DNA of 57,427 nucleotides from a virus: positions 1-57,427 of the IMG/VR virus record IMGVR_UViG_3300050821_005911. One strand, 5' to 3'. The translations under genes were made by a program, and so were the position numbers. Every line of letters starts with the position of its first letter. Position 1 is the stretch's first letter. Below the pieces are notes generated by a model. The model was given only the letters and a program-made list of their open reading frames with translations, was not told the origin of the DNA and did no database searches. This document shows positions 1-57,427 of the stretch, piece by piece.

Positions 1-114
1 GCGGCGGAGGCGGCGGCGGAGGCGGCGGAGGCGGCGGCGGAGGCGGCGTGGGCGGCGGAGGCGGCGCGGGCGGCGCGGGCGGCGGAGGCGGCGGCGGAGG
101 CGGCGGAGGCGGCG
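1..114. repeat. GCG-rich triplet repeat (left copy, at contig end)
   Basis: An imperfect array of gcg, gag, cgg and tgg triplets encodes the Ala-rich helix. Its first 16 bases, gcggcggaggcggcgg, are the same as the last 16 of the window. This low-complexity DNA is a likely assembly break point, so the true repeat number is uncertain. Confidence 0.9.
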
Positions 115-207
115 GACTCCTACCTATCCCTCTCCGCATCTCTCGCCCTCGACATCCTGCGCGATCTGAGCTCTCCTGGCGTGGCACTGCTGAAGGAGGT
201 GGCGTGA
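1..207 (+). CDS. Alanine-rich repeat protein, C-terminal part (continues from the right end of the window)
   Basis: Frame 1 is open from base 1 and encodes 68 residues before TGA at 205-207. The first 38 codons are an Ala-Ala-Glu / Ala-Ala-Arg / Ala-Ala-Trp pattern that should form a long helix; a more ordinary tail (DSYLSLSASLALDILRDL...) follows. It has no start here. The matching N-terminal part starts at 56848, and collapsing the shared 16-base end keeps the frame, giving about 256 aa in total. Phage proteins with a short globular N-terminus and long AAxAAR/AAW helices are known as a type, but I know of no function. The stop overlaps the ATG of the next gene, so it belongs to the replication operon. 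The poly-Gly reading of the same DNA in another frame is a shadow. Confidence 0.8.
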   Translation, partial: AAEAAAEAAEAAAEAAWAAEAARAARAAEAAAEAAEAADSYLSLSASLALDILRDLSSPGVALLKEVA

Positions 208-1226
208 TGGCGCGCTCGGGGCTAATTTACGGTGACACGGGCACTTTCAAGACGACGGCCATCGCCCATCTGGCCCGCTACATCGCCGAGCGCACCGGCA
301 AGGCCACCCTCCTGTTCTCCGCCGACGGCGGCGGCTGGGGGCCGTGCCAGGAGGAGATCGAGGCGGGGATGATCCGCCCCTACCGCTGCGACACGGCGGT
401 CATCCCACTGCCGATCCTGCGCAAGGTGTCGCAGGGCTACTGGCCCGCGAACCCGGAGCAGACGGATATCTCTCAGGTGGACTTCGTGCCGGTGAACTGG
501 GCCGACGTCGGCGGTATTGCGGTCGAGGGAGTGACGTCGATCGGCACGATGCTGATGCGACATCTCGCGGATAAGAACCTGAAGACGGGGGAAGAGGCTA
601 CGTCCCCGTTCCGCATGCCGATCCGCGTGGACGGCCAGGTGCGAGAGGAAACCTTTGCCGGTAATTCACGTGGCCACTACGGCTTTGCGCAGAACCAGCT
701 CTACGGCCTGATCATGAACTTCGGCTCGCTCCCCGTCGAATACTTCCTGCTGACCGGCCACGACAAGAAGGCGGAGGATGGCGACCGGCAGACGGTGGGC
801 GGCGTCGCGGCGCCGGGGAAGGCCATCTCGGCGCTGATCCCGACGTGGATCGGCGATTGTATCCACGCCCAGGACTACCAGGTGGAGCGGACGACGAACG
901 CGCCCAAGCTCGGCGGTAAGCAAGGCGAGACGGAAGTGGTGACGACGATGGACACGGTATGCCGCTACTACTTCAAGAAGCATCGGGATCCGGCGACGGG
1001 GATAGTCTACCCTGCGAAGCCACGGGTGACGCACGGTGCGGTAGGGAAGCTGGACGCGCTCTACCCGGATGGATTCTTCATCCCCACACCGGACCACGGA
1101 TTCGACGAGTATCTGCGGGCGCTGGACAAGCTGGCGGCGGACTCGGCGGGATCTGGGAGCCTCAAAGGGTGGAGGGAGCGTCTTGATCTTAAACTTGGAA
1201 GAGCGGTGGCAGGGGCAGAGAAGTGA
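207..1226 (+). CDS. Sak4-like RecA-fold ATPase (phage nucleotide-binding protein)
   Basis: 339 aa from the ATG at 207, which overlaps the TGA of the Ala-rich gene (ATGA). A longer reading from upstream would include a spurious poly-Gly stretch. A Walker A motif lies at residues 8-17 (YGDTGTFKTT), and a strand ending in LLTGH near residue 185 resembles the sensor region of AAA_24 / Sak4-type proteins. Such proteins are single-domain RecA relatives that help anneal ssDNA during phage recombination and usually lie next to an SSB and replication genes, as here. The ATPase fold is secure; the exact subfamily is inferred. The gene ends with a GTGA overlap into an HNH gene. Confidence 0.75.
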   Translation: MARSGLIYGDTGTFKTTAIAHLARYIAERTGKATLLFSADGGGWGPCQEEIEAGMIRPYRCDTAVIPLPILRKVSQGYWPANPEQTDISQVDFVPVNWADVGGIAVEGVTSIGTMLMRHLADKNLKTGEEATSPFRMPIRVDGQVREETFAGNSRGHYGFAQNQLYGLIMNFGSLPVEYFLLTGHDKKAEDGDRQTVGGVAAPGKAISALIPTWIGDCIHAQDYQVERTTNAPKLGGKQGETEVVTTMDTVCRYYFKKHRDPATGIVYPAKPRVTHGAVGKLDALYPDGFFIPTPDHGFDEYLRALDKLAADSAGSGSLKGWRERLDLKLGRAVAGAEK

Positions 1227-1789
1227 TCGAGCGTTTCTTCAAATACGTTTTGATACTACCTTCTGGCTGTTGGGAGTGGACTGGAGTTAGGAATCTATGG
1301 GGATATGGAATGTTCCACGTGGCTCCTCGTACACGTCGTCGTGAAGTTCCTAATGCTCGGTTGTCTATATCTGCACATATCGTATCTTGGGACATACACA
1401 AACACATAGAGGTTCCTAAAGGACTTGAGATAGATCATCTATGCCGCAATCGAGCGTGCGTTAACCCGGATCACTTGGAGCCTGTCACCAAGCGAGAGAA
1501 TATGCTACGGGGTGTAGGCTTCGCTGCGATAAACGCTAAGAAGGTCTATTGTCTTAGAGGACATTTGTTGGCTGGAGACAACCTCTACGGCACGAGTGGG
1601 CGTATCAAGCGGTATTGCATTGCTTGTGATAAGGAGCGTAAGAGAGCTAGACCAAAAAAGATTGACGGTTATCCTAAGTATGCATGCCGTCGATGTGGAT
1701 GTAGATGGCCGTGCCGGACCGGATCACCTAATCGATGCGCTAATCCTGAATGTCGCGCTACTGCCCGAAATCTTGAAGCAACTACATAA
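1223..1789 (+). CDS. HNH homing endonuclease (HNH_3 type) with zinc-finger tail
   Basis: 188 aa from GTG at 1223, overlapping the previous stop. The N-terminus has the GCWEWTG motif of phage HNH_3 proteins. The core LEIDHLCRNRACVNPDHLEPVT at about residues 67-88 carries the His-Asn-His catalytic residues and zinc-binding cysteines. A second Cys/His set (CLRGH...CIAC) and a Cys-rich tail (CRRCGCRWPC...C..PEC) follow. The DNA is visibly richer in A+T than either flank, as expected for a mobile free-standing endonuclease. It sits between the ATPase and its likely SSB partner, so it splits a functional pair without breaking either gene. Confidence 0.88.
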   Translation: MIERFFKYVLILPSGCWEWTGVRNLWGYGMFHVAPRTRRREVPNARLSISAHIVSWDIHKHIEVPKGLEIDHLCRNRACVNPDHLEPVTKRENMLRGVGFAAINAKKVYCLRGHLLAGDNLYGTSGRIKRYCIACDKERKRARPKKIDGYPKYACRRCGCRWPCRTGSPNRCANPECRATARNLEATT

Positions 1790-1804
1790 AATGGAGGAAT
1801 CACA

Positions 1805-2566
1805 ATGGCTGGAGAATTTGGCGTAGTCACGTATGATAACGAACACGAGGCGGCAGCGGCACCCGCGGCGAACGGCGAACCCACGGTGCTCGTAGACCCC
1901 AACGACCCTCGGCTCACCTCGGAAGTCCTGACCATCAACCCCGACGCCGACGCCTACGCGGTCCTGCCTCCGCTCCCCGACGGCAAGTGGCGGGCCAAGG
2001 CCAAGCAGGTGGATATCAAGGACGACAAGGGCCAACAGCAGCGCTATGCCGTCTTCTCCCGCGCCAAGATGGCGAGCGGAGCGCCGTTCTTCGCCACCAA
2101 CATCGAGTACTCGATCATCGACCATTCCGGCGAGTTCGATGGGGTCAAGCTCACCGAGTACTGGGTGAAGGCCCTCGTCGATGCGCGCAAGGGCACGTCG
2201 CAGGCGGCCACGATGATCGGCAAGCTGGGCGGTAAGGCGCCGGCGTCGGGATCGCAGAAAGTGTACATGGATGCTCTGCTCTCGACCCTCGCCGCGGAGC
2301 CGGAGCTGATCCTTGAGACCGCGTGGTCCGCCGAGTGCCAGCACTGCCAAGAGGTGGCCAAGAAGCGGGGGGAGAAGTCTCCGCGGCCCTTCCTCGCTGG
2401 CATGCACCGGTTCCCTGCGACCAAGACGCCGGGGGTACACGACCCGATCGTGCAGTGTCCGACGTGCAAGCAGCAGGTGCGGGCGCAGGCGAGGCTGGTG
2501 GCTCCCCTCTCGCTGAAGGAGGCGCAGGCCACGCGCGGGACAGGGCAGGCGGCGGGGAAGAAATGA
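1805..2566 (+). CDS. Putative ssDNA-binding protein with C-terminal zinc ribbon
   Basis: 253 aa with a good ribosome site (GGAGG, 7 nt before ATG). The acidic Ala-rich start is followed by a beta-rich central region (about 50-150: PDGKWRAKAKQVDI...QRYAVFSRAK), then two CxxC pairs (CQHC near 177 and CPTC near 222) that would hold one zinc. The family is not recognised with certainty. Its place between a Sak4-like ATPase and a helicase, where phages often keep their SSB, suggests ssDNA binding, but that is context only. The tail ends QAAGKK rather than the acidic tip of classical SSBs. Confidence 0.5.
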   Translation: MAGEFGVVTYDNEHEAAAAPAANGEPTVLVDPNDPRLTSEVLTINPDADAYAVLPPLPDGKWRAKAKQVDIKDDKGQQQRYAVFSRAKMASGAPFFATNIEYSIIDHSGEFDGVKLTEYWVKALVDARKGTSQAATMIGKLGGKAPASGSQKVYMDALLSTLAAEPELILETAWSAECQHCQEVAKKRGEKSPRPFLAGMHRFPATKTPGVHDPIVQCPTCKQQVRAQARLVAPLSLKEAQATRGTGQAAGKK

Positions 2567-2769
2567 CCGCGCCTGTAGTATCTGGCAGGTATCGTAGGCT
2601 CCCCGCGCTTCGTGGAGGCGGGGAGACGCTGGGGTATCTGGCATCCAGCAACTATGACGCGGCCAAAGAGGAACGATGCGCCGAGTCTACAGGTCACGTC
2701 CTCGTCGTACTAGGCGATCGTATAGAGTGCTCCGCCTGCGGTGCACGGTGGTCGGACTTTGGCTACTAG
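2563..2769 (+). CDS. Small zinc-ribbon protein
   Basis: 68 aa from the ATG at 2563, which overlaps the previous TGA (ATGA). The first half is basic (SGRYRRLPALRGGGE); the second half ends GHVLVVLGDRIECSACGARW. The single CxxC could bind zinc as a dimer or be a remnant of a ribbon of the type that reads a value and then a CxxC knuckle. Function unknown. Tight coupling to the putative SSB gene supports it as real. Confidence 0.65.
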   Translation: MTAPVVSGRYRRLPALRGGGETLGYLASSNYDAAKEERCAESTGHVLVVLGDRIECSACGARWSDFGY

Positions 2770-2779
2770 ACGCCGTCAG

Positions 2780-2974
2780 ATGCGCGCCATGCCTCCTAGT
2801 CGCCTCACCCGATTCTTCACCGAGCACCCGGAGATCACCTCACCATGGAGAACGACGATCGAGTACGGACTGAAGCGGCCATCGACGGACTTGGCCTTCC
2901 GAGTGATGACGAATGCGGTGCTGCAGGATCGGCGGCGGATGAGTCATCCGAGGCTGCAGCAGAGCCGACCGTAG
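2780..2974 (+). CDS. Possible small gene overlapping the helicase start
   Basis: 64 aa (MRAMPPSRLTRFFTEHPEI...). It begins 10 bases after the previous stop and shares 130 bases with the first codons of the helicase gene in another frame. Its residue mix looks like real protein (aromatic, charged, varied), whereas the helicase N-terminus in the same DNA is acidic, Ala/Ser-rich and lies before the first motif. No clear ribosome site is seen. Either both frames are used, or one reading is spurious. Confidence 0.35.
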   Translation: MRAMPPSRLTRFFTEHPEITSPWRTTIEYGLKRPSTDLAFRVMTNAVLQDRRRMSHPRLQQSRP

Positions 2975-4215
2975 CGTGCGAATTTACCTGCGGGTGCGCT
3001 GGTTCTGGCAAAACGTACTACTGGCGCGAGCGTATCGCCGCTGACCCCAGCGAAGGCATCCTCGCCGCGACCACTGGGATCGCCTCAATCAACCTTGGCA
3101 CCACGACGCTGAACTCCCTGCTCAAGTTTTTCGACACGGATAGTCTTAGAGACGCTTACTTGAATGGCTCCCTCGTCCGTCGGATGAAAGACATCCGTGA
3201 GGATTACCACCGGATCGTGATCGACGAAGTGTCGATGATGGACGGTGACCAGTTGGGCATCCTCGTCCGCGCCGCGTTAGAGTGCAACTCGTTCCTCAGC
3301 AAACAGCCTCCGCTTGGGCTGACTCTCGTAGGCGATTATGCACAATTGCCCCCCGTCCGCGCCAAGTGGGCCTTCGAATCGGACGAGTGGTGGCGCTTCG
3401 AGGAGCACACGACGCGGCTCACGAAAGTGTGGCGTCAGGACGCTGGCCCATTCCTCTCGGCGTTGAACTTGACCCGCTCCGGGCATGGAGAAGGTGCCGC
3501 CGACCTCTTGTCGCGGGAGGGCCTTGAGTGGCATTCCTCCCTCGATATCCAGTTCGACGGCACCACGATTGTCAGCAAGAACGATCAGGTGGACCGCTAC
3601 AACGGGATGGCGCTGGACCGCCTCCCAGGACCGACGTTCACGCTCACGAATCGCCGCTGGGGCAAGCAGCGCGGGGAGTGGAAGCAGGTGCCGGACCGAG
3701 TGACGCTGAAGCAGGGGGCGCTGGTCATGCTCCTCTCTAACTCCTACGACGACGAGGGGAATATGGAGTACGCGAACGGTGACACTGGCCATATCGTGGA
3801 GCACTTCCCCAATACACTTATCGTCCAGTTAGTACGCAACGGTTGTGACGTAGAGGTGTGCCGAGTGCGCCGTGACGTAGGCGCTAAGGACAAGCCTCCA
3901 AGCTGGTCCGGGCCGACTGCGCACGGGGAATGGCTGTCGTCGCCGCACTGGATGCCGGACAAGAAGCGCTTCGTCGAGGGACAGGTGGAGATGTGGCCGC
4001 TGCGATTGGCCTACGCCACTACCGTTCACAAGTCGCAAGGAGTCAGCTTAGACCGTCTCCAGGTCGATGTGCGTGATCATTTCTTCTCTAGTTACGGAAT
4101 GGTATACGTCGCGCTAAGTCGATGCCGAACCTTGGAGGGATTGCGTGTTATCGGCCAGCGCGAACGCTTCGTTACGCAGTGTAAGTGTGATCCACGTGTG
4201 GCGAGGTGGCTTTGA
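2845..4215 (+). CDS. Pif1-like superfamily 1 DNA helicase
   Basis: 456 aa. Motif I is GCAGSGKT at residues 50-57, motif II VIDEVSMMDGDQL at about 125-137, motif III GDYAQLPPV near 185, and the C-terminal UvrD_C_2-like segment has TTVHKSQG near 415 and YVALSRC near 437. These are the hallmarks of Pif1/RecD/Dda-type 5'-3' helicases, which unwind DNA at phage forks. The first 45 residues are acidic and low in complexity and may lie before the true start, since an alternative frame overlaps them. GGAG lies about 11 nt before the ATG. It overlaps the polymerase gene by 10 bases, so the two are probably co-translated. Confidence 0.88.
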   Translation: MENDDRVRTEAAIDGLGLPSDDECGAAGSAADESSEAAAEPTVACEFTCGCAGSGKTYYWRERIAADPSEGILAATTGIASINLGTTTLNSLLKFFDTDSLRDAYLNGSLVRRMKDIREDYHRIVIDEVSMMDGDQLGILVRAALECNSFLSKQPPLGLTLVGDYAQLPPVRAKWAFESDEWWRFEEHTTRLTKVWRQDAGPFLSALNLTRSGHGEGAADLLSREGLEWHSSLDIQFDGTTIVSKNDQVDRYNGMALDRLPGPTFTLTNRRWGKQRGEWKQVPDRVTLKQGALVMLLSNSYDDEGNMEYANGDTGHIVEHFPNTLIVQLVRNGCDVEVCRVRRDVGAKDKPPSWSGPTAHGEWLSSPHWMPDKKRFVEGQVEMWPLRLAYATTVHKSQGVSLDRLQVDVRDHFFSSYGMVYVALSRCRTLEGLRVIGQRERFVTQCKCDPRVARWL

Positions 4216-6977
4216 GACACCGCCCTTCCAGTTGCGATGGTTGCTCTCTAGCAGGTCGAGGTACCGACTTTAGCCAACCTGAAGGCACCGGATCGCTCGG
4301 TGTGTTGATTCTGGGAGAGGCGAGCGGCGAGCAAGAAGCACGCGACCAACTCCCCTTTCGCCCCTACGCAGCGGCTGGAAGTCTCCTTGAACGTACATTC
4401 CGCCGCATGGCGATGGATCGCAGGCAGATGCTCATCTCGAACGTTTGTAGGTGTCGCCCGCCCGGTAATTTTTTGGAACACGCACCGTGGGAATTCTCAT
4501 CGTTATCACACTGTCGGCCTAACTTAGTGTCGCTGATCGAGACACGCAAGCCGCGTTGCATACTGACTCTGGGTGGAATGGCGTTGCGTGAGGTCACTGG
4601 CGAGGTCGGAGAGTCGCGCGGCGTGAGCCATATGATGGGTTATTGCATTCCGTCGTCACCCGACTTAGGCGGACTCCCGACTATCCCCGCGCTGCATCCG
4701 GCGTTCATCAGGCGCGGGAAAGCGTGTATGCAGGGCGTCTTCGCCCGCAACCTCCAACGCGCCGTCAACGTCGCCGCTGGACGTGATACGGCGTGGCAGT
4801 GGGGCATCGACCCTGAGAGGAGTGAGACGTATGGACAGCTCAGATATTCGCTACATCCTAGCCTTGACGAGGCGCGAGCTTTTGCAAATGGAGTCGCGGG
4901 AAATGGCGGAGCAGTTGTCTCTTATGATATTGAGACTTACGAGAGTGCAAGCCTTGATGAGGATGCTCGGGACGGATTTACAGATACCCGAATCCGACTT
5001 ATCCAGTTCTCGGTTAACGCACGCAGCGGAATCGCTTTCCCGTGGGAGGGAGAGTATAGAAGCGTGGCTGCGGGAATCCTCCGGTCAGCCAACACCAAGG
5101 TAGGCTGGAACAACTGGCTTTTCGACGATAAGGTGTTAGAGGCGTGTGGCGAGCGTGAGGGATTGGACCTGCGACCGCGTGGAACGCTTATGGACGGCCT
5201 GCAAATGTTTCACCATTGGCAGCCCGATCTACCCGCTCATTTACAGTTCGCAGCACAGTTTGTGCAATTTGAGTTCCCCTGGAAGCATCTAGCCGCGACT
5301 AATCTAGAGTTTTACGGCAATGTTGATGCTGACGCAACACTACGCTTGTATGAGTTCCTTCTAGCGGCGCTGAAGAAGGACGGTATATATGATTCTCCTT
5401 ACGATGTTCACGGCGACTGCGTAGGCGGGTATATCGGCCAGGTGGCGCAGGTCCGTCCTATCCTCGCCGCCATGGAGCGCCGCGGCCTCCCCGTGGACGA
5501 CGCCGAGCGGCTGAAGCTGGACGTGGAGTTCGACCTGGCGCAACAGGAGCTGGACGCGGAGTTGCAGCGTCGGGTGCCGGAGGAAGTGCTGGGACTAGAG
5601 CCGCGGCGGGGGAAGAAAGGGAACTATGACTATGGCTACCTCAAAACGCCCAAGGATGTTACTGATCTCGTACTGCGGACCTTCACCGTCGCCGGAGTTG
5701 ATGAGGGCACTGGAGAGCCTTACACGCGCGGCGTTGAACGCTACTGTCGTGTCCTGCAGTTCAACGCTAACTCGCCGGATCAGCTCAAGCGGTACATGGA
5801 CGCCAAAGGACACAAGCGGCCCAAGTCCCGCGAGCAAGACGACGAAGGGAACGACAAGGACACGACGGCGAAGAAGGAGTTAGTGAGGTTGGCGCACCGC
5901 ACCGGCGACGACTTCTACCTCCGCGTGATCGAGTACCGCGAACTCGGCAAGATGCGAGGGACGTATATCAATGGGTTCGCGCCACATGCGGACGGATGTG
6001 TGCATACGACGTGGAATTTTGACACAGGGATAGGCCAGCTCGCTAGCCGAAATCCTTGCATTATTAATTTCCCGAAGCACACTCGTCTAGCCAGCGCTAT
6101 CCGGCGCATGATCGCGGCGAAGGAGGGGTATGTACTCACCGAGTGGGACTATAAATCCTGTCATGTACTTACACTGGGCTTCTTGGCAGAGGATGCTAAC
6201 TACATCCGGTGTGCGCGGATCGACATGCATTCCATCGTCACCGGCCACAAGCTCGGCCTGTGGCACGCCCTCGAACTCCTCCGCGACCACGACGACGCCT
6301 ATATCAAGGCCAAGTGTCAATGGCTGAAGGCCAATCCCGAGTGGCGTCACATCCGCGACGCCCGCATGAAGCACGCTATCCTCGGCATCGGTAACGGTCT
6401 CAAGGCCAAGGGACTCTACGAGAAGCACATGGAGGATTTCTCGGGGATAAAGGAGGCGCAATCCTTCCTCGACGTCGTGGAGGCCCTGTTCCCGCGCGTG
6501 TTTGAGTGGCATAAGATCGTCCAGCAGCGCGCCCACGACCAACAGTATCAGCGCACCGAATACGGCCACATGCGGAGGTTCTATGAAGTCTTCCGGTGGG
6601 ATTATAAGAAAGCTGCTTACGGCCATGGGGATCAGGCGGAGGAGGCGATCTCCTATCACCTCTCTAACATTGCGTTTGGCTACATACGAGAGCACATCAA
6701 GCTACTAGAACGGGCTGGCCTCAACGATCGCTACGGACTGTGCAACAACGTCCACGACTCTCTCGTCTTCCACTTCCCGCGAGGACTACTGGATCAGCAC
6801 ATCCGTGACGTATATCCCTTGCTCGTCCGACCTTCGGAGGTTCTACGGCATCCCACGATAGCGCCGGACGGGCTATGGATCGACGCGGAGTGCAACGTCG
6901 GCGCGAACTGGGCGGAGATGGAAGAGGTACCCGTCGCGCCGGTGTTGGCTACGTCAGCGGCACTCCCCGCCCGATGA
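4206..6977 (+). CDS. UDG-like domain fused to family A DNA polymerase with 3'-5' exonuclease
   Basis: 923 aa from GTG at 4206, overlapping the helicase stop. Residues 10-200 match an Fe-S uracil-DNA glycosylase of family 4/5 type: CDGC, GEASGEQEA, SNVCRCRPPGN, CRPNL and LHPAFIRRGK, with four cysteines placed for a cluster. The exonuclease follows with SYDIETYES, WNNWLFDDKV and YGNVDADATLRLY, so its acidic residues are intact. The polymerase has motif A (EWDYKSCHVLTL), an O-helix-like RDARMKHAILGIGN, and motif C VHDSLVF (D851), where most Pol I enzymes have HDE. UDG-Pol A fusions are known in SPO1-type phages. Here the glycosylase half may proofread or tether rather than excise. The gene ends by overlapping the convergent NlpC-like gene by 29 bases. 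Confidence 0.9.
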   Translation: MALRHRPSSCDGCSLAGRGTDFSQPEGTGSLGVLILGEASGEQEARDQLPFRPYAAAGSLLERTFRRMAMDRRQMLISNVCRCRPPGNFLEHAPWEFSSLSHCRPNLVSLIETRKPRCILTLGGMALREVTGEVGESRGVSHMMGYCIPSSPDLGGLPTIPALHPAFIRRGKACMQGVFARNLQRAVNVAAGRDTAWQWGIDPERSETYGQLRYSLHPSLDEARAFANGVAGNGGAVVSYDIETYESASLDEDARDGFTDTRIRLIQFSVNARSGIAFPWEGEYRSVAAGILRSANTKVGWNNWLFDDKVLEACGEREGLDLRPRGTLMDGLQMFHHWQPDLPAHLQFAAQFVQFEFPWKHLAATNLEFYGNVDADATLRLYEFLLAALKKDGIYDSPYDVHGDCVGGYIGQVAQVRPILAAMERRGLPVDDAERLKLDVEFDLAQQELDAELQRRVPEEVLGLEPRRGKKGNYDYGYLKTPKDVTDLVLRTFTVAGVDEGTGEPYTRGVERYCRVLQFNANSPDQLKRYMDAKGHKRPKSREQDDEGNDKDTTAKKELVRLAHRTGDDFYLRVIEYRELGKMRGTYINGFAPHADGCVHTTWNFDTGIGQLASRNPCIINFPKHTRLASAIRRMIAAKEGYVLTEWDYKSCHVLTLGFLAEDANYIRCARIDMHSIVTGHKLGLWHALELLRDHDDAYIKAKCQWLKANPEWRHIRDARMKHAILGIGNGLKAKGLYEKHMEDFSGIKEAQSFLDVVEALFPRVFEWHKIVQQRAHDQQYQRTEYGHMRRFYEVFRWDYKKAAYGHGDQAEEAISYHLSNIAFGYIREHIKLLERAGLNDRYGLCNNVHDSLVFHFPRGLLDQHIRDVYPLLVRPSEVLRHPTIAPDGLWIDAECNVGANWAEMEEVPVAPVLATSAALPAR

Positions 6978-7422
6978 ACAGCGGCGACAAGTGTAGCGTC
7001 TCCGGCGTGATCAGGTACGCATACGGTCCCAATACGTTCAGCGGCCTCAGCCATCCCGCCTGCAGCCACTCCAGCATGAACGCCGAACATATGATCTCGT
7101 GGTCCGACGCCCCACGGCGACTGTGTAGCGCCATTCCGATGATATCCGCGTAGTCATACGGCAGGCCGATCTTCGAGTCCATCCACTTCATGGCGGCCTC
7201 GTACTGCTCATCGACGACCGGGATCGCGTACCGACGCTCGAACGTGGGACGGCACCAATCGTGCGCACGGGACTGGACGCCGGTGCCCGCGTGCGCCCCG
7301 ACCCACGATGCGCCGTCGCGTCCCAGTCCCTCGCAGTGGCAGAACAGAGAGTCCGTCTCCCAGGTGATCAGCCGGGAGACGATGCCGGGCTCGTTGATGA
7401 ATCTAACGGTCAGGTTGGGCAT
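6949..7422 (-). CDS. Permuted NlpC/P60-like (YiiX-type) cysteine hydrolase
   Basis: 157 aa. The order FCHCEGL (H29, E31) first and CSAF (C112) later, with LPYDYADIIG between, is the circularly permuted papain-like layout of YiiX/NlpC-P60 proteins, which cut or transfer on peptidoglycan peptides or lipids. No signal peptide is seen. It is the last gene of the long - strand block, and its 3' end overlaps the polymerase gene on the other strand. Together with the next two enzymes it suggests a wall-degrading or lysis module. Role inferred; fold fairly secure. Confidence 0.7.
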   Translation of the reverse strand: MPNLTVRFINEPGIVSRLITWETDSLFCHCEGLGRDGASWVGAHAGTGVQSRAHDWCRPTFERRYAIPVVDEQYEAAMKWMDSKIGLPYDYADIIGMALHSRRGASDHEIICSAFMLEWLQAGWLRPLNVLGPYAYLITPETLHLSPLFIGRGVPLT

Positions 7423-7428
7423 GATGGC

Positions 7429-7587
7429 TCACGATGTCTCTTCCGCCCGTACGAACACTACGCTGGGATTGACCCGCTCGAACACGGCCCTGGCGTCGTC
7501 CGCGTCCGTGGCCCATACGACCGCTTCCGCCTCTACGTCGGACGTCAGGAAGGGACAATAGAACACTTTATACTTCTGGGCGTTCAC
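7429..7587 (-). CDS. Small hypothetical protein
   Basis: 52 aa from GTG at 7587 (MNAQKYKVFYCPF...). It fills the gap between the papain-like and NlpC-like genes in the same direction, with a purine-rich GGAGAGG about 10 nt upstream. The pattern of a short beta strand, then a helix (ATDADDARAVFERVN), then a strand (SVVFVRAEE) looks like a genuine small alpha/beta fold. It resembles small phage proteins that begin with a modified-residue-like strand, but no family is assigned. Confidence 0.6.
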   Translation of the reverse strand: MNAQKYKVFYCPFLTSDVEAEAVVWATDADDARAVFERVNPSVVFVRAEETS

Positions 7588-7607
7588 GGGCCTTGCGCCT
7601 CTCCCCA

Positions 7608-8402
7608 CTACGCCCCTACGGCTTCCCAGGGGCCACCAGAATGCACGATCTTCAAGTCTGTTTGTGGATCATCCAAGACCGGGACCGCTGCCCAGAAGTA
7701 ACCGCCGTCCCATCCCCAGTCTGTCCCCCACGAGTTCTGGACGAGGTATGCCGGCGGACAACTAGCAGGGCGCAGCGTAGGCGTCGGACCGAGATCGCAC
7801 CCGACAATCAGGACTTCGTGCCCGCCAACAACCTCCTCGCTCGTGTCGGGAACATAGATCCCGCTGCTCGCTACCTCGTCACTTTCGAACGAGGCGTAGA
7901 CAGTGAACCCCATTTCCACGACCCACGGTACCGGATCCCCAATTACGGACTGCGCTACCGCCGCGCTCGTCAGCCCGTGATAGGCGCCTAGCCGATACTT
8001 GGCCGCATTCTGGTCCATCTCCGCAGTCGGCTGCTCGATGACCTGGCTGGCATCCGGGTACAGCGAGTCCTCGCAGCATCCGTTGGCGATCGTGACGTTA
8101 GAGCCAGTGACTCCAGTCGAGCCGTCGTCATTTGGGAAACTACCATCTGCGATCAGTTCCTTGGCGTACAGGTACAAGGGACTGAGTACCGGCTGCTGGT
8201 TCAGGTATTTGCGGAAGATCCACTCCATTGCCGAGGAGAAGGCGTGCCCGGTGCAGGAGCCGAGTTGATTCTGGTTCTTGATCGGCCCGCATGCGGATCG
8301 CAGGTCTACCACCGGCGGAAGGTTAGGGGATACCCGACTCAGCATCCGATGGTCTGGAAGCGGAGCCGGGATATTACGACCGTAGCTACGAAGGGTTGGC
8401 AT
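7608..8402 (-). CDS. Papain-like (C1A) cysteine peptidase
   Basis: 264 aa. The catalytic Cys lies in NQNQLGSCTGHAF (C50; the Gln of the oxyanion hole is Q46), His in VVGGHEVLIVG (H195) and Asn in LVQNSWGTDWG (N223). All key residues of family C1A are present. There is no propeptide or signal peptide, so the enzyme starts almost at its mature domain, as in bacterial and viral C1A forms. Papain-type peptidases are uncommon in phages. It may process virion or host proteins, or attack surface proteins during entry. It lies between a lipoprotein gene and small genes of the lysis-like region. Confidence 0.85.
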   Translation of the reverse strand: MPTLRSYGRNIPAPLPDHRMLSRVSPNLPPVVDLRSACGPIKNQNQLGSCTGHAFSSAMEWIFRKYLNQQPVLSPLYLYAKELIADGSFPNDDGSTGVTGSNVTIANGCCEDSLYPDASQVIEQPTAEMDQNAAKYRLGAYHGLTSAAVAQSVIGDPVPWVVEMGFTVYASFESDEVASSGIYVPDTSEEVVGGHEVLIVGCDLGPTPTLRPASCPPAYLVQNSWGTDWGWDGGYFWAAVPVLDDPQTDLKIVHSGGPWEAVGA

Positions 8403-9038
8403 TCAGATGCTCCTCGGCAGGGCGTCGAGGGCCGTATTGACATCCGCGCTCGCCGTGTGCTCGGTGATAATGGCGACGTAGGTCTCCTTCATCGTGTTCT
8501 CCGCCTGCGTCGTCAGACTCGCCCCCAGCTTGTCGTAGTGCTTGAGTTCCTCCGCCGAGGGATTCGCGGCCAGCTTCTGCATCGCCAGCGGCAGCAGGGC
8601 CAGGATAGCGTTGACCGCAGCGATCCCCAACCCTACGAACTGGGTAAGCTTGGCGATGGTAGACGCATCCGTGACATCCAGCCCATTGAGGATGCTCTGA
8701 AATTGGCTGAGCACGGACTGCATAACCACCTGAAGCTGAGAGATAACCGACGCGGACGCCGACTGCTTGAGCGCGGCGATGATAGCCTCGGCGTTCGTGA
8801 TCTCGGTGGCCACATTCTGCTGCCACTTCTGCACGGCGGCCAGGAACGCGGGAGAGACCGTCTTACCCTGTAGCGCGGCAGCGAAGGCCACGATGGCGTT
8901 GACTACCGCCGCGAGGGACGGCAGCAGGGCGCCGATGGCCGTGATCCACGTCGAGGTGCAGCCGGTGAGGGCGAGGAGTGATTCGATGATGGTGAGGGTG
9001 AGGAATACTTGCCAGAATACGGTGCGATTGAATCTCAT
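8403..9038 (-). CDS. Predicted lipoprotein, mostly helical
   Basis: 211 aa from the ATG at 9038, which follows AGGAGG by 8 nt and overlaps the upstream stop (ATGA). Residues 1-27 form a lipoprotein signal (MRFNRTVFW... LLALTGC) with Cys27 as the likely lipidation site. The rest is Ala/Leu/Gln-rich and helical, with hydrophobic stretches (GIAAVNAILALLPLAM). Longer starts upstream lack a ribosome site. A phage lipoprotein beside cell-wall enzymes could act as an outer spanin-like or exclusion factor; neither is shown. The ribosome-site sequence is the same as the one before the gene at 23128. Confidence 0.75.
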   Translation of the reverse strand: MRFNRTVFWQVFLTLTIIESLLALTGCTSTWITAIGALLPSLAAVVNAIVAFAAALQGKTVSPAFLAAVQKWQQNVATEITNAEAIIAALKQSASASVISQLQVVMQSVLSQFQSILNGLDVTDASTIAKLTQFVGLGIAAVNAILALLPLAMQKLAANPSAEELKHYDKLGASLTTQAENTMKETYVAIITEHTASADVNTALDALPRSI

Positions 9039-9445
9039 TGTGGTGCCTCCTGAAGTGTAGCGATTGTATCGAGTGCGTGATCTGCTGAATCCCATATACG
9101 CTCGCGGATGGCCCTCGGCAGGATGATACATCCGTCGCTGGCGTATCCCGGCGGCGGCTCCTCCCGCTCCCCGTGGATGCGGAACGACTCTGGATCGCGG
9201 TCCAGCATCTGCACATGCGCTGTGGTCGCCGCATCCGGCACCAGGATCAGCGTGAACGGTCCCGTGCGAGGGCTATCCTCGACGCCTGTGATGACCCACG
9301 ACCCCGCCGGGATAGGTCCGATCCCCCGCTCTCCGACAGCAGCGAAGTCGTTGACATGGGGTGGCTGGCCGGAGTAGCCAATGTCCAGCAACTCTCCGAC
9401 GTCGGAGTACATCTTGCCGCTTATGATCTCGTAGGTCCAGCTCAT
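9035..9445 (-). CDS. L,D-transpeptidase-like hydrolase (Tlde1/DUF2778 type)
   Basis: 136 aa. The start at 9445 overlaps the upstream stop (ATGA). The core GPIPAGSWVI, then FRIHGE (H91) and YASDGCIILP (C106), is the pattern of YkuD-like enzymes of the DUF2778/Tlde1 group, in which a His-Gly and a Ser-x-Gly-Cys-Ile motif make the active site. Members act on peptidoglycan stem peptides; Tlde1 is a type VI effector. In a phage this would be an endolysin-type or virion wall enzyme. No signal peptide. With the papain- and NlpC-like genes it makes three distinct cysteine hydrolases within 2.5 kb. Confidence 0.7.
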   Translation of the reverse strand: MSWTYEIISGKMYSDVGELLDIGYSGQPPHVNDFAAVGERGIGPIPAGSWVITGVEDSPRTGPFTLILVPDAATTAHVQMLDRDPESFRIHGEREEPPPGYASDGCIILPRAIRERIWDSADHALDTIATLQEAPQ

Positions 9446-10113
9446 AGCGTGCCCTGCCACGCCAGCTTTGGACACGGCCCCGGAACGGACGAGTTATAGA
9501 GGCTCGTCTGCTTCAGCGCGTACAGGCCATTCGCGCCTATCCCGAACAGTTCCCAGCGGACGCGCCCGATCCCCCACACGTAGCAATTCTGCTCCATGGC
9601 ACCGAACGCGGGATTGTACTTATACGTCTGCAGGTAGTAGGGCACGGGGCCGACATTGCCACCGAAGTTCTGATCTGTGTACGGTCCGCTGAACGTGGTT
9701 TCCGTCGGCCCGCCCAGATCGGCTGGCTTCTGTACGACTCCGTTCAGATACTCGACGTAGGCTGACGGCGACTGGACCGGCGTCGGCGGAGTCCCCGGCG
9801 CGTAGTACCGAGGCATCCATATGATGGGCTGCGTGAACATCTTATACGTCTTGGGATTGTTGTAGTCCGCCGCGTTGTCATCCACCTCGGTGAAGGTCTG
9901 CCGGATATAGTTGGCGTCGAACGTATAGCCGTCCGCCGGCCACCCCGACGCATTCTTCATCTCGGCCATCGTCCCCGGCGCGGTCGGCCCCAGCAGCAGC
10001 GGATACATAGGCTCCACTCCTGGCGCGGACTCCTGCTGGTGGGCGAACTGGATTCCCACCTGCGACGCCATCATCAACTCTACGAGGTCGATCATCCCTG
10101 CCGGTGCGCCCAC
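9442..10113 (-). CDS. Hypothetical protein, probable virion or tail component
   Basis: 223 aa from GTG at 10113, chosen because AGGAGG lies 4 nt upstream and it begins just after the neighbouring stop; an ATG at 10095 is the alternative. Rich in Tyr, Pro, Asn and Gly (for example PYYLQTYKYNPAFGAMEQ) and lacking membrane segments, it resembles a secreted or structural beta protein. No family recognised. It is coupled to the L,D-transpeptidase-like gene by an ATGA overlap. Confidence 0.55.
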   Translation of the reverse strand: MGAPAGMIDLVELMMASQVGIQFAHQQESAPGVEPMYPLLLGPTAPGTMAEMKNASGWPADGYTFDANYIRQTFTEVDDNAADYNNPKTYKMFTQPIIWMPRYYAPGTPPTPVQSPSAYVEYLNGVVQKPADLGGPTETTFSGPYTDQNFGGNVGPVPYYLQTYKYNPAFGAMEQNCYVWGIGRVRWELFGIGANGLYALKQTSLYNSSVPGPCPKLAWQGTL

Positions 10114-10123
10114 TTGGCCTCCT

Positions 10124-10483
10124 CTACTTCCAGAAGTGCAACGCGATAGTGATCGCGCTGAATATAAACCCCACCACGACAATCAGCGTCCGGTTGGCGC
10201 CAGCCGATTCGCTGATCGTCTTGTTGACCCCCTCGCGCCATTTCGAGTTCTCCGACTCAAACTGCTCAAACATCTGCCGGGGTAGATAGTCCTGCTTGTC
10301 GATCATGTTCTGAGCGTGGGCGTGATTCAATTCATCCAGCCGCCGCAGAGTTTCTACGTGATTCAGTTGTACTGCCTTCTCTGCCAGTTCGGCTCGAAGG
10401 GTAGTCAGTTCCTTGAGATGACCGTTCTCCCGGTCGATGAACGCCGTAATCGACATCGTTATCGACTCGGGAGAGTGCGGCAT
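10124..10483 (-). CDS. Coiled-coil protein with C-terminal membrane anchor
   Basis: 119 aa. A long charged helix (about 15-90, with heptad-like ELTTLRAELAEKAVQL) ends in one hydrophobic segment (TLIVVVGFIFSAITIALHF) at the extreme C-terminus. The ATG follows the upstream stop in the arrangement TGATATG, a reinitiation layout. Similar C-tail-anchored coiled coils are common beside holins and endolysins in phages. Likely part of the lysis set, as a regulator, inner-spanin-like protein or holin partner. Confidence 0.65.
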   Translation of the reverse strand: MPHSPESITMSITAFIDRENGHLKELTTLRAELAEKAVQLNHVETLRRLDELNHAHAQNMIDKQDYLPRQMFEQFESENSKWREGVNKTISESAGANRTLIVVVGFIFSAITIALHFWK

Positions 10484-10484
10484 A

Positions 10485-10643
10485 TCAACGAAAATGAGCC
10501 CCTAGCCCAGATCCTCCCAGCAATATGCTCAGGAAATAGCAGGCTAGACTAAGCCATCCTAGTGACCAGCGTGGCTGGCCGATGTTGAATCCCGCTAAAC
10601 ATGCGAGCACGAACGCGAACACGAGGAAGATGATCGAGATCAT
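10485..10643 (-). CDS. Small two-helix membrane protein (holin-like)
   Basis: 52 aa (MISIIFLVFAFVLACLAGFN..., then WLSLACYFLSILLGG). Two hydrophobic segments flank a short RW turn. AAAGGAGG lies 6-7 nt before the ATG, and the start overlaps the previous stop (ATGA). Size, topology and neighbours fit a class II holin or holin accessory. The function is inferred. Confidence 0.65.
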   Translation of the reverse strand: MISIIFLVFAFVLACLAGFNIGQPRWSLGWLSLACYFLSILLGGSGLGAHFR

Positions 10644-11116
10644 TTACTGCCTCCTTTGTCAACACTTGGCGCCTGACCGACCGCCGTCGTCGTGACCGGC
10701 CCCACCGGAGTCTTACTCGGCAAATCCTTAGGCTCGTCCTTAGCCTGTTCCACCATCGCCTTCTGCGCCGTCGGCCTCTGCGCCAACTGAATCTCCGCGA
10801 AGTGCTGGGTGCCGAACTGGATCGCCCAGTGCCACACGCCTACGACCAGCGCGGCGTTCGATGGGAACACGACCAGGAGCTGATGGCCGCCCGTCGTCGA
10901 GACCGGACTCCACGCCCACGATACACCCAGCGTACCTATGCCCGCCATCAAAACCCGCAACCACGTGTTCAGCCGCGTCGAGTAGTAGCTGATCCGCGGC
11001 ACCTGCTTGAGCCGCTTGGCCCAGTCGAGCAGGTAGGCGGATACGATGGCTACCCCGACCGAAGTGGGGATGACGGACGAGCTAGGTGCGAGCGGTGATG
11101 CTGTGTCAAACAACAT
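10640..11116 (-). CDS. Membrane protein, candidate holin
   Basis: 158 aa with about three hydrophobic segments: near 15-35 (VGVAIVSAYLLDWAKRL), 52-70 (WLRVLMAGIGTLGVSWAW) and 80-100 (AALVVGVWHWAIQFG). A soluble Pro/Thr/Lys-rich tail follows. The layout resembles phage holins, and the two following genes also encode membrane proteins. No family is assigned. Confidence 0.6.
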   Translation of the reverse strand: MLFDTASPLAPSSSVIPTSVGVAIVSAYLLDWAKRLKQVPRISYYSTRLNTWLRVLMAGIGTLGVSWAWSPVSTTGGHQLLVVFPSNAALVVGVWHWAIQFGTQHFAEIQLAQRPTAQKAMVEQAKDEPKDLPSKTPVGPVTTTAVGQAPSVDKGGSK

Positions 11117-11131
11117 TGCGTCTCCTTATCA

Positions 11132-11491
11132 TCAGTGACACCCCGTGAGCACGATCCCGCCAGTCGGAGTGATGGTCTCGCCGGTGCAGGTGATGGTCGC
11201 TTGGATCGAGCCGCTCGCGCCCGCTGCGCCTGTAGCTCCGGTAGGGCCTTGTGGACCAGCAGGACCAGTCGCTCCAGCAGGACCAGCAGGACCAGCGGGT
11301 CCAGTCAACGCAGCATAGGTCGCGCCGTTGAATGACACTAACACGGACGATCCAGTACCGCATAAAACCGTGGTTCCAGTAGCCGGCGTGATGCAGGGGC
11401 CAGCGGTCGTCGGCGTCGAAAAAGCGATTGAGCTACCCGACTGCGCGACCGCTACCGCCGTGAGCATGAGACATACGATGAGTGTTTTCAT
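11132..11491 (-). CDS. Secreted collagen-like protein
   Basis: 119 aa. The start at 11491 overlaps the upstream stop (ATGA). Residues 1-17 are a Sec signal peptide (MKTLIVCLMLTAVAVAQ). A short Thr-rich domain follows, then about ten Gly-x-y triplets (GPAGPAGPAGATGPAGPQG..., residues 70-100) and a small Cys-containing end. Collagen-like triplets are common in phage tail fibres, where they trimerise. A signal peptide on such a protein is unusual, and the three following upstream genes share the feature. Confidence 0.75.
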   Translation of the reverse strand: MKTLIVCLMLTAVAVAQSGSSIAFSTPTTAGPCITPATGTTVLCGTGSSVLVSFNGATYAALTGPAGPAGPAGATGPAGPQGPTGATGAAGASGSIQATITCTGETITPTGGIVLTGCH

Positions 11492-14400
11492 TTCGTCGAG
11501 ATACCTCCTTCTACATTGACTTGACCGTTCATCGTGAATGTGGGTAGGGCGGGGGCGGGGCCGCTGACCGGCAGCAGCGCTAAGAACACGTCGTTGCGGG
11601 GAGTGCCCAGATTCGTCCACGTACAAGTGTTATCCGTGGTGGTGCCGCTGATGGTCTGATTCCACGTCGCTGGCTCCGTCGCTCCGCTAGTGCAGGAGCC
11701 TCCGCTCTGGAATGTGTAGCCGAATCCACCACTCCCAGTGTTACCAACGCTCGGATTGATGAGAGCATTGGCCGCGTAGGCGTTGTTCAGCGTCCAGTCC
11801 GGCCCGCTTGGAGTGCAGCCCACGGACGTGCCATTCGTACAGCCGAGCATGCTGTCCCAGTCCGTGGTCCATAGCAGCTTCGATCCACTTGGCGATAGTC
11901 CGGCAGGGATGAACGCCTGCACGTTAATAAGGCTAACGTAGTGGTGCAGCAACCGCCACACGCGCCCGGTGCCATCCGTCGCCACGCCTAGGATTTCGTT
12001 GCTCCATGCATAGTTCGGCGTGAAGCCAGTGAACTCCATCGCGGATACGAAAGGCTGGTTGTCGCCGGAGGTGTCATTGGCCCAGTTGACATGGGCTTGA
12101 TTGCCTTCGTCGGGGCTGGGGTAGGCCGCTGGCAGAGATACCTGAGTGTTCGGAGTAGCCAGAGCAGACTTGAACAGTCCGTTGGCGTCGGTCACCCCAG
12201 AGCATTTGTTGACCCAGTAGTTGTAGCCCGCCGCTGTGTGTCCGCAGGAGTTGGCGCTGGTAACGATAGTTACGTTCGCTGTTCCATTCTGCCATAAAGT
12301 ATTCGTGACTCCCGCTGTACAAGTGCTGATGCAGCCCCCCTCCTGCACCTTAAGATACGTGCCACCCTTGGTCAGTTCCACCTTGTGGATTGCAAAGCGG
12401 TCGCTAGGCGTGATGGTTCCGATTAGCGTTGCGCCGTTGAAAGTCTGCCCCGTTTTTGTATTCCAATAGCTACATCCGGTAGTGCGGTTCCAGGTGATGG
12501 CGTAGATTAGTCCGTCCGTCGGCTCTCCTGCCACAACGCCAAAGGTTTGGTCGTCGCCGCTTACCAGAATGTTCGCCACGCTAGAGCCGGAGACTTGTAT
12601 CGCAGAAATGCTGCACGCGGTTGCCAGATCTACTACTACCGTTACTGCCGCTCCGGTAGGATTGCAGGTCGCTATTCCCCCCGCGCAGGTAGTGTCGTAG
12701 GCGAAGATCGTAGGGTCGTTTTGCGTGCAGCCTGAGGTGGCGGCAGGACAAGGATGATCGTGATACATGATGTAAGGCTGCGTGAAGGACCATGCCGGTG
12801 TCCCAACGCCAGGAGATACGAACGAAGTGCTCCGGGTAGCTACCTTAGTCACCGCGTTATACGCCCACAACTGCTGCCAGTTCCCACTTTGACAAATCGT
12901 GAACCGATCCTCGTTGAGGTTCCAAATGTTGACTTCTGAGTTGGCGTCACAGCTAGTCGTATAACCAGCGTGCAGCGCGGATTGACCTCCCGTGGCCATG
13001 TCACTGATACGGATGACTGGCGTGTACGGAAAGTCTGACGGAGTGAAATAGTAGTTCGATCCGTTCAGTGCACCCCCGCCTGAGCATCCGAGTGATGATG
13101 GGCAGGGAATGGTTGCTGGATAGGGTTGGGGGCTTAGGTCGGTGCGGGCGAAATAGATCAGCGGAGTTGAACTGACGGCCGCCTGCCAAAATCCCATGTT
13201 CCACGGCACGGAGCGAGCGGTGCCAAAGTAATCCGTAGTGAACGATCCAGAAAGATTGGCTCCGGTGCCGAGCGCCCCTGATCCTACCTGCAACTGAAAG
13301 TTCACATCTACGCCGGGGAGGGTCGTGGATACGTATTTAGGATCGGTCGTGATCGTGCTCGTTTCTCCGCTCGGCGTGCCAGAAGAGAACCAGTCGTTGT
13401 GGTCCTTCGTGGTTACGGTGCCCGAGATGTTGCCGCCGACACAGTTCGAGCCGATATTGTTCTCGACAGTGATCGTCGCGGCCTGACCGCCCTCGATTTC
13501 GACGCAGGGATCGTTGGTCTTGTAGACTGAGTTATTCTGTATGGATACCGAACTCCACAGTGCCGACACCGTGATACTGCCCACATTCGGACTGAACATA
13601 TCAATCCCGGCATTGTGACCGACGCCGCTGGTCTCGTTCACGATCATGTTGTTACGAACCGTGACCGCTCCGCGGCCTGGCGCAGTGTTCCATCCTTCTG
13701 CGAGCGCTATACCGTCGTGATTCGTCGCGCCAGTGAAGGTGGTGCCTTCGCAATAATTGGCTTCGATCCGCGTAGCAGACTCGATCACGAGGCACTGCCC
13801 GTCGTTACCCGCTGTACCGGTGCCTGCCTTGGTTGTACGGATCGTGTTACTCAGTAGTCGCAGATTGGTATGCCCGTCTTTGACATCGATCCCGTCTCCT
13901 TGCCCACCTACCGTTGCGCAGGATTCGTGGACGTTACCTTGGATTAGATAGTTGTCTCCTGTGTGGCAATTCGGCATGCAGTTGCCAAGGCCAGGGTCTT
14001 CGGTGACTTGATTCGGGGTTGCGGATTGCACTGGGTCAGGCGTCGAGGCTCCAATGTAGAGACACTCACCAAAGGTGTTGTGGGCGTGATTGTATTGCCA
14101 AGTGATGTTATCGGGGCCGCCTGCTGGCTGCGCTGCACATCCGAATCCACCTTTGCCGGGACCATTGTTCCCCGGTCCGACGATCGCGCCAGGGCCAACC
14201 GTACTCCCTACCGCCGTATAGTCGAGGTTTTGGAACGTCATGTTGCTCAGGTAGATGCCGTCGATGGGCTGAGCGCTGGTCGCAATGAAGTTGAATCCCT
14301 GAATGATTCCGCCGCCTTCGCAGTTCGTGACTGTGCCATTGCTGCCGAAAGGCGAACCAGCGGTGATCGTAAACCGGGACGCAGATGCCCACGCGCATCC

Positions 14401-14814
14401 AGCGGCGTCCCATTTGCAGAGTTGCGGTGCGGCGACATTGGAGTTCCACGTTGCCGGAGGGCTGCTGTCACTAGGATTCCAGAAACTCATGCCGTCGAGC
14501 GTAAGTGTGCAGATGGTGGTGCTGCCCGCACAGGCTAGCGTGTAGTTCGTGCGGGCGTAGTTGATGCCTGCTGTGGATGCCTGGCTCGCCGTGCCGCCCG
14601 CGCATCCGGTTTGCGGACAAGCGGAGAAGTTGACCACCACCGGCCCAGTCGAGAGCGCGGAGTTGATCGAGGTCCAGTTGAGCGTCTGCCAAGGGTTCGT
14701 CGTCGTGCCTGTATGCGTGCCAGCAGATACGTCAGGATCGAGCCAGAACGTAGTCGTGGTCTGTGCCCAGCAGGAGCCACAGAGTAACACGAGGATGTAG
14801 GCGAGTTTTCTCAT
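11488..14814 (-). CDS. Secreted beta-helix / propeller-like tailspike-type protein
   Basis: 1108 aa from ATG 14814, within a TAATG overlap. The signal peptide is MRKLAYILVLLCGSCWAQ. Residues 20-500 have right-handed beta-helix character: repeats such as ITVENNIGSN, SVSIQNNSVYK and VRNNMIVNE typical of parallel-beta repeats that act as polysaccharide lyases or hydrolases. The C-terminal half (SEVNIWNLNEDRF, QPYIMYHDHP, GLIYAITWN, DRFAIHKVEL) reads like a WD/TolB-like propeller. Many cysteines occur. This may be a capsule- or glycan-degrading host-recognition protein. The enzyme class is not determined. Confidence 0.7.
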   Translation of the reverse strand: MRKLAYILVLLCGSCWAQTTTTFWLDPDVSAGTHTGTTTNPWQTLNWTSINSALSTGPVVVNFSACPQTGCAGGTASQASTAGINYARTNYTLACAGSTTICTLTLDGMSFWNPSDSSPPATWNSNVAAPQLCKWDAAGCAWASASRFTITAGSPFGSNGTVTNCEGGGIIQGFNFIATSAQPIDGIYLSNMTFQNLDYTAVGSTVGPGAIVGPGNNGPGKGGFGCAAQPAGGPDNITWQYNHAHNTFGECLYIGASTPDPVQSATPNQVTEDPGLGNCMPNCHTGDNYLIQGNVHESCATVGGQGDGIDVKDGHTNLRLLSNTIRTTKAGTGTAGNDGQCLVIESATRIEANYCEGTTFTGATNHDGIALAEGWNTAPGRGAVTVRNNMIVNETSGVGHNAGIDMFSPNVGSITVSALWSSVSIQNNSVYKTNDPCVEIEGGQAATITVENNIGSNCVGGNISGTVTTKDHNDWFSSGTPSGETSTITTDPKYVSTTLPGVDVNFQLQVGSGALGTGANLSGSFTTDYFGTARSVPWNMGFWQAAVSSTPLIYFARTDLSPQPYPATIPCPSSLGCSGGGALNGSNYYFTPSDFPYTPVIRISDMATGGQSALHAGYTTSCDANSEVNIWNLNEDRFTICQSGNWQQLWAYNAVTKVATRSTSFVSPGVGTPAWSFTQPYIMYHDHPCPAATSGCTQNDPTIFAYDTTCAGGIATCNPTGAAVTVVVDLATACSISAIQVSGSSVANILVSGDDQTFGVVAGEPTDGLIYAITWNRTTGCSYWNTKTGQTFNGATLIGTITPSDRFAIHKVELTKGGTYLKVQEGGCISTCTAGVTNTLWQNGTANVTIVTSANSCGHTAAGYNYWVNKCSGVTDANGLFKSALATPNTQVSLPAAYPSPDEGNQAHVNWANDTSGDNQPFVSAMEFTGFTPNYAWSNEILGVATDGTGRVWRLLHHYVSLINVQAFIPAGLSPSGSKLLWTTDWDSMLGCTNGTSVGCTPSGPDWTLNNAYAANALINPSVGNTGSGGFGYTFQSGGSCTSGATEPATWNQTISGTTTDNTCTWTNLGTPRNDVFLALLPVSGPAPALPTFTMNGQVNVEGGISTK

Positions 14815-17800
14815 TATGGTCCGATGAATGCCGTTGGTAAGGCCGATGGTCCGCTGCTGTTGGTAATCGCACCCAGCGCAGAGTTGGTGAACACTCCCGC
14901 CGTGCAGGCGTTTGCCGTTGTGCCAATACTGCCCGACTGTGCTGGCTGAGTATAGTCGTAGACGGACTGGCTTAGGACGAAGGTGTTCCACAACACCGTC
15001 GTGATCGTGCTGGAACACTGCGCGAGGTAGTACGTTCCCGGAGCCAGCGTAAGAACCGTGCTCGGAGTCTGAGCCGTGTTAGCCGCTCCGGTGCAGGCTG
15101 CGCCAGCGCCACCGTTGATATGAGTGATGATGTTCAATCCTTGATCTGCGATGGCTACGTCGAACACACAGGACGCTACGCCCGTGTTGACACTAGTAGT
15201 GATCTTGCTGACCTTGACCGGAACTTTCAGTACGAACTGTACCGCGAACGGCGTATTGATCGCGGTCAGTGGTAGCCCCGCCTGCGGATTGGCTCCTAGG
15301 CCAGGGATGTCCGGCAGCAAGACTCCTCCCTTGCCCGCAGTTCGCACCGAGTCCAAGTTGCTGATCCAGTTTGTTCCGTTAGAGATGATTTTCAGCGTGT
15401 TACAGGGCGGCAGGAATATCTGTGTGGTGTCACCGTCGAGCGTCAGAGAGTTGGCGGGTAGGACGTAGAGTCCCCAGCCAGAAGCACAATCATTGCGGAC
15501 GAACTCATACGTACCCGAGGCGGTTATCGTGCTCGGCAGCGTGTGGGTCACGGCGGTCGCGGAACTGACCGTATAGACTACTTCGGTTGCAGAGGTCGTT
15601 GATGACGAGAAGTCACCGGAGACTGTAGTGTAGTTAGCCGTCTTTGTCAGGATCGTATATGCACCTGATGCACCGGAACCACCGCTAGCGGCTGCCCATG
15701 TATTGTCTCCGCGTAGGAACGTCGTGCTGCTGGGCGTTCCGGTAGCTGTCAGATCCGCGATAGCTACGCCGCTGCTGGTGCAAGTCTGCGTCGATCCAGC
15801 GAAGTGGCAGAGGCCGACTCCGGGCGACACCGCCGTCACCAGATTGACTGGGTTGAGGCTGAACTGCGTAAAGGTCACCGCATCCGTACCCACAGTATTT
15901 ACAGTGGAGGTCTGCAGCCACGAGGTAGACCCGTTGGCCGTACCCGACTGCACCGGGATCGAGCCGGTGGTGTTCATGTCCGAGGGCTGGTCGTAGTTGA
16001 GGGCGCGGGTGAACACTGGCGAGATGCCGGTCGCGCCGACCACCGTAGCCGTGTAGATGCCGTTCTGGAACCCAGAGGCTTGATTCTTGAGCAGGACACG
16101 CTGGCCGATAGTGCCAATGCTGATGCCGTCGAGCGTGAAGGCTCCGGTCGCGGTCACAGTGAACGTAGCCCCGATGCCGCTGGCTCCGTTGGCGTAGGTG
16201 CCGGTCAGAGATGCCGTGGACGCTGCAAGCACGGCTACCGCTGGATTGACCGCCGCGATAGCGTTGTTCACCGCTGTCGTGACGAAGCTATCCGTTGCGA
16301 CGTCCGCTGTGCTGTCTCCCGCAGCCTGCGTCGTCGCCGTGATCCCGTTCGGCAACGCACCGATGGCCAGCGCCGTGGTCGGCAGCGAGCCGCTGACGTC
16401 GGACGCCAAGTTGACTGGACTAGAGGTCACCGTCTGCGTCGAGCCAGCGAAGTGCGCGATCCCGGCTCCCGGCGATGACGCCACGACGCAGGTTGCGCAG
16501 GCGATGGTCCCGGTCGTGGTGATGGTGCCACCGGTGATCGGGGAGGTCGTGGCGATCGAGGTGACGGTGCCGCTACCGCCGCCGAATGACGTGATGGTGA
16601 GACCCCCAGCGACGCCTCCGGTGCGCGAGAACGTGATACCGCTGCCCGCGATCAACACGGATTCGTCCACATCCGCGGCCCAATTGCTCCCCACGCTGGG
16701 ATCGACGTAGAACCATACGTTCTGGCCGTTGTGGATAGCCAGCGTGGCCGCGCCGTTGACGGTCCAGCCACCAGCAGGCGTCACAGTGATGTCGTTGACC
16801 GTGGTGATGTTGTTGGTCAGCTTGAAGACGCACAGCGGGACGGCCAGCGTCGAGGGAGTAGGCAGGGAGGTCGCTACGGCCACGGAGCCGATGTACTCTA
16901 CGCGGCTGGTGCAATCGGCGGAGACGAGGGTGTCGGTGGCGGTGGTGCCTGTGACGGCGCGTCCAGCAACGCCCGGCAGGGACCATGTTGGCAACGAGGC
17001 TACACCACCGGCAGGCGTCGAGGTTAGCACCCACGCGATGTTGGGCGTCGTGGGACCAGCCACGCGGATCGCCGACGATCCATTGTAGGTGATCATGTCG
17101 CCGAGAGTGGTCATCGGATCCGCGAATCCCGACGGGCAGGTCTGGAAGCTGGGATCGCTGCTGGTGCCGTTGGACATGAAGCAGTTGCCCAGCGCACCGG
17201 GGGAGGCGAGCACGAAGGCGGCGCTGCCTTCGGCGAGGGGGACGGTGTGCGCGGTCGGGGAGGATACGCCAGTACCCCCGTTCACTGGCAGCAGGATTCC
17301 CGTGACGCCACCTGCGCCGCTGGTAGCGATGTTGATCGCGGGGATGTCTGCACCGACGAGGGCGCGGAAGGTCGGCGCGCCACTGGAGCCGTTCGGCGCA
17401 ATGAACGCGAAGTTGGCCGTCTCAGACGCGAAGGCCAGGTTCAGGTTGCCGGTAGTGGTCACCGGGCTGCCGGTGATCGTGAACACGGATCCCGTCTGCG
17501 TCAGTCCGACGGACTGGACCGCGCCGACGCAGTTCGCGCCTGCCGACGTGAGGCAACTGAATCCGCCGCCGGACGTAGCGAACAGTCGGACGTTACCCGC
17601 GCCGGGATTCCCAGGCGCGGTCGAGGTAGGGAGATCGACGTACTTGTTCGTCTGCTGGTCCAGCGTCTCGATGTCGGCGCCGGAGTTGCCGACGGCCCAG
17701 AAGTTAGCTCCGAGGGCGCCCACAGTGTGGGTCACGGTGCCGCCGCCGCCACCCGCGCCGCAGTCAGCGCCTGTGCCAGAGACCAGCCCGGTGGTATCGA

Positions 17801-20800
17801 CGTGCAGGCATTGCGTGGAGCCGGTGATCCCGCGCAGTTGCAGCGAGCCGCCGAGGCTGTTCTTGGCAGTACCGGCCTCGTAGATCCCCCACGGGTCAGG
17901 ATTGTTGGCGCCGCCTCCGGTCTGATCGGCCATGTAGAAGCCGTAGTTGTGGCTGGATGTCCCGGTCAACACCGGCGAGTCCGCGTAGAACGCGGCGCTG
18001 AATGGATTGGTGAGAGTAGACTTCTGTACTTGGACTTGGCCGTAGACACCTTCGAGCAGAGTAGCCGTCTGGCCGCCGGCGCTGAGGTCGCCTACCTGCC
18101 CGATCCCGACGACGCCGGATGCGACCGCCACGGTGCCGCTGAGTCCGTTCGTGTTCGTAGTGCCAACGACGCCAGCGAGCCAACTAGGACTGCCAGCCGC
18201 ACCTAAGAATCCAGATCCGTAGACACCTGCGATGAACGGAGTAGAGGTGAGGGTCGTAGTCCCAGTAGCCGACGATCCAAACAGAGCGGTAACTTCGCCG
18301 GTAGCACCAGCGGGAGCACCAATACGTCCGACCACTTCATAACAAGCAGGCTCCGTGGCCCAACTGGTGCCAATGCTACAACTCCCAGGGAGAGATGTTC
18401 CCGAGAATGCTCCGTTGGGGGCACTGATAGCCAAACCGGAAGCAGTCGTAGAGATAGACTCGGTGGTGGATACGGTGGTGCCGTTGTCGATCAGCGAGGA
18501 GTTTCCAAGGTTGGTGGAAGAGGTCCACACGGGGAGGTGGTTGAGGGTGCCTGCGCCGGTCAGGCCACTACCGCCGCTGGCGCAACCTGCTGTGGTGAAC
18601 GCACCGTTGGGGCCGTTGGGACAGATAGGAGAGGTGCCCGCAGGGATATTGGTTACGACAAGTGAGCCGGTTGTATTTGTAACGGGCAGGCTAGTCGAGT
18701 CTCCCGCGAGGCCGGTGTCGTTAAATTTATATGCACTTGTAAATAAACCAGCGTTGAGGGTATAGCCGAAGGTTGGGATACCACTATTCGCTTTGAACTG
18801 TAGAGCAGATGTGCAGCCTATATCTCCAGTGCTGGAAGGTGTGCCGCTGGAGGAGGTGCGCCAGATGCAGTACTTCGTCGCCCCGGCCACGGGGTACCAC
18901 TGAATAATGTTGAAGTTGGTCGTATTGAGCGTTGCCGCTCCGGTTGTGGTGTTCGATGCCGAGCTTCCGGCTGTGTTCCCAAGCGGCCCGTAGGCCACGA
19001 CGGCATAGGTGTAACTCGTACTCGCTCCGGTGCCGCCCTGCGTGACCGAGAGCACGGCAGGATTAGGTATCTGTGTGATGTTAATCCCCGGATACGATCC
19101 GTCCCAGCCGAACATCTCCGTTCCGGTTGCGCCTTGCTGATGCTTAATGAGAAAGGTGCCGCCTTGGTTGGTCAGGCCGCCCGCGGGAATGTTCTGCAAC
19201 ACGAAATCATCAGGCAGGCTAGAGCCGACTGAGAGATACCCACGGAAGTCGAGAAATGCAGAGGAAAAGTTAGGTCCGGTGCCGGAATAGACAGGCGATA
19301 TCATCATACGATCATCTAGAATCTTTAGATCGTCGGAGTTGGCCACATTGGAATTCGTCCACCACTTGTTGAACGTCTCGTTGGGCCACGTGTTTCCCTT
19401 GGTGTAGATAGTTCCACCAGAACCGTTGTTGTTGGTGCCAATAAGCTTAGCAATTCCTGCATCTGGATCCCAGCCATTGCCTTCGATGATCCAAGACGAC
19501 CCTGTCGGTGTGTCGATGAAGTAATTGGCTGTATTAGTGCAGCCTGCTGTACCCCAGTGATTGTCCCGGACAACGACTGGAAATCCCGGACCACTGCTGC
19601 TGGAATCGCCGTTCGTATTGATAAACTGCGTATCGTCCTCTCCAATGCTTTTCTCAAGAACGTCTACATCGGTCGTGGTGTCGATCCGGATGTCTGAGCC
19701 TGCGCCGCTGCCACAAGTTCCGCCGTTCAGCTCAAACTCATTGTTCGAGACGTACATCGAACCGTTCTTCTGATAGATCCCATAGAAGCACTGGGTGAAT
19801 GAGCTGTCTTTGATCACCTCAGACTTAGCATTGGCTGAAGGGCCGATCAGCACGCCGACTCCGGCAGTCGTAGACAAGGGAGCCCCACAGTAAAATGCCG
19901 AATTTTCGACTTGCATGCGTTCGACGTTGTTTCCAGAAACCGGCGAGATTGATAAGCCGACCCAGTTCGTCGCAGCACCGTTGAATGTGTCGTCTACAAA
20001 TCTACCGTCGGTAGTGTTCCATACTCCCCCTGATCCGTTCTTATCGACTATGATTCCAACTCCGCCGTTGGTGCCACCCACAAGCGATATCCCATGAACG
20101 TTGAAACTGTCCACGTACTCCATTTGGATCATCGTGCCAGAAGCTGCGCCTGTCCATGTGAATGTCGGAGAAACGCCTGCAGATCCACCGCGAGTTAACC
20201 CCTCGATGATGAAACTGGCTTGGTTGTAGATGGTCCAGGTATTCGCTAGGTTAATGGCAGGGCAGTTGCCGAACGATAGCGTCAGGCCGCTGATGGCGTT
20301 ATTCGACGCTGGGGGGTTACCAGTAAGCGAGTTTAGGATTGAGGAGGCATCCACGACGCCAGTACAATCGACGCCGAGATCCCGCACATCCATAGCCCAT
20401 TTAGTCTGAAATGCTGCGAACGCACTGGTGCCTTGAGACGCCAGCCAAGATCCTTTGGCTGCGTTGGCGATCCCGCCGAACGACACTCCGCTGGCGTTGG
20501 TCTGGAGCTGGAATACGGACCCGCCGGGATTGCCTGCGGAGGAGATCGGCCCCACCTTGAGCCAGTGCCCGCCGCTGCAACTGTAGAAGTCTCCGGTGGA
20601 TTGGTTGAGTGCGGTCTGTGGGGGGCTACAAGTGCCGGTCGGGACGCCGGGGAATACAATCATTCCTCCAGGGCCACTCGTTGGTAGTAACGGCAGTAGT
20701 GGCGTAAGGATAGAGGATATATTCTGAGTTCCTCCAGTGATAGTAATGAGAATATTAGCTTTGCAATACGGCCCAGCGAGGTAGCCGCCAGCGGAGCAGA

Positions 20801-21098
20801 TAGAAAACGACCACTGGGAGGGAGTGGGCGTTACCGTCAGCACGTTGTCGGCTAGGTTGATGGAAAAGTTGCCCTGCGAGTCGCAGGTACCCTGCTGACC
20901 GTTCAGAAGTGGTGCAGGAGCATAGGGGCCGACGCCAGGGGTCGAGTTCTCGCCGACGAAGACGACAGACCATTGGCAGTTCACGTAAACGGAACCAGCT
21001 GAATCCTGAACTTTTGCCGTGACTACAGTTGTACCCGACTGCCCATATGCGACGGCAGCGAATAGCAACAGGATATAGATAATTTTGGTATTGATCAT
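14814..21098 (-). CDS. Giant secreted tail fibre/spike protein with pectate-lyase-like domain
   Basis: 2094 aa, the largest gene, from ATG 21098 in a TAATG overlap. The signal peptide is about residues 1-19 (MINTKIIYILLLFAAVAYG). An N-terminal domain of about 100 residues has four conserved Cys and is shared with the 676-aa neighbour. A pectate-lyase-type start (VRDLGVDCTGVVDASS) opens a beta-helix with runs such as VENSAFYCG and YVSNNEFELN. The long Gly/Thr/Ser-rich C-terminal half holds fibre-type repeats: GIAHFAGSTQTVTSS and GLCHFAGSTQTCTSS, and NGGTG modules. Very likely the main receptor-binding or depolymerase fibre. Confidence 0.8.
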   Translation of the reverse strand: MINTKIIYILLLFAAVAYGQSGTTVVTAKVQDSAGSVYVNCQWSVVFVGENSTPGVGPYAPAPLLNGQQGTCDSQGNFSINLADNVLTVTPTPSQWSFSICSAGGYLAGPYCKANILITITGGTQNISSILTPLLPLLPTSGPGGMIVFPGVPTGTCSPPQTALNQSTGDFYSCSGGHWLKVGPISSAGNPGGSVFQLQTNASGVSFGGIANAAKGSWLASQGTSAFAAFQTKWAMDVRDLGVDCTGVVDASSILNSLTGNPPASNNAISGLTLSFGNCPAINLANTWTIYNQASFIIEGLTRGGSAGVSPTFTWTGAASGTMIQMEYVDSFNVHGISLVGGTNGGVGIIVDKNGSGGVWNTTDGRFVDDTFNGAATNWVGLSISPVSGNNVERMQVENSAFYCGAPLSTTAGVGVLIGPSANAKSEVIKDSSFTQCFYGIYQKNGSMYVSNNEFELNGGTCGSGAGSDIRIDTTTDVDVLEKSIGEDDTQFINTNGDSSSSGPGFPVVVRDNHWGTAGCTNTANYFIDTPTGSSWIIEGNGWDPDAGIAKLIGTNNNGSGGTIYTKGNTWPNETFNKWWTNSNVANSDDLKILDDRMMISPVYSGTGPNFSSAFLDFRGYLSVGSSLPDDFVLQNIPAGGLTNQGGTFLIKHQQGATGTEMFGWDGSYPGINITQIPNPAVLSVTQGGTGASTSYTYAVVAYGPLGNTAGSSASNTTTGAATLNTTNFNIIQWYPVAGATKYCIWRTSSSGTPSSTGDIGCTSALQFKANSGIPTFGYTLNAGLFTSAYKFNDTGLAGDSTSLPVTNTTGSLVVTNIPAGTSPICPNGPNGAFTTAGCASGGSGLTGAGTLNHLPVWTSSTNLGNSSLIDNGTTVSTTESISTTASGLAISAPNGAFSGTSLPGSCSIGTSWATEPACYEVVGRIGAPAGATGEVTALFGSSATGTTTLTSTPFIAGVYGSGFLGAAGSPSWLAGVVGTTNTNGLSGTVAVASGVVGIGQVGDLSAGGQTATLLEGVYGQVQVQKSTLTNPFSAAFYADSPVLTGTSSHNYGFYMADQTGGGANNPDPWGIYEAGTAKNSLGGSLQLRGITGSTQCLHVDTTGLVSGTGADCGAGGGGGTVTHTVGALGANFWAVGNSGADIETLDQQTNKYVDLPTSTAPGNPGAGNVRLFATSGGGFSCLTSAGANCVGAVQSVGLTQTGSVFTITGSPVTTTGNLNLAFASETANFAFIAPNGSSGAPTFRALVGADIPAINIATSGAGGVTGILLPVNGGTGVSSPTAHTVPLAEGSAAFVLASPGALGNCFMSNGTSSDPSFQTCPSGFADPMTTLGDMITYNGSSAIRVAGPTTPNIAWVLTSTPAGGVASLPTWSLPGVAGRAVTGTTATDTLVSADCTSRVEYIGSVAVATSLPTPSTLAVPLCVFKLTNNITTVNDITVTPAGGWTVNGAATLAIHNGQNVWFYVDPSVGSNWAADVDESVLIAGSGITFSRTGGVAGGLTITSFGGGSGTVTSIATTSPITGGTITTTGTIACATCVVASSPGAGIAHFAGSTQTVTSSPVNLASDVSGSLPTTALAIGALPNGITATTQAAGDSTADVATDSFVTTAVNNAIAAVNPAVAVLAASTASLTGTYANGASGIGATFTVTATGAFTLDGISIGTIGQRVLLKNQASGFQNGIYTATVVGATGISPVFTRALNYDQPSDMNTTGSIPVQSGTANGSTSWLQTSTVNTVGTDAVTFTQFSLNPVNLVTAVSPGVGLCHFAGSTQTCTSSGVAIADLTATGTPSSTTFLRGDNTWAAASGGSGASGAYTILTKTANYTTVSGDFSSSTTSATEVVYTVSSATAVTHTLPSTITASGTYEFVRNDCASGWGLYVLPANSLTLDGDTTQIFLPPCNTLKIISNGTNWISNLDSVRTAGKGGVLLPDIPGLGANPQAGLPLTAINTPFAVQFVLKVPVKVSKITTSVNTGVASCVFDVAIADQGLNIITHINGGAGAACTGAANTAQTPSTVLTLAPGTYYLAQCSSTITTVLWNTFVLSQSVYDYTQPAQSGSIGTTANACTAGVFTNSALGAITNSSGPSALPTAFIGP

Positions 21099-23128
21099 TA
21101 GAACGCTACCGCCCACGCGGCGGAGACTCGCTGGCACCATTTCCCCGTGCTCGATCCCGCTGTGCAGGTTGAATTGCAATCCGAGCAATAGCAGATCGTT
21201 CCGTTGGGATACGCCGGAAGCGTGGCAAAGGTTCGGCCCTTGGGCACAATCGCGCCATCGACGGAGTTGACGCTGAAGGTTGCGTTAGTGTCAGGAGTCG
21301 TGGCGGTAGCATTGTCGTTCGCCGGAGTCGCAGCGCTTTGGAGTATGGTGTACCATCCTCCAGCCGGAATCATGTCGTAGATCGTTCCCTGCGAGCCGTA
21401 TCCTCTGCATCCCGATTGCGCGGTATTGCCCGTGGAGACGTAGCACTCCTTCCAGCCGTGTGTGCCGACGAACGAGGGGCCACCGCCCATCGTCTCTGGT
21501 TGGGACGTAAGCACCGAAATACCGTCTAGGATTAAGGTCATTAACTCGCGTCGGTTGCGCGTGTCGATATACGCCGAACCCAGAGATCCGCTCAGCAATC
21601 CCTTTGTATAAGTAGAGTTATAGTCGTCATACGCAGTCCCTCCTTGGAATGACGCTCCGTTCCATTGCAGGATTTGATTTACCGCCGTGGCTGCACCGAG
21701 AAAGGCATTCGCCATCATCAGGTGTCCGGTGTCGTTCGGGTGAATGTTGTCGGAGATGGCCATAGTTGCCGGATTGTAGGGCGTGCTGTCATCAACTACG
21801 GTGATATTCAACCCGTCCGTTTGCAGTGGGGCTGCGGCTGCCACCTGAGCGACTCCGTACTGCGCCACGATTGCATCCGAGCCGTTGCCGTAGCCGCCGC
21901 CGATGGCATATCCAGTGGCGTTCATGCGGATGGTTTTCCCCAAGAACAAATACGGCCCACTCGAAGTCACTCCTGCGTTGCTGGCGAAATAATCCAGAAA
22001 ACAATTCTTAGTGGAGTTACCTACGGTATAGACGACGGTGTGTGTAGTAGATGCCAGACCGCCAACCCGGATCAGGTACAAACCCAGAGTTTGTCCAAGG
22101 ACCGTAGCGATGGCTGTCGGTTCCACCACGTTGGAAATCTGAGTGACGCCATCGACCGATACCGAATAGTTGCAATTGGTGGTCGCGTTTGAAACGGCTC
22201 CTATGTAGATCGCAGTTGCGTTGGGAGAGGTCCATGTAGCTGTGTCTCCGTTGGTAGCGGAGAATTCCTGGTTCCGTCCGAAGTTAGGCCCGGTAGAGGC
22301 CCACGTTCCTGTTTTCGTTACTGCCGCATTGGTGGCCAGCACTTTTGAGGCGGAGGGAAGGCTCAGCCACACCATTAAATTGTTGAGCGTGTGCAGATAG
22401 GTGGTCATGCCCGCGCCGTTCCCGTAGGCGCGCATATCGTTGTAACCGGTCATGAAGAAGTTGATCGTCGATGCGCTTACGGTGGCGGCCAGCATGCTGT
22501 TGGCCTGTCCGCTATCCTGTAACTGAGTTCCCGAGGTAGCGCTGTTGGTCAGACTCCAGAGCATCGTATTCGAGATAAGGTAGCCGAAGGAGCGTTGCGG
22601 AGAGCTGGCTCCGTTGCCAGTTCCAACCGAATCCCCGTATACCACGGCAGTCCCGCCGAGTAGAGAGCGCGGGATGCCAGGGGAGTTCATAACAAAGGCC
22701 CCTCCGCTGCTGGTGCTGCCAGTAGGTAGAACCGGAACAAGTGGCTGGAACGCAGAGGTAAGATTCATCGTAGGGCCAGTCACGGTAACAGCTATATTGG
22801 ATTTACAGTAGGGTCCGCCAACGACAGTAGAAGCTGAGCAGATCGAGAATGACCACTGCGAACCACCGGGAGAAATAGTGAGGTTATTGTCCGCAAGGGA
22901 CACACTTAGATTACCCTTGGAGTCACACTGGCCTTGCTGGCCGCCAAGTACCTGAGCAGGAGACGTAGCTCCCCCAGGGCCGGGAGATAGGACGACAGAC
23001 CACTGGCATCCGGAATAAAGGTTGCCATTGGCGTCCTGAACGACTGCGGTCACCTGCGTCATCTTGATCGTCTGCTGAGCAACGGCAGCGGTAGAGATTA
23101 GCAGGAGTAGGAGTGTAAGTCGTCTCAT
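21098..23128 (-). CDS. Secreted SGNH/GDSL esterase-type tail protein
   Basis: 676 aa, with AGGAGG 8 nt before ATG. The signal peptide is MRRLTLLLLLISTAAVAQ. Residues 25-130 are the Cys-containing N-terminal domain shared with the 2094-aa protein. An SGNH hydrolase follows: block I VVYGDSVGTG (Ser near 168), TGYNDM as block III, and SDNIHPNDTGH as the Asp-x-x-His block. A carbohydrate-binding-like insert (NCNYSVSVDG...) splits it, as in phage and cellulosomal deacetylases. The C-terminus is Cys-rich (ICYCSDCNSTCTAG...). Likely an O-deacetylase of host surface glycan, held by the same anchor as the giant fibre. Confidence 0.82.
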   Translation of the reverse strand: MRRLTLLLLLISTAAVAQQTIKMTQVTAVVQDANGNLYSGCQWSVVLSPGPGGATSPAQVLGGQQGQCDSKGNLSVSLADNNLTISPGGSQWSFSICSASTVVGGPYCKSNIAVTVTGPTMNLTSAFQPLVPVLPTGSTSSGGAFVMNSPGIPRSLLGGTAVVYGDSVGTGNGASSPQRSFGYLISNTMLWSLTNSATSGTQLQDSGQANSMLAATVSASTINFFMTGYNDMRAYGNGAGMTTYLHTLNNLMVWLSLPSASKVLATNAAVTKTGTWASTGPNFGRNQEFSATNGDTATWTSPNATAIYIGAVSNATTNCNYSVSVDGVTQISNVVEPTAIATVLGQTLGLYLIRVGGLASTTHTVVYTVGNSTKNCFLDYFASNAGVTSSGPYLFLGKTIRMNATGYAIGGGYGNGSDAIVAQYGVAQVAAAAPLQTDGLNITVVDDSTPYNPATMAISDNIHPNDTGHLMMANAFLGAATAVNQILQWNGASFQGGTAYDDYNSTYTKGLLSGSLGSAYIDTRNRRELMTLILDGISVLTSQPETMGGGPSFVGTHGWKECYVSTGNTAQSGCRGYGSQGTIYDMIPAGGWYTILQSAATPANDNATATTPDTNATFSVNSVDGAIVPKGRTFATLPAYPNGTICYCSDCNSTCTAGSSTGKWCQRVSAAWAVAF

Positions 23129-24588
23129 TGTGGTGCCTCCTCGGAGTAGTCTCCCATCACGGCGCGTAGAGGGAGAGCGTTGACAGCGGGCACGGAGGTC
23201 ACCTTCGCGGCTCCCGTGCGCAGGGCACGCTTGGTAGCCTGAGCGCCCTTCGGGAACGCCTTGGCGATACGCTCAGAGGAACGTTCCAGCGGATCGGTGA
23301 ACGCGGAGGGAGAGAGTCCCGCCACGCCGCCCGGAGTACCTGATTTCGGATGCAAGTAGGTGCGCAAGTGGACCTTCTCGCTGAGCGGTGCTCCCTGCCG
23401 CTCCATCGATGCCTTAGTCAAATCCTTCTTTGCTGCTTTGATGGAATCTTGGAATGTTATGAGTTGCGACTGCTTCTGCTTCAATGCCTTAAAGTATCCC
23501 GGAGGCTTGATACCGCTCTGGTCCGCGGCGCTGTAGAGCAAGTCCTTGAGAGAGTCCTCGGCAGCAGTGTCAGCGGCGATGTTGGCGTGGATCTTCTCGG
23601 AGGCGCTCTGAGCGGTAGGGATAGCCTTGTGATACGCCGTCAGTCGCTTAGTGATCAACTCTCGTTCCTTGTTGAGTTCCGCGATGGTCCATGTACCCTG
23701 CTCGAACTCAGTGGCTCGTCTCCTCAAATAGGCTGCCATTTTCCGCCCATCGACTGTCTTGACCATGTTCGGCGTAATCTCCCCACGGATCGCCTGACCT
23801 ACAGAATGCGCCACGACAGGTTGCTGCGCGATCGGGAACAGCGCCGTATTGAACTCCTGGTTGAGGGAGCGCTCGGTCGCGTGGACGAGTTGCTCCATGT
23901 CCGCGACGCCTGAGGCGCTCTTAGGACTACCTACGCGAGAGGCCACCTTGTCGAGATCCGGCAGCAGTCCCTTGATCTCCGGTCCCATCTCGCCGCTGCG
24001 GGTGCCGTAGGCCAATAGCGCCTCCCGGCTCGCGGGCTTCATGATCCGGCTCACGCCACCGATGGCCTGCCCGAAGCCCTCGGATACGCCTTGGACCGCT
24101 GCGCCCATGCCGATGTCCTTGGCCGCGTCGGCGGAACTGGCCATCGGCTTGCCCATGAAAGTGTGGATGAGTTGAGTCAGCGCACGGCCCGCTCCGCCAC
24201 CCAAGGCTGATCCGGCGATGGCTCCAGGAGGACCACCGGAAGCACCGAGCAATCCACCAGTAATGCCTCCTGCGGCGTCGAGGTTATTGATACCCGCGTT
24301 GCGCATCTTGTACAGTGCCGCCTTGACCGCATCCGTGCCATGCGGCCCGCTACTGATGACGGCTGTAGATGGCGGGATGCGCGTCATGTCGCTGAGCTTC
24401 CGCTGCTCTCCTGCGAGGCCGCTGGGGATCGTGCCGCCAGCGGGGATAGGGACGTTCGGTGGCGCTACATCGTAGTCCGGATGAGTGCGCAGGAAAGCCC
24501 CAGCTTGGTGCGACGGGATAGAATACGCCTTGCCATCCGGTCCCTTGAGCCGGACACGCTCGGTATCGGGTTGTGTCTGTGGAGGCAT
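23125..24588 (-). CDS. Putative internal virion / DNA-ejection protein with glycine-zipper segment
   Basis: 487 aa. The start gives a basic region, then a Gly/Ala-rich amphipathic stretch at about 105-135 (GGITGGLLGASGGPPGAIAG) like the membrane-inserting glycine zippers of ejection proteins, then long helices to residue 400. There is no signal peptide. Its place after the T7-like adaptor, nozzle and small internal proteins corresponds to T7 gp15/gp16. It ends EEAPQ and overlaps the SGNH gene (ATGA). Confidence 0.6.
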   Translation of the reverse strand: MPPQTQPDTERVRLKGPDGKAYSIPSHQAGAFLRTHPDYDVAPPNVPIPAGGTIPSGLAGEQRKLSDMTRIPPSTAVISSGPHGTDAVKAALYKMRNAGINNLDAAGGITGGLLGASGGPPGAIAGSALGGGAGRALTQLIHTFMGKPMASSADAAKDIGMGAAVQGVSEGFGQAIGGVSRIMKPASREALLAYGTRSGEMGPEIKGLLPDLDKVASRVGSPKSASGVADMEQLVHATERSLNQEFNTALFPIAQQPVVAHSVGQAIRGEITPNMVKTVDGRKMAAYLRRRATEFEQGTWTIAELNKERELITKRLTAYHKAIPTAQSASEKIHANIAADTAAEDSLKDLLYSAADQSGIKPPGYFKALKQKQSQLITFQDSIKAAKKDLTKASMERQGAPLSEKVHLRTYLHPKSGTPGGVAGLSPSAFTDPLERSSERIAKAFPKGAQATKRALRTGAAKVTSVPAVNALPLRAVMGDYSEEAPQ

Positions 24589-25599
24589 CTACTGTGGCTG
24601 CTCCTCGGGTTGAATGTCGAACTCCTGTTGCTGCGGCACGCCGACCGCGCCGGACTGTACGTCGGACTTGATCACGTTGTACTTGTCCCACGCTGCTTGC
24701 TGCGCGATACGGCCCAGTTTCAGAAAGTTGCTGCGCTGCTGCGGGCTGAGTTGCGATCCTCGCACACCTGACTGATAGCCGCGCTGGATGCGTTCCAGCC
24801 ACGCAACCGCATTCTTGTGCTCGTCAATCATCTGCTTGGACCGCATGCCACCTTTGATCGCGCCGAAAGTGAGAGCTACGTGCTGCGACAGCATGTCCAT
24901 GTCAAACGCGCCTGCGCCATCTTTGTATCTGGGATCGTCGGGGTGTAACTCGGCATTATTGGCATCAGTCATGTCCGCGACCATGCGCGTCACGCGGTTA
25001 TCGGCGTCGATGGCAGCCTCGTGGTCGGTCATCACCTTGGAGTTGAGCTTCTCACGCTCGGCGAATCCCGCCCGCTGGCGGCCAGCGGCGGCATCACGGG
25101 CCAGCTTAGCGCGGTTGTCCGTTGAGAGTTGAGTCTTCTGGCGGCGCTCCTCCTCGGCGGCTTCTGTCTCCTCCCGTGCGCCGATGGCCTTCGCGTGTTC
25201 GAGTACTTTGCTGGTCACCTCCTGCGGGTTCATGCCAGAGGAAAACAGAGCGTCCGCTTCAGAAGATAGTGTCTTACGGTACTTCTCCGGTTGCTGCGCG
25301 ATGAACCGCCGGATGTTGTCAGCCTGCGCTACGGGCCGCTGCGGCTCGATGAATCCTCCCTTGGACACGGACCATATCCGTCCATCCTTGAACTCGATCA
25401 GGTCACCAGCCTTCTTGCGGAATTCCTGTTCCTGTTGCTGGCGCTCCTCGGCCTGCTGTGCGATCTGGAGATAGGCTTGATCGACGCTCATCTTCTGCGT
25501 CTTCTCAGCCTGAGCCTGCTTCTCCTCACGGGCCTCGTTGGACGCCTCGCCGTATTGAGAGCCGAGTTGCGCGAGTGAGGTGAAAATAGCGGATGCCAT
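24589..25599 (-). CDS. Putative internal virion protein, helical
   Basis: 336 aa, strongly charged and Gln/Glu/Ala-rich. Coiled-coil stretches lie at about 20-65 (EAREEKQAQAEKTQ...EERQQQEQEF) and 130-200. A short conserved-looking module (DLIEFKDGRIWSVSKGGFIEP) lies between them. The position among short-tail ejection genes suggests a component of the internal core. No enzymatic motif seen. Confidence 0.55.
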   Translation of the reverse strand: MASAIFTSLAQLGSQYGEASNEAREEKQAQAEKTQKMSVDQAYLQIAQQAEERQQQEQEFRKKAGDLIEFKDGRIWSVSKGGFIEPQRPVAQADNIRRFIAQQPEKYRKTLSSEADALFSSGMNPQEVTSKVLEHAKAIGAREETEAAEEERRQKTQLSTDNRAKLARDAAAGRQRAGFAEREKLNSKVMTDHEAAIDADNRVTRMVADMTDANNAELHPDDPRYKDGAGAFDMDMLSQHVALTFGAIKGGMRSKQMIDEHKNAVAWLERIQRGYQSGVRGSQLSPQQRSNFLKLGRIAQQAAWDKYNVIKSDVQSGAVGVPQQQEFDIQPEEQPQ

Positions 25600-26204
25600 C
25601 AGCTACCCTCCATCGTCGTGGGATCGAATCCACCGCCGCCACCGACGAGCGGTGAGGGCAGAGTCGCTGGTCCCGGCAGGCCAAGGTCGGTCGGAGTCAG
25701 TCCCGGCGTCGGCACACTGGCAGGGTTGATCCCAGCGGTCGGGTTCGGCGCAGGCGTCCCGCTGTTCATCATCAGCATCTTCAGGATCGACGAGATGTCC
25801 ACTGGCTTGGTCGTGGGCGCTCCCGAATAGATACCCAACGCGGAGAGGGCTGAATTCTGGGCCTGCGATTGTTGCTGCTGGAAGTAGGGAGCCAAGGCCT
25901 GCGTTACCACGTCAGACATTACCGCGGGCGAGGAGCCGAGGCCGTGCTCCGCTCCGTAGGCGTCGGCGGATCGCGTGACGTCGGCGGTCAATCCGGCTTG
26001 GAGAGGTTGCTCGAACGACTTGACGTAGGAGGCGAACTTGGTCGGGTTCGAGATCAGCGATTCCACGAACTTTTGTTTCGACTGAGCCTCCGAGTTGGCG
26101 AGCAGATTCTGCGTCAGTCCCGTGCCGACGGTACCAGCCGTGAGCAGGGCCTTGCCCGCGCCGGAGGACAGGAACGTGCCGATCTGAGTGAGTGCGTCAG
26201 GCAT
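25599..26204 (-). CDS. Putative small internal virion protein (T7 gp14-like position)
   Basis: 201 aa. The helical, Ala/Ser/Gln-rich N-terminal two thirds (SSGAGKALLTAGTVGTGLTQ) contain a weakly hydrophobic segment; a Pro/Gly/Thr-rich tail follows. Size and position match the small ejection protein of podoviruses. Sequence similarity cannot be judged. The start overlaps the previous stop by one base. Confidence 0.5.
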   Translation of the reverse strand: MPDALTQIGTFLSSGAGKALLTAGTVGTGLTQNLLANSEAQSKQKFVESLISNPTKFASYVKSFEQPLQAGLTADVTRSADAYGAEHGLGSSPAVMSDVVTQALAPYFQQQQSQAQNSALSALGIYSGAPTTKPVDISSILKMLMMNSGTPAPNPTAGINPASVPTPGLTPTDLGLPGPATLPSPLVGGGGGFDPTTMEGS

Positions 26205-26551
26205 TACGATCCGCCTCCTGCGGAGAGTCCTGGCTGCGTGCCGAAGATGGTCTGCTGTGCGAGGTTCGTGTCCGCCGGCGAGCCAGAGAGTTCCGCGATC
26301 ATCGACGACAGCGACTGGTCGGAGAGCGAGCCGCCGGTCTGGGCCTGCGCGTTGGGCGCGAACTGGCGGAACGCCGCCTTCTCCTGGTTCTGCTGGTTCT
26401 GCTGATTCTGCTGGTTCAGGAGAGTCTGTTCCTGCTGCGCTGAGGGGCCGCTGGAGCCGCCGATCGCGCCCGACGCCTCCAAGCCCGTGGTGACGCCCGT
26501 CCCACCCAAACCAATCAATGCCGCGATGATAGGAATTGGTATCTGTGGCAT
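26204..26551 (-). CDS. Putative virion protein with Gln/Asn repeat
   Basis: 115 aa. A hydrophobic N-terminus (IPIPIIAALIGLGGTGVTTG) precedes a tandem LNQQNQQNQQNQ stretch and a Ser/Gln-rich end. The ATG follows the upstream stop in the layout TGATATG. It looks like a small ejection or membrane-interacting structural protein. No family is recognised. Confidence 0.5.
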   Translation of the reverse strand: MPQIPIPIIAALIGLGGTGVTTGLEASGAIGGSSGPSAQQEQTLLNQQNQQNQQNQEKAAFRQFAPNAQAQTGGSLSDQSLSSMIAELSGSPADTNLAQQTIFGTQPGLSAGGGS

Positions 26552-26552
26552 A

Positions 26553-26954
26553 TCAATACCTTATCTCCGTCGAGCCGAACGCCCACGCTCCCGTCGCCGG
26601 GAGCAGCATCCCGCCCGAGCGCTGCACGATCCGCATCAGTTTACGTTCCTGCGCACGAGCGTCGGACAGGAATGTGACGTAGCCGATTGCGCCGGACTTG
26701 CGCGCTTCGGCCATGGCGCGGCGGAACAGCGTCACGGCCCACGCCGATGGCGCACCGGGGAGCGCGGTCAGGCGGAGGATCGCTAGCAGGCCGTGCATGT
26801 TGGCGCATAGCATCTGCGCCATCACCTTGCCGTTCACTACCAGCACCCACTGCCACTCGGGGTCGATGCGGAGGGCCTCGAAGCCGACAATCAACTCCGA
26901 CGGCACCTCTCCCACGTAGGCGTGTCGTACCTCAATATGGGTCGTAGGAGTCAT
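26553..26954 (-). CDS. GNAT-fold acetyltransferase-like virion protein (T7 gp13-like)
   Basis: 133 aa. The pattern WQWVLVVNGKVMAQMLC, then a helix with AVTLFRRAMAEARKSGAIGYVTFLSD, then ERKLMRIVQRSGG and a terminal strand is that of a small GNAT fold. T7 gp13, about the same length and in the same place after the nozzle gene, is of this type. The acetyl-CoA loop is not obvious, so activity may be lost. Its promoter-proximal neighbour is separated from it by an antisense homing endonuclease. Confidence 0.6.
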   Translation of the reverse strand: MTPTTHIEVRHAYVGEVPSELIVGFEALRIDPEWQWVLVVNGKVMAQMLCANMHGLLAILRLTALPGAPSAWAVTLFRRAMAEARKSGAIGYVTFLSDARAQERKLMRIVQRSGGMLLPATGAWAFGSTEIRY

Positions 26955-26998
26955 ATGTTAGAATGCAGCTGGTACACAAATCCATTGGAGGTGGATTT

Positions 26999-27577
26999 AT
27001 GCCAAAGATCCGTGTGTTTAGACACGAAGTCACCCAGCCGCTCGATCCATCCTACCGCTTGATCCCTCTTACACAAGGACAAAACGCCGTCGTAGATACT
27101 GAAGACTTTGAACGACTGTCGCAGTGGAACTGGCGTGTGTTGTGGCAACCCAGAATCAATAACTCCTACGCAGTTAGAGGGGTTAGAAAAGATGGGCGAT
27201 TCAGGGTAATCATGATGCATCGGTATATTCTTGGTATTACGGATAACAAACTCCAGACAGATCATAAGAATCACAACACACTGGATAATCGAAAAGCCAA
27301 CATTCGTCCTTGTACACAATCGCAGAACATGGCTAATCAGACTCTTCGAGTAACCAACAAATCTGGATTCCGTGGTGTACGACTTCGAGGAAAGCGCTGG
27401 GTCGCCAAGATAAGAATTGATGGAGTGTATAAATGCATAGGCACGTTCGACTCTGTTACTGAGGCCGCTATAGCTTACGCCAACGTTGCACGTAAGCACT
27501 TCGGAGAGTTCGTTAATGATGACGCCGTTCATGAGATTACCAATGCAGAACCGACCGCCTTTTCGACCACCTCATAG
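26999..27577 (+). CDS. HNH-AP2 homing endonuclease, antisense to the late operon
   Basis: 192 aa from ATG 26999, with GGAGG 7 nt upstream; the upstream ATG at 26963 has no such site. An N-terminal strand set (PLTQGQNAVVDTEDFERLSQWNW) leads to an HNH core (MMHRYILG...LQTDHKNHNTLDNRKANIRPCT), then an AP2-like DNA-binding domain (NKSGFRGVRLRGKRWVAKIRI...GTFDSVTEAAIAY). This is a standard phage-borne mobile endonuclease. It is the only + gene inside the structural block, is richer in A+T, and its last 49 bases overlap the end of the nozzle-like gene on the other strand. Confidence 0.92.
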   Translation: MPKIRVFRHEVTQPLDPSYRLIPLTQGQNAVVDTEDFERLSQWNWRVLWQPRINNSYAVRGVRKDGRFRVIMMHRYILGITDNKLQTDHKNHNTLDNRKANIRPCTQSQNMANQTLRVTNKSGFRGVRLRGKRWVAKIRIDGVYKCIGTFDSVTEAAIAYANVARKHFGEFVNDDAVHEITNAEPTAFSTTS

Positions 27578-30141
27578 CTCACCGCCTCGACCGTCGCTGG
27601 CCCGCTACCGCTGATCGTCAGATTAAGATTCTCCGCCGTACGCAGCAGGCGCACGCGGGCCTCGTACTGGTTCTGGCCTAGTGCGATCAGCGCTGCCTGC
27701 ACGAGAGACTTGATACTCCCGTTGATCTGGGGCTGGACAGAGATCATCGACGGGCCGCCGTCGCCGCGCATGATCACCTCGTTGTGGAACAGTTTCACCG
27801 TCCCGCCCTCCGCGAATACCTCTGCGTCGCGGAACGACCACGCGACGGCGTTCGACGCCGCGCCCGCTGCGACCGCGCCACCGTCCCACGCCGAGTCTCC
27901 CGCCTGCCAGCGGCGGATGGCTCCGTCGAAGAATCCTCCCATCACCGTAATCGGCGAGGAGCCCGGCGTCCGCACCTGCTTGAGCACGGAGATCGGGAAC
28001 GGGAGATCCACCACCGTCCACGACTTGAGGATGAGGTCGTAGCAGAACAGGCGCGAGAGGGATCCGCCCTGGTCGGTCACCGGAGCGCCGGACGTGAACG
28101 CCGTGGCGTTGTTGATGGTGACGGTCGCGGTGCCGTTCGGGACCGAGACGAATTCGGATTCCGCGCCAGGGGAGGTGCCCATGTAGACGCGCCACGTCGC
28201 AACGGCGGTGACAGCGGTAGGTAGCGTAACGATGATGCCTTGCGGGTTGGCATAGATGTGCCCGCCCACGCGAGTAACGAGGAGAGTGATCGCGTACTCG
28301 CCGCTGGTGTAGACCTGCCCGCCAGTGGTGACGGCTTGGATCTTGAGGTAGTAGGTGCCCACGTTCATCAGCAGAGTGGGACCGCTAAGGCCAGCTACGG
28401 ATACGCCCATGAAGAGGCCAGCCGCGAGCCCCTGCAGCGGAACCGCGCACACGTACATCGGAGGGTTAGAGGTCTGGGCGGCCTTGGCGAAGTACAGGTA
28501 GGTCTGATCGACGGGAGTGATGTCGGATTCCGTCGATTCCGGGAACAGGTAGGAGCGGATCGCCTCGGGATCCTGCAGCTTGTCCGAGATCCCGTCTGTG
28601 ACCGCGAAGCCGAGGTGAGAGAGCCGCATGATCCCGTAGCCGGGGACGAATTGCAGGGAGCGCGGAGCGATGTTGCCCATGTCCGTCTGCAGCCGCGTGA
28701 TCGAGAAGTCGGAGGAGCCGAACACGCCCTGGATCACGAACGCGGAGAAGTTCTTGAAGTAGGTAAGGAAGTTCTGCGGCGCGATCCCAGCTTCGGCGAT
28801 AGTGAACGCCTTGATCCCGGTGCACTGGTCGCCGTCGTCCGGCTGGATCTGAGCGGCGTTCAGCGGATTCCAGGACGTGGGAGCGTTCAGGTCCGACATG
28901 CGCAGCGCCGACGGGCCATCGAGCTGGTCCGAGGACTCGACGACACCGGTGTTCGCCACCCAGAGGGAGCCTGCGTAGACTTCCGCGTGGGCCGCACCGC
29001 GGGGCGGAGGGGAGTTCGAGACCTGGCCGGAGTTGCGCCATATGATGTTGCCGTCCGCGACCGTGGAGCCCAGTGTCGCGCCGAACGCCGGAGCGGAGCC
29101 GGAGCCGGTCTCGCCGCCCTGGGTCGCGGTGAACACATAGGCCACAGCGGAGATGGTCACTTGGATCTGGTCGCCTTGGTTGAATACGGTCGAGGCGGAC
29201 CACGCGGGGTAGGTGGCGGAGAACGTGTTGACGAGCGGGATCGTGCCCACAGTCGTGCCGTCGGACTGATACGGAGTGATCCCGTTGCCGAGCGCCAGCA
29301 TCATCTTGTTCACGAATTGGACGATCATCGGCAGCGGGGAGAGGTTGCCGAAGACGCCGCCGGAGGGCGTGGGAGGGTTATACCCGCTGCCGCCGCCGCC
29401 ACCGGAGCCGGAGCCGCCGTAGCCGCCGCCGGTGCCGCCTCCAGTCTTCAAGATGAGGTCCGCCGGGAGCGTGAGGACGACCTGCGCCGGGCCGTAGGAC
29501 GGGAAGGTGAAGGAGTAGAACTGGCACACTTGCGTGTCGTCGATGGCGGGGGGAGTGCCGGTGCCGAGGCCAGTGTCCGGCGTGTTGTCGAGGTAGGAGT
29601 TGGTACCGTAGGGGACCGTGACGAGGAATCGCTCCGAGCCAGGTGCGCCGCCGGTCGTGGTGCGGTAGATGTTGTAGCCACCCACGGCGTTCGGGACCGC
29701 CGTCCACGCCACGTTGATCTTCTGCAGGGCGGCGGTGATCTGCGCTTGGGCGGATGCCACAGTCTCCCCGCCCGCGCCGTCGAGCGCGGTCACGACGTAA
29801 GTGTAGAGGCCGATGAAGACTCCGGTGGGGACGAGGGTCAGAGTCAGGCCGGTGGGCGCGCCGATGTGGGCGGCGGTGTTCTTGACGATACCGAAGTAGC
29901 CCGCGTTGGCGCCGGTGGGCTGGTAGAGGAAGATTTCCGTGATCGGCCCGAAGGCGGACTGGAACGCCCCGAGGTACTGGGTGATCAGGGCCGTGCCGTC
30001 GCAGGTTTTGAGTGCGCCACGGCGGGTGAGCAGGAGGTTCGAGACGCGGGCGAACGATCCCTTGGGCTGGGAGTAGCGGTCGAAGCCCGCCTGGAGGCCC
30101 TTGAGCCAGCGGGAATGCGTCAGTGGCTTGGCGGAACTCAT
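27529..30141 (-). CDS. Large tail protein, probable nozzle / tail tubular protein B
   Basis: 870 aa. The start at 30141 overlaps the stop of the GIY-YIG gene (ATGA); longer starts would read into that gene. Two Fn3-like modules (GLYTYVVTALDGAGGETVAS... and YYLKIQAVTTGGQVYTSGEYAITL) flank a propeller-like body (WVANTGVVESSDQLDGPSALRMSDL, LQTDMGNIAPRSLQFVPG). A Gly-rich loop lies near residue 225. The order adaptor, this gene, GNAT gene matches T7 gp11-gp12-gp13, where gp12 forms the nozzle. No tape-measure gene was found, which fits a short tail. Confidence 0.65.
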   Translation of the reverse strand: MSSAKPLTHSRWLKGLQAGFDRYSQPKGSFARVSNLLLTRRGALKTCDGTALITQYLGAFQSAFGPITEIFLYQPTGANAGYFGIVKNTAAHIGAPTGLTLTLVPTGVFIGLYTYVVTALDGAGGETVASAQAQITAALQKINVAWTAVPNAVGGYNIYRTTTGGAPGSERFLVTVPYGTNSYLDNTPDTGLGTGTPPAIDDTQVCQFYSFTFPSYGPAQVVLTLPADLILKTGGGTGGGYGGSGSGGGGGSGYNPPTPSGGVFGNLSPLPMIVQFVNKMMLALGNGITPYQSDGTTVGTIPLVNTFSATYPAWSASTVFNQGDQIQVTISAVAYVFTATQGGETGSGSAPAFGATLGSTVADGNIIWRNSGQVSNSPPPRGAAHAEVYAGSLWVANTGVVESSDQLDGPSALRMSDLNAPTSWNPLNAAQIQPDDGDQCTGIKAFTIAEAGIAPQNFLTYFKNFSAFVIQGVFGSSDFSITRLQTDMGNIAPRSLQFVPGYGIMRLSHLGFAVTDGISDKLQDPEAIRSYLFPESTESDITPVDQTYLYFAKAAQTSNPPMYVCAVPLQGLAAGLFMGVSVAGLSGPTLLMNVGTYYLKIQAVTTGGQVYTSGEYAITLLVTRVGGHIYANPQGIIVTLPTAVTAVATWRVYMGTSPGAESEFVSVPNGTATVTINNATAFTSGAPVTDQGGSLSRLFCYDLILKSWTVVDLPFPISVLKQVRTPGSSPITVMGGFFDGAIRRWQAGDSAWDGGAVAAGAASNAVAWSFRDAEVFAEGGTVKLFHNEVIMRGDGGPSMISVQPQINGSIKSLVQAALIALGQNQYEARVRLLRTAENLNLTISGSGPATVEAVSYEVVEKAVGSALVIS

Positions 30142-30836
30142 GCGGCGGGCCTCTTCATCTTGGAATTGGTACGCCAGTTTGCTGCAAGAGCTGCCGCTAT
30201 CCCAGCCTTTCGCTGTTCGGGAGTCATGCTGGCAAATCGAGCTTTGTGTGCAGCCGATATTCTGGCGCAATGCTCTGGAGAAAATTTGTAGGTGTTCGCG
30301 GCTCGCATAGGGGCGGTATATGCCAATCTTTCAGCGTAAGTCAGAGCTTGCATACGATTTCTGGTTCCAGCCGTTACCTTGTCTAGGTACTCTTTTGTTT
30401 GCCACAACGAGCGCGTCTTTTTAGCAGCCATAGAACCCACAATTGCTCGCGCTTTGCGTTCTTCAGGAGTAAGAGACGCCATATAAGCCCGAGCAAAAGC
30501 AGATTTCTTAGCACGATACTCTTGTGATCGGATCAAGCCGTAACCAGGACCGGGGGCCCTCCAAGTTGCGATATTAAACAACTCTTCACCTTCGCTACGA
30601 AGACGGCTTATCCAATATTGTTCTCGCTCATGCCAGTTACCATCATCAGTTTCTTCCAGAACCTCTAATTTTGGGCTAAGTCCCAATACTCGTAACTCAT
30701 CCCTCCATTTGCTTGTTGAATAGTTGCAACGCACAGAGCGGTGTCCCTTAAGGCGTACCGCTGGCTTTGTGGTTTGCCCGACATAACGAGCTTTCCCATC
30801 ACGTGGATCAACGAGTTTGTAGATGTAAATTCTCAT
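30138..30836 (-). CDS. GIY-YIG homing endonuclease
   Basis: 232 aa. The N-terminal domain shows IYIYKLVDPRDGKARYVGQT (GIY and YIG equivalents), then VRLKGH, and NWHEREQYWISRL with the catalytic Glu. The long basic C-terminal part with repeats of a SPEHCARISAAHKARFASMTPEQR type resembles NUMOD3 DNA-binding modules. Markedly richer in A+T than its neighbours. Its stop overlaps the start of the nozzle-like gene, and AT-rich DNA lies upstream, so it was slotted precisely between two structural genes. TTGACA lies 35 nt before the ATG and no ribosome site is seen. Confidence 0.9.
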   Translation of the reverse strand: MRIYIYKLVDPRDGKARYVGQTTKPAVRLKGHRSVRCNYSTSKWRDELRVLGLSPKLEVLEETDDGNWHEREQYWISRLRSEGEELFNIATWRAPGPGYGLIRSQEYRAKKSAFARAYMASLTPEERKARAIVGSMAAKKTRSLWQTKEYLDKVTAGTRNRMQALTYAERLAYTAPMRAANTYKFSPEHCARISAAHKARFASMTPEQRKAGIAAALAANWRTNSKMKRPAA

Positions 30837-30954
30837 GAGAGCAGGGTAAACATAAGTTATTGATATGTCAAGTACTTATTAAAAATAACCAACTCACCTC
30901 CAATCTATTACTAGTTAACTAATTACATTAATAAATCTACGTAAGTCATTGATT
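30837..30954 (-). promoter_or_regulatory. AT-rich spacer with possible promoter for the GIY-YIG gene
   Basis: 118 bases, strikingly AT-rich, with no gene. On the - strand a TTGACA box at 30871-30866 is followed after 17 nt by TACCCT (weak -10) and then, 6 nt later, by the ATG at 30836. The same spacing recurs at other genes of the window. The rest is probably insertion-derived flank. Confidence 0.4.
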
Positions 30955-32226
30955 CTAAGGCAAAATTACACCACCGAAACGGCTTCCCATGCCCGCAACA
31001 ATTTCGGGGCCAACTGCACCGTATGGTTGAACTTGGCGCGGCCCCGCGATTATGCGATTTGATCCCAGCGCCGACATCTTCTCCGTCGCCTCCCCAAGCG
31101 CCGCCTTCGCCCCCGCCTCGTCCTGCTCCGCCTTGCGGAACCGGTACAGGATGTACGACACCAGCGCTTCGTCCCAGCCGGGAGGGAGGTAGAGCGGCGT
31201 CGCGGCCTGGCCGGGGAAGTAGGAGGCGGTGGATGGGACGCGGTAGCCGGATATCATCAAGTTGAGTTCGATCACCGCCGCGCCTGCGACCTGCGCCGAC
31301 GCGACCGTGCCTGTCATCCCGCGCTGCAGGCCGGTGAGTTGGTTCCCGGCGATCCCGGCGAAGTTGACCGCCTCTGCGCCGATCTGCGCCATGCCGAAGC
31401 CGAGGACGAATCCGGCGGTCGAGGTCAGCGTGGCTACAGTATCCGTCGCGAGCATCGGTGCCGCGAGCGTCGTCTGTGCCGAGGTGCGCGCCGGCTGTGG
31501 CCACGCCTCGACCATCAGCCGGTCGGTAGCCTGAAATACGGTCAGCATGCCAGAGTAGCCAGGGACCGGGTTGCGGCGGAACACGTTATTCTTCTGCAGG
31601 AGTCCCAGAGGGTAGCCGTCGTACCACGCCGAGTCGATCTTCTTCCAGTAGCCGGGGAGGATGTAGTTCGGCTGGCCGCCGAGAGTGCCCGCCGCGCCGA
31701 AGTCCGGGAGGCCGCCGCGGTTCTTGGCCGCTGCCCAGCCGAGGGCCTGGTTCAGCCAGCGGTAGATGGCGAACGCGCCCAGGGCCTGGCCGTCGGCGTC
31801 GGGCATGTAGGCGGTCGAGCGGGCGGGGGGAGACTGGTAGCCGCTGGACATCGCGCCGACGCCGGTCGTGGCGTTGATGGTGAAGACGCCGACGCCGCCT
31901 GCGGTCGAGAACTGCTGGTAGAAGGATTCCGCGCCGGAGGTAACGGAGAAGTAGATGCGGACGGCGGAGACGAGGCCGGAGAGCGGAGGCGCGGTGACGG
32001 CGATGTTGCCTGCTACGCCCAGCGTGATCGAGGCTTCCGGCGACGGGAGCGTCTCGCCCCACGGCGTCAACTGAGTGACGAGGACGAAGTAGGTGCCGGG
32101 GGCGAGGTTGCCAGGACCGGATACGGCGGCGAGGGCCGGAGCAGTCGCCAAGGCAGGGAGAGTCGGAGGCAGGTCCGTGAAGATCTCACGGGCGGACAGG
32201 ATCACGTCTCCGACCAAGGCACACAT
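30955..32226 (-). CDS. Probable head-tail adaptor / tail tubular protein A with Fn3-like insert
   Basis: 423 aa. The N-terminal helix CALVGDVILSAREIFTDLP is typical of adaptor proteins that sit under the portal. A beta domain (PGTYFVLVTQLTPWGETLPSPEASITL, about 40-120) reads like an Fn3/BIg-type insert. Helices in the rest (ALGAFAIYRWLNQALGWAA; WDEALVSYILYRFRKAEQDEAGAKA) return to adaptor character. The position between capsid and nozzle-like genes agrees with T7 gp11, though this protein is about twice as long. Confidence 0.6.
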   Translation of the reverse strand: MCALVGDVILSAREIFTDLPPTLPALATAPALAAVSGPGNLAPGTYFVLVTQLTPWGETLPSPEASITLGVAGNIAVTAPPLSGLVSAVRIYFSVTSGAESFYQQFSTAGGVGVFTINATTGVGAMSSGYQSPPARSTAYMPDADGQALGAFAIYRWLNQALGWAAAKNRGGLPDFGAAGTLGGQPNYILPGYWKKIDSAWYDGYPLGLLQKNNVFRRNPVPGYSGMLTVFQATDRLMVEAWPQPARTSAQTTLAAPMLATDTVATLTSTAGFVLGFGMAQIGAEAVNFAGIAGNQLTGLQRGMTGTVASAQVAGAAVIELNLMISGYRVPSTASYFPGQAATPLYLPPGWDEALVSYILYRFRKAEQDEAGAKAALGEATEKMSALGSNRIIAGPRQVQPYGAVGPEIVAGMGSRFGGVILP

Positions 32227-32229
32227 GCG

Positions 32230-32325
32230 CTACTTCCCTCGCTTGGACTTCATGCGGGCACGGAACGCGTAGACCTTGGAGAGGTACTTGCGGTCGTTAC
32301 CGGAGCCTTTTAGTTTCGGTGCCAT
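32230..32325 (-). CDS. Basic 31-residue peptide
   Basis: Sequence type MAPKLKGSGNDRKYLSK..., about one third Lys/Arg. AGGAGG lies 6-7 nt before the ATG, and it directly follows a hairpin at the end of the preceding transcript section. Very short basic peptides recur in this block (35530, 35132 and 38289). They may be packaged DNA-binding peptides; the function is unknown. Confidence 0.55.
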   Translation of the reverse strand: MAPKLKGSGNDRKYLSKVYAFRARMKSKRGK

Positions 32326-32346
32326 TCGATCCTCCTTCAACAAAAT

Positions 32347-32376
32347 AGCCGGAGCCGACTGCTGCCGACTCCGGCT
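32347..32376 (-). terminator. Possible attenuating hairpin after the structural gene
   Basis: A perfect 8-bp stem, AGCCGGAG with CTCCGGCT, and a 14-nt loop, followed on the - strand by ATTTTGTTG. The U-run is short, so this would be a partial terminator or mRNA-protecting stem. It separates head genes from the tail section. Confidence 0.45.
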
Positions 32377-32404
32377 CCCCAGTGCTGCCACACTTGATCC
32401 CGCG

Positions 32405-32860
32405 CTACGGACCAGCAGCGACCTCGACCGATACCACCGCGTTCCCCGTCGAGTTCACGTTCGAGACGTTGAGGATCACGTTCACGTTGGTCAACTGTAG
32501 ATCGCAGGACCACTCGTAGATGCAGTCAATGTTGACGTTCGGCAGCGCGATGTTCGCGTCTCCGGCGTAGAGCAGGACTTGGTTCGAGTTGCCGTCGTCG
32601 CCCACGATCGCCATCACGCGCATCACCGAGGCGTTCGGATAGACGTTGCCGGTGTTGATGAAGTTGCCCGGCGATTCCGTCTTGACGCGCACGTAGCCCA
32701 CGGTCACGGGTCCGCCGCCGATCTGGTTAGTCTGGACGTTGCCGCCCACCGGACAGGAGATGGTCGTGTTGCCGTTGGTGATGTTGAAATTCTGGTTGGC
32801 GAAGTAGACGGAGGACGACCCGCCTCCTGTGTACCATTTCTTGATGGTATTGATAATCAT
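32405..32860 (-). CDS. Beta-rich structural protein, possible head decoration protein
   Basis: 151 aa. Almost entirely Asn/Val/Thr/Gly strands (FANQNFNITNGNTTISC; VNVILNVSNVNSTGNAVVSVEV) with no helix or catalytic motif. It sits directly downstream of the major capsid gene, where phages keep decoration or head-fibre proteins. The family is not recognised. Confidence 0.5.
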   Translation of the reverse strand: MIINTIKKWYTGGGSSSVYFANQNFNITNGNTTISCPVGGNVQTNQIGGGPVTVGYVRVKTESPGNFINTGNVYPNASVMRVMAIVGDDGNSNQVLLYAGDANIALPNVNIDCIYEWSCDLQLTNVNVILNVSNVNSTGNAVVSVEVAAGP

Positions 32861-32872
32861 CCGAGTGCTCCG

Positions 32873-33862
32873 TTACGCCGTGATATTGATAATTTTGTCC
32901 TGCATGCGCGGGCTGATGCATGACAATTGCCAGGTTAGGTACATCGTCGACACGAGCACCCGCTGGTTGCTCGGCTTGATGAACGGATCGACGTTGAAGT
33001 AGTCCGCCTCGTGGAACACAGGGAACGTGTACTTCGAGTTCAGGAAGTACGCCGAGTTGGACGCTGCGAACACGTCCGGCACCACGATCGCGTTGTTGAA
33101 CAGGAAGTGGTTGCGGAATCCAACCTGCAACGCTTCCTCGTCCTGCATCCCCTGGCCGAAGCGGACCAGCGTCGTGAAGTTGTTCTTGAATCCGGCGTAG
33201 CGGTTCTGCACGATCACCATCAAGTCTGGCTCGTCGTAGCCGAACGTGACCGCCTGATACGCGGTCTCGGCGTTGGCGGGAGTGAGCGTGCCCGACGTGT
33301 TGTTCTGGTTCGCGGCAGGCTGCCAGAAAGCGTTCACGGTCAGGTTGCGGTTGATGCCAGCGATGGTGTTGGTCGTCTGGCCGAACCACGAGTCGATGTC
33401 GTCGATGTCCAGCGATGTGTTCTGCGGCGACGTGTGCCACAGCGCCCGCGACAGCTTCATCAGGAACGACCCCGAGGCCGTCTGGTACTTGAGCTTGATG
33501 ATGTCCAGGTTGCCCGCGCCGCCGCGATTGAGGATGACGTCGGTGATCGGGATCACGATCGGCTGGCGGTAGGGACGCCACTGCTGGTTGGCTGGCTGCA
33601 CGGAATCGACGACGGACGTGTCCAGGAGCTGGTCGCCGTAGTACGCGCCGCCGGGGAGTTCCTCCTGGTTGATTTCGGGGAACACGAGTTCACCCGCTCC
33701 GAATTTCTTGCCGTCTCGGGTCAGCGCCCAGAACACGGGGGAAGGCTTGAACACGTTGTCGCCGAGCACCGGGACAATGTATTTCTGCGAGATCGCGTTG
33801 ACGGTGTTCGAGAGTTGGACCGGAGGGGATGCGAGTCCCAGTCCCACTACACTGTTCGCCAT
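32873..33862 (-). CDS. Major capsid protein
   Basis: 329 aa. The N-terminus (NAISQKYIVPVLGDNVFKPSPVFWALTRDGKKF) and the following GELVFPEINQEELPGGAYYGDQLLDTS, plus the later region with TSLDIDDIDSWFGQTTNTIAGINR, have the look of HK97-fold capsid proteins with an N-arm, E-loop and A-domain. It follows a scaffold-like gene at the correct place after the portal. The length is typical for a capsid protein with a separate scaffold. Exact family not determined. Confidence 0.8.
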   Translation of the reverse strand: MANSVVGLGLASPPVQLSNTVNAISQKYIVPVLGDNVFKPSPVFWALTRDGKKFGAGELVFPEINQEELPGGAYYGDQLLDTSVVDSVQPANQQWRPYRQPIVIPITDVILNRGGAGNLDIIKLKYQTASGSFLMKLSRALWHTSPQNTSLDIDDIDSWFGQTTNTIAGINRNLTVNAFWQPAANQNNTSGTLTPANAETAYQAVTFGYDEPDLMVIVQNRYAGFKNNFTTLVRFGQGMQDEEALQVGFRNHFLFNNAIVVPDVFAASNSAYFLNSKYTFPVFHEADYFNVDPFIKPSNQRVLVSTMYLTWQLSCISPRMQDKIINITA

Positions 33863-33880
33863 GATGGGCTCCTCATTCGA

Positions 33881-34714
33881 TTACTGGCCTTGAATCTGCT
33901 TCCACATCTCGGTGTCAGCCGCAGCCTCCGAGAGCATGTCGTCGAAACTTTTCGTGCGTCCCTTCGCGTCCAGCAGGGATCGGTCGGTCTTCACGTTGAT
34001 GTGCGTGCCGGCGGGCCGCGGGACGGATGCCAGAGTCCGGGCGTCCTCGTCCTTCTTGCGCAGATCTGCCACGCGCTTCTCCGCCTCGGCGTTGATACGG
34101 TCCTCGTAGGTCAGGTCGCGGACGGCCTTGCGCAGGTCGAGGCGGCCCTTGGCGTCCTTGAGGCCGTTGTCCTGCGCGTACTTGAGGGCGTCGGCGCGGG
34201 TGGCCTTCGCGCCCTTGGGGAGAGATGGCTCGATCTTCTCCCAAGTGGACTCGTAGTAGTCCTCCAAGTAGGTGTTGAGCATCGGCCCCAGCGCAGATTT
34301 CTTGACGTTACCGATCTCTTCCTTGGTAGAGGAGAGTTCAGCACGTACGGCCTTCAGTTCCTTGACCAGAGCGCCCACGAGAGGGTCGTTCTCATCGAGT
34401 TCGGCTCCCTTGGCCACTTCCTTCTTCGTCGGAGCCTTGCCCTCGATCAACTCTTCGTAGCTGAGGCCCGTCTTAGCTGAGAGGTTCTCCAGCATCGTGG
34501 CGATGCCCTTCGATGCGTTGGTGACGTCCTTCTCGCGCTTCTGGATGTCCTGCTCCTTGGCGGTCAGTGCGCGGGTCAGTTCGCCGTTCGTCTCGGCGTC
34601 TTCGGTACGCATCGCGCCGAGGGTCAGCGACTCTGTTTTGTCGCCGTTCTTGACCGAGATGACGAAATCGTCCGGGAACGCCTGACGGTTGGCGAGGATC
34701 TCTTTCCACTTCAT
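33881..34714 (-). CDS. Scaffolding protein
   Basis: 277 aa, highly charged and helical. Coiled coils lie at about 45-80 (ELTRALTAKEQDIQKREKDV) and 115-140 (LVKELKAVRAELSSTKEEIG), and a basic/acidic C-terminal helix (SFDDMLSEAAADTEMWKQIQ) resembles the capsid-binding end of scaffolds. It lies immediately upstream of the capsid gene in the operon and overlaps the preceding stop (ATGA). Confidence 0.75.
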   Translation of the reverse strand: MKWKEILANRQAFPDDFVISVKNGDKTESLTLGAMRTEDAETNGELTRALTAKEQDIQKREKDVTNASKGIATMLENLSAKTGLSYEELIEGKAPTKKEVAKGAELDENDPLVGALVKELKAVRAELSSTKEEIGNVKKSALGPMLNTYLEDYYESTWEKIEPSLPKGAKATRADALKYAQDNGLKDAKGRLDLRKAVRDLTYEDRINAEAEKRVADLRKKDEDARTLASVPRPAGTHINVKTDRSLLDAKGRTKSFDDMLSEAAADTEMWKQIQGQ

Positions 34715-35121
34715 TGTCCTGCTCCTTGATCCGGCGGCTGTGCGCCTGGCTGGCCGCCCGGTTGCGGCTGCGTCGGACTCATCCCGGCCTGGTTGACGAT
34801 CGGCGAGGAGACTGTGTTGGCCGTCGCGGACGCCTGCTGCAGCGCCTTGATGGCGGCGTCGAGCGCCTTCTGCGCCGAGGCCATGTGGCGGGCGGCCTCA
34901 GGGACTTGGAACGCGGTGCGGACCTGGATCGCGAGTCCCATCGCCTTCATCTGCTCGGCGGCCTTCAGCAGGAGGGACGGGTCGGCACCTTGGAGTTCCG
35001 AGAGTTGCTGCGACAACTGTTGGCCGCTGGCGTCGGGGGACGCGCCACCCGCGGATGGGCCGCGCTTGGCCAGTTGCTCGACCATGGACCGCGCCTGCAT
35101 CCCGCGGACATCGACCGGCAT
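34711..35121 (-). CDS. Hypothetical virion-assembly protein
   Basis: 136 aa from ATG 35121, 10 nt after the neighbouring stop. A helical Gln/Ala-rich centre (LSQQLSELQGADPSLLLKAAEQMKAMG) is followed by a Pro/Gln/Gly tail. There is no motif. The position between the basic mini-genes and the scaffold suggests a head-assembly accessory. The start codon is uncertain, since no ribosome site precedes it and an ATG at 35100 is also possible. Confidence 0.5.
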   Translation of the reverse strand: MPVDVRGMQARSMVEQLAKRGPSAGGASPDASGQQLSQQLSELQGADPSLLLKAAEQMKAMGLAIQVRTAFQVPEAARHMASAQKALDAAIKALQQASATANTVSSPIVNQAGMSPTQPQPGGQPGAQPPDQGAGQ

Positions 35122-35131
35122 GGAGGAGGGA

Positions 35132-35275
35132 CTAGCCACGCAAGCCACCGCCCCGGCCATGGACTTTCTTCGACCGGCGAGGATGCTTCATCGGGATGCG
35201 CGACTTGGCGAACTTGTACTTGCCGGTCGGCTTCAGCGACTTGCCGCTGTGATGGGATGATCCGCCGTGGTGCAT
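35132..35275 (-). CDS. Small His/Lys-rich basic protein
   Basis: 47 aa (MHHGGSSHHSGKSLKPTGKY...RRSKKVHGRGGG). AGGAGG lies 6 nt before the ATG. It contains about 12 Lys/Arg and 6 His and no acidic residue. This may be a DNA- or RNA-binding virion peptide. The third of several highly basic mini-genes near the head genes. Confidence 0.6.
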   Translation of the reverse strand: MHHGGSSHHSGKSLKPTGKYKFAKSRIPMKHPRRSKKVHGRGGGLRG

Positions 35276-35284
35276 CGCTGCCTC

Positions 35285-35446
35285 CTATGCCCTGCGCGAG
35301 TTGCCGGGGATGTATTTCATCGGGTCGGCGGGCTTGGCGACCGGAGGATTGTGCGTGTCCGGGCCGGGTTCGCGCCCCGGACGACCGACCGTGATCGGAG
35401 ACTTCAGCATTTCCGAGTCGAATGTGTTACCGAACTTGTCTACCAT
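35285..35446 (-). CDS. Small hypothetical protein
   Basis: 53 aa (MVDKFGNTFDSEMLKSPITVGRPG...). It has a strong ribosome site (GAGGAGG, 7 nt). Pro-rich and soluble, ending KYIPGNSRRA. The next gene starts 10 nt after its stop. Short Pro-rich proteins of this sort are often found next to portal and scaffold genes; the role is unknown. Confidence 0.6.
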   Translation of the reverse strand: MVDKFGNTFDSEMLKSPITVGRPGREPGPDTHNPPVAKPADPMKYIPGNSRRA

Positions 35447-35469
35447 TGCGTCCTCCTCAGGTTGAGTGA

Positions 35470-35524
35470 AAGGAGCGGCCTCTCTGGTGACCGCCCCTTC
35501 AGGCTCTTAGTACCTCTCAGGTAC
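35470..35524 (-). terminator. Two adjacent hairpins between mini-genes
   Basis: On the - strand a 6-bp palindrome (GTACCT, loop of 3, AGGTAC; 35524-35510) is followed by a 9-bp stem AAGGGGCGG/CCGCTCCTT with one G-T pair (35499-35470) and then TTCACTC. They lie in a rare gap of about 80 bases between the 13-residue and 53-residue genes. They may be a weak terminator or a processing or stability element. Confidence 0.45.
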
Positions 35525-35529
35525 CGTTG

Positions 35530-35571
35530 TTACTTGCGGCGTCCGCCGCGGTGTTTCTTCCGATGGTCCAT
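35530..35571 (-). CDS. Possible 13-residue basic peptide
   Basis: MDHRKKHRGGRRK followed by TAA. It has a strong AGAGGAGG ribosome site 7-8 nt before the ATG, and eight of thirteen residues are basic. The strength of the site in front of such a short frame is the only evidence. It could be a leader peptide acting on the hairpins just downstream rather than a functional product. Confidence 0.4.
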   Translation of the reverse strand: MDHRKKHRGGRRK

Positions 35572-35629
35572 AACAGCACCTCCTCTCATAGATTCCACAG
35601 TGCGAGAAAGGAGTACCAGGCCACTGCGG

Positions 35630-35872
35630 TCACGCGACAAATTCTGCGGCAGGCTCCGGGCGCTGCTCGCGCTCGTCTCCATAGGCGTCCAAGAGCGATT
35701 GGCACTGACGGGCTACGAACGCCTCGAATGTGCCCTCGTCGATCAACTCTTCGTAGTACGTCTCCTCGGGAATGCCGAATGGGATGGCTAGGCGTCCGTT
35801 GAGCGCCGCCCGGACGCTGATGTAGCCCGGTTCGTTGCGCCACACGCGGAGGATTTCCAGTCCCGGTTGCAT
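35630..35872 (-). CDS. Hypothetical protein
   Basis: 80 aa (MQPGLEILRVWRNEPGYISVRAALNGRLAIPFG...), with the start taken at 35872 so that it follows the HTH gene. The N-terminal half is beta-like and the C-terminal half a charged helix (EELIDEGTFEAFVARQCQSLLDAYGDERE). No family is known. No clear ribosome site, so the start is tentative. Confidence 0.55.
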   Translation of the reverse strand: MQPGLEILRVWRNEPGYISVRAALNGRLAIPFGIPEETYYEELIDEGTFEAFVARQCQSLLDAYGDEREQRPEPAAEFVA

Positions 35873-35892
35873 CGCTGGGACTGAGGATAGGC

Positions 35893-36075
35893 TTATTGCG
35901 GAGGGAGTTGATACCGCTGGGTTTCGGGATACGCGATCCACCACGAGTTGCGAGTGCGGTAGATACGGAATCCGAACGCGGTGAGAGTGCCATCGCGGCA
36001 CCACTCGCGCACGCGCTGCTCGGAGCGATGGTACTCGGCGGAGACTTCAGCGATGGTGAACCACTGCGAGTTCAT
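35893..36075 (-). CDS. Small MerR/excisionase-type helix-turn-helix protein
   Basis: 60 aa. FTIAEVSAEYHRSEQRVREWCRDGTLTAFGFRIYRTRNSWWIAYPE is the HTH_17 pattern: a helix, a turn with RSEQRVREW as the recognition helix, and a wing ending in WWI. Such proteins act as excisionases or small regulators. No integrase is seen, so a transcription or DNA-bending role is more likely. The ATG overlaps the previous stop (ATGA). Confidence 0.72.
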   Translation of the reverse strand: MNSQWFTIAEVSAEYHRSEQRVREWCRDGTLTAFGFRIYRTRNSWWIAYPETQRYQLPPQ

Positions 36076-36299
36076 AACAAGTAGGCTAGGTCATACACAC
36101 AGCGACAGCAGTCGTCACAGAGGTTGCATTCGATACAGACGCGACGCTTGAACTTGAACTGGCCGCAACTGATGCACATGATACGGTCCCATGTCCCCGG
36201 CGCGAATCCGCAACTCTGAGAGTCGTCGCACTCGACGCCGCAGAGGAGGGAGCCGTGATTCAAAAAGCCTCGTAAATGGTCATCATAAGGAATTGACAC
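36072..36299 (-). CDS. Cysteine-rich zinc-binding mini-protein (copy A)
   Basis: 75 aa with 11 cysteines. The first half has CGVECDDSQSCG. The second has CISCGQFKFKRRVCIECNLCDDCCRC. The closing CxxCNxCxxCCxC motif recurs in the next gene. It would bind two or more zinc ions. Function unknown. It overlaps the upstream copy by about 40 bases. Confidence 0.6.
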   Translation of the reverse strand: MSIPYDDHLRGFLNHGSLLCGVECDDSQSCGFAPGTWDRIMCISCGQFKFKRRVCIECNLCDDCCRCVYDLAYLL

Positions 36300-36430
36300 T
36301 CACAACACTGCAAACACATATTACAGCGCATGCAGGTATCTAATATCCCTACCTGACTATCGCAAGCCATACAAAACCTCACCATGTAAGACATATCTCC
36401 GCTGAGACAATGCTTCCGCTCGAAACTCAT
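36260..36430 (-). CDS. Cysteine-rich zinc-binding mini-protein (copy B)
   Basis: 56 aa from ATG 36430, overlapping the portal stop (ATGA). It has nine cysteines: CLSGD, then CMACDSQVGILDTCMRCNMCLQCCEC. The CxxCNxCxxCCxC end is the same as in copy A, so the two are probably an old tandem duplication. The DNA is AT-rich compared with the portal gene. Confidence 0.6.
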   Translation of the reverse strand: MSFERKHCLSGDMSYMVRFCMACDSQVGILDTCMRCNMCLQCCECQFLMMTIYEAF

Positions 36431-38109
36431 TTTCGTGTCCCGCGAGTCTTGGCGAGGGCCACGAGAGCCTGCTCTTGCTCGATGTTCGCCGCGATCTTCT
36501 CCGCATCCGGGAACTCCAGCGTATCCAGAGTCGTGTGCACGTCGAGCAATCCGGCTTTGCGCAACTCTGGTGCCATCTTCCGCAGCATCGCCTGCGAGAA
36601 CGGCAGGATGGACGCGTCGTCCAGTTCGAAGTCGTACTGGTCGGGGCGGTTGGTGGACTGCCACTTGACCGTCTCGTAGCCCTGCGCCGTCTTCATAAAC
36701 ATATTCTGCGTGGGCTGGAAGCGGAGCATGGTGTAGAAGAGGAGTTCGCCGAGGCGCTGGAAGGACACCGAGTTGAGGCGACCACGCAACTGAGTGACGC
36801 CCTGCGACCGGATCACGGAGGAGTCGAACAAGTCCGTGGAGATGTTGCCCGCGCCCGGCTTCCCAGAGCGAGCGTCGGTGAATCCCTGCAACTCCTTCTG
36901 CTTATCGAGGAACATCTGCGGGAGGGCCGTCATCGACTGCGGCATCGGCGCAGGGTAGACGGCCTGTGGCACCGGCGAGTTGGCGTTGATAATCTGCACC
37001 TCGCCCGGCATGCCGCCGAACGCCTCCGGGTCGATGCCGGTGCGCTCGTCGATGAACCACACGCCGTTGTTCAGGCGGACGGCGTTCTCGAAGAGGCCCG
37101 TGTAGAGGCGCTCCCCCGCCGATTGTAGTTCCTTGGAGTAGCGGATAGCGGGCGTGGCCCATATGGAGTACAGAGGGAGAGTGGACCAGAACGGGACCAC
37201 GGGGAACATCTTCAACGGATAGGGATTGTCGCCGTCCTGCAGGGTCCAGCCCTCGCACTCGACGATCAGGCGACCGTTAGGGTACTTCCAGGCGAAGTCC
37301 GCGGGCACGATCGCGCCGGAAGGGAGCGAGTGGTCCTCGATCTTCTCGCGGGTATAGTCGTGGCAGTAGCACCAGCGGACGCGCACGCGGTTGTCGTTCG
37401 GGATGGCGCGGTTGGCGGGGAGGCCGGGGACCATAGCCATTGGCCCCGGAGGCATCTGGAAGCCGCCGCCGGAGTCGCCGAGGACGGGAGAGACGGAGCG
37501 CCCTCCGACGCGGGGGCGGACCTGGGACGCCGCGGAGCCCCAGCGAGAGCGCACCTCTTCAAGATGCATCCGATCCTCGAAGATGACGTAGGACCAGTTG
37601 CAGGTGTAGTCGGTCCAAGGGTCGCAGTCGAATGTGCGCGGGTCACGCATCTTGACCCAGGTGGAGCCGCGGCCCTGGCGGGCGTCGGGATCGTAGCCCA
37701 CCTGCATCGGGCACATGCCGGAGAAGAGGGACATGAGAGTCGTGAACATGGCGTGGTAGTTGACGTGAGAGGTGCGCCATGCGCATTGGAGTCCCTTCTC
37801 CCGGTCCTCGTCGCGCTCGCCCTTAGAGTGGTTGACGATGTACGGGCGCGGGGAGGTTTCGGAGAGATCGTTGGCCTCGTGCATCATCAGGACTTGGAGC
37901 TGCGGGACGCGCACGGCGGGGCGGAAGGAGGGCAGAGGGTCCGCGCCTTCGGAGAGGGAGTAGAAGGATTCCACCTCGTCGAACCAGTTGCGGCCTAGCT
38001 GATGGTCACGGTGGTCCTGCGAGATGCGTTGCCACTGATCTATATGCTTCGATATCGGAGAGTAGTAGTCCGCCGACTTGCGCGTCGTGATGAGGGCGAG
38101 GTTAGCCAT
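36427..38109 (-). CDS. Portal protein
   Basis: 560 aa. It has typical portal character: a helical start (ISKHIDQWQRISQDHRDHQLGRNWFDEVE), a long mixed middle, a stem/wing with AIRYSKELQSAGERLYTGLFENAVRLNNGVWFID, and a C-terminal helix bundle (GRLNSVSFQRLGELLFYTMLRF). It follows the terminase by several small genes and precedes the scaffold and capsid genes. No protease motif is fused to it. Confidence 0.8.
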   Translation of the reverse strand: MANLALITTRKSADYYSPISKHIDQWQRISQDHRDHQLGRNWFDEVESFYSLSEGADPLPSFRPAVRVPQLQVLMMHEANDLSETSPRPYIVNHSKGERDEDREKGLQCAWRTSHVNYHAMFTTLMSLFSGMCPMQVGYDPDARQGRGSTWVKMRDPRTFDCDPWTDYTCNWSYVIFEDRMHLEEVRSRWGSAASQVRPRVGGRSVSPVLGDSGGGFQMPPGPMAMVPGLPANRAIPNDNRVRVRWCYCHDYTREKIEDHSLPSGAIVPADFAWKYPNGRLIVECEGWTLQDGDNPYPLKMFPVVPFWSTLPLYSIWATPAIRYSKELQSAGERLYTGLFENAVRLNNGVWFIDERTGIDPEAFGGMPGEVQIINANSPVPQAVYPAPMPQSMTALPQMFLDKQKELQGFTDARSGKPGAGNISTDLFDSSVIRSQGVTQLRGRLNSVSFQRLGELLFYTMLRFQPTQNMFMKTAQGYETVKWQSTNRPDQYDFELDDASILPFSQAMLRKMAPELRKAGLLDVHTTLDTLEFPDAEKIAANIEQEQALVALAKTRGTRK

Positions 38110-38287
38110 TCTTCCTTATCGGCCCCGGTCGCCAAGAGCCGTCCCTGCGTTGCGGCGAGTCGCTCCGTCCGGGGATGCCGATGCGAGTACCGGGTAGCGT
38201 CCCAGCGCGCTTGCGGAACACGCGGTTGGTCTCTTCGTCGGCGGATCCGTAGGCGCTAGATGGGATCGGAGCCGGAGGGCGGGGCAT
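38102..38287 (-). CDS. Small Pro/Arg-rich protein
   Basis: 61 aa from ATG 38287, two bases after the preceding stop (TGAGATG) and 10 nt after GGAGG. The sequence (MPRPPAPIPSSAYGSADEETNRVFRKRAG...) is Pro/Arg/Gly-rich, likely unfolded and basic. It sits just before the portal gene. The function is unknown. Confidence 0.55.
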   Translation of the reverse strand: MPRPPAPIPSSAYGSADEETNRVFRKRAGTLPGTRIGIPGRSDSPQRRDGSWRPGPIRKNG

Positions 38288-38288
38288 C

Positions 38289-38405
38289 TCAGTACCGCCT
38301 CCGGTGGCGCGCAGGCGCGGTGACACGTCCCTTGCCGCTGCGACCGGAGGGATGAGATGCGCGACGGTGGAACGCATACTTCTGTGGATTACGTTTAGGC
38401 TTCAT
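38289..38405 (-). CDS. Basic 38-residue protein
   Basis: MKPKRNPQKYAFHRRASHPSG... ends HRRRY. About 13 of 38 residues are Lys/Arg, with no acidic residue. The start lies inside the end of the zinc-ribbon gene (11-base overlap). It belongs to the set of tiny basic genes around the head module. Confidence 0.55.
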   Translation of the reverse strand: MKPKRNPQKYAFHRRASHPSGRSGKGRVTAPARHRRRY

Positions 38406-38583
38406 TCAGTTCCTCCGCGAACCCGTTGAGCCGATCCACGCGGAACACGCGATCGTGTAGAGAGCAGAACTCCGACCCCTCGTGCTTCATGATGTGGACG
38501 CGCCGGTCCTGCTCGCGCTGCTTGACGAGGCCGATGCCGCAGGCGGGACACTCGACGATGCCGGACTGGACGATGAAGTGCAT
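38395..38583 (-). CDS. Small zinc-finger protein
   Basis: 62 aa. CPACGIGLVKQ and HIMKHEGSEFCSLHDR give a CxxC...H...C/H set that could bind one zinc. The ATG overlaps the previous stop (ATGA). No function is known. Confidence 0.6.
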   Translation of the reverse strand: MHFIVQSGIVECPACGIGLVKQREQDRRVHIMKHEGSEFCSLHDRVFRVDRLNGFAEELNEA

Positions 38584-38804
38584 CAGGTGCGCCCCTTGCC
38601 ACGCTTACTCTTACGATCCGTCTTACGCATGTAGTAAGTGGAAGAGTCGCCGCGCTTCATGGCTTCTGTTTGAGCATGGCGATACGTGGGCGTCTTTGGC
38701 CTCGGGGCGTCGGTGGATACCATCTTACCAGTCCGATTGTCCCACACTCCGCTCAAGGCTCCCCCGAATCTTGAGGCTGATTCGTATCTCTCTCCATCCG
38801 CCAT
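38583..38804 (-). CDS. Small hypothetical protein
   Basis: 73 aa from ATG 38804, overlapping the previous stop (ATGA). Gly/Ser/Lys-rich, ending in a very basic KTDRKSKRGKGRT. It probably binds nucleic acid or the virion; nothing more can be said. Confidence 0.55.
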   Translation of the reverse strand: MADGERYESASRFGGALSGVWDNRTGKMVSTDAPRPKTPTYRHAQTEAMKRGDSSTYYMRKTDRKSKRGKGRT

Positions 38805-39112
38805 CAGGATTCCTCCGACGCAGAGTTGAGCCACACGTTGAAGAGGTCGACCATCGACTTGCCGCCGGTGCCGCCCTTCTTGATGTGCTGTTGCAAGTCC
38901 TCGATCTTGTCGAGGAGTTCCTTGGCCGACATCAGCCCGCCGCTCACGAGCAGCGCCGAGTTGTCCATCAGATCCTTGAGAAGATCGCCGTAGGCTTGCG
39001 GCTCGGAGTTGTCGAATCCGGTGGCGAACGAGCGGCTGATACGCTCGAACACAGTCAGCGCCGTGAGGCGGTCCTTCACCGGGTCGCCGGTTACGACGGT
39101 CGGGTCCGCCAC
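38804..39112 (-). CDS. Small helical protein of the packaging/head module
   Basis: 102 aa, two or three helices (RLTALTVFERISRSFATGF; YGDLLKDLMDNSALLVSGGLMSAKELLDKIEDLQQHIKK). No motif. Lies between terminase and portal genes. It overlaps the start of the next gene and is overlapped by the preceding one by 22 bases. Possible head-completion or chaperone role, by position only. Confidence 0.5.
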   Translation of the reverse strand: MADPTVVTGDPVKDRLTALTVFERISRSFATGFDNSEPQAYGDLLKDLMDNSALLVSGGLMSAKELLDKIEDLQQHIKKGGTGGKSMVDLFNVWLNSASEES

Positions 39113-39561
39113 GGCATCGCGCCCGCTTCCGCGCGGGCCTGACGGAGACGCTCCTGCTGCGCCGAGTGTGCCCGCTGTGCCATCTCCTCCTCGCGCATCG
39201 CCAGATCGATGTCGTCGTGGACCGCGTGGCGCGGAGGCTGTAACGACGGCGAGGATTCCTGGCGATCCGAAGTGGAACCCTGGGGGGATCTTATCGTCCT
39301 TGGTCTCGTCTGAGATGGCTCCTCCGCCGTCGGGGAGAGGAAGATCGCCTCCGCTCCCCTTCGCGCGAATCGTAGCACGAGCGAGGTACCCTTGTCATCG
39401 GGGAACTTGTGGAAGGAGGAGCCGTCGTCGATCGCGGTCAGGTCGTCGAGGGAGAGGGAGAGTTCGCCGCCCTGCTTGCGGAGGATGGCGAGCAGGAGGA
39501 TGAGGACGCGGCGCTGAGGCGGTTCGGCGTCGAGGAAGGCGAACGGGTCACGCGGAGTCAC
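39091..39561 (-). CDS. Hypothetical protein
   Basis: 156 aa. The N-terminal 70 residues form an alpha/beta domain (RRVLILLLAILRKQGGELSLSLDDL); the middle is Ser/Pro/Thr-rich and the C-terminus is a charged helix (DIDLAMREEEMAQRAHSAQQERLRQA). It overlaps the neighbouring small gene by 4 bases. Nothing identifies its function. Confidence 0.5.
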   Translation of the reverse strand: MTPRDPFAFLDAEPPQRRVLILLLAILRKQGGELSLSLDDLTAIDDGSSFHKFPDDKGTSLVLRFARRGAEAIFLSPTAEEPSQTRPRTIRSPQGSTSDRQESSPSLQPPRHAVHDDIDLAMREEEMAQRAHSAQQERLRQARAEAGAMPWRTRPS

Positions 39562-39758
39562 AATTCACCTATAACTTGTATGCCAGCATGCTTGTTAGCT
39601 TTGTCCCAATCAATCCACGCAATAGCCTCGTCCTCGGTTTTAAACGCTGGGCCAGTGCGCCAAAATGGCCACAGACTATACTTGAGAGTAGAGCGAAATT
39701 GAACATGATAGCGCAATCCATACCAGTTTGACGGAACGAAGTAGATTCTATATTTCAT
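39558..39758 (-). CDS. Small hypothetical protein
   Basis: 66 aa, aromatic-rich (MKYRIYFVPSNWYGLRYHVQF...) with a terminal helix (TEDEAIAWIDWDKANKH). The layout of a two-stranded sheet and helix recalls small phage single-domain proteins. The DNA is less GC-rich than its neighbours, so it may be a recent arrival. It couples to terminase by overlap of the ATG with the terminase stop. Confidence 0.55.
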   Translation of the reverse strand: MKYRIYFVPSNWYGLRYHVQFRSTLKYSLWPFWRTGPAFKTEDEAIAWIDWDKANKHAGIQVIGEL

Positions 39759-41518
39759 CAGATCCCCCTCAGTCGATCATCTTCCAGCCGATTCTTGTGA
39801 AAGTTCATGACGCGGGCGAGGTGCCGCTCCGACGTCATGCCGATGACTCCCTGCGTCGTGGTCTCCGGGGAGTCCTGGATCGTCATGGGCAGCCGAGGCT
39901 CGTGCGCCTGCATCGTGTTCGCTACCTGCCGCAGGTCCGGGTGCGGTATATGGTAGTGGGCCATGGCGATCCAGCCGAGCCACGCCGCGAATGCGATATC
40001 GTCGTGCCCTTTCTCGATCGTCCAGCGGAAGCCTAAGTCGGTTTCAGCTTCGCCACACTGCGCATAGAGTTGGATATCCTTGACCACGATCTCACGCTTC
40101 TGGAATTTCACTCCGTCGCCATAGTCCTTGGGCAGCGAGTTCCGTATCGAAGTGCGGAATACATTGAACAGCATCTGCCGGGTGCGCTCCGTAGTCTCCC
40201 AGCCGAGCGCTTGGCGCGGCTTCGTGTCCGGCTTGTCGTCACGGGATCGCCATAGGTACTGGTTGGGATAGTGGAATTGGTCGCGGAGCGCTTTGACCAC
40301 GATGTAGCCCCATCCGCCAGTCACTTCCACGTTCACCATCGCCTTGTTATACCAGCGGCACAGATAGTTTACCTTTTCTGCTAATGCCTCCGGGCCGACG
40401 CGACCGGCGTAGCGGAACGCCTGCTCTCCCGTCTCCGCGTTCCAGCCTACGATGGCTGCGAAGTCCCCCTCCTCAACTCCTTTCGCCGCGTCGCAGCCGA
40501 CGAAATAGTGCGTCAATGGTTCAGGCTTCTCCCACAGGTAGAGAGGCCCGTCGCGCTTCTCGATGAAGAACATATCGCCAGGAGGGCCTTGGATGTCTCC
40601 CTTGGCAATCGGGTCGCAGCACGTCTTGCGCATGTACTCCAACTCTTCGCGGTCAAATATCGGCTGGCCGGAGGATACGAACGCCTCATCAGGAGTCGCA
40701 GGGTATTCCTCGGACCACTTGTAGATCGAGCCGCTGCACAGAGTGTTGAGCGTCTCGCGGTACCACGCGATCTGGCCCTTGGTGCAGTGGAATTCGCTCA
40801 TCAGCCACTTCTCGTAGTCGTCCCGTGGCGCGTCGGCGGCTAACTTGTCAGAGAGGTGAGTGGCCGGATCCTCGTACCAAGGGAGGAAGATCGGCATGAA
40901 GTTGTTCTCGCCCTTGACCGCATCCACCCAGTAGTCGTGATAGGCCTTGCCCGGTCCCATGATGCCGTTGGCAGTGGTCTCGATGATGACGATGTTGTCC
41001 GGGTCGCGGGAGACGCAGTTGAGAAGGGAGACGAAGCTATCCTCGCCAGGGTAGCGGGAGGCTTCGGTCATGTGCAGGGCGGAGAGAGTGAGGCCGCGAC
41101 CGCCAATTACGGTCTTGGCCGTAGCATGGCTGAGGATGCTCATCGCGCCTGAGTGCGGGAAGTAGAGTTCGTGTTGCGTAGGATCGGGGAGGCGCATGGG
41201 CAGGCATTCCGCGAAGCTCTTGCACTGCGAGAACATGGCCTTCCCTGTCTTCGATAGCTGGGCCACGATGAGGGCGGCGGCGTGATCCTTCTGCAAGCAG
41301 TGGGCGTCGAGGAGGGCGCTGGAGTAAGTGGAGATGCCCAGTCGGCGGGCCTTAAGGAAGATGAGCCACAACGGCTTGCCTTGTGCTTGGCGCTCGTAGA
41401 GCTTAGCGGATATCTTGACCTGAGATGGGTTCAACTCGAACGGCATCATGACTCCCGTGTCACGATTCTTGATGGTGAGACGGGAACAGAAGCGCTCGAA
41501 GTTGCGAAGGTTGAGCAT
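39758..41518 (-). CDS. terL: Terminase large subunit
   Basis: 586 aa. The ATPase has a variant Walker A (FLKARRLGIST, about 54-64) and a Walker B ending in ALHMTEA (T151-E152, with Thr in place of Asp). The nuclease domain has GCDAAKG (D343), NVEVTG (E398) and GHDDIAF (D506/D507), an RNase H-like metal site. This is the DNA-packaging motor and head-filling nuclease. It overlaps the preceding gene by one base, and the packaging, portal and head genes follow. Confidence 0.9.
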   Translation of the reverse strand: MLNLRNFERFCSRLTIKNRDTGVMMPFELNPSQVKISAKLYERQAQGKPLWLIFLKARRLGISTYSSALLDAHCLQKDHAAALIVAQLSKTGKAMFSQCKSFAECLPMRLPDPTQHELYFPHSGAMSILSHATAKTVIGGRGLTLSALHMTEASRYPGEDSFVSLLNCVSRDPDNIVIIETTANGIMGPGKAYHDYWVDAVKGENNFMPIFLPWYEDPATHLSDKLAADAPRDDYEKWLMSEFHCTKGQIAWYRETLNTLCSGSIYKWSEEYPATPDEAFVSSGQPIFDREELEYMRKTCCDPIAKGDIQGPPGDMFFIEKRDGPLYLWEKPEPLTHYFVGCDAAKGVEEGDFAAIVGWNAETGEQAFRYAGRVGPEALAEKVNYLCRWYNKAMVNVEVTGGWGYIVVKALRDQFHYPNQYLWRSRDDKPDTKPRQALGWETTERTRQMLFNVFRTSIRNSLPKDYGDGVKFQKREIVVKDIQLYAQCGEAETDLGFRWTIEKGHDDIAFAAWLGWIAMAHYHIPHPDLRQVANTMQAHEPRLPMTIQDSPETTTQGVIGMTSERHLARVMNFHKNRLEDDRLRGI

Positions 41519-42042
41519 CAGACCTTCGCCTTGGCTCGCTCCAAGTCTATCTTGTGGTTGGCTGGGTTATCAGTCCTGAGCATACCGCGATCCGGCATTC
41601 CATGTACTCCTTGCGTCTTGTTGTTCTCCATCGACACGCAGGCACCACTGCAGAAATGATCGACCTCAATGATGGAGCGATCCTTCGCGGAGTAATGCGG
41701 CCTGTTCAAGAACCAGTCCGGCTTTCCCGCTTTGCGCATGTCGTCATAAGTCAAGCCACACGTCTTACATCTCTGGATTTCGGGTACGTTGATCCGCCCG
41801 TTCAGGATCTGCCCCGCCAGCTCGCAGTTGTGCCGCATCTGGCCGAGCAGGGCGAGGGCGCGGTCAAGCGGGATCGTTTGGAAGTGGGAGCGCAGAGCGT
41901 CCTCGGTCGCGTGCTCAGCCGCCCAGCGGGCCTGGATCGCTCGGGACTGCTGTTTCACCGGACGCGGATCCGGCGTCAACGCCTGCGGCGAGGGTTCCGT
42001 CTCCGGTGCCGAGGCCGGTGTCGTGTCCGTTTGTTTTGCCAT
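41518..42042 (-). CDS. Candidate small terminase or zinc-binding packaging protein
   Basis: 174 aa. The first 40 residues are Thr/Pro/Gln-rich; a helical region (HATEDALRSHFQTIPLDRALALLGQMRHNCEL) and a putative zinc site (CKTCGLTYDDM...HFCSGAC) follow. Its location right before TerL is where TerS usually lies, but a helix-turn-helix is not evident. Its first 128 bases overlap the end of the glycosyltransferase gene. Confidence 0.5.
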   Translation of the reverse strand: MAKQTDTTPASAPETEPSPQALTPDPRPVKQQSRAIQARWAAEHATEDALRSHFQTIPLDRALALLGQMRHNCELAGQILNGRINVPEIQRCKTCGLTYDDMRKAGKPDWFLNRPHYSAKDRSIIEVDHFCSGACVSMENNKTQGVHGMPDRGMLRTDNPANHKIDLERAKAKV

Positions 42043-42913
42043 TGGTAGAATCCTTTCCCCAAGTGGGGCCGTGTATGTAACCCTCGGTCTGGCTCAGCAG
42101 ACCCAAGAGAGTGTCCATGTTCATCTGGTACATGTGCGGCCCGAGGTGTTGCGTTGGAATCCAGAAGGCGCAGTAGAGGGTGCCGCCGAGGGCACGCCAC
42201 TGGCGGCAGAACCACCAGTCCTCGGACAGGTAGTTACCCGTCTCAGGCCATACGCCGACCTTGAAAAAATCGTAGGCGTGATCGGTGCCGTAGTGTGCTA
42301 TCTCATCTACGTCCCGTTTATAGCGGATGCCGGGATACCACAGGACCATGCCAGATGGGTCCACCATCTGGTACGGGGCAGAGAGAGCGTCCACCATCAT
42401 ACGGAGCACCTTGCGCTTGTGCAGCCAGAAGCCAGAGCCGGCTTCGAGTACGGGAGTAGGCTCATCCAGGCGCAGAGAGTTCATCAGGAAGTTTACGTTC
42501 GGCGTACCGGATACGGATTCGAGGTCGGTGGATTTCCATCCGAGAGTGGCGGCGGCGTGCATGCGATCCATGTGTAGTCCCTTTTTGGTGTAGGGAGCGG
42601 CCACGAAGTCCAGGTCGAGGGCCAGAAGCTGCAGGACCGCAGCAGGATCGAAGAGGATGTCGTCGTCCAGCCACAAGGCGAAGTGATTATCGTCGTCGGT
42701 GGATTCGCGCAGGAACGTGTCGGCCAGGTTGTTGCGGGCGCGAGTGATCAGGGAGTCGCCGGGGAGAGTGCGCAGGGAGTACCAGATGCCGTGGGCGCGA
42801 AGAGTGCCCAGGAGTTTTACGTGGTGGGGGGCGAGAGAGTTCAGGGCGCGAGTGGGCATCAGGATCCACACCTTGATGAGCGCGGCGCGGGCGAGGGAGA
42901 TGGTCAGGCGCAT
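41915..42913 (-). CDS. GT-A-type glycosyltransferase
   Basis: 332 aa. Residues 14-140 have a Rossmann-like start and the metal-binding acidic run FALWLDDDILF (D83-D85), with DFVAAPYTKKG after it, as in GT2-like phage glycosyltransferases. LEAGSGFWLHKRKVLR and YLSEDWWFCRQWRALGG complete the fold. The last 40 residues are Gly/Thr/Asp-rich. It would transfer a sugar, probably to a virion protein, a host glycan or modified DNA. First of four adjacent modification-type genes. Confidence 0.75.
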   Translation of the reverse strand: MRLTISLARAALIKVWILMPTRALNSLAPHHVKLLGTLRAHGIWYSLRTLPGDSLITRARNNLADTFLRESTDDDNHFALWLDDDILFDPAAVLQLLALDLDFVAAPYTKKGLHMDRMHAAATLGWKSTDLESVSGTPNVNFLMNSLRLDEPTPVLEAGSGFWLHKRKVLRMMVDALSAPYQMVDPSGMVLWYPGIRYKRDVDEIAHYGTDHAYDFFKVGVWPETGNYLSEDWWFCRQWRALGGTLYCAFWIPTQHLGPHMYQMNMDTLLGLLSQTEGYIHGPTWGKDSTNGKTNGHDTGLGTGDGTLAAGVDAGSASGETAVPSDPGPLGG

Positions 42914-43614
42914 CGCTGGGACTCCTTGAACTGGTTGGCGATGTACTCGGAGTAGGCAGGAGGGATGGCCTGCGTCAGTTCACGACGAGTCATCCAGTCA
43001 ATACCCATCGCATCCGACGCCTGCTTCATATTTTTGGGCTTACGGTGCAAACCACCACCAGCGGTGGTTCTAGTAGCGCATGGTCCTCCCGTACCAGTGA
43101 CATCCAAGGGATATTTACACAGATCGTGTCTGCACTCCAATCTATCCACAACTCGTCCATGAATCTCGAATATTCTGTGTCGCCATACACCTAAGCCGAA
43201 CATTGAGCCGCATAAAGTGAGGGGATTGAGTAGAGGCGCTCCCACCACATTCTCGATCACGAAGTCCAAGTCCACCTGCTGAAGATGTAGCCGAATAGGC
43301 CCAATGAAATCGGTGTATTCTTTTCTATTTATACCGTTCAATCTGCTGTGTGCTTGGCATGGCGGTGACGCCCACACAAAATCGAAATGCTCATCACAAT
43401 GTGCTCCACAGCGGTCGCATAGTTCCGGATAATGATCCATGCTACCGCCAACAAAACCACAAAGAGGGAACGTCAGCGCGTCAGCTTGGATAAAGCTAAA
43501 GGGATAGTGCGGCTGTGGTTCAATATCCACGCCCACAATCTCTGCTTCCGGGAACGCACGATGCAGCCCCATCGCCGCACCACCTGCGCCACAGAACAGG
43601 TCTAGGATACGCAC
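42904..43614 (-). CDS. C5-cytosine DNA methyltransferase
   Basis: 236 aa from GTG 43614. Motif I is LDLFCGAGGAAMG (residues 4-16); motif IV is ASPPCQAHS (catalytic C86); ENV lies at 121-123 and VWRHRIFEIH follows. A CDRCGAHCDEH insert at 66-75 could bind zinc. It is shorter than a full restriction-type enzyme and its target-recognition part is small. No cognate endonuclease is visible, so it is an orphan methylase for self-protection or part of a modification pathway. Overlaps both neighbours. Confidence 0.85.
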   Translation of the reverse strand: MRILDLFCGAGGAAMGLHRAFPEAEIVGVDIEPQPHYPFSFIQADALTFPLCGFVGGSMDHYPELCDRCGAHCDEHFDFVWASPPCQAHSRLNGINRKEYTDFIGPIRLHLQQVDLDFVIENVVGAPLLNPLTLCGSMFGLGVWRHRIFEIHGRVVDRLECRHDLCKYPLDVTGTGGPCATRTTAGGGLHRKPKNMKQASDAMGIDWMTRRELTQAIPPAYSEYIANQFKESQRCA

Positions 43615-44504
43615 TGGATCGTCTCCTTCCGCGCCACGCCGATCGAGTCGAAGATGTAGATCGCCAACCGCTCAGTAGTCATGTAGGTACGCATGTGCGC
43701 AACCATTGGAGCCATCAGCAAGTCCCACACCATAGCCAACACTTTCTCTGATCTCTGGCCTAACGTAGGATACAGGCACTCGATCATCTGCCGTATCAGG
43801 TTCAATTCCGGTCGAGGGAGATTCTCGCAGATCGTAGGAGGGCACTGATCGAAGCAACGGAAGTAAGGTAGGCACCACTGCGACAGGATCTCGTAGTGGC
43901 GTAGGCAGTCCCATCCCGCTTTCTTCATCGTAGGTGCGTAGTAGGATTCAGCGTACTGTTGATAGTAGGATGCCTCGTCCTTGTAGATGTAGGTGCTTTT
44001 GCGAATGGGATCAAGAGGTGACATCAACCGTATCTTATCCGTTGGATCGGGCAGGATCTTCTCCTTCGGGATGGCGAAGTGGATCGGCTTGCAGCGTGGT
44101 TGAGGAGAATAAAGTTCGCGCTTGAGGGTCAGAAAGCGCAGTCCGTTAAGGAATCCTGGATGGTCCTCGCCGTCGAGTGCGACGAGGCGCGCGTAATCAT
44201 ACATCGACTCTGCTTCAGCGAGGTAGTCTTGGTTACGGTGTACGCTGCCCCACAGGATGAGGTCGAAATATTTATTGCGTATCTTAGCGAGGATGTCGGT
44301 ACGGTCCACGGGAATGTCAGGCAACTCCGAATAAAGCGTCATGCCCCTCCCGTACATCTGCGAGCGATCCGCGCCGACGTACATGGAGTCCAGCTTACCC
44401 ACGTCCACCACGTCAGGTCCGAGAAGAGAGCGTAGACCATGAAATACGCAGTCGCGGAGGTAGTCCTGCGTGTTACCACCGCTAGACAGGTAGAGTATCT
44501 TCAC
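43602..44504 (-). CDS. Glycosyltransferase-like protein of unknown type
   Basis: 300 aa. MKILYLSSGGNTQDYLRDCVFHGLRSLLG starts a Rossmann-type strand-loop-helix. The text FDLILWGSVHRNQDYLAEA and DYARLVALDGEDHPG continues it. The middle (PIHFAIPKEKI) and Cys-containing C-terminal third resemble phage sugar-transfer or CgeB-like proteins. I cannot name the family. It sits between a C5 methylase and a GT-methyltransferase fusion. Confidence 0.55.
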   Translation of the reverse strand: MKILYLSSGGNTQDYLRDCVFHGLRSLLGPDVVDVGKLDSMYVGADRSQMYGRGMTLYSELPDIPVDRTDILAKIRNKYFDLILWGSVHRNQDYLAEAESMYDYARLVALDGEDHPGFLNGLRFLTLKRELYSPQPRCKPIHFAIPKEKILPDPTDKIRLMSPLDPIRKSTYIYKDEASYYQQYAESYYAPTMKKAGWDCLRHYEILSQWCLPYFRCFDQCPPTICENLPRPELNLIRQMIECLYPTLGQRSEKVLAMVWDLLMAPMVAHMRTYMTTERLAIYIFDSIGVARKETIQCVS

Positions 44505-46032
44505 GCGCCTCCTTCGCTACGGCGGCGAGCGGGCGCCTGAGTATCCCCATCCCGTATTTGCCAGGCAGTTCCTCATGCGTCCATCCCCACTCCGCCCACT
44601 TATCGCAGGTCTCGCGGTACACGTTCTTAACGTCGTCACCCGGCCACGACATGTCGCTGCAACCGGAGGGGCGCGTCTCCGGCTCGATGTCGTGCAGGAG
44701 GATGATGCCGCCGGGGCGGACTTGACGGGCGTATTCGAGGTCGTTCAGGACGCCAGCGCGGGAGTGGTCGCCGTCGATCAGGAGGAGGTCGACCTCGTAG
44801 GGGATGCGCTTGATCACGGATGGGAAGTCGGTCGAGTTGGCGTGGATGAAGGTCCACTGCGGGTGGCCCTCGAACAGGAGCGAGCAGCGCGGATCGACAT
44901 CGACGCTGTAGAGATGGCCCCCATGCTCCTCGATGCCAGCGAGGAACGCGGAGGTAGATGCCCCGTCGCGCACTCCGATCTCCATGACGTTACCGCGAGC
45001 GTGCTGGCGCATCCACTCGACGAAGTCCTTCATGTCGCCGCTAGCCCGCGCCGCCTCGTACCGTGCCTTGACCTTGGCGCGGGGGGTCTCTGCGAGGCCG
45101 CGCGCCTCCGCCATGAACTCGCGCCGGGCCTGGCTGCGCTCCATCTTCCACTCCAGCGGGCGGGACGGAGCGGGGACGGACGCGGAGGAGGATGGAGGGA
45201 ACGTATCGAGCGCTGCGGCGATCGCGGCAGGGAAGTCCCGGCGGCGGATCAACTCCATCGCCTTCTCGCCCATGCGTGTTCGCTCGCGGTCAGCGGTAGG
45301 GGAGCACAGCGATCGGCAGGACTCGACCAGCATACGGTACGGGGCGCGGGATAGTCCCGGCGCGAGATCCGCGTACTCGTCGTCGTCGCTGCTGGTCTCG
45401 GTGACGACGCACTTGGCGTTGGCCATGGCGTAGGAGCAGCGGACGATCTCGAAGCGGTCGCGCCCGTCGTGGTGAACGTTGAGGATCACTTTCGCCTTGG
45501 AGATGAGCTGATCGCGCCCGCCACCGTAACAAGCAGCGCTAGCATACACATTGAGGCCATACCGCTGTAGCTCGTCGATGAGAGCGCGCCGACGAGGAGT
45601 GAGCCAGCCAACGAAAAGTACATCCAGCGAGGGTTCATGGTGGGGGATCCTTGTGAGGTTCGGAGTGTAGCCGATGGGAACGTGGCAGACGCGCTCGTGG
45701 CCGAAGTCCTTCCACTCTTGGACGGCGCGCATCGAGTAGTCCCACACGATGACGCGGGAATCGTGGGCGAGTTTGCGGACCTTGGCCATGTTCGGGTGGG
45801 ATGGCTGCTCCAAGTTAAATAGTATCGTCGAGGTGGGGAATCGCTGGAAGTCCGCTGCTAGCTCGCACCCGAACACGAGGTTCGTCTCTCCGTGCTCCGA
45901 CAGCCAGTTCTGGGTGACGTTGACCTCGTGGCCGAGGGAGGCGAGCGCCCAACTTGTACTGTCAATGACTTCGTTGAACGCGGAGGCATGGAGGAAGGCT
46001 TCAGGTCGAATACAGGTTAAATTTATTCGCAT
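44482..46032 (-). CDS. Glycosyltransferase-methyltransferase fusion
   Basis: 516 aa. Residues 1-290 resemble a GT-B glycosyltransferase (VLFVGWLTPRRRALIDELQRYG; KAKVILNVHHDGRDRFEIVRCSYAMANAKCVVTE). After a linker, residues 340-480 are a class I SAM methyltransferase of the Methyltransf_24 kind: NVMEIGVRDGASTSAFL, HLYSVDVDP, VDLLLIDGDHS and GGIILLHDIE. Both halves keep core motifs. A sugar could be attached and then O-methylated, as in phage and bacterial glycan capping. The target is unknown. Confidence 0.78.
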   Translation of the reverse strand: MRINLTCIRPEAFLHASAFNEVIDSTSWALASLGHEVNVTQNWLSEHGETNLVFGCELAADFQRFPTSTILFNLEQPSHPNMAKVRKLAHDSRVIVWDYSMRAVQEWKDFGHERVCHVPIGYTPNLTRIPHHEPSLDVLFVGWLTPRRRALIDELQRYGLNVYASAACYGGGRDQLISKAKVILNVHHDGRDRFEIVRCSYAMANAKCVVTETSSDDDEYADLAPGLSRAPYRMLVESCRSLCSPTADRERTRMGEKAMELIRRRDFPAAIAAALDTFPPSSSASVPAPSRPLEWKMERSQARREFMAEARGLAETPRAKVKARYEAARASGDMKDFVEWMRQHARGNVMEIGVRDGASTSAFLAGIEEHGGHLYSVDVDPRCSLLFEGHPQWTFIHANSTDFPSVIKRIPYEVDLLLIDGDHSRAGVLNDLEYARQVRPGGIILLHDIEPETRPSGCSDMSWPGDDVKNVYRETCDKWAEWGWTHEELPGKYGMGILRRPLAAVAKEAREDTLPV

Positions 46033-46041
46033 TGTCTCCTC

Positions 46042-46386
46042 TTACTTGGTCGGTGGCGCCACCGGCGTCATCACCGGCGCCTGGATCTTCACGCATACGA
46101 TCTTCACCTGGTCCAGCCGGTAGCCCGAGCCGCAGGCCATGGCCATCCGCTGCCACGCCCCGGTGGCGCGGTCGGACTCCTCCCGCGGAGGGACCGGAGG
46201 CTTATACTTGTCCACGTAGCCTCGGATGAAGGCGTAGTCGGCGGGGTCGGGGCACTTTTCGTCGCCTTGGGGGGAGCAGACGTAGCGGGCGGCGGGAGAG
46301 GAGGAGCAGCCGAGGTTATGGATGGAGATCAGCGCGAGGATCACGCCGACCACGGCCCAGGCGATCACAGCTTGTCTAGCAGTCAT
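46042..46386 (-). CDS. Membrane-anchored or lipoprotein-like small protein
   Basis: 114 aa from ATG 46386 (GAGGA upstream). A hydrophobic N-terminal segment (AVIAWAVVGVILALISIHNLGC) ends in Cys, although the lipobox is imperfect. The rest has paired cysteines (YVCSPQGDEKC; MACGSGY; KIVCVKI), suggesting an exported disulfide-bonded domain. Function unknown. Confidence 0.6.
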   Translation of the reverse strand: MTARQAVIAWAVVGVILALISIHNLGCSSSPAARYVCSPQGDEKCPDPADYAFIRGYVDKYKPPVPPREESDRATGAWQRMAMACGSGYRLDQVKIVCVKIQAPVMTPVAPPTK

Positions 46387-46398
46387 GTTCACTATTCC

Positions 46399-46596
46399 TC
46401 AGGAATCTTTTTTACCTACACCACTGACGTTACTTTCGTTTATCAACCACATCGTAGTTTTATCTGCAGGCATTTGAGCTATTATTAAGTTGCCCGAGTA
46501 TATGCTCAACACATCTTCCTTATAGTCACCTGAGTCAGCATCACGGAAGATGATGGGCTCAGCTTGCGAATCAATTGAAATTACCTTTACCGACAT
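46399..46596 (-). CDS. Small hypothetical protein
   Basis: 65 aa from ATG 46596 with GGAG upstream. The sequence (MSVKVISIDSQAEPIIFRDADSGDYKEDVL...) is a small beta-rich domain. The following bases to 46399 are AT-rich, unlike the flanks. No family is recognised. Confidence 0.55.
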   Translation of the reverse strand: MSVKVISIDSQAEPIIFRDADSGDYKEDVLSIYSGNLIIAQMPADKTTMWLINESNVSGVGKKDS

Positions 46597-47021
46597 TGGC
46601 TCTCCTTCACCGCGTAGTCCACGTACTCGCACAGATCGTCGTCACTCATCGTCGTCACGTCGGCGCACGCCGGAGCGTCGTGATCGACCACGCCCTCGGT
46701 GCCGTCGGCCCACGTCACGGAATCGTGCTCCAGCGCCGCGACGGCTTCCTTCTCCAGCCGCGACGACCATTGGTGCGCAGCACCAAGGCCGAAGTCCTGT
46801 GTCACCGGGTCGAGCAGATGGCGGTCCATCTCGTAGGCCCACTGCTCGGCGGAGTAGCGCGGGCGGGATGCGGCAGGGTCGCCGGTCATCGACCATCCGA
46901 GTTCATGGTGGCTCGTGTACTGGGCGCGGAGGTTGGCCAAGGCCGATGCACGGAACTCGGAGCGCAGCTCGGCGAGGGAGCGTTGCTCGTCGGGATGGGG
47001 GATCAGTTCTAGTTCAGTCAT
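46587..47021 (-). CDS. Hypothetical protein
   Basis: 144 aa from ATG 47021, two bases after the preceding stop (TGAGATG). Acidic and helical: ELELIPHPDEQRSLAELRSEFRA, and an end DDDLCEYVDYAVKESQCR. No motif. It may be a regulator or a structural accessory at the start of the late block. Confidence 0.5.
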   Translation of the reverse strand: MTELELIPHPDEQRSLAELRSEFRASALANLRAQYTSHHELGWSMTGDPAASRPRYSAEQWAYEMDRHLLDPVTQDFGLGAAHQWSSRLEKEAVAALEHDSVTWADGTEGVVDHDAPACADVTTMSDDDLCEYVDYAVKESQCR

Positions 47022-47022
47022 C

Positions 47023-47268
47023 TCAGTAGACCAGCTTTCTGCTCTCTCCACACTTGGAGCAAAATAGAGGGACCACTACGGTGTCGTACTTGACGTCAGG
47101 CTTGGTACTCGCAAACGGATACGGAGAGACGTTTGAGATGTGGAAGTAGCTATCGGGTGGACTGACACTCATTCCGGGATGTAAAGCAACGATACCGAAA
47201 TTGTGTCCGTCGCGTGTGCACGAGGATCGATTATCGACTTCAGGCTTGGGGAAAATAGTGTCAAACAT
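47023..47268 (-). CDS. Small zinc-ribbon protein
   Basis: 81 aa. SCTRDGHNFGIVALHPG and VVVPLFCSKCGESRKLVY give a Cys and a terminal CxxC. Several proteins in this stretch end in CxxC ribbons; they may be a set of small transcription-associated factors. Function unknown. It overlaps its neighbour by 8 bases. Confidence 0.55.
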   Translation of the reverse strand: MFDTIFPKPEVDNRSSCTRDGHNFGIVALHPGMSVSPPDSYFHISNVSPYPFASTKPDVKYDTVVVPLFCSKCGESRKLVY

Positions 47269-47554
47269 TGTCGCTGGCCTCCTTATACCGTACCCGCCCC
47301 CGCTTGCGCTGCTCCAGCATCCGCAGCAGGCGCGGGTCCATCTGGCGGCGCTGCTGGGCCACCTCGTAGCGGGCCTTGTCGCGTGCGCTCCGCAGCGTCC
47401 GCACCTGGATCACCGCTTCGTGTGAGATTTCGCTGCACCGCCTACAACAGAAGACCACAAACTGACTCGTACACTCGGCCACGAACATATACTTGGAGCG
47501 GTCCTCGCCCTTGGGGTGTATCGAGCACACACAGGCTGGGATGGAGTCGCTCAT
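47261..47554 (-). CDS. Cys-containing small protein with basic helix
   Basis: 97 aa from ATG 47554, overlapping the HNH stop (ATGA). Cys-rich first half (CVCSIHPKGE; CTSQFVVFCCRRCSE) and a basic helix (RSARDKARYEVAQQRRQMDPRLLRMLEQRKRGR). Could be a zinc-bound nucleic-acid-binding protein. Confidence 0.55.
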   Translation of the reverse strand: MSDSIPACVCSIHPKGEDRSKYMFVAECTSQFVVFCCRRCSEISHEAVIQVRTLRSARDKARYEVAQQRRQMDPRLLRMLEQRKRGRVRYKEASDNV

Positions 47555-48021
47555 CGCTGCACCCGCCTCACGAACGGAGTAGTAAATGTGCGTTCTGTAG
47601 TCCATCCTCGCCTTATCCGACAACGTAAAGTTTCGTGAGAGACGTTAAGTTTTTCTGCCCACTCCGCGATAATCAAGGTCTCCCCGTTCCATGTGATATC
47701 GCGACACCTTCTGGTATTTCTCTGCTGTTGTTTGGGAGTAGCCCATCGACAGTTTCCCGGCTCGTAGTTCCCGTTCTTGTCGGGCCACCTATCCAAACTA
47801 GTACCTGACGGCTTCACACCCATATCGGAAAAGAATCCGCTGAACTCCATCCACTTCTTACAAATCTTAATCCCTCTGCCACCGTAGTCCGCGAAGCGTT
47901 TGTCCTTGGGATTCAAGCATCTCCGCTTCATGCCTTCCCAAGTGCCATATGTAAGGCTATTAGTCATGCCGTGCTTAAGGCCGTGACCCTTTAAAAATCT
48001 CCCATTTGCCTCGTCAATCAT
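47551..48021 (-). CDS. HNH/AP2-like mobile endonuclease
   Basis: 156 aa from ATG 48021, overlapping the previous stop (ATGA). The sequence HGMTNSLTYGTWEGMKRRCLNPKDKRFADYGGRGIKICKKW, then TSLDRWPDKNGNYEPGNCRWATPKQQQRN, is a common phage HNH-type family (GRGI...W, LDR...GNYEPGNCRWAT). A C-terminal part (ITWNGETLIIAEWAEKLNVSHETLRCRIRRGW) looks like a helix-turn-helix. The DNA is AT-rich against its GC-rich neighbours. Likely a homing endonuclease that inserted into the small zinc-protein operon. Confidence 0.82.
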   Translation of the reverse strand: MIDEANGRFLKGHGLKHGMTNSLTYGTWEGMKRRCLNPKDKRFADYGGRGIKICKKWMEFSGFFSDMGVKPSGTSLDRWPDKNGNYEPGNCRWATPKQQQRNTRRCRDITWNGETLIIAEWAEKLNVSHETLRCRIRRGWTTERTFTTPFVRRVQR

Positions 48022-48575
48022 CGCTTGCTTCCATACCTTCTGATAGTTCCGTTTCCAGAACAAATAGGGCACCCCGTCTCCGACGCCGACCCTCCGTCGA
48101 GCAGGATCTTGATACGGCCAAGGCCTGCGCACCTTTGGCAGGATTCCTCGTGGCCCGCGATCGGCACGGGGGACTTCTTCCGCCGCACGACCTTGGTGCC
48201 CTGCGGAGTCTCACCGACGACCTCGACGGCGGAAGCGGGAGCCACGTCCGCTGCGTCGCCCGGCATCGCTCGGCCCTCTTCCTTGGCGATCGCCGCCAGC
48301 GTATCCGCGTCTAGTTCCGCAGCGTCCACGCTATCAGCGCTAGCACCACCAGCATCACTAGGATCAGCCACAGGGCCAGATCCATTGCCACCTCCGACCG
48401 CATAGACGCGGATGTCCGACGGCGTGATCACGATCAGTGATTCCGCGTCAGGTAGCAGCTTGGTCACGCCTACGATCAGCGGGCGGTAGCGCAGGTCACC
48501 GACCTTGATGATGAACTGACCCGCCGTGCCCGCGTGGACGGTGAGGATCGCCGGGGACTCAGAGAGGGACTTCAT
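48018..48575 (-). CDS. Protein with DnaJ-type zinc finger
   Basis: 185 aa from ATG 48575, within an ATGA overlap. A beta-rich first half (AILTVHAGTAGQFIIKVGDLRYRPLIVGVTK) leads to an Ala/Asp-rich linker, then CQRCAGLGRIKIL... CPICSGNGTIRRYG, i.e. two CxxCxGxG motifs of the DnaJ zinc-finger kind. Could bind unfolded protein or nucleic acid. Not a full chaperone, since there is no J domain. Confidence 0.62.
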   Translation of the reverse strand: MKSLSESPAILTVHAGTAGQFIIKVGDLRYRPLIVGVTKLLPDAESLIVITPSDIRVYAVGGGNGSGPVADPSDAGGASADSVDAAELDADTLAAIAKEEGRAMPGDAADVAPASAVEVVGETPQGTKVVRRKKSPVPIAGHEESCQRCAGLGRIKILLDGGSASETGCPICSGNGTIRRYGSKR

Positions 48576-48826
48576 CGTCGGTGCTTCTTCCATTCTCTAG
48601 AATGCACTACAGCCTCATCCACCTGTGCGTAGCTAAGCAATAAACATAGGGAGCACTGAACGATAACCTTCCACCACCACACCCCATCTTGCTTACGCCG
48701 TTGACGCCACGTCCACTGAGTCGGAACAAGATTCCATCTACTTCCACACAAGTAACAGACAGGATAATTACGAAGGTTCAGAGGAGACTTGGCGTTGTGT
48801 GGTCGCATCGCTGGCTGAGACTTCAT
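48572..48826 (-). CDS. Small zinc-ribbon protein
   Basis: 84 aa. CYLCGSRW and CSLCLLLS form two CxxC pairs separated by a Trp/Arg-rich helix (TQWTWRQRRKQDGVWWWKVIV). It ends WKKHRR and overlaps the next start (ATGA). Family unknown. Confidence 0.6.
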   Translation of the reverse strand: MKSQPAMRPHNAKSPLNLRNYPVCYLCGSRWNLVPTQWTWRQRRKQDGVWWWKVIVQCSLCLLLSYAQVDEAVVHSREWKKHRR

Positions 48827-48960
48827 CGGTCATCCTCCCCGCCATTCCCGCCGCCGTCCGCGTTGTCCTGCCGCAGGAACCAGAGGTAGCCGAGCGCCAT
48901 CCCGCAGGCGAGGGCCACCGCCGCAGCCGCGATGACGACGAGGAGCCTAGCCGCGCCCAT
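48823..48960 (-). CDS. Small single-pass membrane protein
   Basis: 45 aa (MGAARLLVVIAAAAVALACGMALGYLWF...). One transmembrane segment, then a short acidic Gly-rich cytoplasmic or periplasmic tail. GAGAGGAAGA precedes the ATG at 48960. The function is unknown. It overlaps the neighbouring genes on both sides. Confidence 0.6.
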   Translation of the reverse strand: MGAARLLVVIAAAAVALACGMALGYLWFLRQDNADGGGNGGEDDR

Positions 48961-49105
48961 TCTTCCTCTCCGTCTCCATGAGTTGCCGCTCCAGTAGCAG
49001 CCGGATCACGGCCCCGACTGTGCGCCGATCGTCCGCCGCCATCTTGCGAAGCTTGGTCAGCATCCACTGGTCCATGCGGAGCGACACGGTAGGGGAATCG
49101 GGCAC
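48947..49105 (-). CDS. Ribbon-helix-helix regulator (CopG/Arc-like), leaderless
   Basis: 52 aa from GTG 49105. PTVSLRMDQWMLTKLRKMAADDRRTVGAVIRLLLERQL has the strand-helix-helix pattern of Arc/CopG proteins. It is the first gene of the late - strand block. A promoter box ends 6 nt before the GTG, so the transcript should begin at the start codon; no ribosome site is present. Probably a DNA-binding repressor or activator of the adjoining operon. Confidence 0.72.
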   Translation of the reverse strand: MPDSPTVSLRMDQWMLTKLRKMAADDRRTVGAVIRLLLERQLMETERKNGRG

Positions 49106-49111
49106 GGGGAG

Positions 49112-49141
49112 ACCATACTACATGGCGGTGAGGTGTGTCAA
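49112..49141 (-). promoter_or_regulatory. Promoter for the RHH gene and start of the long - strand operon
   Basis: On the - strand TTGACA (49141-49136), 18 nt, then TATGGT (49117-49112), 6 nt before GTG 49105. The upstream sequence GCACCTTGACA...CCTCAC and a nearby AATAAAT are shared with the XRE gene promoter. The -35 is perfect; the -10 matches four of six. Confidence 0.6.
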
Positions 49142-49327
49142 GGTGCAAACATCCCCGGAATATTTATTAGATATGGACCCTTCCACTCCCGCCACTCGCC
49201 CTTCACCCCCCGGCGTCGAGGGTGGCTCGACGATCAGGGGCGGAGGCTCAAAACGTGGAGGCTGGCGACGAAGTAACATTGATACACGTCGATGTAACAA
49301 TGTGACACGGCAGAGGTGCTAGCGACG

Positions 49328-49735
49328 TTACATGCAGTCCTGGTCGGGAGCGGCGTCTAGGTACGCGACGATTGGTTGCGCAATGACGCGACCGGCTTCG
49401 ATGTCCGCCTTCAACTTGCGGTACTTGACGCGATGGCCCCACCAGGAGCGGCGTTCAGCGCGGGACATGCGCGACCAATGGCGCCCAGCGTCGGCAGGCG
49501 ATCCGAGGTACTTGTCCATCTTCATCGGGTCGTATCTAAGAGGGACACTACCGTGAGTCCTGGTCGTTAGCCCACGTCGGCGCATAAGACAACGGATGTC
49601 TCGATTGCGTGCGGCGTCGGGCAGGCAATGGCCGTTCTCCCAGTTGATAACACTGCGTCTAGCCACGCCGAGGGACTTAGCGAAGGCGAGCTGCGTCATG
49701 CCGAGTTCTAGACGCACTTCGCGGACCGTGGGCAT
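49328..49735 (-). CDS. XRE-family helix-turn-helix regulator (repressor-like), leaderless
   Basis: 135 aa from ATG 49735. VREVRLELGMTQLAFAKSLGVARRSVINWENGHCLPDAARN is a clear XRE/Cro HTH at residues 4-45. A basic C-terminal half (RHWSRMSRAERRSWWGHRVKYRKLKADIE) follows, with no protease motif, so it is not a LexA-type repressor. No ribosome site; TTGACA lies 35 nt before the ATG. Its gene is divergent from the clamp-region genes, so it probably controls both promoters. Confidence 0.78.
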   Translation of the reverse strand: MPTVREVRLELGMTQLAFAKSLGVARRSVINWENGHCLPDAARNRDIRCLMRRRGLTTRTHGSVPLRYDPMKMDKYLGSPADAGRHWSRMSRAERRSWWGHRVKYRKLKADIEAGRVIAQPIVAYLDAAPDQDCM

Positions 49736-49741
49736 GGTGCA

Positions 49742-49770
49742 AGGTTGCGCCACAGACGTGAGGATGTCAA
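49742..49770 (-). promoter_or_regulatory. Promoter for the XRE gene
   Basis: - strand TTGACA at 49770-49765, 17 nt, CAACCT (weak -10) at 49747-49742, ATG 6 nt later. The stretch GCACCTTGACA.CCTCAC matches the RHH promoter almost base for base. Confidence 0.5.
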
Positions 49771-49802
49771 GGTGCGGGGATTTATTCGCGTCGGTATCAT
49801 TA

Positions 49803-49837
49803 TTTACTTGACAGGAAGTGGCGCGGTGTGCCAGTAT
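49803..49837 (+). promoter_or_regulatory. Divergent early promoter toward the sliding-clamp region
   Basis: TTTACTTGACA at 49803-49813, followed by GGAAGTGG; candidate -10 CAGTAT at 49832-49837. The block TTTACTTGACA.GA.GTGG recurs at 54294 before the nuclease operon. The weak -10 suggests dependence on an activator. Confidence 0.5.
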
Positions 49838-49869
49838 TGGAGTGTAAGGAAGGATCAAACGGAGGCGAT

Positions 49870-50040
49870 ATGAACACACTGGCAATCTACGAAGGTCTCT
49901 CAGCCGCTCACAAGTTGCTCACCGCTACCAGGCGCACACTCACGAACGAGCCGAGCTGTGTGTGGCAGATCGTATCGGATGCGACGGATCACATCAATAA
50001 GCAGGTACGAGAGCTGTTGTTGTCGGACGAGCAGGTTTAG
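49870..50040 (+). CDS. Small hypothetical protein
   Basis: 56 aa from ATG 49870 with GGAGG 5-6 nt upstream. Helical (LAIYEGLSAAHKLLTATRRTLTNEPSCVWQIVSDATDHINKQVRELLL). It is the first gene after the early promoter and lies ahead of the clamp gene. No family is recognised. Confidence 0.6.
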   Translation: MNTLAIYEGLSAAHKLLTATRRTLTNEPSCVWQIVSDATDHINKQVRELLLSDEQV

Positions 50041-50070
50041 AGCAGTTCAATCCAATCAAGCGAGGCGAGT

Positions 50071-51186
50071 ATGCACATTCAAGCGAACAAAGCTACACTG
50101 TCCACGGTACTCAAGCGAGTGCTGCCCTACGTAGAGCGAAAGTCAACCATTCCCATTCTCACCAACCTGCTGATCGTGGCTGAGGGCGATCGCGCTACGG
50201 TCACGGCGACCGACTTGGACGTGTCGCTGATCGTGGAACTGGGCTGCAAGGTCATGGCGCCGGGGAGTGTGGCTGTCCCAGCGCGGAAGCTGTCGGATAC
50301 GCTGGCCAAGCTGAAAACGTTGGACGCGGCGGAAGTAGAGTTGAGGGCGGACGAGGGCCACTGGGTAGCGCTGAACTGCGGATCACTGTCGGTCAAGCTG
50401 CCAGGAATGAACGCCACTAACTTCCCGGCGCTGAGAAAGTGGCCAGCGGACAAGCCACAAGCGGATATCAGAGGAGATACCCTGGCCGGGCTGATCCATC
50501 GTACGCAGTACGCGATCAGCGACGAGGAGTCACGGTATACGCTGAATGGAGCGCTGCTGACGTTCGACGCTGAGCGCGTGAGGATGGTAGCGACAGACGG
50601 GCACCAATTGTCGCTGGCGGAGCACGCTGGCCAGTGGAGTGTGCTGCGGTTACTCATTCCGAGCGCTGGCATTGACCGGCTGAGCAATCTGGCGGCCAGC
50701 GAGGGAGCGCGGTCTATCGTCATGACGCACGACGATTCGAGAGTGTATGCCAGGGGAGATGGATGGACGTTCCAGGGTAGATTGCTGAGCGGACAGTTCC
50801 CTAACTGGGAGATGGTGATGCCCAAAGCGAACGGAAGGCGCGTCACGGTTAGCGGCAAGGCGCTGGCGGCGACTGTGGCTCGCGTGGCTGCATTCGCGGA
50901 CGAGCGTAGCCAGGCTACGCGCTGGGAGATGATTGGCGGCCAGGGGCTAAGAGTGTCGGCGGAGAGCACAGAGGAAGGGAAGGCGAGCGAGATGCTGGCG
51001 GTGAGTTGCGAGGATGACGTTACAGTCGGGCTAAGCGCTAAGTACGTGATGAACGTGCTGAGCGCGTTGGCGAAGGATCAGGATGTGACGCTGGCGATAA
51101 AGGATGCACAAGGGGCGGTCGTATGGCTGCCAATCGAGACGAATGGATGGAAGTGGGAGATCGTGTTGATGCCGTTGAGGATGTGA
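50071..51186 (+). CDS. dnaN: DNA polymerase III beta-type sliding clamp
   Basis: 371 aa, a full-length bacterial-type clamp with its three repeated domains. VLPYVERKSTIPILTNLLIVAEGDRATVTATDLDVSL is the diagnostic N-terminal region; SDTLAKLKTLDAAEVELRADEGHWVALNCG and YTLNGALLTFDAERVRMVATDGHQLSLAE belong to domains I and II, and it ends LPIETNGWKWEIVLMPLRM, equivalent to the family's MPMRL tip. It makes the ring that holds the polymerase on DNA. No clamp-loader gene was found, so it presumably uses the host loader. It has a GAGG site and follows the small gene by 30 bases. Confidence 0.9.
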   Translation: MHIQANKATLSTVLKRVLPYVERKSTIPILTNLLIVAEGDRATVTATDLDVSLIVELGCKVMAPGSVAVPARKLSDTLAKLKTLDAAEVELRADEGHWVALNCGSLSVKLPGMNATNFPALRKWPADKPQADIRGDTLAGLIHRTQYAISDEESRYTLNGALLTFDAERVRMVATDGHQLSLAEHAGQWSVLRLLIPSAGIDRLSNLAASEGARSIVMTHDDSRVYARGDGWTFQGRLLSGQFPNWEMVMPKANGRRVTVSGKALAATVARVAAFADERSQATRWEMIGGQGLRVSAESTEEGKASEMLAVSCEDDVTVGLSAKYVMNVLSALAKDQDVTLAIKDAQGAVVWLPIETNGWKWEIVLMPLRM

Positions 51187-51227
51187 GTTCGGCGGTCGTG
51201 GTCTGACTCGCCTCGGCCAAGCTGCCG

Positions 51228-51267
51228 AAACGTGCGTCCGTCGCTGGGGATGGATTGACGCACGTTT
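51228..51267 (+). repeat. 11-bp perfect inverted repeat after the clamp gene
   Basis: AAACGTGCGTC at 51228-51238 and GACGCACGTTT at 51257-51267 with an 18-nt spacer, in a 108-base gap before the next gene. It could be an operator, a weak terminator or an RNA stem. No U-run of useful length follows. Confidence 0.6.
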
Positions 51268-51294
51268 GAGCAACTCGGAAAGGGAGGTAACGTC

Positions 51295-51465
51295 ATGCAG
51301 ACTATATCCGCTCAACCGCAACCATCGCCATCGGTACCATCGCTGGTCCCGCAATGGCGCCTCACCGCCGAGCTGGTCATCCACGAGCACGACTCCGGGA
51401 AGCTGGCGGAGCTGGTGGCCAGGCTGTGCCGGGAGCTGGACGCAGCGAGGGAGGGACGGCGATGA
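51295..51465 (+). CDS. Small hypothetical protein
   Basis: 56 aa (MQTISAQPQPSPSVPSLVPQWRLT...). GGGAGG lies 7-8 nt before the ATG. A Pro/Ser-rich start leads to a helix (SGKLAELVARLCRELDAAREG). The stop overlaps the next ATG. Function unknown. Confidence 0.6.
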   Translation: MQTISAQPQPSPSVPSLVPQWRLTAELVIHEHDSGKLAELVARLCRELDAAREGRR

Positions 51466-51674
51466 CCCCTAAAAGCCAAGCAGTGGTAACAGTTGACCTA
51501 GACAAGCACGAGCTAGCGACTGTCCTAGCAGCGCTGCGGTACTGGCAGCGCTATATCGAAACCTACAACGATGTCCCAGTCACAGAACACTTCGAGGACG
51601 GCGCAGAACCGCTCACGGTAGAGGATATTGACACTTTGTGCGAGCAGATTAATTGCGCCGAGGTGCGGCCATGA
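51462..51674 (+). CDS. Small hypothetical protein
   Basis: 70 aa from ATG 51462 (ATGA overlap). A strand (AVVTVDLDKHELATVLAALRYWQRYIE) and helix are followed by a short acidic stretch and VEDIDTLCEQINCAEV. It resembles small phage proteins that begin with a helical VLAALRYWQ motif. No function is assigned. Confidence 0.6.
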   Translation: MTPKSQAVVTVDLDKHELATVLAALRYWQRYIETYNDVPVTEHFEDGAEPLTVEDIDTLCEQINCAEVRP

Positions 51675-51784
51675 AACTCAACTATCACTTCCTCATGGCC
51701 ATCGCCCTAGCCGCGCTGGTATCAGCCTCAGTGTATGCGTTCGTAGTGGTGGTGGTCGAGGATGTGGTGAGGGGGATGCGATGA
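51671..51784 (+). CDS. Small single-pass membrane protein
   Basis: 37 aa (MKLNYHFLMAIALAALVSASVYAFVVVVVEDVV...). One long hydrophobic segment. Its ATG overlaps the previous TGA (ATGA) and its TGA overlaps the next ATG. Found in a row of short early genes; may modify the host membrane. Confidence 0.55.
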   Translation: MKLNYHFLMAIALAALVSASVYAFVVVVVEDVVRGMR

Positions 51785-51999
51785 CAACGAAGCCAACCGC
51801 GTGGAATATCCAGAACCAGCAATGGTGGCAGGAGACGGCGGAGGAACTGGCGGCCAAGGTGCGCGGCTACTTTACCAACGGCGACGGCAAGGTGGATATC
51901 CCCAAGGAGTTGGATGGGGATTTAGACCTGTATCGGCTGGCATCTCGATTGACCGCTAAGGTCATACAACCAGGTACGCTGGTTAAGGGGAAGCTATGA
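51781..51999 (+). CDS. Small hypothetical protein
   Basis: 72 aa from ATG 51781 (ATGA overlap). A Trp-rich start (TAWNIQNQQWWQETAEELAAKVRGYF) is followed by an acidic middle (GDGKVDIPKELDGDLDLY). No known motif. Confidence 0.6.
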   Translation: MTTKPTAWNIQNQQWWQETAEELAAKVRGYFTNGDGKVDIPKELDGDLDLYRLASRLTAKVIQPGTLVKGKL

Positions 52000-52094
52000 G
52001 AGACCGGCTATTCATTTATGGCTGTCTGCTGCTGCTGGCCGCTCTGGAAGCCTGGCTGGCAGTGGCGGCTCTAGGCCCGAGGATGCTGCGATGA
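51996..52094 (+). CDS. Small single-pass membrane protein
   Basis: 32 aa (MRDRLFIYGCLLLLAALEAWLAVAALG...). It is one hydrophobic segment with Arg at both ends. It overlaps its neighbours by ATGA on both sides. The layout is the same as the 37-residue gene, so alternating soluble and membrane mini-genes form this operon. Confidence 0.5.
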   Translation: MRDRLFIYGCLLLLAALEAWLAVAALGPRMLR

Positions 52095-52450
52095 TGCCAG
52101 AACTTGATAGCTATGATTGGGCAGAAGTATTTGGCGAGGGATCGGGAGGTAATTGCACTCCCATTAAGCCGAATCGGGCTCCCCACGACAAAACTACGGA
52201 CCCGTCAACCTTCAGCCGTGAAGATGTTAAGAAGATTTATGGTCAATCCGAAGGCGCGAAGGACGAACGTGACTGGATCATATGGGGAAGGCTAAAAGAT
52301 GGCCGCTGGTTCGTAGCCAGGGGAGGATGCGACTATACGGGATGGGATTGCCATGCCTCTAATTCCGGAGATGTGGCATCAAGCTCAATGGATATTATTC
52401 AGTTCGGAATGACAGCCGATGAGCAGTCACGGTTCGAGGTGCAGATGTGA
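52091..52450 (+). CDS. Conserved-type phage protein with GCDYTGWDC motif
   Basis: 119 aa. WIIWGRLKDGRWFVARGGCDYTGWDCHASNSGDVASSSMDIIQFGMTADEQ is a pattern I associate with a small family found in many phages and some bacteria, with a Cys-x-Tyr-Thr-Gly-Trp-Asp-Cys core. No function is known. The ATG overlaps the previous TGA. Confidence 0.68.
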   Translation: MMPELDSYDWAEVFGEGSGGNCTPIKPNRAPHDKTTDPSTFSREDVKKIYGQSEGAKDERDWIIWGRLKDGRWFVARGGCDYTGWDCHASNSGDVASSSMDIIQFGMTADEQSRFEVQM

Positions 52451-52641
52451 CCGGCAGACAGTCCACCAAGCCCCAGCAGGTATCCCCCTCTGTCTGGTAC
52501 TACGAGAATGGCAGGCATCTGGAGTTCTACGTTCTGGCAGAAAAGGAATGGTTCCTAGGGGATCATACGCTGAGATTCGATGTACCACTCGATATGCTGG
52601 AGGCTAGTATCGCCAGGGCGCCGAGGAAGGGGACGAAGTAA
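52447..52641 (+). CDS. Small hypothetical protein
   Basis: 64 aa from GTG 52447 in a GTGA overlap. The beta-rich body (SPSVWYYENGRHLEFYVLAEKEWFLGDHTLRFDVPLDMLEASI) looks like a compact fold. It ends two bases before the convergent 366-aa gene, with no room for a terminator. Confidence 0.58.
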   Translation: MTGRQSTKPQQVSPSVWYYENGRHLEFYVLAEKEWFLGDHTLRFDVPLDMLEASIARAPRKGTK

Positions 52642-52643
52642 CG

Positions 52644-53744
52644 CTACATGATCTTATCCGGTGGCTTGACCACTCGGTCGTCTTCACCTTGGAGCAACTT
52701 GAGTAGCTTACGGTTCTGCTCTGCGATCTCGTCTAGCCGGCCACGCAACTCTAAGTCGGTCATGGGACGATCCAAAGCCAGATCGGCTAGCGTCATCTCT
52801 GGCGTTAGTACCTGCTCCACTTGGGATTTCACCTTGGCCATGATGCTCAGTCGCTCCTCGCGGGTAAGGACTCGGTTCAGCAGATTAGATGCATTGAGGG
52901 GTAGATCGTGTTCAATTCGCTTGAGGACTTCGGCTGCCTGCTCCAACCGGCTCCAGAATCCTAGCCGAGTGGAACTCCCCACCGATGCATGGAGCGCGTC
53001 CAAGTGCTCGGTACGCTCCCGCGCCTTGACGCCACGTAACGCTCCGAGTGCTTCGAATGTCCGTCCACGACTGGACATCCACTCCACGATTGCCTCTGGA
53101 TCTTGGTTGCCGACCTGTGCCGTCGCCCACCACTCTAAGTATAACTGCCATGCTGTCCCTAACTTACGATGATACGGAAAGACTTCGAAGCCTAGTTTCT
53201 GCAGCCGTTCTACGTCCAACTCCGTCTCTGGCGACCCAAAAACTAAACTGTTGAAAACAAAGGCTGCGCGTGGTTTAGGGCTATTACTGTTTATAATGGC
53301 CCTAAAGACCGCGCAAACTGCCTCTGCTCCCCACCGCCCCAGAATAGCTGGAGTATGCCGGCTGTCCTTTCGGCTCAGGAGCTGGGCCAGCTTATACCCC
53401 CTGAAACGCTTGTCGAACACTCCCGATAGCAACCATACCTTGACGTTCTCTGCGTGCTCCCCTCCGCCTAGTTTTCGAACTGCCTTGAGGATTGTAAGGA
53501 AATCCTTACGCCGCGCCGCTACAACGTTGATCGGGTCCATACACTTCGGGCAACGGTACTTGAGGCCACAACGGATCTGGGATGTCTCAGGTTGCCGCGT
53601 CATTGCAGGCAGGCGACAGACGTAGTGTGGGATATAGAACAGGCAATCGCGGAGCTGATCGTGCTTGCGGGAGTGCTTGGGAGACTGGGCTAGGAGTGCA
53701 AGTATGAGTTTCTGCTTGGCGAGCGGCGATATGGTGTCTGACAT
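52644..53744 (-). CDS. Orphan 366-aa protein with zinc knuckle
   Basis: 366 aa, on the - strand between two + strand operons. It has a Cys pattern near residues 39-68 (CRLPAM... CGLKYRCPKCMDPINVV), then a helical-rich body (LTILKAVRKLGGGEHAENVKVWLLSGVF; WQLYLEWWATAQVG) and a charged C-terminus (ELRGRLDEIAEQNRKLLKLLQ). I do not recognise the family. The isolated orientation, hairpins upstream and a possible promoter suggest a separately controlled accessory (moron-like) gene. It could be a replication or host-takeover factor; no enzyme motif supports a choice. Confidence 0.6.
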   Translation of the reverse strand: MSDTISPLAKQKLILALLAQSPKHSRKHDQLRDCLFYIPHYVCRLPAMTRQPETSQIRCGLKYRCPKCMDPINVVAARRKDFLTILKAVRKLGGGEHAENVKVWLLSGVFDKRFRGYKLAQLLSRKDSRHTPAILGRWGAEAVCAVFRAIINSNSPKPRAAFVFNSLVFGSPETELDVERLQKLGFEVFPYHRKLGTAWQLYLEWWATAQVGNQDPEAIVEWMSSRGRTFEALGALRGVKARERTEHLDALHASVGSSTRLGFWSRLEQAAEVLKRIEHDLPLNASNLLNRVLTREERLSIMAKVKSQVEQVLTPEMTLADLALDRPMTDLELRGRLDEIAEQNRKLLKLLQGEDDRVVKPPDKIM

Positions 53745-53766
53745 CCTAGCTCCCGGTAAAAGCTGC

Positions 53767-53841
53767 GAGAGGCGAGGTTACCGGCCTCGCCCCTCTGGAA
53801 GTGACCTCGACGGGCACGGGGACGGATCGCGCAATCCGTCC
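53767..53841. repeat. Two strong hairpins upstream of the orphan gene
   Basis: GAGAGGCGAGG (53767) pairs with CCTCGCCCCTC (53785) with one mismatch, and GGACGGAT (53820) pairs perfectly with ATCCGTCC (53834) around a 6-nt loop. Both lie in the 140-base gap between two - strand genes, close to the start of the downstream one. Without U-runs they look more like regulatory RNA structures than terminators. Confidence 0.5.
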
Positions 53842-53850
53842 TTGAATGGA

Positions 53851-53880
53851 ATCCCACCACATCTACGCCTGGAATGTCAA
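53851..53880 (-). promoter_or_regulatory. Weak candidate promoter for the orphan 366-aa gene
   Basis: - strand TTGACA (53880-53875), 18 nt, TGGGAT (53856-53851). The -10 lacks the conserved second-position A. The gene start is 107 bases further on, so the leader would contain the hairpins. Confidence 0.25.
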
Positions 53881-53884
53881 TAGG

Positions 53885-54214
53885 TCAAGTGGAAATTAAC
53901 GCGGGACTCATATCCCCCGGCGGCACCGGCATCCCCCGGCGGCTCCAGTAGAGCCTCCGCTGCGTCTCCCGGCGTGCCTGGGCGCACTCCTGGCACTCGG
54001 ATCGGCCTGGCCGGCGGGGGCGGACCCGGCAGCGGACGCATCGCACCTCAGGAGGGAGGACTCCGGTCGGCGATGGTCGACGATGGCTGAGCGCCAGCGC
54101 CCGGCATCCGCGCCGTGGGCAGCGCTTCGGCTGGGGAGACTTGGACGAGAACACGTGCAGGCAGTCCGTGCACCGCCATTGCGGGACGCGGATGCTGCCG
54201 ATGCGCTCTAGCAT
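53885..54214 (-). CDS. Arg-rich double zinc-finger protein
   Basis: 109 aa from ATG 54214. CTDCLHVFSSKSPQPKRCPRRGC and CVRCRVRPRRPGRSECQEC form two Cys4 ribbons in a very Arg-rich chain. Likely binds DNA or RNA. An ATG at 54241 is an alternative start. It lies divergent from the nuclease operon, so it is a candidate regulator of the adjacent promoter. Confidence 0.6.
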   Translation of the reverse strand: MLERIGSIRVPQWRCTDCLHVFSSKSPQPKRCPRRGCRALALSHRRPSPTGVLPPEVRCVRCRVRPRRPGRSECQECAQARRETQRRLYWSRRGMPVPPGDMSPALIST

Positions 54215-54293
54215 GGCTCCCTCGTCCCTCCTGGCTCCCATAGTGGCACACGCGCCCCACGAACGCAACAAATATTTCCACGCTGGACACGAT

Positions 54294-54328
54294 TTTACTT
54301 GACACGAGTGGAGTACGCGGACTAGGAT
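54294..54328 (+). promoter_or_regulatory. Promoter of the nuclease/replication operon
   Basis: TTTACTTGACA at 54294-54304, 18 nt, TAGGAT at 54323-54328. A GGAGGG ribosome site and the ATG at 54350 follow. It shares TTTACTTGACA.GA.GTGG with the 49803 promoter. Confidence 0.6.
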
Positions 54329-54349
54329 GACGAATCGGAGGGTAGATAT

Positions 54350-54691
54350 ATGACACGTTACTTCCTAGTCGAGGCGGATACGGACTACGAATCCCTGTTC
54401 TGCTACGAGGTAGAGCGGCAGGGGTATGACAATACTGGACGCTCACTCTTTGTTAAAAAGGCATCCACGGCGCTGTTCAACAAGAGTGACCGACCGCAAT
54501 TCTTCGGCAACCTCAGCTCGCTGTGCGTCACGAAGAACAGCTTCAAGGATGTACCGCCGCTCGCGCTGGCTAAGCCGGACATCGCCGACGCCGAGGACTT
54601 GGACCAGCAGGATGCGCCGCAGCATGTGGCCGATGCACTGGCGGAGACGGTGCAGGAACTCGTCGAGCGGACGCAGGGGGAGGCGCGATGA
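54350..54691 (+). CDS. Hypothetical early protein
   Basis: 113 aa. The sequence (MTRYFLVEADTDYESLFCYEVERQGYDNTGRSLFVKKAS...) is an alpha/beta domain followed by an acidic helix (DIADAEDLDQQDAPQHVADALAETVQELVERTQ). It is the first gene of the operon that holds the PD-(D/E)XK nuclease and overlaps it by 4 bases. No family recognised. Confidence 0.6.
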   Translation: MTRYFLVEADTDYESLFCYEVERQGYDNTGRSLFVKKASTALFNKSDRPQFFGNLSSLCVTKNSFKDVPPLALAKPDIADAEDLDQQDAPQHVADALAETVQELVERTQGEAR

Positions 54692-56283
54692 CGCGCATAG
54701 TGTATACCGATCGTAGCCGAATAGAAAGTTATCAGCGCTGCAACCGCCTTCGTTATCTTGAATATAGCGAGGGCGGGATTGGCATCCAGCCGATGAAGAA
54801 ACCCTTGCCGCTCGTGGTGGGGGGGTCGGTCCACAAGGGACTAGAGACTCTGCTCCGTCACGCTATGGGACCAGCGGGTAACAGTGGGATACAGGAAGAG
54901 TCCGCCGTCGCCGCGGCCCTGGCCGACTTCTCCCTCCACAAGTCCGCCCTGGCGCTGGACACGACGGAGGCCGCGGCCATGACGCCGGCCGAAGGATTCG
55001 ACGCCCAGGTGGCGGCGCAGGCCAGGGAGCTGGGGATGAGTGCGGACGACCCGGCGGTGGCGGAGTTGTTCCAGCGGCAGCGGAACGCGGCGGCGGAGTT
55101 TGACTCGTGGCTGTACGCGGAGCAGGCCAGCCTGGTCGAAGGAATGGTCCGCGCCTACGCCAGGCGGCGGCTACGGCCACTGCTGGAGGAGTTCGAGGTA
55201 CTGGAGGTGGAACGGGAGGGGGACTGGTTGCTCGCCAACCTCAATAACTATCAGGCGTATGGACATGAGCAGGTGGTCGAGATCCGTTTCATGTCCCGCC
55301 CCGACGCCCTCCTCCGCTCCCGCGCTGACAACTCCCTCTATATCCTCTCCTACAAGACGGCCGCCACGTGGGATATACGGAAGGCCCGCGACGCCGAGCA
55401 TGATATGCAGGGGCTTAGCGAGGGGGTGGAGGTGGAGCGGCGGCTGGGGGCCGAGTGGTCGTTGGCGAAGGAAGGCGGACGCACGAACAGCGTCAGCGAC
55501 GAAGTGTGGCGGTATCTGCGCGATCTGCCCGCCCCGCCCCGTATCCTCGGCATCCGCTACGAGTACCTCTTAAAATTTGGAAGATGGGAGGACAAGGATC
55601 TCAGCGCCCGCTTCGGCCTGAAGGTCTGGTCGCAGCGCTCGCACCTCATCCGCAAGTACGTGGCCACGAGCGTGCCGTCGCGTGGGCCGGCGTCCTACTC
55701 CGTGGGCGACGAGTGCTGGTCCTACGACTGGATCAAGGACGACGGATCTACGAGTAAGCTAGCGTGGTCCAATTGGCGCGCCCGTCCCGTGTGGGAGGAC
55801 GGTCCCGGCGCGGTCCGCGCCTGGATCGACAAGCTGGACGCGACCCAGATGGCCATGTCGGCGTTCGACTCGACCGTGGGCCAGGAGCCGCGGGAGATGG
55901 GATGGAAGTCGGAGGCGCAAGCGCTCGGGTACACGGCGACGCATCCCCTGGACGAGGTGTTCCCGGCGCCATTGACCGTATATCGACAGGACGACCAATT
56001 ACGCGACTTCGTTGAACAGATCGAGGCATCTGAGACAAGAGTAGCTGAAGCGGTAGCGGAAGTCGAGGCTGCTGGCGACGAGGGAGAGCGACGACATTTG
56101 TTGAATGTTCACTTTCCGATGTCACGGCGGGCGTGCGAGTACCCAAGTTCCTGCGCCATGGTTAAGCTTTGTTTTGGGGGAGACGACATCCGTGCTCAGC
56201 CATTGGAGTCGGGGCTGTATCGCGTGAGGACGCCGCATCATACTCCTGAGTTAGATGCCGCGCTGGCCAAGGAGCCACGATGA
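54688..56283 (+). CDS. Fe-S PD-(D/E)XK nuclease (RecB/Cas4/AddB-like)
   Basis: 531 aa. SYQRC (C18) and a C-terminal CEYPSSCAMVKLC (C483, C489, C495) provide the four cysteines for an iron-sulfur cluster of the AddB/Cas4 type. VGGSVHKGLETLL (H49) and RFMSRPDALLRSRADNSLYILSYKTA give the His and Asp...Tyr-Lys parts of a PD-(D/E)XK active site, here with Ser before the Tyr-Lys. Long insert between. A DNA exonuclease acting in recombination, together with the Sak4-like ATPase and the SSB candidate, is the expected role. Overlaps both neighbours (ATGA). Confidence 0.82.
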   Translation: MTRIVYTDRSRIESYQRCNRLRYLEYSEGGIGIQPMKKPLPLVVGGSVHKGLETLLRHAMGPAGNSGIQEESAVAAALADFSLHKSALALDTTEAAAMTPAEGFDAQVAAQARELGMSADDPAVAELFQRQRNAAAEFDSWLYAEQASLVEGMVRAYARRRLRPLLEEFEVLEVEREGDWLLANLNNYQAYGHEQVVEIRFMSRPDALLRSRADNSLYILSYKTAATWDIRKARDAEHDMQGLSEGVEVERRLGAEWSLAKEGGRTNSVSDEVWRYLRDLPAPPRILGIRYEYLLKFGRWEDKDLSARFGLKVWSQRSHLIRKYVATSVPSRGPASYSVGDECWSYDWIKDDGSTSKLAWSNWRARPVWEDGPGAVRAWIDKLDATQMAMSAFDSTVGQEPREMGWKSEAQALGYTATHPLDEVFPAPLTVYRQDDQLRDFVEQIEASETRVAEAVAEVEAAGDEGERRHLLNVHFPMSRRACEYPSSCAMVKLCFGGDDIRAQPLESGLYRVRTPHHTPELDAALAKEPR

Positions 56284-56447
56284 AGGAAGTCCACGCCTGC
56301 CCTCTCCCGCCCCACACGACGCGGCACGCCTACGAGTTGGCTCGCCTGATCGCGCTCAGCGTGCCGCGCTGCGGGACCATCGACGAGATGACAGCGGCGG
56401 TGCTGGTGATCTTGCGACGGGAAAATAATTATCAAATTAGCGCTTGA
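56280..56447 (+). CDS. Small hypothetical protein
   Basis: 55 aa from ATG 56280 (ATGA with the nuclease stop). One helical hairpin (HAYELARLIALSVPRCGTIDEMTAAVLVILRR) with two cysteines. Its last codons overlap the -35 box for the RHH gene. Function unknown. Confidence 0.55.
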   Translation: MKEVHACPLPPHTTRHAYELARLIALSVPRCGTIDEMTAAVLVILRRENNYQISA

Positions 56448-56472
56448 CATCTTTCCGAACTAGGCGTAGGGT
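56444..56472 (+). promoter_or_regulatory. Promoter for the second RHH gene
   Basis: TTGACA 56444-56449, 17 nt, TAGGGT 56467-56472. The ATG at 56483 is 10 nt further on, with no ribosome site, so the transcript would start at or within a few bases of the start codon. Confidence 0.6.
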
Positions 56473-56482
56473 CGTATCCGCG

Positions 56483-56647
56483 ATGGACACTAATAAGACA
56501 CATAAAGTGACTACAGTATGGCACCTGCGAGTGCCGATGACGCTGGTGCTGAAGGTCCGCAAGATGGCCGAAGCCAACAAGCGCTCGGTGACCAAGCAGG
56601 CGCACGTACTGCTAGAGGAGGCATTGAATGGCAACCAGCAGAAATAG
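56483..56647 (+). CDS. Ribbon-helix-helix protein, leaderless
   Basis: 54 aa from ATG 56483. TTVWHLRVPMTLVLKVRKMAEANKRSVTKQAHVLLEEAL has the strand-helix-helix layout of CopG/Arc repressors, and the same type as the 52-aa protein at 49105. A promoter within the preceding gene serves it, so it may be expressed separately from the nuclease operon. Likely a repressor of a nearby promoter. Confidence 0.7.
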   Translation: MDTNKTHKVTTVWHLRVPMTLVLKVRKMAEANKRSVTKQAHVLLEEALNGNQQK

Positions 56648-56855
56648 GCTATTGGAAGTCTCGTTGTTCGCCGAGGTCCGCCACAACCTCGTCGGCGCAA
56701 CCATCGTGGCCCAGCACGGCGATATGTTGATAGTCAAGCGGCCAGAGTCGAAGCCGCGGGCGAAGAGTGCCGCGCCTAGGAAGCCGCGGGCGGCGAGGAC
56801 GAACGCCAAGGGAGCAGCGGCCACGACCACCAACGAGGTATCCGCCAATGCCTAA
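56628..56855 (+). CDS. Small protein with Lys/Arg/Ala-rich tail
   Basis: 75 aa. The first half is a small beta domain (LFAEVRHNLVGATIVAQHGDMLIVKRPE); the second (SKPRAKSAAPRKPRAARTNAKGAAA) resembles the basic tails of histone H1-like proteins. It overlaps the RHH gene by 20 bases. A nucleic-acid-binding role is likely. Confidence 0.6.
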   Translation: MATSRNRLLEVSLFAEVRHNLVGATIVAQHGDMLIVKRPESKPRAKSAAPRKPRAARTNAKGAAATTTNEVSANA

Positions 56856-57427
56856 CGCCACCTCCTCCTTCGACCTATCCTCCTTCGACGTAGCCGAGTT
56901 CGACCGTATCCTGTCCCTCGGGCTATCCAAGGGCCTCGGATCGCGCGGCGACCAAGTATGCATCGAGGCGGCTATCTGCCAAGTGCTGCACCTGCCGCAC
57001 GGCGACGATCCCGGCTGCGTAGCTGCTGCCGTGCGGTCGTTCAAGATCACGCTCAACGATGGGCCATGGTCATCACCGACGGCAAGGGCGGCGGGTCTCC
57101 GCGATCTGGGATTGGCTCAGCTCGGGTCCGCTGGAGTCGTTGGTGATGTAGAGTTCGCCAAGCGGATCGCGGAGAAGACGATCCGCGTGATCATCCCGAA
57201 GCTATTCCGAGAAGTGCTGTCCAAGGACAAGGCTTGTATGGAAGCGGCGGATAGATGCGAGGGGGAAGGAACCGAGGCGGCGGAGGCGGCGTGGGCGGCG
57301 GCGCGGGCGGCGCGGGCGGCGGCGGAGGCGGCGCGGGCGGCGGAGGCGGCGTGGGCGGCGGGGGGGGCGGCGGGGGCGGCGTGGGCGGCGCGGGCGGCGC
57401 GGGCGGCGGAGGCGGCGGAGGCGGCGG
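56848..57427 (+). CDS. Alanine-rich repeat protein, N-terminal part (continues at base 1)
   Basis: 193 codons are seen before the window ends. Residues 1-140 make a mixed domain (SSFDLSSFDVAEFDRILSLGLSKGLG; DQVCIEAAICQVLHLPHGDDPGC). From codon 143 (57274) the chain turns into Ala-Ala with every third residue Glu, Arg, Trp or Gly. In frame it joins base 1 and ends at 207. Proteins of this plan, with a compact domain that reads like CIEAA...G..DDP.C and then a long AAR/AAE/AAW helix, occur in many tailed phages. Function unknown. Confidence 0.8.
   Translation, partial: MPNATSSFDLSSFDVAEFDRILSLGLSKGLGSRGDQVCIEAAICQVLHLPHGDDPGCVAAAVRSFKITLNDGPWSSPTARAAGLRDLGLAQLGSAGVVGDVEFAKRIAEKTIRVIIPKLFREVLSKDKACMEAADRCEGEGTEAAEAAWAAARAARAAAEAARAAEAAWAAGGAAGAAWAARAARAAEAAEAA
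57274..57427. repeat. GCG-rich triplet repeat (right copy, at contig end)
   Basis: Imperfect triplet array, mostly gcg with gag, cgg, tgg or ggg every third codon. The last 16 bases equal the first 16 of the window and stay in the same reading frame, which supports joining the ends. Confidence 0.9.

Follow-up and report, generated by a model that had tools for sequence, protein, structure and literature searches.

Predicted Sec-exported, cysteine-paired fibre-type proteins in a clade of soil tailed phages

The fibres and tailspikes of short-tailed phages of the P22, T7 and N4 types are assembled in the cytoplasm. Their genes close the structural operon, adjoining the lysis genes, and the proteins combine an N-terminal domain of about 100–120 residues with swappable enzymatic or binding C-termini. 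Both features recur in a four-gene block of the tailed phage record IMGVR_UViG_3300050821_005911 (IMG/VR; 57,427 nt, GC 60%), which was analyzed over its whole length and is referred to as the window. However, the known fibres of these types carry, to our knowledge, no signal peptides, in contrast to the products of this block.

A comparable layout is found in the MAT (mosaic adhesive trimer) proteins of Bdellovibrio bacteriovorus, in which a signal peptide is followed by a beta-rich domain of ~130 aa and then a fibre (PMC10769870). The likeness observed is one of layout; MAT proteins are bacterial, reside on the predator cell surface and in many cases contain S74 domains (PMC10769870), while no match to S74 (PF13884) was found in the window. 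Phages of Porphyromonas gingivalis encode exported proteins of not known function which, like the set described here, have Sec signals that expose an N-terminal Gln, but these have not been reported as fibre cassettes or disulphide-bonded fibres (PMC10367356). Pantoea WceF is likewise an exported, glycan-active protein of tailspike fold; it differs in being bacterial, in its Tat signal and in not being a phage gene (PMC7949094). In the literature searched, which covered few subscription papers, there was no report of signal-peptide-bearing fibres or fibre cassettes in tailed phages. The suggestion in the original prediction that the block is an undescribed system agrees with this literature, with the proviso that proteins with export signals have already been reported from P. 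gingivalis phages (PMC10367356).

On the minus strand of the window, the genes for terminase, portal, a scaffold candidate, the major capsid protein, an adaptor and hub-type proteins follow one another (Table 1). The major capsid protein is ~25% identical to its counterparts in Myxococcus phages Mx8 and Mx9, which indicates distant kinship; Mx8 differs in that none of its 11 structural or packaging proteins checked has a signal peptide. Four cysteine-free proteins (115, 201, 336, and 487 aa), which are probably ejection proteins, precede the signal-bearing block, and for the 487-aa protein position and composition make a role as ejection or internal virion protein likely. The first gene past the block encodes a 158-aa holin candidate, and this and the Tlde1-type lysis candidate are followed by a lipoprotein and then, at the end of the late operon, by a papain-like C1 peptidase (7608–8402, minus strand; Pfam 4e-10).

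Table 1. Positions of the signal-bearing genes, their parts and neighbouring late genes in the window.
Feature	Position	Strand	Remarks
Terminase large subunit	39758..41518	-	phrog_2
Portal protein	36427..38109	-	phrog_156
Major capsid protein	32873..33862	-	phrog_9953, E 3e-19
870-aa tail hub-type virion protein	27529..30141	-	no signal peptide; conserved in clade
487-aa protein	23125..24588	-	no signal, 0 Cys; directly upstream of 676-aa gene
676-aa signal-bearing fibre-type protein, SGNH/GDSL hydrolase motifs	21098..23128	-	mature Cys 13
Predicted signal peptide of 676-aa protein, MRRLTLLLLLISTAAVA followed by Q	23078..23128	-	score 12.6
N-terminal domain of 676-aa protein, 4 paired Cys	22709..23059	-	53% identical to 2094-aa copy
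2094-aa signal-bearing tail fibre-type protein	14814..21098	-	mature Cys 36
Predicted signal peptide of 2094-aa protein, MINTKIIYILLLFAAVAYG followed by Q	21042..21098	-	score 11.8; cut site assumed by Q-rule
N-terminal domain of 2094-aa protein, modelled beta-sandwich	20664..21035	-	AlphaFold pLDDT 80, pTM 0.70
C-terminal module of 2094-aa protein, common to annotated tail fibres of marine/freshwater phages	15759..16199	-	tblastn
1108-aa signal-bearing protein	11488..14814	-	mature Cys 34
Predicted signal peptide of 1108-aa protein, MRKLAYILVLLCGSCWA followed by Q	14764..14814	-	score 10.8
119-aa signal-bearing collagen-like protein	11132..11491	-	mature Cys 4
Predicted signal peptide of 119-aa protein, MKTLIVCLMLTAVAVA followed by Q	11444..11491	-	score 11.3
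Gly-X-Y collagen-like repeat in 119-aa protein	11210..11302	-	Pfam Collagen 26.4 bits, slightly below 27.2 cut-off
158-aa membrane protein, holin candidate	10640..11116	-	from position and hydrophobicity
Tlde1/L,D-transpeptidase-like protein, lysis candidate	9035..9445	-	Pfam Tlde1_dom 34.9 bits, above cut-off

Several further genes were recognized by eye. A GIY-YIG-like homing endonuclease ORF (30138–30836, minus strand) sits between the adaptor and hub genes, and a small acetyltransferase-like protein (26553–26954, minus strand) lies within the structural operon and is retained in 16 homologues found. Upstream of the terminase, at 41915–46032 on the minus strand, there are glycosyltransferase-like, methyltransferase-like and DNA cytosine methyltransferase-like genes, possibly for DNA or surface modification. 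HNH-like ORFs are present at 1223–1789 (plus strand) and 47551–48132 (minus strand). Both contig ends (1–116 and 57276–57427) consist of GGCGGC-type low-complexity repeats, which may be assembly ends or a coding-region repeat. No tRNA was found in the window, and promoter and terminator scans of the signal-bearing block gave hits at chance level only.

Signal peptides were assessed with a home-made scorer of n-, h- and c-regions, for which ten E. coli signal peptides (8.6–12.3) served as calibration; the features sought were a basic n-region, a hydrophobic core of 8–12 residues and a small-x-small site within 15–30 residues. The original prediction held that four neighbouring proteins begin with classical Sec signal peptides. 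The ORFs, their lengths and their location on the minus strand were confirmed, and all four starts have the features of Sec/SPI signal peptides, with scores of 10.8–12.6. The remaining plausible genes of the window score at most 7.1, apart from two lipoprotein-like proteins (46042–46386 and 8403–9038), and for each of the four starts the observed score was reached by 0.02–0.16% of shuffled N-termini. The genes are also coupled as had been proposed, through ATGA at the junctions from the 487-aa to the 676-aa gene and from the 1108-aa to the 119-aa gene, and through TAATG from the 676-aa to the 2094-aa and from the 2094-aa to the 1108-aa gene. Strong AGGAGG-type ribosome sites were found for the 676-aa and 119-aa genes, and both ribosome sites and gene overlaps speak for the called starts of the four genes. 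Only one in-frame start, Met22 of the 676-aa protein, would delete a whole signal yet spare the domain behind it, and an AGGAGG-type ribosome site is lacking there; the annotated starts therefore hold against a start further downstream.

A domain of ~120 aa (N-domain) lies directly behind the signal in both the 676-aa and the 2094-aa protein, while the 1108-aa and 119-aa proteins are without it. A relative of the capsid protein is encoded at 78 virus loci; 36 records were examined. Of these, nearly all that cover the region contain a run of signal-bearing proteins between the ejection-protein and lysis genes, and three of them (G001–G003) encode additional signal-bearing proteins within the head-tail operon. 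Among the proteins with an N-domain, 39 of 45 were scored as signal-bearing (40 after correction of a wrongly called start in G008) even as their leader sequences have diverged, and the scorer overlooked several further signal-bearing proteins, such as those of 698 aa in G006 and 907 aa in G035. Homologous signal-less copies of the N-domain occur in close relatives. By comparison, the scorer called no more than 3 of 240 homologues of core virion proteins positive. It could be argued that the signal-like starts are due to chance or to wrong gene starts and that the proteins are ordinary cytoplasmic fibres, since the scorer is home-made and ~4% of antisense ORFs, some real genes included, pass its threshold. 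However, the recurrence in dozens of divergent phages, the low rate among core genes, the shuffling result, the ribosome sites and the cysteine pairing and parity described below rule this out for practical purposes.

A scan with the N-domain revealed a second phage group that lacks this capsid family but has the same arrangement of signal-bearing fibres, which were present in 22 of the 24 loci read (some near-identical). The capsid alignment gave no match in 15 second-group records, a set that held no positive control. One phage of the second group (L174) has a phrog_371-type capsid, and its signal-bearing fibre gene is located between the capsid gene and another structural gene. Beside the fibre gene, a small protein is signal-bearing in G028 (L139) and G036 (L149) and signal-less in G030 and G031 (L066 and L067), in each case matching the status of the adjacent fibre. 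The idea that neighbouring genes always switch their signals together was also considered and is broken by G008.

In Bacteroidetes, ~71% of signals have Gln right after the cleavage site, the so-called Q-rule (PMC10653852, PMC5837995). A motif [AGS]Q was present in range in 83 of 105 distinct signals of the signal-bearing set, compared with 231 of 737 signal-less control proteins, which suggests an adaptation to a host sharing this preference. The Q-rule alone leaves the host unfixed, because a GC content of 60% is unusual for Bacteroidetes and Acidobacteriota go without mention in the Q-rule paper. Scans of genome contigs with the capsid alignment and the second-group domain likewise gave no confirmed relative. 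A small-x-small site followed by Gln in most signals also bears on whether the hydrophobic N-terminus might stay uncleaved and tether the fibres as a membrane or virion anchor. Such an anchor would fit the longer hydrophobic leaders of some relatives, and cleavage is a prediction; yet the leader diverges rapidly and its n- and h-regions are short, as is typical of signal peptidase I substrates, and we consider the anchor very unlikely.

The cysteines provide a second line of evidence. The N-domain alignment has Cys at both columns 32 and 70 in 13 sequences and at both columns 109 and 126 in 17, and in neither pair does a Cys ever occur singly; two further pairs covary more weakly. In the model of the domain, the main pairs would sit on consecutive strands, at ends that face each other. 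The number of mature cysteines is even in 64 of 71 signal-bearing clusters (p 6e-13, an optimistic value as related sequences are partly non-independent) and in 14 of 34 signal-less clusters with at least four Cys. The same holds for all 10 full-length signal-bearing fibres of the second group (counted after residue 30); the odd exception in the window is the 676-aa protein with 13. At least two domain Cys are found in 56 of 57 signal-bearing N-domain copies, but in only one of six signal-less copies. The signal-less 226-aa copies in G013 and G016 have no domain Cys while being 47–48% identical to the domain of the 2094-aa protein, and the exception is the signal-less fibre of G030 and G031, which keeps four. 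The simplest reading of these data is folding in an oxidising compartment, for which the proteins must be exported unless their disulphides arise only after lysis, as they could. Taken together, the clade-wide signals, the pairing and parity of the cysteines and their loss in most signal-less copies strongly support the earlier proposal of export as a set, and Sec export of all four is predicted with high confidence.

Several observations point to fibres. Across 990 protein pairs, the N-domain could be aligned in 602 and the remainder of the protein in 24. A conserved N-domain with variable C-termini is what is commonly seen where a virion-docking domain carries a swappable tip, and it points to fibre-type proteins. 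The model of the N-domain matches the N-termini of the tail and neck fibres of cyanophage A-1(L) (8keg and 8kec, Z ~8), the lambda-type tail component 9e7m (Z 7.3) and predicted tail-fibre proteins in BFVD; CnaB, transthyretin and dioxygenase folds score alike, so that this common fold is weak evidence for a docking role. A PDB sequence search with the N-domain profile gave no matches, and the broad N-domain alignment was too divergent to serve as a scanning profile. A signal-bearing N-domain protein of G007 matches tail-fibre PHROGs (phrog_2631, E 1e-45), and a signal-bearing protein of G017 ends in a K1-lyase C-terminal domain (E 1.3e-5; 26.0 bits, cut-off 27), while many other signal-bearing proteins have no PHROG match. 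The C-terminal module of the 2094-aa protein is found in annotated tail fibres (tblastn E 8e-8 to 2e-4, 33–40% identity), four of which were checked and have no signal peptide and 0–1 Cys. The fibre-type identity assumed in the original prediction is therefore supported by the domain pattern, the tail-fibre PHROGs of a signal-bearing relative and the modules in common with marine phages.

In the 676-aa protein, which matches phrog_5240 tail fiber (E 3.7e-8), the SGNH motifs are intact (GDS 165–167, GxND from 228, DxxH from 460); the SGNH label given to it earlier rests on these motifs and on weak Pfam GDSL matches below the cut-off. For the 1108-aa protein, labelled a beta-helix in the original prediction, no family match was found, its single-sequence model reached a pLDDT of 31, and no relatives were found in viral contigs. 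INPHARED searches with the 676-aa protein, the 1108-aa protein and the second-group domain gave no matches. Among signal-bearing relatives, bacterial extracellular domains (ASH/HYDIN, CHB_HEX_C_1, Fn3_assoc) occur at L149:10065–14330, L123:13581–15371 and L132:15387–17858, suggesting exchange with host secreted-protein genes.

The SGNH motifs, the GDSL match and the extracellular domains would also suit exported proteins that never enter the virion. These could be esterases, expressed late and either secreted or bound to the surface, or proteins that bind or depolymerise glycans. Such products would remove extracellular polysaccharide at release, prevent superinfection or keep progeny from re-binding to debris. 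The same export evidence applies to them, namely signals, cysteine pairing, parity and cysteine loss, and there are precedents in the Tat-exported bacterial biofilm enzyme of tailspike fold (PMC7949094) and in the Q-rule proteins of P. gingivalis phages, whose function is not known (PMC10367356). Secreted enzymes, decoys or blockers, which the original prediction named beside addition to virions, are the main rival explanation and a serious one. The conserved N-domain with hypervariable C-termini, the signal-less homologues in close relatives and the tail-fibre PHROG families are at odds with it, no other fibre-like or receptor-binding candidate was seen in the window, and we hold this rival to be possible rather than probable. 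Mixed use, as virion fibres and as free secreted proteins, is also possible.

Our main reading, to which we assign a probability of roughly 0.55, is that these are Sec-exported, disulphide-bonded fibres or tailspikes whose maturation takes place outside the cytoplasm and which become part of the virion during lysis or later. The block would be the adsorption apparatus (tail fibres or tailspikes with accessory proteins) of a phage of short-tailed type, synthesised as Sec preproteins. Removal of the leader by signal peptidase I would in most cases leave Gln at the N-terminus, and the large Thr/Gly/Ser-rich chains would fold outside the cytoplasm, presumably in the periplasm, with all or nearly all Cys in disulphides. 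Meanwhile, virions would be filled and sealed in the cytoplasm while still lacking these fibres. Lysis would bring the contents of cytoplasm and periplasm together, and the fibres would then dock via the N-terminal beta-sandwich domain, such that the virion would be completed outside the cytoplasm of a probably diderm host. We lean towards the fibres joining the virion; docking at or after lysis is favoured because all fibre-like candidates of the window carry signals and because in P22 the tailspike is added to finished heads. We know of no tailed phage shown to add Sec-exported fibres after release. The odds are even, in our estimation, that this two-compartment building extends over the clade and unrelated phages, probably with similar hosts, with the signal as a switchable cassette gained and lost together with the cysteines.

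In this clade of soil phages, the fibre-type proteins combine predicted export signals with paired cysteines and appear to leave the cytoplasm and fold elsewhere before use. The fibres of well-studied tailed phages, by contrast, are made and attached inside the cell. According to the textbook view, the virions of tailed phages are completed in the cytoplasm; a group with exported, disulphide-stabilised fibres would, if true, alter that view and account for fibres rich in cysteines. It would also suggest that free fibres in the envelope block superinfection or re-adsorption. In engineering work, oxidising conditions would be needed during expression for such fibres to fold. Most signal-bearing fibres in metagenomes are without a family match, and a signal peptide together with an even number of cysteines is a practical flag for recognizing them.
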